Origin: Colius striatus
Taxonomy: Eukaryota > Chordata > Aves > Coliiformes > Coliidae
Length of the DNA: 64,000 nt
NCBI RefSeq assembly: GCF_028858725.1
Contig: NC_084790.1
Location: forward strand, 2,796,001 to 2,860,000
Direction of reading: 5' to 3'
This document shows positions 1 to 64,000 of this stretch, piece by piece; positions within the stretch are counted from its first letter, which is position 1; each line of letters starts with the position of its first letter. Made by a program: the position numbers and the translations under genes. The notes beneath the pieces are model-generated. The model did no database searches, had not been told where the DNA came from, and saw only the letters and a list, made by a program, of their open reading frames with translations.

Positions 1-355
1 GAGGCCATTGTTCTTCTGTCCTCCACCACCTCCTTCTGCTGAGCCACATGCCTCTGTTCCTCAGTCTGTCAGGATGGGTTCCTGTCCTTCTCTGTGCCCT
101 GTCTTTCCCTTTCTCTCTCTGCCCCTCTTTCCTGCTGCTTATTGCTCTTTTTCCTCCTGCACCCCTCCGTCTCTTTAACCTCCATTCCTTTCCTGCTCAG
201 TCCCTCTGCCCTGCTCCTCCATGGTATTTTCCTTCTCCTCCTACTGGGGCTGGGCCTGTGCAGCCCATGGGAGGCGGCCATGGGGCTGTGGGGCTGCGGG
301 GCCTGGCCAGGGGCTGGTGTCCCTGTAGGGTCAGACAGCAGGAAGGAGGCCCCAG

Positions 356-473
356 GCCATGTGGGAGCTGTAGCCCTGGGGCAGAGGCTGTTGGGCAGCC
401 ATGACGGCTCCTGGGCCGTGTGGGAGCTGTAACCTTGGGGCAGGGGCTGTTGGTCGGCCATGAGGGCTCCTGG
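356..473. repeat. 59-bp tandem duplication
   Basis: Two adjacent copies of a 59-bp unit (356-414 and 415-473) share the frame GTGGGAGCTGTA...GGCTCCTGG with a handful of substitutions. The unit is GC-rich and lies just left of the 52-bp array. Confidence 0.8.
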
Positions 474-506
474 TAGCCCTGAGACACTGGCTACCAGTTG
501 GCGCTG

Positions 507-667
507 GGCTGTCACTGCCCTGGGCCTGCCCTCCTCTGAGGTGATTCTGCCTCTGATTGGCTGTCACTGCCCTGGGCCCGCCCTCCTCTGAGGTGATTCT
601 GCCTCTGATTGGCTGTCACTGCCCTGGGCCCGCCCTCCTCTGAGGTGATTCTGCCTCTGATTGGCTG
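507..667. repeat. 52-bp tandem array, each unit with a CCAAT box
   Basis: About three copies of a 52-bp unit, nearly identical. Each ends in CTGATTGGCTG (553-563, 605-615, 657-667), the reverse complement of an extended CCAAT box of the kind bound by NF-Y. A fourth ATTGG follows at about 712-716, outside the array. The unit is seen directly; promoter or enhancer activity is inference. Confidence 0.85.
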
Positions 668-1640
668 CCGCTCACACGTCAATCACGGCTGTGTCCGCCT
701 CCTTCACTGCCATTGGCTGTGCGGGGCTCTGGCTCCCCTCTGGGCAGCCGTTGCCAGGACACCGGCTCTGCCTCTGGGCTCGGGGCTGCCCCGGGGCTCG
801 GGGCCTGAGGGCTGCTGTGGCCACAGCAGACGGGCGAGACCCTCAGCATGGGGCTGCTGGGCCTGGGGCGCAGGCTGTGTGCAGGGGCAGGAGGGGCTGG
901 GTGCTGCGCGTGGCGCTTTAGGCCCTGAGCACAGGGGCAGCCTTCGGCTGTGCTCACAGCCGGTGCTGGTGCCCAGTCCCTCTCCCGCCCCAGCGCCCAC
1001 CCGCACCGATGGAGCCCGAGGCCACACGTGGGCTGCAGCATGAGGGACACTCTGTGTGACTGTGTCAGTAAAAGGAAACAAGAAGATTTCCTTCTGTGCT
1101 TCTCTACAACTCCTGCTGCCCAGTCCCTTCCTGGGAAGAAGGACTGTCCACAGGTGCTTTGGAAGACAAATGACTATGTACTGACTTCTTCCTCTTGCCT
1201 TGTGTTGCTGAGCAGGACACCTCAGGGCATGGAATCCCGCTGGGGTCAGTGCGGGACATTTCCTCTGGCTTTGCCCCATCCCGAGCTCTGGCTCACCCCC
1301 AGCCCACTGGCCTTTGCTCAGGGCAGTTGGAAAGAGCTTTGCTGCTGTGCCAGTCCTGCTCAGCACAGCCAGAGAGCTGGTGTGTCAGCAACACCCTTCC
1401 AGCTACAAATACAAAGCAGAGCACTGTGAGGACTGTGCTGGGGAAATGAAACTCCATCCCCAACAGACCCAGACAGACAGCGAGATCTGGTGGGGCTGTA
1501 GCTCTTGCCTGGCCAGAGCAGCTCGTGCTGCAGCCCCAGCACCCCGGTGCCCTCCTCAGAGCCCCTCCAGCTCCTCTGCATCTATCGTGCCTGGAGCCAC
1601 AAGCAGGAGTGAGGCAGAAGCCCCGTGCCCTTGCCACAGA

Positions 1641-1812
1641 GGCAGCTGATGGGATCCTGGGCTGTGCCAGGCCTAGTGTGGGCAGCAGGTTGGAGGAGGT
1701 GACCCATGGCCTGGCCTGACACTGCTGAGGCCCCTGGACATCTGTGCCCAGTTCTGGGCTCCCCAGTACCAGAGAGCAGGGGCCTTTGTGTGAGCTGAGC
1801 TGTTTCTGGGGG
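1641..1812 (+). mobile_element. CR1 LINE fragment, diverged
   Basis: The order of phrases (GGATCCTGGGCTGTGCCAGG, then a CAGTTCTGGGCTCCCCAGTA-like stretch) matches the internal part of the CR1 3' region in sense orientation. It is old, with many differences, and lacks the CR1 tail. Confidence 0.5.
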
Positions 1813-2639
1813 AGCAGGGTGGGCTACAGCTTCTCTCCTGCTCCTCTCCAGCTTTCATGGTCTAGCCTGGAAGCTGGGGCTCTGCTGTGAGGACACCCTG
1901 GGTCTGCCTGGGCTGTCCTGCAGGCAGCAGCAGAGGCCAGGAATGGCCCAGTTCAGCACACTTGCCCATGGGAAGAACACCTTATGACTGGGCTTGTGCT
2001 GCCAGCTTTAACATAGACAAATCACTCTTCAAAGATGGCCATGGTCCAGAGGAGACTTTCCCTTCTGCAAGGCTCAGGCCAGCAGCATTGTCACCAGCAT
2101 GTCAATCCTGATGGAGACTTCTCTTGGAGAGATGTCAGGATGTAGACAGTCTGAGTTGCCACTGAGTGCTGGGCATCTCCTGTCAAGGGCTGAAGGCTAC
2201 AAGAGAAGGAAGCAGAGCAGCCATGAACCCACCTGCCAGCAGAGGCCCCCAGCAGTGTCCTCCAGATAATGCCCACCCAGCTGCCTCTTGCCCTGGCCAG
2301 GAGGAGCGGGTGAGACCCACTGGAAGCTGCTTCCCAGCAATGTCCCCTGTGCCCCTGGCATCCCTCTGCTCCTCAAGTGTTTTCCTGGAGCAGGGCCATG
2401 CTGCTGGAGACAGTCTTTCTTGTAGTGTCTCCCCGCTTGCCAAGCCCAAATCCCAGGGACAGAGACACACACACCGGGATCACGATTACATCATGGGCTC
2501 CTCATCATTGCAACAGGAGCTGTGGCAGTGCTGCTGTGGCGGCACAGCAGCGGTGCTGGTGGCGGCTAGGAGGCTGAGGGACAGCGGCTGTGTGGTTGGT
2601 GGGAGCTGGCTGGTCTCAGTCATGGCAGCTCAGCCACGG

Positions 2640-2990
2640 TGGCTCAGCCGTGGGGTAGCAGCGTGTGCCAAGGTGTTGGCTGCATGTGCCACAATGGCGG
2701 TTGCTGCACGTGCCACAACAGCAGTGGCCACACATGCCACAGAGGTCACTGCACATGCCACAGCTGTGGCTGCACATGCCACAACAGCAATGTCTGCACA
2801 TGCCCCAGTGGCGTTCGCTGGACATGCCACAGCGGTGGCTGCATGGCTGCACATGCCATGGTATTGGCGGCACAGTCCATGATGGCGGTGGCTGCGCATT
2901 CCACAGTGGTCACTGCACATGCCATGGCAGCGGCTGCACCTTCCACAACAGCAGTGGCTGTACATGCCACAGCTCTGACTGCGAACCCTT
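2640..2990. repeat. 21-24 bp minisatellite rich in TGCCACA
   Basis: A degenerate array of 21-bp and 24-bp units built on TGCCACAnnnGCnGTGnCTGCACA, with one longer unit near 2,840. Unit lengths divisible by three keep several frames open on both strands, which explains the overlapping Cys/His-rich and Ala/Thr-rich reading frames here. None resembles a real protein. Confidence 0.8.
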
Positions 2991-3370
2991 CCTTGGGTCG
3001 TCCCTGGAGTGGCCGGTGCTGTGCCCCCCTTCACACTCACCCAGCCCACAGCAGGTACCCCAGCCCCAGTGTCCTGCTAGGGGCTGGGGGAGACCTGGTG
3101 GGATGACGGCGTCCGGCCAGGACATGTTGGAGGGGGCTGGGGTGGGAGGGCGACATACACTGGGCGGGGACACCCCCTTCCCCAGACTTGGCTGGGTTCC
3201 TGGACTTGATACAACTTATTCTGGGATGGAAACTCAGGCAGGGGAGGGAGTGGGATTAAGCAGGGAGGGTGTAGACAGCCTCCATGTCAAGAATTGTTCT
3301 GCTCACAGTGGGGTCAGCACAAAGGACATGGGCACCGAGTCAAAACAAAACAGGTTGAGTTTTATTGACA

Positions 3371-3814
3371 TCCAGTGCAGGGCCACTAAGATGATCAGGG
3401 GACTGGAACAACTTTCATAGGAGGAAAGGCTGTGGGAGATGGGGCTGTTTAGTCTGGAGAAGACTGAGGGGGGATCTTACTAACATTTACAGATATCTGA
3501 ATGGTGGGTGTCAAGAGGCTGGGGCATCCCTTCTTTCTATAGTAGCTAGCAACAGGACAAGGGGTGATGGGATGAAGCTGGAGCACAGAAAGTTCCACTT
3601 AAACATAAGAAAACACCATTTCACTGTGAGGGTGACAGAGCAGTGGAACAGGCTGCCCAGAGGGGTTGTGGAGGCTTCTTCCTTGGAGGGCTTCAAGACC
3701 CACCTGGACACATTCCTTTGTGACCTGATCTAGGTGAACCTGCTTCTGCAGGGGGGTTGGACTGGATGATCTCTAAGGGTCCCTTCCAACCCCTACCATT
3801 CTGTGATTCTGTGA
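3371..3814 (+). mobile_element. CR1 LINE 3' fragment
   Basis: Sense-strand CR1 3' end, 5'-truncated. It runs through the typical GGTGGGTGTCAAGAGGCTGG, CAGAGGGGTTGTGGAGGCTT and TTCCAACCCC phrases and ends in the ATTCTGTG tandem tail at about 3,799-3,814, diagnostic of CR1. Confidence 0.92.
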
Positions 3815-4427
3815 TCAGATCAAAGACAGGAGTCTAACGGTGGGTTTTTCATTGGACCTTCTGATCCCTTGGGCTCTGCTGTTGCTTTTTACCAGAACTC
3901 ATGTATATCAGTGATTTCCTATTAGGGAGGCACCTTGAAATGAGGAAGGGAGCTAAGAATGCTACACAAAGGATCATATTCCTTCTGAGTTCATAACAAT
4001 TGAGATACTCAGAAGAACGTTCACTTCAAGGGTTGCCTTATCTGCACATAACACTATAGATCTGAAACGATCCCTTTTTGTTACTCCCAAATCCTTTCCC
4101 TGCTGAGGCTAAAAGGCTCAGCCACAGCACGGAGGGAGAGGGTGGTTTCTTACTCCACTCTGCAGTGCTCTTTCCAGTATTTGAATGTGGAACTTGACCC
4201 AGGCACACAAACCTCACTTGACAAGTGAACGGCATGATGCGAATGCTGGAGAGGTTCCCAGGTCATGGAGCATCTCACTGCATCATGCTGAGCCACCCTA
4301 GAGGCCCGAAGAGCAGCACTGTGGTGTCTAACAGAGGAGTTTAGTGCCATTCCACACACCCCACTTATTCTGTCTTCTCTCTGGCTGTTCCTTCCAAAAT
4401 CAGTGACTTGTAAATTCTGAGGGCATC

Positions 4428-4626
4428 TAAGGTGAGGGGGACAGCCCTGGCCCAGGCTGCCCAGGGGGACTGTGGAGGCTCCTTCCTTGGAGGTCTTCAG
4501 GACCCACCTGGGCATGTTCCTGTGCGACCTGATCTAGGTGGGAACTGCTTCTGCAGGGGAGTTGGACTGGATGGGCGCTAAAGGTCCCTTCCAACCCCCA
4601 CCATTCTGTGGTTCTGTGATTCTATG
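4428..4626 (+). mobile_element. CR1 LINE 3' fragment
   Basis: Short sense CR1 3' end: CCCTGGCCCAGGCTGCCCAG, then TGTGCGACCTGATCTAGGTG, then a tail of ATTCTGTG-like octamers ending near 4,626. Confidence 0.9.
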
Positions 4627-6078
4627 TTGCCTGCATTGGGCAGGGGGGTGGTGAGTGGGTTTCTACTTCTTGTGGACACAAGGAGCAAGCAGTTCACAGG
4701 CAAACAATTGTATTCCTTTTCCACCCGAATGCTATACCATCCCAGAACTGCCTGTATCCTCTTGTGGGCCTTTTTCTTCCTTCCATGAGAAGTGTCCAGG
4801 GAATGAACCAGTCCTCCCTTAGCTCCTCTCCTACTGAATCCTCAGGGGGGGGTGTCTCAAGCACTGTGCAGTGATGAAAGATGTTTTCAGTTTTGTTACA
4901 CTCTTCAGGAGCTGCTGATCCTCACTCCAAAAAGCGCTCGTCACCGTCTGCTCACTAGGTTAGAGCTGAGGGAAACCTCCCCTGAGCTCAGCCCCTGGGA
5001 CACACGCATTCCATTCCTGCTCACTGGGGACACCGGGGTCCTTTCAAAGTCTAAACAAACTCAGGGCTCTGGTTGAAATTCCTACACTTATTGAAAAGGG
5101 GGGGAAAAGCCACCACAAGCTTCTGGTTTGCAGAGCACAGAATGACAGGGATCACAAACATTCCTCAGTGGGCTGCAGGGAAGAGCTCTGATAACAGAAG
5201 GGGCCGGTTTCTAGGGATCGAGGAGCAGGGCATGAGCCTCCTCAAGGAGAACTGAAGTGGCAAAGTGTGCTTGTGGGTGTCCAGGTTCTTACTGATCCCT
5301 CGTTAAACTACTGCCAAATATGTGAAGCTGGGCCAAGTTCTAGAGTCTGGCTGCTTTATGAAGATGCCTTGAGCCCCTTCCCAAGAGTTTGCTCTGTTTT
5401 CTGTGAAGATCCAAGACGAAAGCCCACTGAACTGAGCACTCACATCCTACTGCCTGTGGAAGTGGCGGGAGAGCAGCAGGCAGCAGTGTGTGTGTGTGTG
5501 GCAGCGACAACACGTGTGTTCAGAGAAGGTGATGGGGGAGCTCAGCTGAAAGCTCTCCATGAAATACTTTTCCTGTTTCCTATGATTAGGGATGTCTAGT
5601 TGAGCTGGGGGGTGAAAGGAGGAATATCTAAAGGGCGAACGTGGTTTTGCTGTGAACAGACACCACCACAAATAAAGAGCACTTTTGCTCCTAGAAGTTT
5701 TAGCATTGAATTTGCTGGGCAAATGAGAAAGGTCTCATTTTAAACCCACTCCCCGGCTCGTGCACTCCATAGCTAACGAGAAGGAAACTGATTCTAGCAA
5801 AAACAATGAACATGGCTGTCATGTGTGGAACCAGATAGAACCAAAGGACTCACAATGCAGTGAAATCCTTTCTTTGCCTAAGCAGCAGAGCTGTTGGATT
5901 CAGCAGCTGCCTGGCGAGAGGGGAAGGGCAGCTCTGCTGCTGCAGCCACACCATAGCACCGGCAGCGCGCGGCACACGGAACTGTGTGGTGCAGTGGGGG
6001 CAGGGGAAGGGAGAGAAGGCTGAGGGAGATAGGAAAGCTCCCACAGGTTAGTGCCAGAAAACACTGCAGCCCCTTCCA

Positions 6079-6480
6079 ATCACAGAATCACAGATTCACA
6101 GGATGGTAGGGATTGGAAGGGACCTCTAGAGATCATCCAGTCCAAACCCCCTGCTAAAGCAAGTCCACCTAGATCGGGTCACACAGCAATGTGTCCAGCT
6201 GGGTTTTGAAGACCTCCAGAGAAGGAGCCTCCACACCCTCCCTGGGCAGCCTGGGCCAGGGCTCCCTCACCTCACAGTGAAAGATTTTTTCCTTGTTTCA
6301 ATGGAACTGTTCATGTTCCAGCTTCTTTCCATTATCCCCTTGTCCTGTCCCTGGATATAACCCAAAGAAGTGCTGCCCCAACCTCCCTACATCCACCATT
6401 TAGATATTTGTCAGTATTCATAAGATCCCCCTTCAGTCTCCTCCAGAGTAAACAGCCGCAGGTCCCACAGCTCCTGGCAG
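6079..6480 (-). mobile_element. CR1 LINE 3' fragment
   Basis: Antisense CR1 that begins with the inverted octamer tail (CACAGAATCACAGATTCACA) and runs to a phrase matching CTCCTCCAGAGTAAACAGCC. Its 5' side abuts the LTR fossil that starts near 6,485. Confidence 0.92.
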
Positions 6481-6484
6481 CACC

Positions 6485-7083
6485 TGGGTGTCTGTGGGCA
6501 GAGAGGAGCCCAGGCCAGAGCTGGTTTGCTGTCAGGACTTGGGACCCTGTGAGTCTGTCCCTGAAGGACTGTTCTCCCCGTGCATGACCCACGCTGGGGC
6601 AGGGTGTGAGGAGCTGCCCCATGGCAGGCCCCAGGCTGCAGCAGTTGGTGAGGAGCTGCAGCCCGTGGGAAGGAGCCACGCTGGAGCAGATGGTGAGGGA
6701 CTGTCTCCCATGGGAAGGACCCCACAGTGCAGCAGTGAGAAGTATGAAGAGGCCTCCCCCTGAAAAGAAGCAGAGGCAAAGTCCATCTGTGATGACCTGA
6801 GGGGAAGGAAGAGTCTTGGGCAGAGGGAGGGGTGTGGGGAGCCATTTTAAGACTCAGTTTTATTTGTCATCTCCCTGCTCTGATGGTTCACTAATAAATC
6901 AAACCTTTTCTCCCCAAGCTGAGTCCGTTTTGCCTGTGACACTAATTGCTGAGTGATGTCCCTGTCCTTACCTCAACTCACAAACCTCTCACTCTATTTC
7001 TCCCTCCCCTGCCCAGTTTAGGAGGGGGAAGTGACAGAATGACTTTGTGGGCACCTGGCACCCAGCCAGGATTAAACCACCAC
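6485..7083 (+). mobile_element. Fossil LTR of an avian endogenous retrovirus (ERVL-like)
   Basis: The left part repeats GCTGGAGCAG/GTGAAGGACTG-type phrases. The right part has an AATAAA signal at about 6,891 and ends in a GGGCACCTGGCACCCAGCCA-like stretch followed by CCACCACA, a pattern I recall from avian ERVL-like LTRs and their 3' internal edge. No gag, pol or env coding remains here, so it is a remnant close to a solo LTR. Divergence suggests it is not recent. Family assignment is from memory. Confidence 0.6.
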
Positions 7084-7109
7084 AACCCCAATCACAGCTC
7101 ACACAGGGA

Positions 7110-7685
7110 CACTGTTGAAACAATTTAATGTATCCCCTGTGACACACGAGGCTACTGCAATACAGGCTTTGTAAAACAAGTTAACCACCATCACCAGCAT
7201 GAAGAACAATGTGCCCCCTTCCCTGGATGGCTGAGGCCTCCCCAACACCGCTGTTCACAGCTGTGACACAAGGGAGTGCAAGTCACTCATCCCTGGGCCA
7301 GCTTGCCTGGCTCTTCTGTGAGAGGTCATGTAGGGGCATCACTTAGAGCACGAGCTTTGAGGAATAACCCCTTGGAGGCAGCAGAGGAGCCATGCTGCAC
7401 AGCCCAAGGGGCTATCCCTCGCTCAGGGCAGCCAGCCTCACCACCCTCACGTGCTGAACGCTCAGCAGGTCTGTTCCACAGAGACACTTGAAAGCGTCAG
7501 GGTGAGGTGCCGCAGCTTTGCGGCGTAGAACACACACTGAAACACCATTAAGATTTCCCTAAAAGCAAACTTCAGTTTCAAAGAGACAAACTCAAGTCTT
7601 TAAAAAGCCAGGCTTCATGTGCCCAGCAGCTGCCTACCTGTGGAAAAAAGAAATCCCCATGTGGATGATCTCCAATAAAAACACA
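7110..7685 (-). other. RUNDC1: Likely RUNDC1 3' UTR
   Basis: Downstream of the RUNDC1 stop codon on the minus strand. An ATTAAA poly(A) signal lies at 7,124-7,129 in antisense, about 560 bases past the stop, which would end the transcript about 30 bases short of the LTR fossil. No other coding signal is seen in this stretch. Confidence 0.45.
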
Positions 7686-14529
<6,844 letters not shown>

Positions 14530-14688
14530 AGCCCAAGCCCCCGGGACACGCAGGACCAGCAGCCAGCACACACCGACCAGCAGCGCAGGGCTGGGCTGCC
14601 CGGGGAAGCAGAACCGCTCCGGACAGTTCCCCACCAAGCGCAGCAGCCGAATCGTCCGGTCTCCCCGTGCCGGTTATCCGCACGGGAT

Positions 14689-14694
14689 AATAAA
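14689..14694 (+). terminator. PTGES3L: PTGES3L poly(A) signal
   Basis: A canonical AATAAA sits 160 bases past the stop codon, followed by a GT-rich stretch (GCGTGTTTTCTGCCCTGGGG) that would serve as the downstream element. Confidence 0.8.
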
Positions 14695-14802
14695 CTCGAG
14701 CTGCCGTCCGCGTGTTTTCTGCCCTGGGGTGGGTGGGGGGGGGTGTCACCGCCTCCCGTCCCGTCGGGTCACCGCCGGCTGCGCCCCCTCACGCCACGCC
14801 GC

Positions 14803-15045
14803 CAGCGCTGTGTGTCCCTCTGCGGCCGCCGTCAGCTCCACCGGCGCCGTGTGTCCCTCCGCGGCCACCGTCAGCTCCACCGGCGCCGTGTGTCCCTCCG
14901 CGGCCGCCGTCAGCTCCACCGGCGCCGTGTGTCCCTCCGCGGCCGCCGTCAGCTCCACCGGCGCCGTGTGTCCCTCCGCGGCCGCCGTCAGCTCCACCGG
15001 CGCCGTGTGTCCCTCCGTGGCCGCCGTCAGCTCCACCGGCGCCGC
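14803..15045. repeat. 39-bp tandem array upstream of AARSD1
   Basis: About six copies of a 39-bp unit (starts near 14,803, 14,842, 14,881, 14,920, 14,959, 14,998) differing by one to three bases. The unit is CpG-rich and includes GCGGCCGCCGTCAGCTCCAC. Being 13 codons long, it leaves frames open on both strands. It ends about 75 bases before the AARSD1 start codon, so it belongs to its promoter or 5' UTR. Confidence 0.95.
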
Positions 15046-15118
15046 CTGTCCCGCCGCGCCCGCCATCGCCGCCGCCGCGTCGTTCCCCGGCCGCCGCCCG
15101 CCCCGTCGTGCCGCGGCC
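15046..15118 (+). promoter_or_regulatory. AARSD1: AARSD1 proximal promoter / 5' UTR
   Basis: Dense CpG stretch between the 39-bp array and the start codon, with no TATA box. The start ATG sits in GCGGCCATGG, a strong context. Confidence 0.5.
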
Positions 15119-18100
15119 ATGGTGTTCCAGTGCCAGCGGGACAGCTGGGCCCGGCAGGTAGCGGCGGGACGTGGCGGGAGCGGCCGTGTGCCGGTGCCGC
15201 CGTGCCCGCCTCACGGCGCCGCCGTCGTCGTTACAGTTCACTACCAAGGTGGTGTCGTGCCGGCCGGCGGAGCTGCGGCCCGACGGCGGCGGGGAGCCGG
15301 TGCCTGGCTTCCAAGTGGTGCTGGAGGACACCATCCTCTTCCCCGAGGGCGGCGGGCAGGTGCCGGGGCCGGGCGTGGGGTGGTGGGGCAGGGGGTAGGG
15401 GGCAGGGCCTGACCGACGGCAGCGATTCGCCCCGTGTCCTCCGCAGCCCGACGACCGCGGCCTCATCGGCCATGTGCCGGTGCTGCGCGTCACCCGGCGC
15501 GGCTCCGAGGCCGTTCACTTCGTGCAGGAGGCGATGGAACCGGGAGCCGAGGTGCTGCTGTCGCTGGATTGGGAGCGTCGCTTCGATCACATGCAGCAGC
15601 ACTCAGGTGCGTGGCCCGGGGGCGGCGAGTGTCACCCGGACCCTGGGCACACGGTGGGTCGGTGCCCGGCATGTCCCTGCCCTGGGCGGGGGAGAGGGCA
15701 GCCCAGCAGCTCTGCACACACAGCCCACGCCGGAGTTACTTTGCTGAATGGCTGTGCCAGTGATGGCAGGTCCTGGCTCCCTTTGCTCTCACTGTGGGCT
15801 TGAACCAGACGTGGTAAGAGGAGGCTGAGGAGGGGTCTTATTAATAGTTATACGTGTCTCAATGGTGGGTGTCAGGAGGTTGGGGCAGCACTTTTCTTTT
15901 GTTGTATCCAGGGGTAATGGAAAGAAGCTGGAACACAAAAAGTTCCCTTTAAACATAAGGCGAAACTCTTCCCCTGTTGAGGTGAGGGAGCCCTGGCCCA
16001 GGCTGCCCAGGGAGAGTGTGGAGACTTCTTCTTTGGGAGATCTTGAAAACCCACCTGGACATGTTCCTGTGTGACCTGATCAAGAGGATCCTGCTTTAGC
16101 AGAGGACCTGGACTGGATGGTCTCCAAAGGACCCTTCCAACCCCCACTGTCCTGTGACTGTGTGTTGTTGGCTTTTCCCACAGGCTGGTGCATGAGAGGA
16201 CATGGGCTGTACCCACTCTATGCCATGCTCTTTGGCATGGTGTCTATGAGCGTCTGTAAGGTTGTCTCAAACGTGATTCTCTTTGTCTGTTTTAATTCTT
16301 CCTGGGGTTTCCTGTCACCAGAAGACAGGTTTTTCAAGGCCTGGGGGGGTGTTCCAGGCATTGGCACAGACCACCGGATCTGTCTGCTGGTTTAACGTTG
16401 CACTAAGGGAAACAGTCTAGTGGGTGACACAGCTGGGACAAAGGCTGGGCTTGATCTTAAAGGTCTCTTCCAGCTGAAATGGTTCTATGATTCTGTAAAG
16501 CCCCACAGCACCAAGCACATACCTGGGCATTTGCAGATGTTGTGGCCATTACCAGCTGGGAAAAAAACCAGCAGTTTGACTAAAAAAAAAATCTCCTTTC
16601 CAATGTTCAGTGGCACTCAGAGCTGTTGCTTGCACATCTCTTCCAGGACAGCATCTCATCACTGCCATCGCAGAACTGCTGTTTGGATTCAAGACAACTT
16701 CATGGTGAGCAGGGACAAAGCTCCTTTTTACCCCCCTCTTACCTTGTTTGGCACATGCCACCACGTGGGGCTGCAAGGAGCTGAACATTCATCAAAACCA
16801 GTTTACCCTTGAGACATTTCACTCAAGTTCAGAGGTGACTGAGCTGGAGAGAAGCTTGGCAAAGTATTTGCTCTCTTTTGCCTTCCTCCAAGTGTTTGAT
16901 GTAACAGGGACGGGAGGGAAGTGTGTTTTATTTCAGCGTTCCCAGCAGTGGGATGTCACACAGAGGGACCTCCCAGCTGATCTTAGCTGCAGCAGTCGAT
17001 GTTCTCCATTGGTGCAGGGAGCTGGGCCGTCAGCGAAGTGTCATTGAGCTGGACACCCCGTCCATGACAGCAGAGCAAGTAGAGGCCTTGGAGAAGAGCG
17101 TGAATGAGAAGATCCGAGAGCGGGTACCCGTGGTGGTGAGGGAACTGGCTGCAGATGACCCCGAAATTGAAACAGTGAGTGATGGGGGAGAAATTTCTGA
17201 TACCTGTGGGCCCAAAGGAACTGTGGCACAGGTGCCACCTGGTTTGCCTTTTCCCCAGGTGAGGAGCCGAGGGTTGCCAGAGGACCACGTGGGGCTGGTG
17301 CGAGTTGTTGACATCGAAGGCCTGGACTCCAACATGTGCTGTGGGACTCATGTCTCCAATCTGAGTGATTTACAGGTGGGCAATTGCACCTGAGCTGCCC
17401 TCAGGAGCCTCACTCTACACCTTCACCCCTGGCACAGCAATCCATAGCAGATCCTGAGATCCACGGCCTCCTGGCCATTGTCCCAGTGATGAAAGGGGTG
17501 TTGATAGTCCTGTGCTGGTCTGTCTTTCTAACAGAGCTCAGCTCTGGTCTGTAACAAAGGTGTTTTCAGAACTGCTGGTGCCTCTGGAGAAGAGGAGTCT
17601 GAGGGGAGACAGGAGCACTCTCTGCAGCTCCCTGACAGGAGGCTGCAATGAGCTGGGGTTCAGGCTCTTCTCCCCAGTAATGAATGACAGGACAAGAGGA
17701 AATGGGCTCAAGTTGCTCCAGGGGAGGTCGAGGTTGGAGCTGAGGCAGAACTGTTTCCCTGAGAGGGATGTCAGCCCCTGTGCCAGGCTGCCCAGGGAGC
17801 TGGAGGAGTGCCCAGCCCTGGAGATATTGCAAAGCCATGGAGCTGATGTGCTGAGGACTGTGGGTTAGTGGTGGGCTGGGCCCTTTGAGGGCAGGGCTGG
17901 GACTCCAGGAGCTTCAAAGGCTTTTCCAACCAAATTGATTCTGTGTTTGTCTGTGGAGACCACAAGGTGTATTGCCAGTACAGCAGTGCATCCCTGGGTT
18001 ACCACCCATTTGTTCTCTGCTCTGATGCTTTTGAGTGTTCACCATGAGTGAGAATTCCTCTGTGCAGGGAGGTGGAGATAAAAGTCCAGAGCTGCTGTGT

Positions 18101-20774
18101 TTAAGTGTTTGCGTCTTCTCAGGATGTATCCCTGCACAGTGCAGCCCATGATTGGCTCATTGTATCAATCCCACTACATCACCCTTGTTTTCTTCTCTTG
18201 TGTCAACCTTATGTTGGATTTTAATCAGTTCATTTTCACACACAAAGAGTCAACACCCACAGCAAAACGTAGTCCAGTAGGAGCTGACCACCTGTGTGAG
18301 TACAAGCAAAGTGCTGCTCTTTTCTGACCATGGTGATTTTTCTTTTTAAGGTCATTAAACTCCTTGGCACAGAAAAAGGGAAAAAGAACAAAACCAACTT
18401 GGTTTTCCTGGCGGGAAATAGAGTGCTGAAGTCAATTGAGCAAAGTCACAGTACTGAGAAGGCTCTAACCTCGCTGCTCAAGTAATGCCCTTTCCTCTTC
18501 TGTTGTCCCATCTTTCCTCTTCCTTCTGACAAATATCACATCAGCCTCAAGGTGTATCCATGTGATGCTTTTTGTGGTGTTGTCTCCATTTGCTTCTTTA
18601 AGAAACCCTTTGTCCTTCAGAGTGGTGATCCAAACTCTCCTCCTCCTTTCAGAAACGGGCCAGGTGAGCACGTAGAGGCTGTGAAGAGGCTGCAGAGCTC
18701 TGTGAAGCTGCTTCAGAAGGTATGAGGACGGCTGAGCAAGGCAGATGGTGGCTGTAGACCTGAGCTTTAGTCCTGATAGCTGGGAATTGAACCGTAGGCA
18801 TTGGGTTTTGTGCATGTTACAAAAACCTGCTCCAGTCTCTGGGGACACAGCTCAGAGTTCACACTGATTCCTCTATCTGCAGCACACTTCACTTGCTTTT
18901 CTTTCAGAACAACTTGAACCTGCTCAGAGACATTGCTGTTCTGATAGCCCGGGACTTCAAGAGCAAACCTGCTCCAAGTCAGCTCTTTGTGTTACACAGG
19001 TATGGGGCAGTTCAGGGAAAAGGGCAAAATGGGGCCTTACACATTTTCTGGCAGTGGCACCTCTCTGCCACCTATTCAGACTTGTTTCTCAAGGAAGAGT
19101 ACAAACAAGCTGAATAGAATATTGAACTGCCTTGGCCTGCTGGGAGGTTGTGTGGTTAAAGGACTGTGGTAGTTCTTCAGGCATTGAATTCTTCTGGTTT
19201 TGTATCTGAGAAATAGCTGTGTCCCCCTCATTTCTCTCAGCCTTGATACTTTCAGATAAACCCAAGGAGCTCTGTTTCTTAAACACTTTAATGATTCCTC
19301 ATATGTCCAGAGCAATGCACAGCAAGGATTTGGATATATAGAAAAATCCTCCCTCCCCCCCATCCTAACAGCAGAGGCCAGAACCCGGTGCCTGATCAGG
19401 CCGTTGGTTTCTGATTGATAGTTTGGACCCTAGAGGGGATTTTCTCTTCTTTCTGACGTGTTTTGGGGTTTGTGTTTTACCCATCCTTACAGGAAAGAGG
19501 GTGATTCTGAATTCATGAACATCATTGCTAACGAGATTGGGACAGAGGTGAGTCACTGGTGAGAGCTAACCTGACACCACTGGCTGTTTCGTTTGAACTG
19601 TGCCACAAGCAGGGGCTGGCCAGGCTTCTGTTTGTATTGTAGTCACAAGCTACTGGTCAGTTCCCTTTTGAAACTCATTCAGGTTATTTTCCTCAGCAGC
19701 CTCAGTCTGCAGGGGAATCCTCAGCACCTGAGAAAGACACAGCCTGTTCTCCAACGGGCTCTACAGAGCCTCATTGCTGTTATAGACCAGGCTACACTAG
19801 ACTTGGAAAGAACTTACAACAATCACCTATTACAACTGCCATCCATCTCTTTTTGACTTAGGATACTCCAGTACCTACTCTGACCCCCAGCCTACTCTAG
19901 GTGGTGCTGCTGCTCTGTCAGAGAGGATCTGGATGATCTTTCCAAGTCCTTTCCAACCTTTAAGATTCTGTGTGTCTGTGAAAGGCCCTCTCCCTTTTGC
20001 TTTCTGCAAGTTGAGTCTCTGTCTCAGTGATGCCCTCAAACCTCTGAATTGTTTGCATGCTTAGATGAGTCACAGAATCCCAGCACAGTGGGGATTGAAG
20101 GAACCCTCCAGAGCTCCTCCAGCCCAACCCCCTGCTAAAGCAGGTTCTCCTCACTCAGAAGGTGTCAAAGTGGGTTTGGAAACCTCCTGAGAAGGACCCT
20201 CCCACACCCTCCCTGGGCAGCCTGGGCCAGGGCTCCCTCACCTCAGCACCAAGGAAGTTTCTCATGTTCAAGTGGAAGTTTCTGGGTTCATTGACCCGGG
20301 TCCCATGGCCAATGTCTCTGTCCTCTTCCTGGACAAGGAGGGCACTGGTTATTCTGGTGCAAGATCCACCTCTGTGTCCACAGGAAACCCTGCTCTTCCT
20401 GACTGTGGGAGATGAAAAAGAAGCAGGACTCTTTCTTCTAGCTGGACCTGTCGAAGCAGTTGAGAATTTAGGTCCCAGGTACCGTGTTCTATGGTGTCTT
20501 TACAATTAGTAGGGGTTCAAACGTTACCGGCTAAGCAGGGTAACGAGGGCGTGGGTCCTTGTCTGCTCTCTGGAGCAGGTCAGGCCAGACCAGTCTCTCC
20601 TCTCTGCAAGTGAGTGGCCTTCACTGTTGTTACTGCAGGGTGGCAGAGCTGCTGGGGGGCAAAGGAGCTGGCAAACGAGGCCGCTTCCAGGGCAAGGCAA
20701 CCAAGATGAGTCGCCGAGGAGAAGTGCAAGCCCTGCTCCAGGAATTCGTCAGCCGTCGAAGCCCTGAAGCATAA
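15119..20774 (+). CDS. AARSD1: Alanyl-tRNA editing protein Aarsd1 (AlaX type)
   Basis: A free-standing editing protein that hydrolyses Ser-tRNA(Ala), with the AlaRS editing fold but no aminoacylation domain. Twelve coding exons: 15,119-15,157; 15,237-15,359; 15,447-15,606; 16,647-16,704; 17,018-17,174; 17,259-17,375; 18,351-18,481; 18,653-18,719; 18,908-18,999; 19,493-19,547; 20,384-20,478; 20,639-20,774. All have GT-AG limits and agreeing phases; the product is 409 aa, against 412 in human. Both zinc motifs are intact: HMQQH at residues 102-106 and CCGTH at 206-210. FPEGGGQPDDRG near residue 50 is typical of AlaX. The C-terminal part (GRFQGKATKMSRR) matches the animal protein. Introns 3, 6, 10 carry CR1 copies. 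Exon 2 starts in phase 0. Confidence 0.96.
15815..16163 (+). mobile_element. CR1 LINE 3' fragment in AARSD1 intron 3
   Basis: Sense CR1 3' region with GGTGGGTGTCAGGAGGTTGG, CAGGCTGCCCAGGGAGAGTG and a short degenerate tail (CTGTGACTGTGTG). Confidence 0.9.
16405..16497 (+). mobile_element. CR1 LINE 3' tip in AARSD1 intron 3
   Basis: Short sense CR1 tip with the phrase GGTCTCTTCCAGCTGAAATG and tail GGTTCTATGATTCTGTA, from another CR1 subfamily than the neighbour to its left. Confidence 0.85.
17565..17948 (+). mobile_element. CR1 LINE 3' fragment in AARSD1 intron 6
   Basis: Sense CR1 with GAGGAGTCTGAGGGGAGACA, GGCAGAACTGTTTCCCTGAG and TTCCAACCAAATTGATTCTG near the end. Confidence 0.9.
19893..19981 (+). 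mobile_element. CR1 LINE 3' tip in AARSD1 intron 10
   Basis: TAGGTGGTGCTGCTGCTCTG, then AGTCCTTTCCAACCTTTAAG and ATTCTGTGTGTCTGTG: a diverged CR1 3' tip in sense orientation. Confidence 0.7.
20066..20300 (-). mobile_element. CR1 LINE 3' fragment in AARSD1 intron 10
   Basis: Antisense CR1 from the inverted tail (GTCACAGAATCCCAGCACAG) through CTCCCTGGGCAGCCTGGGCC; it stops about 85 bases before exon 11. Confidence 0.88.
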
Positions 20775-20831
20775 GGAACAATTCTCAAAGTGTGCTGCCT
20801 TCCCTGCTTTGCATCAGCCACTCTCCCAGAG

Positions 20832-20837
20832 AATAAA
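20832..20837 (+). terminator. AARSD1: AARSD1 poly(A) signal
   Basis: AATAAA 58 bases past the stop, followed by a strong GT-rich downstream element (CAGTGTGCATGTGCTCAGTG). Confidence 0.85.
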
Positions 20838-21338
20838 GACATAAACCCCAGCTGCCAGTGTGCATGTGCTCAGTGTGAGCTCAGTGTGCTCGTGGGAAGC
20901 CAGGGAGGGGTTCTGCCATCCACGCTGTGCCGTGAGGGTTGTTGCATTTCCCCAGACCAATGGTACACGTGCTTAAGTGATTAAAAATAGTCCTTATTTA
21001 ACTGTTTTGTAGGCTTCCTAAGGCCAAGAGAGGGTCAATGACCAGTTAAGCTTACACCTCCTTCTGAAAAGCAGCTTTTCTGTGGTACTCTAAGTAGAGA
21101 CTACAGCTTCCTGGTCCTCTGCAGTGCTCTTACACTTTCTGTGGGGTAACTGGCACAGCCAGAGCTGATAACAGCCCTCCAGGAGAACAACAAGGTCATG
21201 CTCACACTCATCTGCAGCTCTGTAGATTCCCATCCTCCTCTCGAGCTCCTGTCACGAGAGCAGCACCTGAATTCAGGAGCCTCCAGTCTCGTTGCTGAGT
21301 GAGTATCATCACCAAAGCTCAGCAAAAAGATGCTGTTC

Positions 21339-21398
21339 CTTCCCTGGCACCTTCCCTGGCACCTTCCCTGGCACCTTCCCTGGCACCTTCCCTGGCCT
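21339..21398. repeat. 12-bp tandem repeat
   Basis: Nearly five perfect copies of the 12-bp unit CCTTCCCTGGCA between AARSD1 and G6PC. The rest of 20,840-21,980 shows nothing I can name. Confidence 0.95.
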
Positions 21399-21984
21399 GG
21401 GTGGAGGAAGCTTCCCTCAGCCTTGCTCAAGCACCCTAAATGAGGGGCAGAGCAGCTGGAAGGGAGTGGGGGGCCTCATGGGCAGGAAATCCTTCACTTT
21501 TGTGTATCTGTCTTCCCTTGTCGAGGTGGAGTTGTTACCAGTCCATTTTCGCACATCAGGAGCTTCTCTGGCTAAGGCAGGCGTAAACTCCTTTGGGATG
21601 AGGCAGAACTGCTCCCCCGTGTTTCCTCAGCTTCTCTTCTCTGCCGCAGTGAGTGCAGGAGCTGTTGCAATCTCAGCTGCAGACACTAAAGGGCGCTGCG
21701 GAGCCACGACGTGGAAAAGCAAGATGGGTAACGGGAGGGTTTTTTTTCTCCGTCTTAACTAGAAATGACATGATAGTTTTGGTCCAAATGTTGGTAATTA
21801 ACAGAGAGAGAGCAGGAGGAAATTGGGGGATGGGTGGAGGGAGCGGTTGTGCTGATGTGAGTGAGCATCTAAGAAGAATTAGGTACACAGCTGAGCTCTG
21901 AACTGTGCAAGATTTAGAGCAAACTTTGCTGTGGAAGGTGTTTCAGCATGGCTGGGTTTTAGCTTATGAATGAGTTGTAGTCCT

Positions 21985-22600
21985 TAAGCACCTCAGCTCC
22001 ACGGCTTTGGGATCCCTCCAGGGCTGGGCACTCCCCCAGCTCCCTGGGCAGCCCGGCACAGGGGCTGACACCCCTCTCAGGGAAACAGTTCTGCCTCAGC
22101 TCCAGCCTCAGCCTCCCTTGGGACAGCTGGAGCCCGTTTCCTCTTGTCATGTTGCTTGTTAATTGGGAGAAGAGCCTGACCCCGAGCTCACTGCAGCTTC
22201 CTGTCAGGGAGCTGCAGAGTGCTCCTGTCTCCTCTCAGCCTCCTCTTCTCCAGGCTCAACACCCCCATTCCCTCAACCCCTCCCTTGTGCTCCAGCCCCT
22301 TCCCCAGCTCTGTGCCCGGCTCTGGCCACGCTGCAGCCCCTCAGTGTCCCTGTGGCAGTGAGTGAGGGGCCCAGCACTGAGCACAGCCCTGGAGCTGCAG
22401 CCTCCCCAGGGCACAGCACAGGGGACAATCCCTGCCCTGCTCCTGCTGCCACCCCACTGCTGAGCCCAGCCAGGATGCCCTTGGCCTTCTTGCCCACCTG
22501 GGCACTCTGCTGGCTGCTGTTCAACCCCCCCAGGCCCTTTCCCTCCAGCAGCTCTCCAGCTCCTCTGCCCCAGCCTGGAGCGTTGCCTGGGCTTGGGGAG
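21985..22600 (-). mobile_element. CR1 LINE fragment
   Basis: Long antisense CR1 piece. It holds CCAGCTCCCTGGGCAGCCCG, CTCAGGGAAACAGTTCTGCC and, further in, the GCTGAGCCCAGCCAGGATGC-type internal region. It covers most of the gap between the AARSD1 and G6PC 3' ends. To its right, 22,600-23,490 holds nothing I recognise. Confidence 0.88.
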
Positions 22601-23489
22601 ACCCTTGGCCATTTTCATCCTCACCCCACTGTCCTCAGCCCATGGTTCCAGCCTGGCCAGAGCCCTCTGAAGAGCCTTCCTGCTCTCAAGCAGATCTACA
22701 CTCCCACTTGGCTTCATATGCTACAGGAATGTGTGTTTGGTGGGAGAGTTCCCACACACAGACACATACAGTCTGACAGGAAGGATGTTTCTGTACCTTT
22801 GAATCTATTTTAAACTCTCTCAGAATGAGAGAGGAAGATTACTGAGCTAATTGTCAGGCTGTACAGCCTGGATGGTTATGAAGGTAGCAGGGAATGCCTG
22901 TGGCTAGCTTCCTGTTAATGAGGAGGGTGCTGAGGCAGGAGGATGGAGGCAGAAGGGCTGTGATCCATCTGCCCAGAGCGCTCTGAGCCTGTGGCAGCAA
23001 AGCAGCTTGACCCCACATTAGTGCAGCCCCTTCCTGAGCCCCAGGCAGACCCAGTGTCCCAATGAGCAGTGCTTAGAGTCTGAGCCAGCAGTGACCACCA
23101 GGCCCTGACCTCGTAACACAGCCAGCAGCCAAAGGCAGCTCTGTCCCTGCAGGCTGGGAACTCTGCACAGCCTGTTGGTCCCAAAGCTGTGCTTGCTTCT
23201 GTAGGCAGTGAGGCAACAAGAGTGTGTCCCTGTTCCTGGCACCAAACTGGCCTCAGAAACCCTGGATAAATAGTGCAAAAAGCATCTTGTCCCCCTCATC
23301 CCTGCTGCACCTGAGGGTGAGAGGACAGGAGGAGCCTGGTGTGGCTTTTGCAGTGGTTTGACCTTGCAGGCGCTGTAGGAGCAGCACCCCAGGAGACATG
23401 TCCTTCCTCCAGCAGCTGCTGCCACAGTCCCTGTGTCCCCCTCATCCTGCCTCACCAGCCAGCACAACATCCAAGCTCAACACATACAC

Positions 23490-24104
23490 TCACCTTCAGC
23501 TTTAATAAACTACCTGGTTCACAGACACTCCCCTATGCACGTGTGTATACAGAGCCACGTTATCTGTGCACACACACACACATGCACGTGTGGCCCATGC
23601 TGCTTCACACAGCAGTGAATACTGAACACCTCAGAGCTGGAGGGACTCCCACAAGCCAGTGCTTTACCTTCAAATCACAGTGTCTGCCCATTCCTGTAAC
23701 AGAGCTGCCTTGCTAGCACCCGTGGGGGAGCACCCTGCCCTCAGTCCTGCTATCCCCAGCACTGCAGTGTGAACGTGACACATCCCCATGAGCTGCAGGG
23801 GAGTGCAGGGTCTTCCCCGCTCCCCGGGTTGCTGCTGGCTCCTGGGCACAGGAAAGGCAGCAGGAGGGCCCTGGGAGCTGCCTGCAGACCACCCAAGCCT
23901 ATGGCACTACTGGCGTTGCGAGTCCGTGCCGTGGGAGCCCCTCAGCAGTGCCTTTGCAGTCTGCTCCCGGTGTGGAGTCAGTTTGTGCAGATTTAGTGGG
24001 AAGCAAACAAGTGTTTGAGGAGCAGCCATGGTCCAGCGGCTGCCCCCGAGCCCAGAGCCAGGGCAGCTGCTTGCCTGGGCGCCCTGTTACCCGCAGGAGC
24101 TCTC
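23490..24104 (-). other. G6PC: Candidate G6PC 3' UTR
   Basis: Minus-strand sequence downstream of the G6PC stop. An antisense ATTAAA at 23,501-23,506 could end the transcript about 600 bases past the stop. A CA-rich run (ACACACACACACATGCACG) lies at about 23,570-23,590. The site is a guess from the signal alone. Confidence 0.35.
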
Positions 24105-27100
24105 CTAGGCAGCCTTCTTGTCCTGTGTGGCCAGGAGCTGGGAGACACAGTAAGGGATGAGGCCCACGGTGGCCAGCGGCACGGCTGCACTCTTGCAGAA
24201 AGAGAGGACGTAGAAGAGCAGCTGCATGTGTGAGGGAGGCTTGAAGGCATCAAAGAGGTGGAGGATGAGGAGGGAGGCAGCGATGCAGCCCAGGCGGAAG
24301 GGCAGCCGCTGTCCTTGCTTGCCCCGGCAGCTCTCCAGGTACATGTGGGAGTTGAGGGCCAGTCCCAGCCCGAAGAGGATGCCCAGGTTACGCAGGAGGC
24401 TGGCGAAGGGGGTGGTGTCGATGTGAACCCACTCAGGGCGGGCACACCACTTCTGTGCCTTCTCCAGCGTCCAGAGCAGGTCCACGCCGAGCACCCGCAG
24501 CAGCAGGTAGAAGCCCAGGGCGAAGCTGAAGAGGAAGAAGGTGACCCCCAGGTACCGGCGGAGGCTGGCGTGGTAGATGCACTGGACATGCTGGAAGGTC
24601 TTGGCCACGACCATCCCTGCCAGTGAGGAAGCAGAAGAGGAGGTGGTGCTCAGCGGTGAGTGATGCTGTGCCTCGGGGCAGTGGATCTGAGCAGATCCCA
24701 CAGCCCTGGGGATACCCAGGTGCTCCCATGCGCTGTAGCCTGCCCTGAACGGCCACCGCTGTGCCCCATTGCTCACAGGTGTCCCAATTCTGCTTCTTCC
24801 CCTGCTGATGTCCTTTTACACCCCAAACCTGCCCTTGCCAGTCCTTCAGAGCCAGCAGTGCCCGGTCCAGATGACCAGGACTCGTGCCTCAAATGGGATA
24901 GGGAAAAGGGCATGTCCTGGAGGGCATCCTGCCCGTGGTGGTGAAGTGCAGGGCCATGGACACAGCTTTGTGTTATGACCTCACACGCTTCTGTTGGGTT
25001 GTGCACCCTTCCTGCCCAGTGCTGCAGGGGGAGTCAGATGCACTCACCTGAGATGACCCCTGCGATGACCTGATGGGGGAAGTGAGCAGCAATGAAGACT
25101 CGGGACAGGCAGACGCAGACCTGAACTGCCCAGAACCCCATCCAAAGCACCATCCACAGCACCCTGCGAGGGACAGGCAGCCACGTTGGTGCCAGGGCTG
25201 TCTCACACTGCCCAGAGCACTGCCACTGAGCACCCTGAGCAGTACCTGCCTGCCCCACAGAGCCCGTCCTCCAGCACATCCCACCTGGGGTACCACAGCC
25301 CAGCTCTCTGCCCACAGCCTTGTGCCTCCATGGGCTCATCTGTGTGTCACAGAATCCCAGAATGGGACTGGAAGGGACCCCCAGAGCCTAACACCCTGCT
25401 AAAGCAGGTTCCCTTCGATCACTGGGCACAGGAACATGTCCAGGTGAGTTTGGAAACCTCCCAAGGAGCCTCCACACCCTCCCTGGGCAGCCTGGGCCAG
25501 GGCTCCCTCACCTCAGCACCAAACAAGCTTCTTCTCCTAATCAGGTGGAACTTTTTGTGTTACAGCTATGTCCATTGCCCCTTGTCCTGTCACTGGAGAC
25601 AACAGAAGAAAGTGTTGCCCCATCCTCCTGACATTTACCCACTAGTTACTTGAAGTCTCAGTGAGGTCCTCCCTTCTCTTTTCTAGGCTAAACAGCCACG
25701 GTCTCTCAGGTCTAGAGCAGCCTCTGCCCAGCATGGGTGGCCTTGGCACACAGCTTACCAGTATTTGAGTGTCTTTGTCTGCTTCTTCCCCATGGCAGCA
25801 GAGAGGAGGGCTGTCACCATGACGTAGTACACGCCTGCTGCACCCATGGCATGGCCAGAAGGGCTCCCTGGGCGAGAAAACAGCCACTGGTCAGACCCTG
25901 CTTCAGATCCAGCTCCACCCAGGGTGCAGGCAAGGTGGGAGTGGGGAACAGCATGGCAGGGGCGATGCAGGAGCATGGCAGGGGTGGTGTAGGAGCATGG
26001 CAGGGGTGATGAAGGAGCACGGCAGGGGTGATGTAGGAGCATGGCAGTGGTGGTGTAGGAGCATGGCAGGGGTGATGAAGGAGAATGGCAGAGGTGGTGT
26101 GGGAGCAGGAGCATGGCAGTGGTGGTGTAGGAGCATGGCAGAGGTGGTGTAGGAGCATGGCAGAGGTGGTGTGGGAGCAGGAGCATGGCAGGGGTGATGC
26201 AGGAGCATGGCAGGGGTGATGCAGGAGCATGGCAGTGGTGGTGTAGGAGCATGGCAGAGGTGGTGTAGGAGCATGGCAGAGGTGGTGTGGGAGCAGGAGC
26301 ATGGCAGGGGTGATGCAGGAGCATGGCAGGGGTGATGCAGGAGCATGGCAGGGGTGATGTAGGAGCATGGCAGGGGTGATGTAGGAGCATGGCAGGGGTG
26401 ATGAAGGAGCATGGCAGGAGTGATGAAGGAGCATGGCAGGGGTGGTGTAGGAGCATGGCAGGAGTGATGTAGGAGCATGGCAGGAGTTATGTAGGAGCAT
26501 GGCAGGGGTGGTGTAGGAGCATGGCAGGGGTGATGTAGGAGCATGGCAGGGGTGGTGCAGGAGCATTGCAGGGGTGGTGTAGGAGCATGGCAAGAGTGGC
26601 GTAGGAGCACGGCAAGAGTGGCGTAGGAGCACGGCAGGGGTGATGTAGGAGCATGGCAGGGGTGGTGTAGGAGCATGGCAAGAGTGGTGTAGGAGCATGG
26701 CAAGAGTGGTGTAGGAGCATGGCAGGGGTGATGTAGGAGCATGGCAGGAGTGATGTAGGAGCATGGCAGGAGTGATGTAGGAGCATGGCACTCCCTCCAC
26801 TGCCTGTCTGGCAGGCAAGACTGGGCAATGACCATCCCTGACAGCTCATGCTGAGCACGCCAGGGATGTCTGCAGCCCTTCCCCTGCTCCCGTGGAAAGC
26901 AGCGGGCAAAGTCCAGGCAGAGCTGCTGGGAAACCAGGCAAAGCCTCTTCCTTACGGAGCCGGGGCTGCAGGGCAGAGCACGGCCCCAGCACGGGCTGAG
27001 GCTGTGGCTGAGCACGGGCAGGGGTTCCTGCTGAACTGCCACGTCTGCACCGAGGGTCAAGGTCTGCTCCGTGCAGGGGCTGCCCTTCCTCCCCCTCCTC

Positions 27101-28597
27101 CCCCCGCCCAAGGACAAAAGCCCTTTCTCAAGAGCTGTCCCGAGGTGAGTGCTGCCAGGGGGCTGCCAGCCATGGACACATGTGCCAGCATGTCCCTCCT
27201 GGCAGGGACTGACACCCCCTGTGCAAGTGCTTGCTCCAGGGCTGGGGGGGGGAATCCCTACCAGGGCCGGTCTCACAGGTGAGTGGGAATTGCTGGATCT
27301 CTGGAGCAGAGCTGTTGCTGTAATAGTCTGTCTCGTGGACCCACCAGTATGGTCTCTCCCCAAAGAGGATCCTGAAAAGAAAAGAGAATGGAGGGCTGTA
27401 GGGCTCCTGGGCACCACAGCGGGCTGTAGTTCCAGGCAAAGGACCCATGAGCAGTCCAGGACGTCCCAACATACACAGCATCCAGCTGGTCACTTGGTCC
27501 CAACCTGTCCCCAGTCTGGCCCCCAAAGGGGAACAGCAAGAACATCCCAGGAGCAAATCAAGGAGGATCAGTGTCTGCCCCCTCTAATTCTTTTTAAGGC
27601 CAAGAGTAACTGTCTCGTGGTGGCATCACAGGCAGAGCCTCTGTCACACGTGCAGGCGGTGTGGGCATCCTGGGGGTCTGAGCTGTGGGGCAGCCACAGT
27701 GGCAGGGCTGCCAGCAGACGTCCCCACACACACTGCTGGGCCCCTGCACTCACGGGTGCAGCCCCTTCCTGTGAGTACAAGCAGCCCCAGACCTCTGGGA
27801 CATTGAAACTCATCCGTGGGGATGGCACTGTGCTGGTGCAGTGCTGCTGTGGCCAGCACCCAGCTGACACTAAGCCCTGCCAGGCTGTGATGCCAGGGAG
27901 ACTGGTCTCATGGCACAATTGACTTGGCCATGAGCCCATCCCCTGCCTGGAGTGGTGCCCAGGTCCCTCATGGGCACCCCACCACAACTCCCTTAGTGTC
28001 AGTGATGCCAGCAGGATCAGCCATGGGAGCGAAGGGGACACCAGTGTCCTGGCTTACCCATGGGAAACACTTGCCTAAAAGATCAGGGGAGCACCAAGCC
28101 TTGATCCCACAGATCAGAGCCGTGTCAGGCCACCTCCATGGCCCTACGGTGGTGAGGGCCTCTGTGCCCTGTAGCCCCCCACCCCCTCTCTGCCTGGCTT
28201 CTGAGGAGGAGGGGAGAGCTGTCACTGCGTGGGCTCAGGACAGACCCCACTGCCAAACTGAGGCTTGAGCTCTGCTCTCTGTGTCACGCCAGCACACACC
28301 AGGCCCACGTTAGTCCAACTGTGCCAAGGTGCCCAGAGAGAGAGAGGGGTGGCTCAGGGCCACTCACCACTTGAAGACGAGGTTGAGCCAGTCGCCGATC
28401 ACGGCCACCCAGATGAGCCTGATGCCCACCGACTCACTGAAGTGGAACCAGACAGGGAAGAGGACAAAGAAAGCATTCCTGAGGTCAGCAGCGAAGGAGA
28501 TGAAGAGGAACAAGTCCTGGGAGCCTTGGAAGTGCTCCTGCAGCCAGTGTGTAGCCTGGATGCCCAGGTCATGCAGGAGGTTCACGCTGGACTCCAT
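24105..28597 (-). CDS. G6PC1: Glucose-6-phosphatase catalytic subunit
   Basis: ER-membrane enzyme that makes free glucose from glucose-6-phosphate in the last step of gluconeogenesis and glycogenolysis. Five coding exons: 28,368-28,597; 27,262-27,371; 25,759-25,867; 25,048-25,163; 24,105-24,616, GT-AG and in phase, giving 358 aa (human 357). The phosphatase signature is complete: K-x6-RP (KWILFGERP, residues 76-84), PSGH (catalytic His near 119) and SR-x5-H-x2-P ([10 protein letters not shown], His near 177). Nine membrane spans are expected; I see hydrophobic runs in all exons. The C-terminus KKAA is a dilysine ER-retrieval signal. The start agrees with human MEEGMNVLHDFGIQ. It has a TATA box and forkhead-like site upstream, as expected of a hormone-regulated liver gene. 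Intron 2 holds a 22-bp minisatellite and intron 3 a CR1. Confidence 0.97.
25346..25712 (-). mobile_element. CR1 LINE 3' fragment in the G6PC gene
   Basis: Antisense to the plus strand, so in the same direction as G6PC. Starts with GTCACAGAATCCCAGAATGG, includes CTCCCTGGGCAGCCTGGGCC and runs to the CTAAACAGCCACGGTCTCTC phrase. It ends about 45 bases from exon 3, within intron 3. Confidence 0.92.
25947..26790. repeat. 22-bp minisatellite in G6PC intron 2
   Basis: About 38 units of a 22-bp repeat with consensus GAGCATGGCAGGGGTGATGT plus AG, varying at the GGGG/GAGG/GAGT and GATG/GGTG positions; three units carry a short extra GGAGCA insertion. Since 22 is not a multiple of three, its minus-strand reading cycles through all three frames and none has a stop. 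This yields spurious proteins of up to 504 residues with a 22-residue period (about [20 protein letters not shown]). Confidence 0.97.
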
Positions 28598-28650
28598 CCT
28601 GGTCCCCGGCGCAGCTCAGGCTCTCCCGCGCTCCCCCGCGCCGCCCGCGT

Positions 28651-28716
28651 TTTATACTCCGCAGGCTCTTGTTTGCCACAGGCAGGTCGCTTGTCCCAGC
28701 ACTGATCTTTGGACCC
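28651..28716 (-). promoter_or_regulatory. G6PC1: G6PC core promoter: TATA box, forkhead and HNF4-like sites
   Basis: Read on the minus strand: GTATAAA at 28,651-28,657, about 55 bases upstream of the start codon; GCAAACA at 28,670-28,676, a match to the FOXO/FOXA consensus; and CCAAAGATCA around 28,703-28,713, one mismatch from an HNF4-type CAAAGGTCA. Mammalian G6PC promoters are known to use FOXO1, HNF1 and HNF4. The TATA box is clear; the factor assignments are inference. Confidence 0.65.
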
Positions 28717-29682
28717 AAAACCACTTTTGCCAAAGGTGCATCACCGGGGGGTTGTTACAAACATGTTTGGAACACGTTACGTAAAAGGGAAAAGCAAAGC
28801 TCCGAGGGCACGTGGGGCACGGGGAGCTCTGGCACCGGCACTTGCAGCCTCACTCGGGGGGTCCTGCGGCCCCCTCTCCTCCTGTCCCTTCCCAGGACAA
28901 CAGCTCAGCTGCTCCCACTGAACCAGCACTTGCTCTGCCATGGGGGAGGAGGCTGGAGCACCCACACTCGGTGCGAACAGCACCGTGGAGCTGCCACATT
29001 CCTCCCCTCTCTCTGCCGTCACCCCAGGCGCCTCTGGAGCATCCCAGGGGTGCTCACGGGTCGTGCACGAGGTGGGGAGCAGGCTGCCCGCCACCCCTGT
29101 GTCAGTCGAAACCTCCAGCTGATGTCAAAACACCTCTCTGCCCGTGGTGTTGGCCAGGCTGATTTAACCAGGACTCTGTAATGGGAACCGTTCCAAGCTG
29201 CTTCTGGAACTCCTCGCAGCCTCAGGCGTCGAGGCCTGGGAAGCTCCTGGCTGCCAGCCCTGTTTTCCTCATCTCTGCTGTGGGAGTTAAAGGACTTTTG
29301 CAGATGGGAAGGGAAGGCATTGCTCCCAGCAATGCTCCCCGGGGTTAACCCCTTCCTGCACAGAACTGCCTCGTCAGACTTGGCTGTGAGGAAGGATCTG
29401 AGCACATGGCTTGTCCCGTTAGTGCCAGGTCTCTGCTGCTGGCCTGTCCTCACCTCGCACACACTGCCAGCAGCGCCTGCACGGCAGCTCTATCATCCTG
29501 TTCCTCCCAGGAGAGCTTGTTTCCAGGAGCCTGAGGACACAGAGTCAGCCTGGCAGGAGAAACCTCCTTCTCCATCTCTGTCCGGCCATCACGGACGTGC
29601 AGCCCCACAGCAGTGACACTGGGTTCCCAGCCAGGGCCCACTGCAGCACAACAGACATTGCTGGGGGAACAAGCAACCAGGC

Positions 29683-29721
29683 GTTAATCATTAGCAGCCA
29701 GTGAAAATGCATCACTTATCT
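29683..29721 (-). promoter_or_regulatory. Candidate upstream liver/kidney/gut element of G6PC
   Basis: GTTAATCATTAGC (29,683-29,695) matches 12 of 13 positions of the HNF1 consensus GTTAATNATTAAC. CTTATCT (29,715-29,721) is a perfect GATA site 19 bases away. They lie about 1.1 kb upstream of the G6PC start codon. Function is inferred from motifs only. Confidence 0.4.
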
Positions 29722-30103
29722 CCCTCCTCGAGAAAGTTCAGGTCAAGATCCTTGAACCCTTACAGAGCAGTTTGCCATGGTGCAGAGCAGGCAGAGGTCG
29801 TGTCCAGCACGAGTCCTGCCTGCAAACGGTGGGCTCTGCGGGCAGCATCCTGCCCTCTTGCCTTGCACGTAGCCAGGGAGCCAAGGGGCCCTAACAGGGA
29901 AGCAAACCTTCCTCCCTGGGATACGGGCTGAGGAAGAGGGCTCAGATGTGCAAACACCCGTGCTCTGAGGGCAGCTGGGTGGTTAGAAACTGGCCTTCAC
30001 CTGCCTCATGAGGCTGGGGCTGCCAGGGCAGCACTGGGGGGCAAATTCCTCAGTGCCATCAGTGAACTGGAAATGCATGTGAAGGAAATGAAAGTTGAGT
30101 AAT

Positions 30104-30668
30104 AGGAAGAGTGTGGGCAGTGGGAGGCTCTGCTCCCCCCTCTGCTCTGCCCTGGTGAGGCCTCACCTGGAGTCCTGGGGCCAGTTGTGGGCTCCCCAGC
30201 TGCAGAGGGACAGGGAAGTGCTGCAGAGAGGCCAGCACAGGGCCAGCAAGATGCTCAGGGCACTGGAGCATGTTCCTGCTGAGGAAAGGCTGTGGGCCCT
30301 GGGGCTGCTCAGGCTGGAGGAGACTGAGGAGGGGTCTCATCAACACTGAAGTACCTGAAGGGTGGGTGGCAGGAGGATGGGGTGACACTTTTTCCTGCAC
30401 TGTCCAGGGAGAGAACAAGTGGTAATGGACATAAACTGGAACACAAAACATTCCACTAAACACAAGGAGAAACTCCTTTGGTGCTGAGTTGAGGGAGCCC
30501 TGGCCCAGGCTGCTCAGGGAGGGTGTGGAGGCTCCTTCTTGGGAGGTTTCCAAACCCACCTGGACACGTTCTTGTGCCCCCTGATGGAGGGGAACCTGCT
30601 TTAGCAGGGGGTTGAGCTGGAGGAGCTCTGCAGAGCCCTTCCAGCCCCCACCATTCTGTGATTCTGTT
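30104..30668 (+). mobile_element. CR1 LINE 3' fragment
   Basis: Sense CR1 3' region with GGCTCCCCAGCTGCAGAGGG, TGCTCAGGCTGGAGGAGACT and a CCACCATTCTGTGATTCTG tail. It shares long, nearly identical stretches with the CR1 at 38,972-39,815, so both are of the same, fairly young subfamily. Confidence 0.93.
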
Positions 30669-32563
30669 TGAGTCCCTGGGAGAGAACCAGTGCAAATGCT
30701 GCAGGGTCAGCCATACCAACAGGCACATCCCTCCCAGCTCAGCTTCACTGATCCCAGGGGAGATGGGCTCAGGCATCCCAGCCCCTGGACCAAGCTCCCA
30801 GCCTACAGAAAAAAAACCCCACCAACAAAGCAGAAGTTTGCACAGAAATGAAATTGCTCTTGCAAAACAAGTTCTTCAGCAGCTCATTTGCAGGGTCCTC
30901 AACCAAGAGTGGCTTTGGCCAGCGTGAAGGAATGCAACAGACTTGGCTTCTGCTCAAAAGTATTTTGAAACAGTCAGCAGTAAATTCTCCCTGAGAGATT
31001 TCACAGCAGAAAACAGGGGCAAAAGGTGCTGGGGGATGGGGACTAGTGTGCTCCAGTCCCCTTGGAAAGAATCACTGCAGGAAAACCGTGGCTGTATTGG
31101 GGAGAGAATGGGAAAATAGACAGGAGCAGCCACCTCTTTCCTTCCAGCATAAGCAGGAAGGAAGCCATGGAGAGATGCCACCCAAGCTGTGCTGCTGCTG
31201 GAGTGTCATGGTCCAGCATCCCCCTGTGCTGTGGTCAGGCTGCACGTGGTTTGAGGCAGATGGGCACCAGAGCTGCCGGGAGCCACGCAATGGAGGTTTC
31301 CCAGTGCCAGCTCTGTGCCCTGTGCTTTGGGTACAACACCCCCAGCCCCACAAAACCAGGGCAGGCTGGAGCTGCTGACCTCATCAGGGAGGTTTTACAT
31401 CAACTCTGGGAGCACCGTGCCAGGCTCCAGCAGCTTGTCCCCTGCACGGGGCATCCAGGGACATGCCTTACAAACAGTCTGGGGCAGGAACATTGCAAAC
31501 TTTCCCAGGGGAGGAACTAGGCCAGGCTGAGGGTGTTTTATTTCTGCCCTGGCAGCCCAGGAGCCGCTTGCCTGCAGTGTCAGGGCTGTCTGTGGGACAC
31601 GGTGTTCCTGTGACTCCCGAGGCACCGGATGAAGCTGCAGCACACGCAGACGCTGCAACGTCCCGCACGTGCTGCCAGCCTTCCCTCCAGAAAGTTCCCA
31701 GCCTGCTGCAAGGGCTGGGGCAGGGCAGTAGGCAGCCAACTGGGACACTGCCAGCACAGGAGTGTCTGGACTTGCCTCCGTGAGCACATGGGCAGAGTCC
31801 AGGCAGTATTTGCACCTGTGTGAGCATACAGAAGCAGGCTGGGAGACGGCCAGTTGTCACCTTCACACTGGTGTGGCCCCCCCACTGTCACCCCAGGGCA
31901 CCCAGGGACTGCTGCAACCTTGCAATGAGCCTGTGTCCCTGAGCTGCCCACTCTGTCCAACATCCCAAATGGCTCCTGGGGGGATGCACCACTGCTGTGT
32001 GGGCTTCTGAAGCCCATCAGACTGTGGCTGTGGGCAGATCCATCTCCCACGGTGAGAGGTCAGAGGGGATGGACACCCACCATTTCCCTGGGGACACACT
32101 GACCACTGTTTGGCATCTGCAGCCATGAGCCAGGGCTGTGAGGCTGGAGTTGAACCACCTTCCCCAAGTCCCCCAGTGCCCCCAAAACCAGCTGAGCTGC
32201 AGAGGCTGTGGGATCCTACAGCCCAGGGCTGTGCAGGCCAGGCAGCAGCCAAGGCCAGAACCGATTAACGAGGCTCAATACAGCTGTTACACATTAACTC
32301 CCTTGTTTGTCCCATATTCCCTGGCAGGAGCCTCCTGCCAGCACCCAGGGTCCAAAAGCATGGCCAGTGCATGCTCGTGCAGCTGTGCCGGGCACCATAC
32401 TGTGGCCCTTGGACCCTCGTGAGCACTGCAGAGCAGAGCCAGGACCATCTGTTACAGGGCACCAGCACCTGCAGCATCGACAGTGCCGGGGCTGTGGCCC
32501 TCACCTGCAGGAGCCACAGAGCACTCTGGAGCAGTTTGGTCAGAAAAAGCACCCAAGTGCCTG

Positions 32564-33189
32564 TTTATTGTGGGGTGAACACAGGGCAGCTCAGCCCAGG
32601 CAGTGCCAGTCCCATGGTCTGGTGCTGTGTCCCTCTTGTTGGGTCCTGGTGCACCATCCCTATCCCCAGAGCTTGGCATTGCCACAGCAGCCAGAGCTCA
32701 GCAACTCCTGGGGCTGGCAAGCCTGGGGCTGCAGTGACCACGGGGCCAGGGTGGATATTTTGGGCATCACAGAGCTGCTGGTGTCCGGGCTGCACCTGGG
32801 CTACAGTGGCCACCACACTGCTCACTCCCTCCATCACAGGCAAAACCTCGGGGTGGACTGTGGCTGTGAGGGGAGCTGTGGCTTTGTGCAGTGCCCTGTG
32901 TGCACCAGCCTACCTTGGGGAGGTGTCAGAAGCCCCAGTCCCAGAGGACGAGAGCAGCCCTGGGCACCCCGCGGCATCCTGCATGGAGTCTCCAAAAATC
33001 ACTCCTCGGGGCTATCTCTGGGTTGGCCTTTGGCAGTGTGGAAACTACAGCTGACCCCCTCCAGAAACCATCCCAGGGGTGGGGAGGGCAGGTCCTGGCG
33101 TGTGGCACAGCCCCTCCACGGACACAGCAGCCTCTGGACACGGGTCACCCGCAGCCGTGGGGACAGGGGCAGCGCTGGCCCCGTCCCCC
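32564..33189 (-). other. Likely AOC3-like 3' UTR
   Basis: Downstream of the AOC3-like stop on the minus strand. An antisense AATAAA lies at 32,564-32,569, about 620 bases past the stop. Confidence 0.5.
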
Positions 33190-36100
33190 TCAGAGCTGGC
33201 CGGGCTGTGGGGCCAGGCTGAGGTTGAGGAAGCCCCCGTAGCTGAAGGGGGGCAGGTTGGGGGTGCAGGAGGCAGCGTGGGGCAGGCAGGCGAGGGGGTT
33301 GTCCCTGCAAGCCCCGGCCTCCTGCTCGCTGCTGAAGTAGACGCTGTCAGGTGAGTCCACCGAGGGGTCCTGGTTGAAGTAGTTGTAGGGCCTCAGGAAA
33401 AAGCCGACGCCGTTGCCCACAGTCACGGTGTTGGGGATATCTTCAGCGTGGGGGACATGCAGGAAGCCCACGGAGATCCAGGCAACCAGGTCCTGGGCAG
33501 GAGGGGAGCCGGGAGCCTCGTCAGACTGAGTGTGACCATTCCAGCCCAGCAGCCACGCAGTTTGGTCACGGGATGGGTGAAGCCCCAGCCTGGGGCAGGA
33601 ACCCAAGGGCTCTGCTCCCCTCCACCCAGCAGACCCCATCTCACCTCGTTGGTGATGGTCTCGTTGTTGATGAAGTCAGCAAAGGCAACAGTGGGTGTCC
33701 AGGGGTCATTCTGGTTGTAGATGCTGGTGCTGGTGGGCTCCTCCTCCTTCCTCCGGGTGACAGCCAGCTGGTACCTGTCAGCATGGGGAGCAGAGGGGCT
33801 CATCCCTGCTGGCATGGGGAGCAGAGGGGCTCACCCCTCATCCCTGCTGGCATGGGGAGCAGAGGGGCTCATCCCTCATCCCTGCTGACATGGGGAGCAG
33901 AGGGGCTCAACCCTGCTGGCATGAGGAGTAGAGGGGCTCACCCCTCATCCCTGCTGGCATGAGAAGCAGAGGGGCTCATCCCTGCTGGCATGGGGAGCAG
34001 AGGGGCTCATCTCTCATCCCTGCTGGCATGGGGAGCAGAGGGGCTCACCCCTCATCCCTGCTGGCATGGGGAGCAGAGGGGCTCATCTCTCATCCCTGCT
34101 GGCATGGGGAGCAGAGGGGCTCACCCCTCATCCCTGATGGCATGGGGAGCAGAGGGGCTCACCCCTCATCCCTGCTGGCATGGGGAGCAGAGGCTCATCC
34201 CTGCTGGCATGAGGCATCCCCCAGCATGGCGAGTCATTGGCAAACAGGGGCTGGATGCATCCCTGGCACATGCCAAGTGACCTGCCCTGGGTCAGTGGGG
34301 CAGAGGGCTGGCAGGGACCAGCAGAGCAGAGACAGGCAGCAGCCCTGGCACCTTCTGCCTCACAAAGGATCACTCCCTGCCCATAGCTGCTCCAGCACAG
34401 CTGGGAGACACAAACATATCCAAGTGCAGACGCTGCTGCCTGACACACTCGCTCCAGCCATGGATCTGTTTAACTTCTACAACCCCCGCTCCCCGCCAGG
34501 ACAGGAACCATTAAGTTTCACCCTGGCTGTTAGCCAGCTCTGTGTTTATCCCAAATGTTTTCCAAAAGACATTCTGTCCTCGGATGAAGACGTCAAGATC
34601 CGGGGATGCGAGCACTTCCCTCAGGAGCTCATCCTGCAGCCCGGTTGCCCTCGCAGGGAAAACCACACGTGATTGCTCCCAAATTAATCTTATTTGGGGT
34701 CGGATTCCTGCCTGTGAATTATTGCATACAGATGTCACTGAGCAACTACCAAAGGGATTTTCAGAGCCAAGAATTGTGCATGTTTGCTGTTTAACCCTTC
34801 CCTGGACTTGCTGGGAGGCAGCAGCCCCCTGCTTTGCTGAGAGGCAGGAGCAGCAAGGGACAAAGTGACAGAAGCCCATCCCCATCCCTGGCACCCACCT
34901 GCCCCAGCTGATGGACCTCTCCATGGGGCTGCTGGCAGGCAGGTGCTCCCCAGCGAAGCTGGTGATCTGGATGCGGTAGCTGCGCAGATGGCCCCACTCG
35001 TTGGGCCTGGGGCTGGTAAAGGAGAGGTAGCGGGGCATGGGGCCATTGAGTGGGAAAGCCGCCTCGTCCTCCTTCTCCAGCCTTTCCCTGCGGAGGTACA
35101 GCCTTTCCATGGTGTTCTGCATGCTCCAAGGATCCTTCGCGAGCTTGTACCCCATGTCGTGTGTCTCCAGGGAGTTGAGTTGCCCTGTGAAACAGAAGAA
35201 AGCATCCTCTCAAGCTCCTCATCTCAGGCAGAGCCGCAGCCCGGGATCAACCATGGCCACAAGCAAAGGCAACCAGACCTACCATCGACATCCAGATCCA
35301 CCTTGTAGTGGATGTGATGGAGGTGCATCGACCCCAGCGTGTGGGGCCCAACCTTGTTGCCGTAGTCGGTGCCTTGGCCGTGGAGGAAGGAGGAGCTGAT
35401 GTATCCCGTGGCGTGCACCCGGACCTCCACAGCCCCGCTGCCGTGGAACATGAAGTCCCAGATGTAGTCGTAGTTGATGAGGGTGGAGATGGCGCGGATG
35501 ACCAGCGTGTTTTTCCGCAGCCCGCCGTAGTACAGCGACTGCGAGTCGGAGAAGTGGCGCCGCAGAGGGATGGCGGCGTCGTGCTCAAAGATGCACAGGG
35601 AGTTTTGGTTGGTTTTGGGGGTGTCTGACTCTGCCAGGTAGTGCCTGTCAACGTAGGTTGCCGTGTAGGGGCAGTCGACGCCCCGCACAAGCTCATAGGA
35701 AAACCTGCCGATACCAAAGCTCCCATCCATGTAGCGGGTGGACATGCCCCCGGGGCAGTTGGAGCCATACAGGGCTAAGGCTTCCTGAAGACTCAGCTCA
35801 TAGACAATCCTCTCCCCGCGGAACCTGATGTCGAAGAGGCGCGGGCCGGTGTTGGGGTTCATGCCGAAAGCGACGCTCCAGCCCTGGAAGGTGACGTGGT
35901 TGTCCCTGACACTGTAGCGGGGACCCTGGGGCTCGTAGGGCAGCGGACCCGGGGAGCCGGGCGGGCTCCTGGGTCTCATCGAGCCCAGCACTGTCTCAGC
36001 CCGGGGCTTCTCAATCCTGACCACCTCCAGCGAATCGGCCACAAACGCATCCTCCAGATGCCTCACGCTGGCAAAGTACCGGCCGTTGTAGAAGACTTGG

Positions 36101-36852
36101 CGCAGCTGCCAGCGGGAGACCTGGAGGTCCCTGTGGTCCACCAGCACCTCCAGCCCCACCGGTGAGAGGTAATAACCGGTGCCAGGCACGTTGTGGAAGA
36201 GAACAAACCAGCTCGTGCGGTCGCCGGACTTGAAGCCCCTCGGGGCCGTCGTGAGGATGGCCAGGTCGGTCCCGTCGGACTCGCAGCAGGCGGCAAGGAA
36301 GAGCGGGGCCTTCCTCAGCTCCCTCCGGATGAGGGTGTTGATGTCCTCGTACTCCTTACCGGTGACGGCTCTGCGGTGGTAGGGCAGCTTCCCGCCGTAC
36401 TTGCGCGCCGTGACGTCCCGGTGATACGCCGGCGTCGGCAGCGGCCCCACCACGTACTCGGTGATGTTGGGCTCCGGCTGGTCGCCGAAGTACAGCACGG
36501 CCAGTGCCTCCCGCGGCGGCCGAGCCCCCCCCTCGTCCAGGAAGCGCAGCACCTCGGCCTTGGCGGGCAGCTGCACGTCCAGGGAGGCGATGCAGTTGTC
36601 GGAGGGCTCGGCGCGGGAGGCGTCGGTCAGAGGCACCCCGAGGTGCCCCTGCAGGTACCGCACCACCTGCGCCAGCTCCTCGGCCGTCAGGTCGGCGAAC
36701 ACCCGGCTGCGGCTCTCCTCGGCCTCTGCCCGCGCCGGGGGCTGCTGCTGGCAGGGGCTGGGGGCCCTTCCCCTGGTCAGCAACACGCAGACCAAAGCGA
36801 ACACGGTGGCTAAAGCCAGGACGAGGAGGATGAGCACGGTTTTCACGTTCAT
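33190..36852 (-). CDS. AOC3: Membrane primary-amine oxidase, AOC3/VAP-1-like
   Basis: Copper amine oxidase that turns primary amines into aldehyde, H2O2 and NH3; the mammalian orthologue is a type II membrane ectoenzyme and leukocyte adhesion protein. Four exons: 35,283-36,852; 34,899-35,184; 33,645-33,774; 33,190-33,492, in phase, 762 aa (human 763). I start at the Met of [17 protein letters not shown], which begins the single N-terminal anchor; an upstream in-frame Met lacks family similarity. Active-site parts are intact: TPQ precursor Tyr461 in INYDY, copper ligands His510 and His512 in HLH, third ligand His674 in FLHVPH, and base Asp in RYMDG. A bulky residue (Ile) precedes the Asn-Tyr, as Leu does in AOC3, and the gene holds AOC3's place next to G6PC. 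A 464-bp part of exon 1 and nearly all of exon 3 are identical to the neighbouring locus. Orthology as AOC3 is probable, not proven. Confidence 0.93.
33778..34215. repeat. 31/38-bp minisatellite in AOC3-like intron 2
   Basis: About a dozen units sharing GCTGGCATGGGGAGCAGAGG, in 31-bp and 38-bp versions that differ by an added CTCATCC-type segment. The array runs right up to exon 3: the splice acceptor (CATGCTGACAG on the minus strand) is itself a variant of the repeat unit. Confidence 0.93.
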
Positions 36853-37199
36853 GGTTGCTGAGGCACCAAGAGCTCCCACGGTCTGGAGGGATGGGTTTGC
36901 AGCTGCAGGATCCTCCCAGCAACCCGCCAGCAGAAGGGGATGGGTTTGGTTGGGTTTGGGTGGGTTTTTCCCCCCCCCTCTCTGTTTTCTCAACAGGAAC
37001 AGCCTGGAGGAGCTCGCAGGGAGGGCTCAGGGGATATGTTCAGACACGCCTGGGATTTGCTGGGAGCCATAAAAGGCAGCTTGGCTCTGCTTCCCCCAGT
37101 GGGACCTAATTGTAAATCAACTTAACGTTTCTACATCTGTCTTTTGCCTCTTGTCCCACGTGCTGCACTGCATGACCTTGGGGAGGGCAGATGCAGGCA

Positions 37200-37900
37200 C
37201 TTGGAGGAAATAAATGCCTCTCCCTGCACCTCCTTCTCTTAAGCCCTCCCCCTACAGACACACAAAGCTTGGGCAGGCAGCAGAGACCGCAAAAGATGAC
37301 GCTCCCCTGTGCAGAGCAGTGCTAAGCACAGCCTCGAGCCCCATCCTGCTACAGCCACACCACCACCATCTCTACAGCCTCTGCAGAGACATCATAGCAT
37401 CCCACACTGCTGCCAAAGACCTCACACATGGGAAGGCTTCCATCCTGCAGCCAGGAGGGAAGGAGGGAACGATGCTTTTTGCCCCCACAAAGGTAGCTCC
37501 TGATCCTGGAGTAGACAGGGCTGCAAGGAAGGGGATGAAGCCTCCAGAGCCACACAGCATCCTAGCAAAGGGGCAGTGGTACTGGCCATGTCATGGCTCT
37601 CACGTCAGGCTGCCGTGGGCTGAGCTGGCTCACATGCAGAGACACCCATGGGAACACTGCTGGCATAGGGACGGCAAGAGCCATAGTCCCCTCTGTTCCC
37701 CCTCACCTGTACCCAGCAGTGAGATGTTGAGAGCTGCAGCCCAGGAGGCCCTGGCTCTATCCTCATCCTCACTCCAAGCATTAGCTCTGCCTCAGGCATC
37801 CCTGCAGAGCCCTGCAGCTCCCCATCCCATCCCATCCCATCCCATCCCATCCCATCCCATCCCATCCCTGGACGGGCACTCAGTCTCACTTCTGGACTGG
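37200..37900. other. Gap between the two AOC loci, with a (CCCAT)n run
   Basis: Unique sequence with no gene visible. A perfect CCCAT microsatellite of about nine units lies at 37,821-37,867. An antisense ATTAAA at 37,901-37,906 is a candidate poly(A) signal for the AOC2-like locus, about 430 bases past its stop. Confidence 0.5.
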
Positions 37901-38329
37901 TTTAATGGATCCAGAAAACATGATAGAGACCCATCATCATGATTATCCCCCCCTGCAGACGCTGCTGTAAGTCATAAGAACGAGACACTCAAGAGAACGC
38001 TGGACCAGAACCATTTTCATTGTTTTTAACCTGAGACAGGCACTACACAGCACTTGCTTTTACAGCAGAGGAACGGGGGTTTTCTCCTCACTTTCCTCCT
38101 GCAACAGACTCAAAGTCGGAGATTAACAGAGATAATGCTGCCTCCCTGTCAGGCATCATGCCAGGAGGATCACACTTCCCTTTTCAAAGAGCACTATTTT
38201 AAAAGCAATGACAGAGCAGCGAAGTCGCTGCACAGCTGGAGACTGAGACAACTTCACTAAGGGGAAAAAAAGCCACCGGGAGCAGTAAACTCGCTGTCCC
38301 TGACTGTCTCCTAACGCCTTCCTGGAGCA

Positions 38330-41300
38330 TTACAGCCTGCTCACGTTCTGGAAGCCGTCGTAGGTGAAGGGGGGGAAGCTTGGCAAGCAGGAGGCGGTTT
38401 TGGGCAGGCAGGCGATGGGGTTGACGTCACACGCCGTGACGTCCTGCTCGCTGGTGAAGAACACTCCGTCGTGAGAGTAGATGGAAGGGTCCAGGTCGTA
38501 GTAGTTGTAGGGTCTCAGGAGGAAGCCGACAGCGTTTCCCACCGTCACGGTGTTGGGGATATCCTCAGAGTGTGGGATGTGAAGGAAACCAGCGGTTATC
38601 CACGCAACCAGGTCCTAGGCAGGGAAGATCCACAAGACCGGGGTTATTTCAGAAGCCTGCAGTGACCAAAATCTGTGTAGGGGCCACGGAAAGTTACAGG
38701 AGAGCAGGAGGAGACCTCCCTGGCATCAGCCTGGCCTCCCTCCTGCCAAAGATCCCCTCCCTTCCCCAAAGACCTGCCCACAGCCACGAATGTCCACCCA
38801 GCAGAAGAGCCCTTGCCCTGACCCCCATGGCCAAGCTCTGACCTTGCAGAGATTTTCCTGATGTTTTGCCAGCATTTCTAAATAGGGAGAAATGAGCTCC
38901 TTACAATCTGTGCACAAAACACCAAGCAGACACACAGAAAAGGGGATACTCAATTCGCTGTCTCATTCTGATTGCCCAGAGGCTGTGCTGCCAGGCAGCC
39001 AGGTCTCAACCAGCTGCAGAGCTGGGCACAGAGGAACCTGCTGAGGGTCACCAAGGGCAAGGGCAGAGTCCTGCAGCTGGGGAGGAACAAGCCCCTGCAG
39101 CAGCACAGGCTGGGGGTGACCTGCTGGAGAGCAGCTCCAGGAGACAGACCTGGCACTGCTGGGGGAGAATCAACTGCCCATGAGCAGCAACGTGGCCTGG
39201 TGGGCAAGAAGCCAATGGCAGCCTGGGGGCATCCAGCAGAGTGTGGGCAGCAGGGCCAGGGAGCTTCTGCTCCCCTTTGCTCTGCTCTGCCACATGTGCT
39301 GAGGCCTCATCTGGAGTCCTGGGGCCAGTTGTGGGCTCCCCAGCTGCAGAGGGACAGGGAAGTGCTGCAGAGAGGCCAGCACAGGGCCAGCAAGATGCTC
39401 AGGGCACTGGAGCATGTTCCTGCTGAGGAAAGGCTGTGGGCCCTGGGGCTGCTCAGGCTGGAGAAAAGGAGACTGAGGGGGGAGCTCATTCATAGTTACA
39501 AATATCTAAATGGTGGGTGTCAGGACATTGGGGCAGCACTTTTTTATTCCTGTTGCATCCAGTGACAGGATCAAGGGGTGATGGGAAGAAGCTGGAACAT
39601 AAAAAGTTCAATTTAAACATAAGGAAAAACTGTTTCAGTGTTGGGGTGAGGGAGCCCTGGCACAGGCTGCCCAGGGAGGGTGTGAAGGCTCCTTCCTTGG
39701 AGGTCTTTAAGACTCACCTGGACCTCTGTGACCTGATCTAGGTGGGACCTGCTTTGGCAGGGGTTTGGACTGGATGATCTATAAAGGTCCCTTCCAACCC
39801 CCACCATTCTGTGATTCCCCAGGGCTGCTGCTTTCCCAGCTGAGCCCACTCACTCCTTGGGGCAGCCCTGGGGCTCCTGCTCAGCCTGGGGCTGGCTATT
39901 ACAGCTCCAGCCCAGCCCAGCCCACCTCGTTGGTGATGGTCTCGTTGTTGATGAAGTCAGCAAAGGCAACAGTGGGCGTCCAGGGGTCATTCTGGTTGTA
40001 GATGCTGGTGCTGGTGGGCTCCTCCTCCTTCCTCCGGGTGACAGCCAGCTGGTACCTGAGGATGAGAAAAAGAGATGGGATGATAAAAGAGATGCCTCCT
40101 GAGGCAGGGAAGAGCTAAAAGCCAGCTCCCCAGAGAGTCTGCAGAGCACAGTTCTGCTCCTGCTGAGCAACCCCCACCCAGGAGAGCATTTGTGCTTCCC
40201 CATGATGGGGGGATGCCTCCCAGGCCCTGGGGCTGCTGGTGTCTCTGAGAACCCATCCCCCCAGCCAAAGCAGCCTGACCTTGCCCAGCTGATGGCCCTC
40301 TCCATGGAGCTGGCTTCAGGGAGGTGGTCCCCTGCAAAGCTGGTGATCTGGATCCTGTAGCCACGCTGGTGGCCCCACTTGTTTTTGCTGTTGGCCGCAA
40401 AGTAGATGTATCTGGGCATCTTCTCCTGGAGGCGGAAGGCAGCCTGGTCCTCTGTGTCCAGGACTTTCTTGGTGAGTCGTGGCCTCTCTATCTGCTGCTC
40501 TGGGTTCCAGGGAGCCCGTGCCATCTCAAACGCCATGTCGTGGGCCACCAAGGAGTTTTTCACCCCTACAAAGCACAGGCAAAGTCGCTGAGGAGCATCT
40601 GCACAGTCCCCTGTTCCCCAGGCACGTCACTGCAAACAGTGATTGTTCTCCTCATCCTCCTTTCCTGCACCCCAGGACCTGAGCACCAGCTTCAGCCCCT
40701 ACGAGCAGTTACTGCTCCTCAGAACTGGGACTATACACTATGTATTATCTATGGCTTAACAATGTGTTTGCCTGACCTGGGCACTCATCACCAGCCATGG
40801 GGACTCTCACCCTGGGTGAAGAACAAGAGAGGAGCCTCATCCCAGTGCAGAAGAACAGGTTTGCTTCCCAGTGTTAACAGAAACTAATTAACTCAAGCAC
40901 CTGATGGCCCTGGCACCGTGTTTGTGCTCATCAGCACACATCCTGTGATCTGCAAAGCACAGGGAAGAGCCTGGGCCCTGAGCGCATTTGCACATCACAG
41001 AGCTGGAGCAGTGCCGTGCAGTTCAGGTCTTTCCACAAAGAAGAGCCAGAGCCTCAGAGCATCAGGAGTTGCAAATAATCCTGTGGACAAGATGGCAAAG
41101 AGCTGTCTGGGAGTGCTGGATGGCCAGTGCCAGCACAACTGGCAGAGGGGACACTGCTTGGCGCTCGCTGACCAACCCAGCCAGAACACGGGGCTGCTGT
41201 GCCCTGTTCCCCTCGGCCCCACATGAATCCCCAGCCTGTGTAAAGGCCATTTCAGAATTGAATCTCTGACAATCCTGGAAGGTTTCAGCAGCCCCTGGGG

Positions 41301-44300
41301 CCAGAGCCCCGTGGAAGAGGATCCACGCCCAGAAACTGCCACTGTGCTCGTTTTCTTCCCTTTTTTGATGTGAACAAAACTTGTAACTCCACACCTCTCC
41401 TTGCAGTGGTAGCAGAGAGTCTGATTTCATCTTCCTTTTCACAGAATGAGTGGTAGGGGTAGGAAGGGACCTTTAGAGAGCATCCAGCCCAAGCCCCTGC
41501 AGAAGCAGGTTCCACCTAGATGAGGTCACACAGGAACGTGTCCAGGTGGGTTTGGAAACCTCCAGAGAAGGAGCCTCCACACCCTGCCTGGGCAGCCTGG
41601 GCCAGGGCTCCCTCACCTCAAGTGAAAGAGTTTGGCCTAATGTTTAAAGGGAGCTGTTTGTGCTCCAGCTCATGCCCATCACCCCTTGTCCTGCCACTGG
41701 AGACAACAGAAAAAAAGCGCTGCCCCAACCTCCCGACACCCACCATTTAGATACTGGTAACTGTTAATGAGCTCCCCCCTCAGACTCCTCCAGACTAAAC
41801 AGCCCCAGGGCCCACAGCCTTCCCTCAGCAGGAAGATGCAGTTTTGCAATCCCCCTTTCTTACCTAAGTATTCGAAACTCATCATAAACCCACGTGGGCC
41901 AGTCTCTAAATCTGTTTTTCCCAATTAAAAGGAAACTGAGAAATTCTCAGTAGATGGCAGGAGCACCCAGCAAATGCAATTCCAGCAGGAGTAGAAGAAC
42001 AGAATCGTGGCACAAATAGTAGGGGGAAGACTGAGAAAAATGCAGCTGATGCTGCAGTTGCTGGTGTAAGCAAAGGATCCCTCAGATCCCTGGGAAAAGG
42101 GAGCTGGGGCTCTTTAACTTGGAGGAGGCTGAGGGGTGACCTTATTAATGTTTACATTAGGAGGATGGAGCCAGGCTGTTCTCAGTTATGGTCAATGACA
42201 GGACAAGGGGCAATGGATATAAACTGGAACAGAAGAGGTTCCAAAGAAACACAGGAAGAATTTCTTCCCTGTTGAGATAAGGGAGCACTGGAAGGAGCTG
42301 CCCAGATGGGCTGTGGAGGCTCCTTCTCTGGAGACATTCAAACCCAGCTGGATGAGTCCCTGTGTGCCCTGCTCTAGGTGGTGCTGCTCTGGCAGGGGGG
42401 TTGCACTGGATGAGCTTCCCAGGTCCCTTCCAGCCCTTCAGATTCTGTGAAAAGGGATAAGCTCAGCACAAGCTGAGTGCTGGCTGCCTGCCCAGCATCT
42501 GCCTGCTGTGCCCACAGCCCCACGGGGAAGGCAGCAGCCTGTCCCACTCACACACGAGCAGCAGCAACAGTGGGACAAAGCCAGAGGAAGTAGGAATGCG
42601 AGCTGGAAACCACATCCCAAAAAGCCAGCCTGCTCGACTCTATCATTTGGGGCATGGGACAAGGGCAGGGCACCAGATGGAAAAATCATAACTTCTGCAG
42701 AGCCCCGTAGGTGTCGAGGCCAGCAGGGCAATGCCGAGGCTGTCTGCCCAGGCAGAGGGGACAAACCTCTTCCCATGAGGAGCAGGGGCTGGGGACACTG
42801 TTGCTGGTGTTACCCAGCCCAGAGAACCACAGCTCTGCGTGATACGCACACAAGAGGGGACAGAAGGGGAACTTACCATGGAATCATTTTGGTTGGGAAA
42901 GACTTTGAGGCTCCTGGAGTCCCAGCCCTGCCCAGCCGTGGCCCATGCACCTCAGCTCCACAGCTTTGGGATCCCTCCAGGGCTGGGAACTCCCCCCACT
43001 GACACACAATGTCAGTGTTTAACAATCCTTTCAGTGAAGAAGTTCTGCCTAATACCCTGTATCACAACAGCTCTTCACTGCTCAGGAAGAAAAACCTTTA
43101 TGAGGACCATAGAATGTCAAGCTCTGGGAGACTAAAAGTAGTCAGGGGGGACACAAAGCAGGAGGAAGACCCAGACCTACCTCCCACGTCCAAGTCCACT
43201 TTGTAGTTCACAGAATGAGTGCGTATCATACCCAGCGTGTGCTCCCACAGCCTGTTGCCGTATCTCAGCCCATCCCCGTGCAGGAAGGATGAGCTGGGGT
43301 ACCCCGCGGCCTGCACCTTGCCTTCGATGGCCCCGTTCTGGTAGAAGATGAAATCCCACACGTAGTTGTGGTTGCCCACAGTTGAGATGGACCGAAGGAC
43401 CAGAGCAGAGTTGACCATCCCCCCGTAGTAGAGCGACTGCAAGTTGGAGTAGTGTCGCCTCAGAGGGGAGCCCAGGTTGTGCTCAAAGATGCAGAGGGCG
43501 TTTTTAATAGTTCTTGGGACCTGGGAATGAGCCAGGTAGTGCACGTCCAGGTACGTTGCTAAATAGGGGCAGTCGACCCCCCGCACCAAGGGGGAGCTGT
43601 AGCGGCCGATGCCAAAGCTGCCGTCCATGTACCTGGTGGACATGCCGCCGGGGCAGTTGGAGCCGTACACCGACAGGGCCTCCTGCACGCTGATCTCGTA
43701 GGCCACCCTCTGGCCCTGGTGCCGCACGTCAAACAGGCGCAGCCCCGTGCTCACGCTCACGCCGAAGGCGAAGCTCCAGGCCTGGAACTGCACCTGGTTG
43801 TCCCTCACGCTGTAGCGGGGGCCCTGGGGCTCGTACTGCAGAGGGAACGGGGCGGCCCCAGGCGCTCGCGGCTTCATGGACGAGAAGTCCCCGTCCCGCG
43901 GCGCTTTCCTCACCTTGGCCACGCTGACGCGGCCCTGCGCGTAGGCGCTCTCCAGCTGGGCCATGTCCCTGTAGTACTGCCCGTTGTAGAACACCCTGCT
44001 CACCGCCCAGCGGGACGTGTCCGGGCTGCTGTGATCCACCAGCACCTCCAGCCCCACGGGGTGCACAAAGAACCCGCTCACGTTCTGGAACACAACCAAC
44101 CAGGACTTACGGTCTCCGGACCGGAACCCGTGAGGTGCCGTGGTCTGAAACGCCACGTTGGTGCCGTCGTACTCCAAGACTTCTTTCAGGAAGGTCGGGG
44201 CTGCAGCGAATGCCACCATCTCTAAGAATGCTCCCAGCTGCTTGTACTCGACAGCCAGCGTGGGTCTGCGGTGGTAGGGCAGCTTCCCGCCGTACTTGCG

Positions 44301-47300
44301 CGCCGTGACGTCCCGGTGATACGCCGGCGTCGGCAGCGGCCCCACCACGTACTCGGTGATGTTGGGCTCCGGCTGGTCGCCGAAGTACAGCACGGCCAGT
44401 GCCTCCCGCGGCGGCCGAGCCCCCCCCTCGTCCAGGAAGCGCAGCACCTCGGCCTTGGCGGGCAGCTGCACGTCCAGGGAGGCGATGCAGTTGTCGGAGG
44501 GCTCGGCGCGGGAGGCGTCGGTCAGAGGCACCCCGAGGTGCCCCTGCAGGTACCGCACCACCTGCGCCAGCTCCTCGGCCGTCAGGTCGGCGAACACCCG
44601 GCTGCGGCTCCTGGAGTCCGTGTTCTCCACGACGTGGGGCTGGGATTCGCAGCTGGGTGAGCGCTTCCCCCTGCTCAGCAGCATGCAGGACAGCACGAAG
44701 ATGATCACCGCAGCCCCCAGCAGCAGGACGTAGGGAAGCTTCGGATTCATTTCCCCGAGCGCAGAGACGGCGTGTGCGGCTCGGCTGCAGCGTCCAGAGT
44801 CGGGCTCCCACGCGCAGACCAGGCTCTTGGTTCACTTGTGGGCGTTGAAGGCGTTGCTGGCGAGGTGGGGAGGGAACCTGCAGCTCCCATGGCTCTCGGA
44901 GAGGAGATCACAGGTGACAGCCAGTTCAGCCTGTTCCTCCCCAGCCCAGCCAGACACACCGAGGAACCCCCCGGGGAGACGGTGCCTGACTCACTCCCCA
45001 AGCTGCCCCAAGCTTTCCCCGCTGCAGGTGACACCATGAAGAGCCCCAGCCTCCATCTGCTCAAAGGGCCTTTGTCTCTCTCAGTATCTCACAGGACACC
45101 CCATCCCATCTGGTGTGGCAATGTCACGGCTGCAGGCTCAGCCAGTCCCATGCTCCTGCACCCCAGGAGCAGCCCCGTTGCCCTGCAGGGCCAGACCAGG
45201 CTGGCAGCCCAAGACCCGCCGGCTCCCCAGTGCCTCCACACCCCAGTTCTCCCCGTCGCCCTTCTCCTGCCTCCAAGTCCCTCCCAGCCCTGAGGAAAGC
45301 GACAGGCAGCTCCAGCCTGGCTTCAGCCTTGGGCAGACACACCAAGATGGGAGGAAGGTCCACGGTGAGAACAGGCAGCACTCGCCGAACGAGCGGCAGG
45401 CAGGACCTGGAGTACCAGGAAGATCAGAGGCTGCAGGAGGACTGACAGGAGACATCTGTCCCCATTCAGCCATCCCAACCCCACTCCTGCAGACATGATC
45501 CTTAGAGAAGAGCTGTCACGGACAGAAATGGTCGCTGTTCAGTGACCCTGACAGATCTTCCCTGAGGAGGAAAGCAGCCAGCAGCCCTTTGGAGAGAGCA
45601 AGCAGGGGGCTGAGGCCATCTCACCACAGGCCAAGGAGGCTGCTCCTGCATGGCCACGGGCTTCTGCGAGGCTGGCACCACTGTACCCAGCCCAAACACC
45701 AACTGTTAAGGACAGCTTCTCAGAGATGGTGGCCCACTTCACACTCTTCTAGGAGACAGTTTGTGGCACAGGCAGGAGGAGCTGAGCAGGGGCTGAAACC
45801 ACTACAGCACCACATCAATCCACCACCCTTGTGGTCATGTTAATTTGGGAGCTTACGTTTTCATTCTCACTTCCAGACAGGGAATAATTGTCCCTTTTCC
45901 CTGCAGGTCTTGCAGCAGCCTCAGATCAGGATCCAAGAAACCTGAGTGGGAGACGACCTCTTTTTGCTGCGCTGCAGTTTCGCCTTCCCTGTGCTGAGCA
46001 GATCCTGGGAGCCTCTGGAGCACTCCACATGGCCCCAAGCCCTGCTCCTCGGGACAGGGCTCCCCTCCCTCACTAAGGGGACCGAGTCTGACGTTTTACA
46101 CAACTCTCTCCACAGGGTTTTGCAGCAGCTGGGCCTCGGGGGCTGTAAACAGAGCAGGGAACAGAGGGGCACGGCCGTCACGGAAAAGGACCTTGTCACC
46201 TCACAGGAACTGTGTTTTACAAGCTTTGGAGCTTTGTTTATAGGAAGAGGACAACTGTAAGCTCTGGCTTTGACCATGAGGACAGCAGCAGCACCTTTCA
46301 AGGCCACACAAAGCGCTGGCTGGCAGGCAGGTATGAGACAGGACACATGCTGGGACTGAGTACTTGCTCTGAGCCAACTGCAGCCTGACAGACGCAGTTC
46401 TGCCACGAATCCCACGGTCCAGGAGGCAGCATGGGGTTACTGGAGCTGCATTTCTCCTCAGGCCGGTACAGGCACAGCCTACCAGTGATCCCTCTGGCTC
46501 CGTGCAGATGGAAAACACTGGTTTCCCCCCTGTCTTCTAGAGGAGCAGTTTTCAGTATCAGACGTTGTCTCAGGCTGCCCAGGGAGCTGGGGCAGTGCCC
46601 AGCCCTGGAGGGATCCCAAAGCCGTGGGGCTGAGGTGCTGAGGGCCGTGGGTTAGTGCTGGGTGAGGGCAGGGGTTGCACTCCGTGATCTTAAGGGTCTT
46701 TTCCAACCGAAACGATTCCATGACACCTCGTGCTACAAATCTGCGCCCGCAGCACCGCCGGAGCCCGGCACCTTCCCGGGCTGCAGTTACTGGAGTGGCC
46801 TTTGCGCGGCGGCAGAGCTGAGCTTTCAGGCTCAGCATCCCGGTACCTCCCGGGGTGGCTGCCAGCGCGTCCCGGCTCAGCCGGGCAGCACGGGGCTGCC
46901 CCTGCACTCAAATAACCCCCGGCAGGGATGCGCTGCCAAAACCCGTGCGTGTGTGCAGGAGCAGGGGAAGTCACTGGCTCACTGCAGCGGCTTTGCAGCC
47001 CGAGGCTCCGGATCCAACTTACAAGAGTTTCCTCAAAAGAGAAGCGGGGATAGAGCTGCAGAAGCCCAGCCCTGCAGAGCCCCGTCCAGCTGCAATGCTC
47101 AACGCCGGGCGGGCGAGATACACAAAGGACTCTCCCCGAGTTACAAGGGGCAGCGGGACCGGCCCCGGGCGCAGCAAGAGCAAGCTCACAGCTCCAGTCC
47201 TGCAGACAGGGCTGTGCCTGCCCGTCTGCCTGCCCATGCCTACGGCAACACGCACCCTGCCAGGCGGGAGGCCTCAAGGAAACACAAACATTCCCCAGCC

Positions 47301-49128
47301 GCTACCTTTCATACTTTCCCTGGGTTGAACATAGCGCTCCCAGACAATTCCCACTGCCTTCAGCTGCACGACCTCAACAGACTCCCTCACGCACAGGGGA
47401 AAAAACCCCCGTGATTTGGCAATGAAAGAAGAGGCTAGGAGAGTGAAAAAGCAGAGATCTGGTGTCAGTCATTAATGACTCCACAGATGAAGAGGCAACA
47501 GCCCAAAGTGCTGGGCCTTTACCAGTATCACAGCAGACATGCAAGAAAGACCCAGACCTACCTCCCACATCCAAGTCCACTTTGTAGTTGACGGAATGGG
47601 TGTGCACTGTACCCAGCGTGTGCTCCCACAGCCTGTTGCCGTATCTCAGCCCATCCCCGTGCAGGAAGGATGAGCTGGGGTACCCCGTGGCCTGCACCTT
47701 GCCTTCGATGGCCCCGTTCTGATAGAAGATGAAATCCCACACGTAGTCGTAGTTGCCAACGGTCGCGATGGACCGAAGGACCAGAGCAGAGTTGACCATC
47801 CCCCCGTAGTAGAGCGACTGCAGGTTGGAGTAGTGTCGCCTCAGAGGGGAGCCCAGGTTGTGCTCAAAGATGCAGAGGGCGTTTTTAATAGTTCTTGGGA
47901 CCTGGGATTGAGCCAGGTAGTGCACGTCCAGGTACGTTGCTAAATAGGGGCAGTCGACCCCCCGCACCAAGGGGGAGCTGTAGCGGCCGATGCCAAAGCT
48001 GCCGTCCATGTACCTGGTGGACATGCCGCCGGGGCAGTTGGAGCCGTACACCGACAGGGCCTCCTGCACGCTGATCTCGTAGGCCACCCTCTGGCCCTGG
48101 TGCCGCACGTCAAACAGGCGCAGCCCCGTGCTCACGCTCACGCCGAAGGCGAAGCTCCAGGCCTGGAACTGCACCTGGTTGTCCCTCACGCTGTAGCGGG
48201 GGCCCTGGGGCTCGTACTGCAGAGGGAATGGGGCAGCCCCAGGCGCTCGCGGCTTCATGGACGAGAAGTCCCCGTCCCGCGGCGCTTTCCTCACCTTGGC
48301 CACGCTGACGCGGCCCTGCGCGTAGGCGCTCTCCAGCTGGGCCATGTCCCTGTAGTACTGCCCGTTGTAGAACACCCTGCTCACCGCCCAGCGGGACGTG
48401 TCCGGGCTGCTGTGATCCACCAGCACCTCCAGCCCCACGGGGTGCACAAAGAACCCGCTCACGTTCTGGAACAAAGCCAACCAGGTGATGCGATCTCCGG
48501 ACCGGAACCCGCGGGGAGCTGCCGTCATGGCAGCCAGGTTGTTCCCGTCATACTCCAGGACTTGGTGCATGAAGGACGGAGCCGTGGGGAAGACTTGGCT
48601 CCTTAAAAACCCCGCAATCTGCTTGTACTCGACAGCCAGCGTGGGTCTGCGGTGGTAGGGCAGCTTCCCGCCGTACTTGCGCGCCGTGACGTCCCGGTGA
48701 TACGCCGGCGTCGGCAGCGGCCCCACCACGTACTCGGTGATGTTGGGCTCCGGCTGGTCGCCGAAGTACAGCACGGCCAGTGCCTCCCGCGGCGGCCGAG
48801 CCCCCCCCTCGTCCAGGAAGCGCAGCACCTCGGCCTTGGCGGGCAGCTGCACGTCCAGGGAGGCGATGCAGTTGTCGGAGGGCTCGGCGCGGGAGGCGTC
48901 GGTCAGAGGCACCCCGAGGTGCCCCTGCAGGTACCGCACCACCTGCGCCAGCTCCTCGGCCGTCAGGTCGGCGAACACCCGGCTGCGGCTCTCCTCGGCC
49001 TCTGCCCGCGCCGGGGGCTGCTGCTGGCAGGGGCTGGGGGCCCTTCCCCTGGTCAGCAACACGCAGACCAAAGCGAACACGGTGGCTAAAGCCAGGACGA
49101 GGAGGATGAGGATGGTTTTCATGTGCAT
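38330..49128 (-). CDS. AOC2: AOC2-like copper amine oxidase, distal first exon form
   Basis: Predicted membrane amine oxidase of 755 aa. Exons: distal first exon 47,562-49,128, then 40,280-40,565; 39,926-40,055; 38,330-38,614. Phases agree (first donor splits a Gly codon after one base). No copy of exons 2-4 lies between the two first exons, so this exon must use the set near 39 kb and skip the proximal first exon; the intron would be 7.0 kb. Two Mets (49,128 and 49,122) could start it, both before the anchor [18 protein letters not shown]. The active site is complete: TPQ Tyr460 in GNYDY, His509 and His511 in HTH, third ligand His673 in FLHIPH, Asp in RYMDG. Gly before the Asn-Tyr is what I recall for AOC2, and the place next to PSME3 is that of mammalian AOC2. 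Exon 4 ends NVSRL. Confidence 0.82.
38972..39815 (+). mobile_element. CR1 LINE with remnant of ORF2 C-terminus, in AOC2-like intron 3
   Basis: Longest CR1 in the window, 5'-truncated, in sense orientation. Its first 270 bases translate to a piece resembling the end of the CR1 reverse-transcriptase ORF ([20 protein letters not shown], then [17 protein letters not shown]); it then runs through the 3' UTR to a CCACCATTCTGTGATTC tail. The limited decay suggests a moderately young insertion. It sits between shared exons 3 and 4, antisense to the host gene. Confidence 0.92.
41441..41842 (-). mobile_element. CR1 LINE 3' fragment in AOC2-like intron 1
   Basis: Starts with the inverted tail TTCACAGAATGAGTGG, contains GGGCAGCCTGGGCCAGGGCT and reaches CCTCCAGACTAAACAGCCCC. 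Confidence 0.92.
42095..42450 (+). mobile_element. CR1 LINE 3' fragment in AOC2-like intron 1
   Basis: Sense CR1 3' region with GGAGGCTGAGGGGTGACCTT, AGAAGAGGTTCCAAAGAAAC and CCTTCAGATTCTGTG at its end. Confidence 0.9.
42880..43060 (-). mobile_element. CR1 LINE 3' tip in AOC2-like intron 1
   Basis: Antisense tip: GGAATCATTTTGGTTGGGAA, then CTTTGGGATCCCTCCAGGGC. It lies about 120 bases from the donor of the proximal first exon. Confidence 0.85.
43181..44750 (-). CDS. AOC2-like proximal first exon, inactive oxidase cassette
   Basis: A fully open first exon of 523 codons plus one base. It has the same GTAGGT donor and phase as the distal one, so it can join exons 2-4 (40,280-40,565; 39,926-40,055; 38,330-38,614) into a 756-aa protein. 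It has its own N-terminal anchor ([19 protein letters not shown]). Catalytic residues are lost: TPQ Tyr is His461 (codon 43,368-43,370; motif GNHNY), the next acidic residue is Asn, and a copper-ligand His is Arg510 (codon 43,221-43,223; motif RTH). Asp of RYMDG remains. It should bind copper poorly and cannot form TPQ, so it is either a pseudoenzyme or an exon on its way to decay. Its lack of stops or frameshifts favours recent loss or retained use. Intron to exon 2 is 2.6 kb. Confidence 0.85.
44760..47550. other. Sequence between the two AOC2-like first exons
   Basis: 2.8 kb holding one CR1 piece and no exons 2-4 for the distal first exon. The 100 bases above 44,750 are CpG-rich, and 46,730-47,200 is another GC-rich, CpG-containing patch. 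Either could hold a promoter for the proximal first exon. No other gene is visible. Confidence 0.5.
46560..46725 (+). mobile_element. CR1 LINE 3' tip
   Basis: Sense CR1 tip: CAGGCTGCCCAGGGAGCTGG, GTCTTTTCCAACCGAAACG and ATTCCATGAC at the end. It lies between the two first exons. Confidence 0.88.
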
Positions 49129-49239
49129 GGCTGCTGCTGGTCCCCGGGGCAGTCACAGCAGCTCTCGGAGCAGGGTTCCTCGCTGCTGCCTCTGTCAGTT
49201 TACGCTGCGCTGGATGGATTAGCGAGGAAAGCAAGCACA

Positions 49240-52200
49240 AAAGACTGGGAGAGGCTAGGGGAGGAGATCTGAAATTCGTGGTGACCAGAAAGGGCAGATC
49301 TCCTCTCTCAGCTGCTTCTGTCCTCCTCCAAGAGCTGTGCCCTGAAAGAACTGGTGGAGATGCAGGGTCAGTGACTCAGACAAGTTTCACACAGCTCTGT
49401 TACTTTTTCGGTCCAACCTAGCTTCCTGAGGCTGCCTGGAAAAACGGAGACCTTTTAGTCAGCCTGAGGTGACCGGGACCACTGCGAGGCTCTGACAGGC
49501 TGGCAGCTGTTGCCACACTGTAGGATTTCACCTCTTTGCGACTCAACGAGCTTTCTTGTTTATCAGGCTGCTTCCTTGTAAACATTCTCCCTGGCAGTAA
49601 GATGCCAAGCTCGGGACTGCTGCTCGCTTTACCTTTTTTAATCTTCCCCGTGGAAGCCTTTGCTGAGAACACATCCATCTGTGTAGTGGCAGAAAAGCTT
49701 TGGCAGGCACGGTGGGATGTAGTTCGGGATGAGATTCAGGCCATGGCACGCAGCGAACAACCAGCTCTTAGTTTGCACCTCTGAACGGCTCTGAGCTAAC
49801 TAACGCCTCAGCATCCCACTCCAACAAAAACCACAAAGCTTTTGTCCGCTTCCCATTCAAAAGATAAACAGAGGTGCAGCTTCTCCAGAAGTTCCCTCAA
49901 AGACAAAACCACCACAAGCCATGGTGTGCAGGAGGGCAGCTGGTGGCACTGTGCTGCCAGGCTGCTGTTGCCCCAGGCTCAGCAGCCACCTCCAGGGTTT
50001 CTACCAAAAGCTGAGGGCCAATTGTCCTCTGCCAACCCCTCCAGAAGCTCTCGCTGCTGTTGAAAGGCCTTGGCAGAACGAGGTGACCAGGCAACAGAAC
50101 TTGGGGCTTCGTCCTGCCACGCGGCAGATGTTTGGGGTAGACGAGACACACAGCTTTAGCTACAAACCCTGCCTGTCCCTGAGCTGGTGCTGAGAAGCTC
50201 AAGGCATCCAAGAGAACCAGGGCTGGAGATTCGACCCAACATTTCCACTCCTGCTGCCAGCCTCACCTCACCTCACCCTGGCCTTCTCTTCCTCCTCCCG
50301 TCAGAGTTTCCTGGTGGGGCTCAGCCCCGCTCCCTGCCTCAGCACTGCCTCCAGCTCTCCTCTGCAGCAGATCTTGCTCCTGGACCCAGCCCCTCTGCGG
50401 TTCTCCAGCCGTGCTCACCAGACACCACACTGGTAGGCAGAAGGCCACGTTGCCATAGGACACACTCCATTATCCTCACCACCAGTGGCAGCCTCAGCCT
50501 TCTTTAGCCCAGGCTGCAGCTGGGCAGGCCAGGGACACGGGTGTCTGCTCCCTGCCAGAGCATCTCTCTGACACAAGCAACAGGGACAGACAGGACAGAA
50601 GAGAGAGCCTTGGCTACACAGGACACCACAGCTACTCCCTGCTCCCATCAACACCCACTGGCCTCCAGTGGGAGAATCAGATGCCTCCAAGCAGCCCCAA
50701 ATTAAGCAAAGAACCGCTGACTTCCAAGTCTGTCTTTCCATCCACAAAGTCAACAAGGCTTTGAGGACTCAGGGTTAGGCTTGAAAGGAGAATTCCCTTT
50801 CAGTGTAAGCCTAGAACATGGCATTCATTTCTGAGTGCAGAGAGGAAGTGCTCTTACTCCAGTGAAGGTTTAGAGCAGAGCCAGGACAACCTCGTGCCTC
50901 CCAGGAATTTAACTGCAACACATCCCTACACAGCAGAGCCTGCAGAGACCTCTGAGGCTGCCTTGTGCAACCGTCACGTTGGCATCTCCTTAAAGAAGTA
51001 CAGAAAGAGCAGAGCACTCAAGCTTTGACTTAGCCTCTTGGTTTTGCATCCCAAAGTCCCTAAAAGACAGGGCACAGGCTGCAATTACCAGATGGTCATC
51101 TTCCACGCAGCACAGCAGTAGTTTAAGGGAACTGGATAAGCTCCACAGGCCTTCCTGCCCCACAAATCACAACTCAACCCTGCAGCTTGCCTGGGAGAGG
51201 TCTGAAAATAAAAGTGTGGGAACACTCTTAGTTCTGTGCATGTGGAGTGGATGGGGGAGGGGGAAAAAAAACTCCAAACAGTGACCTGTAATGACATCCC
51301 TATGAGAAACCAGCCCTCAGCACACACACCCCGGGCTTGCAGGACACAGATGGCACAAGCAAAGCTTCCTGCACTGCCACTGCATGAAGCACGTGCCACA
51401 GATGCCATGCCTAATGCCATCTTACTTAACACTGTCCATTTCTGCTGTTCCTTCCAAGCTGAGGGCTTCTAAAGCCTGCTTGAAAGCGACACAAGGATGA
51501 GGCAGCACTTCCTGGGAGCTCTGCTTCTGACCTAACAGAGCACAGCCTTAAACCCAGCTCCATCTTTAAAGGAGAAATGTCAAGGAGCAGAGTGATTAAC
51601 TGAGACTGCAGAGCCAGGAAACCTGTGCCAACACCTCGCTGATGAAAAGTAACCGGGGATCTTTAAGGGCCACGGATACCACTGGATTGCTTGTGCACCT
51701 TCTCCAAAAGCAGCCCTGAAGCAGCTTAAAGCTAACCTAGCATTTAAAAAAAATTACATGTCTCACTAACAGCAGCACAAGTTGTTTATGACCTGTTTGG
51801 GGCATATACATCTTCCCACAGCTCAGCTACATGGCCTGATCAGCCTCTTGCTCTGGCCCACACCTAATTTGGAGGATCCACATCCTCCCTGTGTTTATTT
51901 TGGCCACAAAAAGTTGCTTTTAGGTGCTGCCCATCACTTTATAATTGCTACATTGCCCACGTCTCCCCAGCAAAGCGAGGAAGAGTGTGCTGGGGTTTTT
52001 TTTTTGCTTGTACAGAAAGGTAGAGGTGGCAAAAAATAGTCTCTGAAATTTATAGAAACCAAACCCAGAGACAGACAGCTTTTAGCTCAGGGAAACTCAG
52101 AGTCAGTGTCTGCCAGACAGGCTGGGTAAAGAGTACAGTACAGAAAACACCTCGCTGACACAGGCAAGTCCTAAGCACACCCCAAGCCTGAGCTCAGACT

Positions 52201-53390
52201 CTGGAAAACTCCCACTCCCATTCCCTCTTCTCACTGGGTCAGCTTGGGTAAGTCACAACAGTGGAAACTGCCTGACCCTTCCCCACGCCGCTGCGTTTCT
52301 GGCAGTGCCTGCACACCACCGCTGTGCCTTTATTCTCCCTCTCAGCTTTAACAGTCGCTGCCTATAAGCTGGGGTGTCTCGGGAACCTGCGATGGCTCAC
52401 TGCCACTTCTCCCAGAGAGCAAAGCCAAAACCACTGCCCCGAGACAGAAGGGTGAAGCTCAGGGGGGACAGACCCTGCTCTGCTCCCTTCCTTCCACCAA
52501 CTGTCCCGGATGCTCCATCCTCCACGAAGCTGCTGGGACTGAGGTTTCCTTTGGCTGTGGCAAGGAGGAAGCCCTCGTGCTGCAGCTCATCGAATCCTGC
52601 CAGCAACAGCCCCTCCTTTGAGCTCTGCCCCCACACACCTCGACTCCTACCCTCCCCGGAGAGGCTCAGGCACCGGCAGGACTTGCCTGCAGGCAGCTGC
52701 TCCTGCTGCTCGCTCAGCAGCTACAAGATTTCCACGCTGGATGTGCCAGCCAGGAGCCCAGGCCAGCGCTGGCCGCTCCTGGGGCTGTGCAGGGGCCCCA
52801 TCTAGCGGCCTCCTGGCCGGGAGGGACAGCCAAGCTGTCTGAGCAGCCGGCACCGGGACAAGAGTGAAGCTGGAGAGGCCTCTGCGCCGTGCCGCAACAG
52901 AGGTGGGAGGAAGGTCAGGGACACGGATGCTCACCCTGGGAGCACAGAGGGAGCTCAGGCTGTGGGCTGCAGGCCTTCCCCTTGGTACCACACACGCAGA
53001 GCAGCCAAGAGAATAACCAATCACACAGCGAAGGTGGGGAACCAGGCACCTGCCCCAGCAGACGCTGGCTCGGCAGAGGTCTAGGAGAGCCGTGGAGCAG
53101 GCTGCTAACTCCCAGAAACACCACACCAATCTCTTGCCTCTGTTCGAACCACAAGTGCTGGATTGGGATGGGACAGACCACACAAAACCCAAGACCGTGG
53201 GCACAACGTAGGGGGGAAACAGAAACACCCTACAAAGCAGAGCATGGCAGCTTACAACACAGGCAGAAGGAGGGAAGAGGAGAATGCAGGGAAGAAGCAA
53301 GAGAATGCAAAGCAAGGCAGGACCAAGACACCAACAACTGCACAGCCTAAGAGCTCAGTATCAAACACCAGGGGCTACCTTAAAAGAACT
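49240..53390. other. Intergenic region between AOC2-like and PSME3
   Basis: Four kilobases without a recognisable gene, CR1 or tandem array. Open frames are short, and none looks like a known family. A T tract lies at about 51,997-52,005. Antisense AATAAA signals at about 51,895 and 52,327 might serve as distal PSME3 ends, but nothing links them to the gene. Confidence 0.5.
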
Positions 53391-53394
53391 GCAA

Positions 53395-55024
53395 GTACCT
53401 TATTTTAATTTGTTGACATGGTAAAAGTGTACATACTTTCATCTGGCAAAGAGAGCCAAACAAACCAAAAGGAATTGATACAAAGAAACACGAAGGGGCT
53501 GCGCTGCTCCCAGCCAGCAGCTCGAACGCAGTTGGTTTGTTACTGAATACTTATTAGAGGGAAGACTAAGTGTTGATTTACTACAAACGACGACAGAAGA
53601 GTCTAATAGCAAGGGCCAGCAGCAGCCCTGCACACTCTGGGGCAAATCCCTGGGAAACCAGCAAGAGACAACATGGCTCTTAGGTGTGGAAGCAGAAGAA
53701 ATAAAAACAGAGTGTTAAAAAAATAACAATAACAAAACAAATCAAGAAGAAGGGCAGAAAAGTTCACTCCATGTGTCATTGTTTGTTACAATGAGGTTAA
53801 CACAACTAATTAAGGCTACTGCACAGTAAGAATATACAGGTGTTACAGCGAGACCCGGGAAACACTGAGGTTCCTCAAAAGATTTAGAACGTTCCCTGAA
53901 GAGGGGATTTCAGTAGAAATACTATAAATAAGATTTCAGATCCTTGCAGGGGTCTGGGCCCACTTGTCACACATAAAAACTGACTCAGCACAACCAGTCA
54001 TTCCCAGTGGGGTTTGTAATGCACCAGGAAACGACAGAGGAGTCACCAGGGTACCCCACTGCGCCCTTTGCAGGGGAAAGGCTTAAAAGGATGGGGGGGA
54101 AATGGTTCCAGAGTGGGGGTTATCAGCCATCCTCGCCCCTGAGCACCAGCTGTGGTGGCTGCCTGCCCTGCCCCAGCAGTGGGGAGCACTGCCAAGGAGG
54201 CAGCGGGGCTTAGGCTGACCACAGAGACTGTCAGGGCTTTGGTATCCCCTCCCTTCCCTCAGCCTGGGCAAAAGCACCTCATGCTGAAGGGGCACTAGGA
54301 CGTATGTGAAGTAACATTGATTTAAACCAAGAAAGTGGCTGCAGTCAAAATGGCAAACAGGAGCAGAAGCTACCTGAGCTCACAACCAGCCAGGCTGGCA
54401 GACAGCCCTAGTTTCAAGCACCACCCCGTGCCCTGCGCTGTTCCAGCCAGAACAGACAAGGCAGAGACAGATGGGGCAGGTTTTGTCGAGCAGGAGACAG
54501 AAAAGGAGGACAGATCACTCAGCAGCACTGGAGCAGGGGCTGCTGCCACCAGCCCAGAAGGGATGGGTTCCACCATCTGCAACAGGACAGAGCACAGCGG
54601 GGCAGTGAAGAGAGGGAGCTCCTCTACCACCTGGGCTTGCTCTCGTGCTGAAGACTGTTTGCCCCATCCCCAGAGAGCCAAGAGGTGGGACAGGACAAAG
54701 GGCTTGGTCTCTACGTGTCACTCCTACTCGGGTAGGAAGAAAGGCATGAAGGAATGTTCCTGTCTGGCTGGTGCTCTCACTCTGCAGTAGCCCCTAGGGC
54801 ATCCCAAAGCAGCACAGCCTTCTCATGACCAGTTACTAGAGGGAGGAAGAGCTCCCGAGACCTGAATAAAACCAAATCACAAAACTAGGCAAGGATTTCT
54901 TTAGAGTTTAACTAAGAATGCAATACTATTTCCAGCCAGTTTCCCATCTCGATAGTCATGTAACAAACCAAGGCAATGACGGTCTTTAGTTGACTGAACA
55001 GTTCTCAAGTTCAAACGTTGACAC
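53395..55024 (-). other. PSME3: Likely PSME3 3' UTR
   Basis: On the minus strand this AT-richer stretch follows the PSME3 stop and ends near an antisense ATTAAA at 53,404-53,409. A 1.6-kb 3' UTR would fit the long 3' UTR I recall for mammalian PSME3. The A/T-rich block at 53,690-53,960 stands out from flanking GC-rich sequence. Confidence 0.5.
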
Positions 55025-58000
55025 TTAATAGAGGGTTTCAGCATTGCTGCTCCGAGGCCTCTTGATCTTCTCAATGTTTTTAAGGATCATGTCATGCAAA
55101 GTGACCTGCAGAGAGGGAGAACAAGGCTCAGACAAGGAGGGTGAAGTCATCCAGCGTTCAGTTTTCACGTGAGCACTGGTTAGAAGAGCAGCACAGCTCA
55201 CCCTGGCACTACTCTCAGCTCCCCGTGGGCAATCACACACCTAAGGTAAGAGCTTCCTCCAGGCAGACTTTACAGAAGCCATTGCATGTAACACCAAAAC
55301 GAGCTTTCTCTTCAGACCCCAGGAATGGCTTGTACTGCATAAAGCATTTAGGATCACAGTCTCCTACAGAGGGGGAAGAATACTGTGCTAGACACCTGTG
55401 AACACTTCAGTTGAAAAACACATCTCTAGGAGACAGTGGAGAGGCAACGGTTGGCTCTTCAAGGACAAGAGGAAACAGGCTCAAGCTGCCGCAGGGGAGG
55501 CTGAGGTTGGAGCTGAGGCAGAACTGTTTCCCTGAGAGGGGTGTCAGCCCCTGTGCCAGGCTGCCCAGGGAGCTGGGGGAGTGCCCAGCCCTGGAGGGAT
55601 CCCAAAGCTGTGCAGCTGAGGTGCTGAGCGCTGTGGGTTAATGGTGAGCTGGGCAGGGTGAGGGCAGGGCTGGGACTGCAGGAGCTTCAGGGGCTTTTCC
55701 AGGCAAAATGATTCTGTGATTCTCATTAGAGCCAAAGCAGGGCAGGGAAGAGAGAGGCTGCGCGCCAGGACTAGATGTGCTCCTAGGGGAAGGTGGCAGC
55801 AGTAGGATCAGAAGGGGCTCTCTCCACTGCTGTGGGAGAGAGTGTAGGGAGTCAACATGAGCTCGTTTTCTACTCACATATTGATTCCTCAGCTCTGAAA
55901 TGATCAGGCGCAGACTAATGTACTCCTTCTCGTCGATCTCTGTCACCGTGCGGCGATAGTCCTCCTGCAACAGCAGAGCTGTGCCTGAGCTCAGGGCTGC
56001 ACCTCCTGCACACACAGCAAAGGGCTCCCCTTCTACAAAAGAATCCTCCCTCCCTCCCGTGTGCTCTCCTCTACTGCAGATGTCCTGCACCCTTGTACAA
56101 ACCCCCCTTTTCCCTCCAGGACCCTCAGCTCAAAAAAGGACAGCGATGAAGCAGCCCAAAGAGTCCCAAACAGCAGCAGTATCTAACATGTAAACCTCCC
56201 CTTCCCTGTTTCACTTACCACGTGAGGGTACTTAGCTATTTTGGAAACCAGCTTTGCTCTTGTGATATAGTATCTGGTAGAAGAGAGAGACTGGAGGTCA
56301 GATAAATACCATCAAGACTTGTTTCTTCCAAGCTGACTTAAGAGAAGCTGTGAGACCTTCCCCAAGCACTTCACCTTTCCCAAGGTGATTCCCCCAAAAG
56401 AGTTCTGTTCTCACATGCCTACCTAGAGATCTGGTCCAAGTAGGAGGCTGCTTCACTTTCCACAGTTCGAAGCTCAGCAACTGTTTCCTCCTGCAGGGGA
56501 GACAAGGAAGCTGTCAGCTTCAGGAGACTGCAGTGGGCCTTCAGGGCTCTGACAGCAACGTGTCTCACCAGTGCCATGTCAGGCTCAGGGCTGGGTTTTA
56601 AAACCTAAACCGTCCCCCACAACTGCAGCTGTTAGATACCATCAAATGAGAGATGCAGAGGAACCCAAAAGGCCTGTGTGCCTGGAGTACAGCTCTCTCC
56701 TAGGGCAGGGCACAGAGCCACTGGTGCCTTACCTGAATAGAAACACCAAAGTTGTTGCCATCTTCTATCCTGGGGATAAGAAGCTGCACCCACATTTTGA
56801 CCTGCAGTGGAGAGATCACAACACTGATCAATGCCAATATCTCCACAGAGATCTCCCTCAAAAGTTTCACCCAAGGCCCCCCTAGGACCCTGCTTTTGCC
56901 AAGCAGTTCATGATAAACCCCTTCAGGTCCTTCATGCTCAGGCAACACTTCAGAAGAGATAATTTCTCACATGGCTGGGATGCCACACAGCCAGCACAAG
57001 CACAGCCTCCCACGGGAAGAGCTCCCGACTGTGCTACAGAAGCTCTCAGCAGATGTCTCTGTGCAAAAGGAGGGTGAAGAAAAGCCTCAAGAGACATCTT
57101 CCTCCTTCAGGAAGTGAACTACAGAGCTCGCTGAGGGCTCAGAAAAACACTCTTTCCCTAGGCCTCTGCCTTAGACACTGCAATCCTGCCTTTCCTCATC
57201 CACAGAACAGAGGGATCTGTTCCTTCCACCCACAGCAGCTTTTCCTGTCTCCACTGGTGCCAGCGCTCACACCCACCGTGTTACACTTCTCAATAAGCAG
57301 CCTGATTTCTGGTTTCACTTTCTCAATGATGTCCACCAACTGCTGGTTGCTCTTCAGCATCCCATTGGGCATCACAAAGACCTTGGTACCTAGCCAAGAG
57401 AGGAGAAAAACACCTGGTCTCAGCAAGAGGGAGGAGAGTAGAGCAGCATGAGGGGATCAGGCTGACAGTGCACCTGAGCACGTTACCACCTGCAAAGGCT
57501 AGTAGTGGACACTGAGCCAGGCTCTAGGTGACCTGTGGGGAAGCTTAAGGTGGGAATAACAGCAGTTACCACAAAGGAAGGAAAAGAGAATCTACAGAGC
57601 AGAAACAAGAGCTGAAGAGCTCTAAGCTGCTGAGGGTGGGAACAAAGGACTTTCCTGATGCACGTGTAAGAGCTGTTTCTGCCTCTGCTTAATCCAAAGC
57701 CTGGTACCTTCCTCCAGACAAGAAGAGCTTTCAGCACAAAGCCACTGGGAGATCAGCTGCCTCTGTCAGCAGGGCTCAAGCAAGCACTACTTATGTCTAT
57801 CTATTAGAGGAGTGCTAAATGATGCTTCTAAGAGACGGAACCTGACTCCTCCACAACGCTCATCTGTAGGTTCAGGCTCTGCGAGGTTGTGGGGACAGGT
57901 CTGCAGGAGCAGCAGCTGCTGTCAGGACAGAGCAAGTGGGGTTCATCACACCATTTCGTGTCCCTAAGGCACAGTGCACTGGTTCAGAGGGCAGGCAGCA

Positions 58001-60419
58001 AGACAAGAGTCTCTTACCCTGGAAGGTCTCTTCGTGGTCTTCCAGCTTCCTTTTTTTCATATTTGGCTAAAATATACAAAATGTTTTACTCACAAACTAG
58101 TTGTAAGATGTAACAGGGTTGCAAAGGAAACAAGGAAAACTTTAGAGCTTCTGCTATGCTCCTGGTTTTTAAACATCCATCTTTCAAAACAAAAGAGGGC
58201 TGCAGAGCACAGGTTACCCCCAGCAGACTTCTCAGGCTCGAGAGGTCAACTCTTAAAAGCTTTTGGGAGAGCCAGAGCCTGTCATTAAATAGGAATATCC
58301 TACTCCAGCACGGAGCAAGGCATGCAGTTTTAATTAAGAGAAGCAAGGATCACAGCCAAGAGAGTAACCTTACCCCATCCAGTCCATCATGGCTGTTAGT
58401 GAGAAGAATTGGGTCAGGCACTGGCAGGTTCATGTCTGAATGGATCTGAGTGAGATCATGAATATTCAGGATAGGGTCCTGGAGAAGAAAAGAAGTTTTG
58501 TTAATTATAAAACTAACAAGTTCTGTTCACAACAGGCACGAGGAAAAGATTAAAAGACTCAGAGCTTCTCCCTCATTCAACTATAAAATAAGGGTGAATG
58601 AAAAAAAAACAAACCAACCCAGCAAGACAAACAATAGGCCTGTGCGGAGACCTCCCTCCACCCAAAGAGCAGCCTGCCAGCTCCAGGCTGTGACCAAAGC
58701 TATCAGCTGTCTGCACCACCGGAGCTCCTGTGAGACCACAGCCCTGAGCTGCGCGAGACAGATAAATGTGTTGGTCTCGCAAAGCAAACAGAAAAAGGAA
58801 GCACCCCCTCTAGAGCTGACAGCACTCAAATGCACGCAGGGAACCCAGCCACTGTGACATGGGCAAGGCCTGACACCCTGCTTGCAACATGCAGCCTGCA
58901 GATTCCAAAGGACACAGAGGACAAGGGGTACGTTACCTTAAGGAACCCATCGAGCTCTAACAGCTTCTTTGGGAAAAAGTTTGCCACCAGGTCTTCAGCC
59001 TGAGAAAAGAGATGATGTGAAACGACACTGTGAGGTTCCCTCTGTTAGCAGGCAAGAATCTCAAAACTCTCAAGTCTCATCAGAGCCTGGCTCCACAATT
59101 GAGAACATTTGGTGAGTGGTCCCAGGGGCTGGGAAGGAAAGAAGTGCCTGCCTCTAACATTCACTTAGGGGCCCATCAGAATCTACAAAGCTGGGGCTCA
59201 AGCCTTTCCTCCATACCTAACCACCCCAGCACTCAATAGAATCACAGAGTGATTGAAGAGCCCTGCAGAGCTCATGCAGCCCAAGCCCCTGCTAAAGCAG
59301 GTTCCCCTCGCTCAAGGGGCACAGGAACGTGTCCAGGTGGTTTTGGAAACTTCCCAGGAAGGAGCCACCACACCCTCCCTGGGCAGCCTGGGCCAGGGCT
59401 CCCTCACCTCAGCACCAAAGGAGTTTCTCCTTGTGTTAAATGCAACTGTTTGCATTCCAGCTTATGTCCATCACCTGGACAGTACAGGAAATAGTATGGC
59501 CTCATTGTCTTGACATCCACCCTTTAGGTACTTTTAAGCGTTACTGGGGTTCCCCCTCAGTCTTATCTAGGCTATCACTCCCTTATCTCAACACCCCAAG
59601 TCTCTATCGGCTGCCCAAAGGTAAGAAACAGGAGAGAACACAAGTTCTCCTGGTGCAAACCACCTCACTGAACCTTGAAGAGAAGACCCCATGAGAGCTC
59701 TGAGCCTACAGCAGCTCACTCTGATCACTGCTAATCAGAGAGAGGCTCGGATTGCAATTGGGTCTGCCAGTACGACATGACCAAACAGCCTCTTTCCTGT
59801 CCCACCCCCTCCGGGGGCAGCGGTGGAGGGACACTCACCTCACTTGTGATCCGCTCCCGGAAGGAGTCAACCTGCAAAAAGGGAAAAAGCAACAGTTCAG
59901 CGACTCAACTCCCAGGAGGCAGCCACAACCCCACCCCACGATCGCTCCTGGCCCAGCTCCCGAGCAGCTGCCCACAGCTGGAAGCGCCCACGAGCACCGA
60001 GCGGCTGCTCCGCGGCCGTCCCCGCCAGCACATGGGAAGCCGGGCTCGGAAGGGCAGCCCGGAACAGCGGCCGGGAGGAAAAGGAGGACGGCGCGGATCA
60101 ACCGGGAGCGCGGGGGGCGGAACTGCAAACCCGGCTGCGGCACGGGCCGCGGCGAGGAAGCTCCCGTGATGGATGTGGAACCGCTGCGGAGCCGCCCCGG
60201 CCCCATCCGCATCCGCATCCTCCCGCGGGGCAGCGGCGGTGGGGGCGGGGGGGGGGGGGGGCGGGACCAGCAGCCGCTGCCAAACGCCCGGGCGGCTCCC
60301 GCGGGCCCCGGCGCGGCCCATCCCGCCGCGAGCCCGTGCGGCTCGGGGCTGTGGGGGGAAAAGGCTTCGGGGCGCACCTTGAGCTTCACCTCCGGGTCCA
60401 CCTTGAGCAGCGAGGCCAT
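55025..60419 (-). CDS. PSME3: Proteasome activator subunit 3 (REG-gamma, PA28-gamma)
   Basis: Forms a heptameric ring that caps the 20S proteasome in the nucleus and promotes ubiquitin-independent breakdown of proteins such as p21 and SRC-3. Eleven exons: 60,378-60,419; 59,839-59,871; 58,937-58,999; 58,374-58,478; 58,018-58,066; 57,277-57,389; 56,733-56,801; 56,423-56,490; 56,219-56,273; 55,878-55,964; 55,025-55,105. All join in phase to exactly 254 aa, the human length. Visible landmarks: MASLLKVDPEVKLK start, the basic nuclear-localisation stretch MKKRKLE in exon 5, the activation loop IPRIEDGNNFG in exon 7, and the C-terminus RPRSSNAETLY, which docks into the 20S alpha ring. Residues outside exon 5 are almost unchanged from human; exon 5 is the most divergent. 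It shares a promoter with BECN1. Confidence 0.98.
55455..55723 (+). mobile_element. CR1 LINE 3' fragment in PSME3 intron 10
   Basis: GAGGAAACAGGCTCAAGCTG, CAGAACTGTTTCCCTGAGAG, GGCTTTTCCAGGCAAAATG and an ATTCTGTGATTCT tail; antisense to PSME3. Confidence 0.92.
59238..59580 (-). mobile_element. CR1 LINE 3' fragment in PSME3 intron 2
   Basis: Starts with AGAATCACAGAGTGATTGAA, contains CTCCCTGGGCAGCCTGGGCC and fades out near CAGTCTTATCTAGGCTATC. Same direction as PSME3. Confidence 0.92.

Positions 60420-64000
<3,581 letters not shown>

Follow-up and report, generated by a model that had tools for sequence, protein, structure and literature searches.

A Proposed Alternative First Exon with an Inactivated Catalytic Center at an AOC3-Like Locus of Colius striatus

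In the prevailing model, VAP-1 (AOC3) has two roles, one enzymatic and one as an adhesion receptor (PMC6306676). The VAP-1 isoform delta3 is described in PMC3548902 as a catalytically dead product of the locus encoding the active form; it heterodimerizes with active VAP-1 and reduces its surface level, and the drop in enzyme activity fell short of significance. We analyzed a window of 64,000 nucleotides (the whole stretch of DNA under study) from Colius striatus, in which two AOC-like first exons, referred to as exons B and C, lie upstream of one set of exons 2-4. Exon B (43181..44750, reverse strand) is proposed to serve an AOC3-like gene as an alternative first coding exon whose catalytic center is inactivated. 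The predicted B protein resembles human VAP-1 in its domains, N-terminal anchor, third copper ligand, and catalytic Asp, but the TPQ Tyr, Asp472, and His520 are missing from it and its channel residues are altered. Similar to delta3, it would be an inactive form sharing a locus with an active one; however, delta3 is described as a C-terminal truncation without His684 (PMC3548902), whereas the B product would retain its full length, carry point changes, and begin with its own first exon.

The human AOC4 pseudogene and Arabidopsis CuAO epsilon 1 and 2 are presented in PMC12058724 as copies without function or active-site residues, with the term fragment copies used there for the Arabidopsis pair; by contrast, exon B is open and spliceable and predicts a full-length product with exons 2-4. 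Mouse seminal vesicle protein SVS I is described as a copper-amine-oxidase homolog, a trait in common with exon B. This AOC1-like secreted protein is not known to be an enzyme, and it is not an alternative exon. No avian AOC pseudoenzyme was found among the matches listed from the open-licence literature (titles and beginnings of abstracts), and a pattern scan of viral contigs for relatives returned two matches, neither of which was confirmed. The human red/green opsin genes, as discussed in PMC3924837 with the Teshima-Innan model, are tandem copies that undergo conversion and show a divergence peak at functional sites. Exons B and C share this pattern; their peaks, however, fall on the catalytic residues of an enzyme, and they are known from one genome.

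Exon B and its catalytic center

The translation of exon B comprises 523 codons plus one nucleotide and contains the Pfam domains Cu_amine_oxid, N2, N3, and DUF1965. Its splice donor (GAG/GTAGGT at 43,181/43,180) is unbroken, and its phase fits that of the acceptor TTTGTAG/GGGTG at 40,565, confirming the open frame and donor reported in a first-pass annotation of this DNA. Judged by its sequence, with no stops, no frameshifts, and unbroken splice sites, the exon does not look like a pseudogene.

Exon C (47562..49128, reverse strand) is an active-type first exon that retains the NYDY and HTH motifs and has the same donor and phase as exon B; this neighbor is apparently a working enzyme head. 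On the same strand lie exon 2 (40280..40565), the sole copy found for B and C, and the common exons 3 (39926..40055) and 4 (38330..38614), the last of which ends the frame with a stop and also encodes the third copper ligand (VAP-1 H684). A tblastn search between C and B revealed no separate exons 2-4 for C, and 38,330-40,565 was the single set found to serve both exons. Because B and C are both upstream of this one set, two proteins formed through alternative first exons are most likely. Gene A (33190..36852, reverse strand), a third AOC paralog with active-type residues, has its own exons 1-4, with exon 1 at 36,852-35,283. No TATA-like box was present within 600 bp upstream of B, A, or C.

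Residues 1-751 of the predicted 756-aa B product align colinearly with residues 1-761 of the human VAP-1 chain, which was the best PDB match. Its Pfam N2, N3, and catalytic domains, its N-terminal membrane anchor (hydropathy peak of 2.8 at residues 8-26), and splice phases giving a VAP-1-like product further place exon B by descent in the AOC2-4 (VAP-1) branch. An AlphaFold model of the three paralogs in the window was discarded (pLDDT 38, pTM 0.31).

To obtain a residue map, we aligned exon B to human VAP-1 (1pu4). From codon 222 to the end, exactly eight residues differ between C and B (Q408H, A456S, Y461H, D462N, T482A, T508M, V509I, and H510R), matching the approximately eight differences noted earlier over the last 300 or so codons. 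As that annotation had also recognized, His461 (codon CAC, 43368..43370) replaces the TPQ precursor Tyr (VAP-1 Y471), Asn462 (43365..43367) replaces the next Asp (D472), and Arg510 (43221..43223) replaces a copper-ligand His (H520), all on the reverse strand. We take H520 and H522 to be copper ligands of VAP-1 in this residue numbering. Where active enzymes carry T/S-x-x-N-Y-D/E, exon B reads T-V-G-N-H-N. The first His of the H-x-H motif is Arg, and the other two copper-binding His are kept (His522 and, from exon 4, His684), as is the catalytic base Asp386 (D376 in B). The residues thus indicate that exon B has lost amine-oxidase chemistry, with no TPQ precursor and one copper ligand gone.

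The combination of a Tyr-to-His change at a metal-pointing residue with the disappearance of a ligand His 49 positions downstream, while His522 and His684 are kept, might alternatively mean that His461 replaces His520 as a ligand in a metal site with new chemistry. As described in PMC3382800, the copper ligands of another amine oxidase are an H-x-H pair and a distant His; in apo AGAO, the empty site lies amid three His and the precursor Tyr in a seemingly tetrahedral arrangement, and copper, when bound, is approximately 2.5 A from the hydroxyl of that Tyr. However, Arg510 would probably bring positive charge close to the site, and the AlphaFold model, at pLDDT 38, is useless on this point. We consider a rewired metal site very improbable.

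Mosaic divergence between exons B and C

The B-C alignment was confined to the exon plus 18 bp, except for one short inverted match elsewhere. HMM segmentation revealed a B-C divergence of 34% inside islands and 0.5% outside them. On the reverse strand, the apparently unconverted N-terminus of B (44611..44750) has its own membrane anchor and stem, with 15 of 47 residues in common with C. It is followed by a 373-bp tract identical to C (44238..44610), of which 346 bp are also identical to gene A. Island 1 (44093..44237, codons 172-220) differs from C at 50 of 145 nucleotides (lowest posterior inside, 0.39) and includes, on the residue map, the channel positions VAP-1 180, 209-213, and 227; the cavity residues of VAP-1 were taken from PMC7144023 and PMC5794975. 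A near-identical tract (43386..44092, with identical runs of 238, 320, 84, and 56 bp) leads to micro-island 2 (43367..43385, codons 456-462; 6 of 19 nucleotides differing), which covers the gate and TPQ motif (VAP-1 468-472), and then to micro-island 3 (43209..43228, codons 508-514; 8 of 20 differing), which covers the H-x-H copper-ligand motif; both were delimited by the HMM. Identical runs adjoin these micro-islands, with 56 bp before them and 25, 33, and 78 bp between them, and the longest runs in the exon are 373, 320, and 238 bp.

The synonymous divergence follows the same mosaic: the B-C dS was 0.93-0.96 in codons 1-47 and 172-220, 0 in codons 48-171, 0.018 in codons 221-455, and 0.22 in the last 70 codons. 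In permutation tests, none of 5000 shuffles reached the run of 105 agreeing polymorphic sites seen between B and C, and none of 5000 reached the A-C run of 55. These findings strongly suggest that gene conversion, to which we attribute both the identical and the near-identical tract, caused the mosaic. Exon 3 of gene A is 96% alike to that of the B/C gene, suggesting ongoing conversion here.

A recent duplication of B and C is ruled out by the dS values and the absence of alignable flanks. The near-identity is best explained by conversion over an old split, with the catalytic substitutions sitting in what look like unconverted remnants. A pseudoenzyme, as previously proposed, remains the best reading of exon B; its supposed recency is not supported.

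A stretch of 346 bp that does not differ among the three exon copies, lying in a segment with a GC3 of 0.96, would also be expected if the assembler had copied identical blocks into three repeats or if B had been built from chimeric paralog reads. However, the window contains no N or other ambiguous bases, the reading frame and AOC-like residues persist through the divergent islands, which makes sequencing error unlikely there, and the likeness of the third exons points to genuine local conversion. An assembly artifact is accordingly judged improbable.

Placement of the islands and constraint on exon B

The earlier claim that the changes are not random scatter was borne out by the synonymous sites. 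Three of six catalytic residues are among the eight changes in 300 codons (hypergeometric P 0.0002; P 0.006 for codons 456-523 alone), but these values are post hoc because the finding was chosen for these residues. Less biased evidence comes from the synonymous B-C differences: 5 of 10 are no more than 4 codons away from an altered catalytic codon, in a zone that spans 19 of the 427 codons (P 2e-5); the zone width was chosen by the analyst, and six widths (3 to 10) gave P values from 0.004 to 2e-5. The islands occupy 63 of 476 codons, yet within exon 1 they hold 5 of the 6 catalytic residues and 14 of the 33 cavity positions, counts that random island placement reached in 71/20000 and 174/20000 trials, respectively (partly post hoc). 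Hypergeometric values computed on the HMM-defined islands are circular and carry no weight here. A role of GC-biased conversion in driving the catalytic changes was not supported: Y461H and H510R are AT-to-GC changes but D462N is GC-to-AT, and the B-derived nucleotide changes from codon 48 on, polarized with A alone, comprise 13 strong-to-weak versus 6 weak-to-strong.

For island 1, comparison with gene A gives dN/dS values of 0.62 (B) and 0.40 (C), and 15 of 49 B residues and 21 of 49 C residues in this island are identical to human VAP-1. Derived residues number 14 in B versus 5 in C, with 12 ambiguous (binomial P 0.064). The results show some sign of relaxed constraint in B. They would suit a dead first exon in a neutral state, its frame kept good only through conversion with C, while purifying selection on C alone blocks the movement of dead codons from B to C; if B is mostly the donor, selection acting only on C could be enough to preserve the islands. 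The open frame gives little ground against such a relic, as most of its length would be renewed through conversion. Approximately 109 codons are informative, a wholly neutral B branch stayed stop-free in 7% of simulations, and one of 0.1 substitutions per site did so in 45%, so that a frame under recent neutral drift would often still be free of stops. The frame is open, as the first-pass annotation stated, but it is weaker evidence than was claimed. Nevertheless, given the exchange on both sides that the identical runs indicate, a neutral B would be expected to have been overwritten by C at micro-islands of 19-20 bp. Furthermore, the dN of codons 172-220 from A is nearly equal for B (0.539) and C (0.524), and the sole length difference between the two exons is one whole codon. 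We regard a neutral relic as rather unlikely.

Proposed catalytic and non-catalytic heads on common exons

We give an even chance to the reading that B is an old VAP-1-type non-catalytic head, that B and C heads are joined to common exons 2-4, and that the inactive center is maintained. The locus would then encode two full-length type II membrane proteins, a catalytic C-type of 755 aa and a non-catalytic B-type of 756 aa. Gene conversion would homogenize most of B and C, while the channel, gate/TPQ, and copper patches stay different because selection removes converted copies there, and the inactive center would thereby be maintained. The stronger statement, that the two heads are mutually exclusive, one of them dead, and that selection kept this head dead by repeatedly undoing conversion at the codons of the channel, the TPQ site, and the copper ligand, is advanced only tentatively. 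Expression, translation, and selection for the B state are inferred.

The B-C pattern resembles the divergence peaks of paralogs kept apart by selection despite gene conversion, as described for selected sites in PMC3924837 and PMC3728101. In this one genome, as the Teshima-Innan model would predict, narrow peaks of divergence at functional sites stand between low-divergence flanks, a hint that the inactive form may serve some purpose. Both forms have all of exons 2-4 and the compared Arm I residues in common, and B may be a dimer partner, for which delta3 offers a precedent, or a non-oxidizing receptor. As a VAP-1-like surface protein that does not oxidize amines, it would likely pair with the C form and either lower its activity or bind ligands without making H2O2. 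An adhesion role for B cannot be taken for granted because human Y471F VAP-1 is described as supporting leukocyte interactions less well than the wild type (PMC6306676).

If this model is true, the locus would be a compact case of selection separating two paralogs residue by residue, and, on the stronger statement, the ratio of B to C heads would set how much of the surface dimer oxidizes amines. A natural full-length inactive form that differs from its active-type twin at the catalytic codons but is otherwise largely homogenized would also allow a direct test of the non-enzymatic role of VAP-1.

Arrangement of the AOC first exons

Three AOC-type first exons are present in the window, all on the minus strand: exon C (49,128-47,562), which is of the active type; exon B (44,750-43,181), the proposed alternative first coding exon of the same AOC3-like gene; and the first exon of gene A (36,852-35,283), a third paralogue whose own exons 2-4 reach down to 33,190. 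Downstream of C and B lies a single minus-strand set of exons 2 (40,565-40,280), 3 (40,055-39,926), and 4 (38,614-38,330). A tblastn search of the window with the exon 2-4 peptides recovered two sets of these exons and no third copy among matches above 26 bits. The splice donor GAG|GTAGGT closes both B and C in identical phase, and joining to 40,565 yielded predicted full-length products of 756 aa for B and 755 aa for C; the predicted B product aligned with human VAP-1 (AOC3; chain 1pu4) over query 1-751 and chain 1-761.

The ORFs flanking the AOC cluster resemble PSME3, G6PC1, and AARSD1. In the ORF list, a tandem repeat at 14700-15200 can be read without stops in several frames of either strand and is followed by an ORF that is presumably AARSD1-like. 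Several overlapping repeat-built ORFs occupy the minus strand at 25755-26951; judged from the ORF list rather than from the DNA, this region is probably an extended minisatellite that is free of stops in three frames. Another tandem array (33736-34204; spacing 38 and 31 bp) lies beside exon 3 of gene A.

Probable gene conversion among the first exons

The likeness between B and C is confined to the interval from 43,163, 18 bp beyond the donor, up to 44,610. Within 38,200-51,500, the upstream and intron flanks of B and C gave no alignment at E 1e-3 except one weak inverted match (42,877-42,996 with 46,589-46,722; 73% over 134 positions), which was taken for a dispersed repeat. Inside the exon, the divergence was bimodal. 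Counted in alignment columns, which run up to 2 ahead of the B codon numbers, 0 differences were found in columns 48-171 and 4 in columns 221-455, and dS was 0.93 in columns 1-47, 0.96 in 172-220, and 0.22 in the last 70; the two highest values are comparable to the 0.73-1.32 obtained against A where segments lack conversion. A two-state HMM over codons 48-523, with divergence states of 0.5% and 34%, identified three islands still divergent from C, namely codons 172-220 (island 1), 456-462, and 508-514; the lowest posterior was 0.39 in island 1 and 0.97 in the other two.

The longest identical runs were 373 bp for B-C, 465 bp for A-C (36370-36834 / 48646-49110), and 346 bp for A-B, a block common to all three first exons (36370-36715, 44265-44610, 48646-48991). 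When polymorphic sites were permuted, the A-C and B-C runs were each reached in 0/5000 permutations, and the A-B run was reached in 3562/5000, a comparison to which the test is blind because the block common to all three is devoid of polymorphic sites. Either conversion in the very recent past or copying by the assembler would account for the three-way and A-C identities. From codon 7 on, A and C are identical across the anchor and stem (36834 and 49110); the membrane anchor is therefore homogenised in A and C, but not in B. Exon 3 of gene A is 96% alike to that of the B/C gene, a few intron bases included (33626-33777, 39907-40058), which points to a separate conversion tract; likeness is 70% in the match for exon 2 and 77% in that for exon 4.

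Catalytic residues and the divergent islands

The first-pass annotation had noted that in B the TPQ Tyr had become His, an Asp had become Asn, and a copper-ligand His had become Arg, and had suggested a recent pseudoenzyme. The substitutions were confirmed: B carries His461, Asn462, and Arg510, whereas C and A carry Tyr, Asp, and His, and alignment to 1pu4 placed these codons at Y471, D472, and H520 of VAP-1. The equivalents of His522 and Asp386 are retained in B, as is that of His684 in exon 4, common to B and C; we take 520 and 522 to be the numbers of the two other copper-ligand histidines of VAP-1. The Tyr of T-x-x-N-Y-D/E is reported to become TPQ (PMC3382800, PMC12058724), copper is described as held by three His (PMC3382800), and His684 is named as one VAP-1 ligand (PMC3548902). 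Because B lacks the precursor Tyr, its predicted product cannot form TPQ.

Five of the six catalytic residues (386, 470-472, 520, 522) fell within islands against 0.79 expected (71/20000 random placements; 3/476 circular shifts). The cavity set comprised 33 positions, taken from PMC7144023 and PMC5794975 except for 471, 520, and 522, which we added; residue 368 was left out of this set, the published Phe368 being Ala in the sequence used. Fourteen of the 33 lay within islands against 4.37 expected (174/20000; 2/476), and the P values for both placements are partly post hoc because the finding was selected for catalytic changes. Synonymous differences are a measure for which it was not selected. 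Outside island 1, 5 of 10 synonymous-only codons lay no more than 4 codons away from 461, 462, or 510 (P 2e-5; 1/427 circular shifts), and their median distance to altered codons was matched by 2/100000 random sets. The catalytic substitutions therefore appear to be embedded in remnants of old unconverted sequence, not strewn over a young copy. The islands match the pattern described in PMC3924837 and PMC3728101, in which selection keeps sites apart despite gene conversion.

Constraint on exon B and its possible role

Several observations favour constraint on B: its protein distance from A in island 1 is 0.539, compared with 0.524 for C; stop codons are absent; the sole B-C length difference noted is one in-frame codon at the N-terminus; and the hydrophobic anchor is retained. 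Against constraint, island 1 dN/dS to A, for which dS is noisy, was 0.62 for B versus 0.40 for C; B has 15/49 island 1 residues in common with human VAP-1 versus 21/49 for C; and polarised changes from codon 48 on numbered 14 in B and 5 in C, with 12 ambiguous (P 0.064). Neutral simulation also counts against constraint: at 0.47, 0.3, 0.2, 0.1, and 0.05 substitutions per site, the islands stayed stop-free in 7%, 16%, 24%, 45%, and 66% of runs, respectively. From the sequence of this one genome, we infer that B was under constraint during most of its past.

Downstream of C, the window holds only exons common with B or, further on, those of A. Because C has no private downstream exons there, a functional C, which the conserved centre leads one to expect, would require splicing from its donor to bypass B, and B would then be an alternative head. 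Amine oxidases are described as dimers (PMC12058724), and mixed B-C dimers are plausible because B and C have all of exons 2-4 in common and agree at the Arm I positions that were aligned (442, 446-448). In transfected human cells, VAP-1 delta3 was reported to form mixed dimers and to reduce surface VAP-1 by 39-46%, the drop in enzyme activity being a trend only (PMC3548902); by analogy with this pairing with the active form, B may do the same. The human Y471F protein was reported to be normally expressed and to support leukocyte interactions less well (PMC6306676), which favours a modulatory rather than a plainly adhesive role for B.
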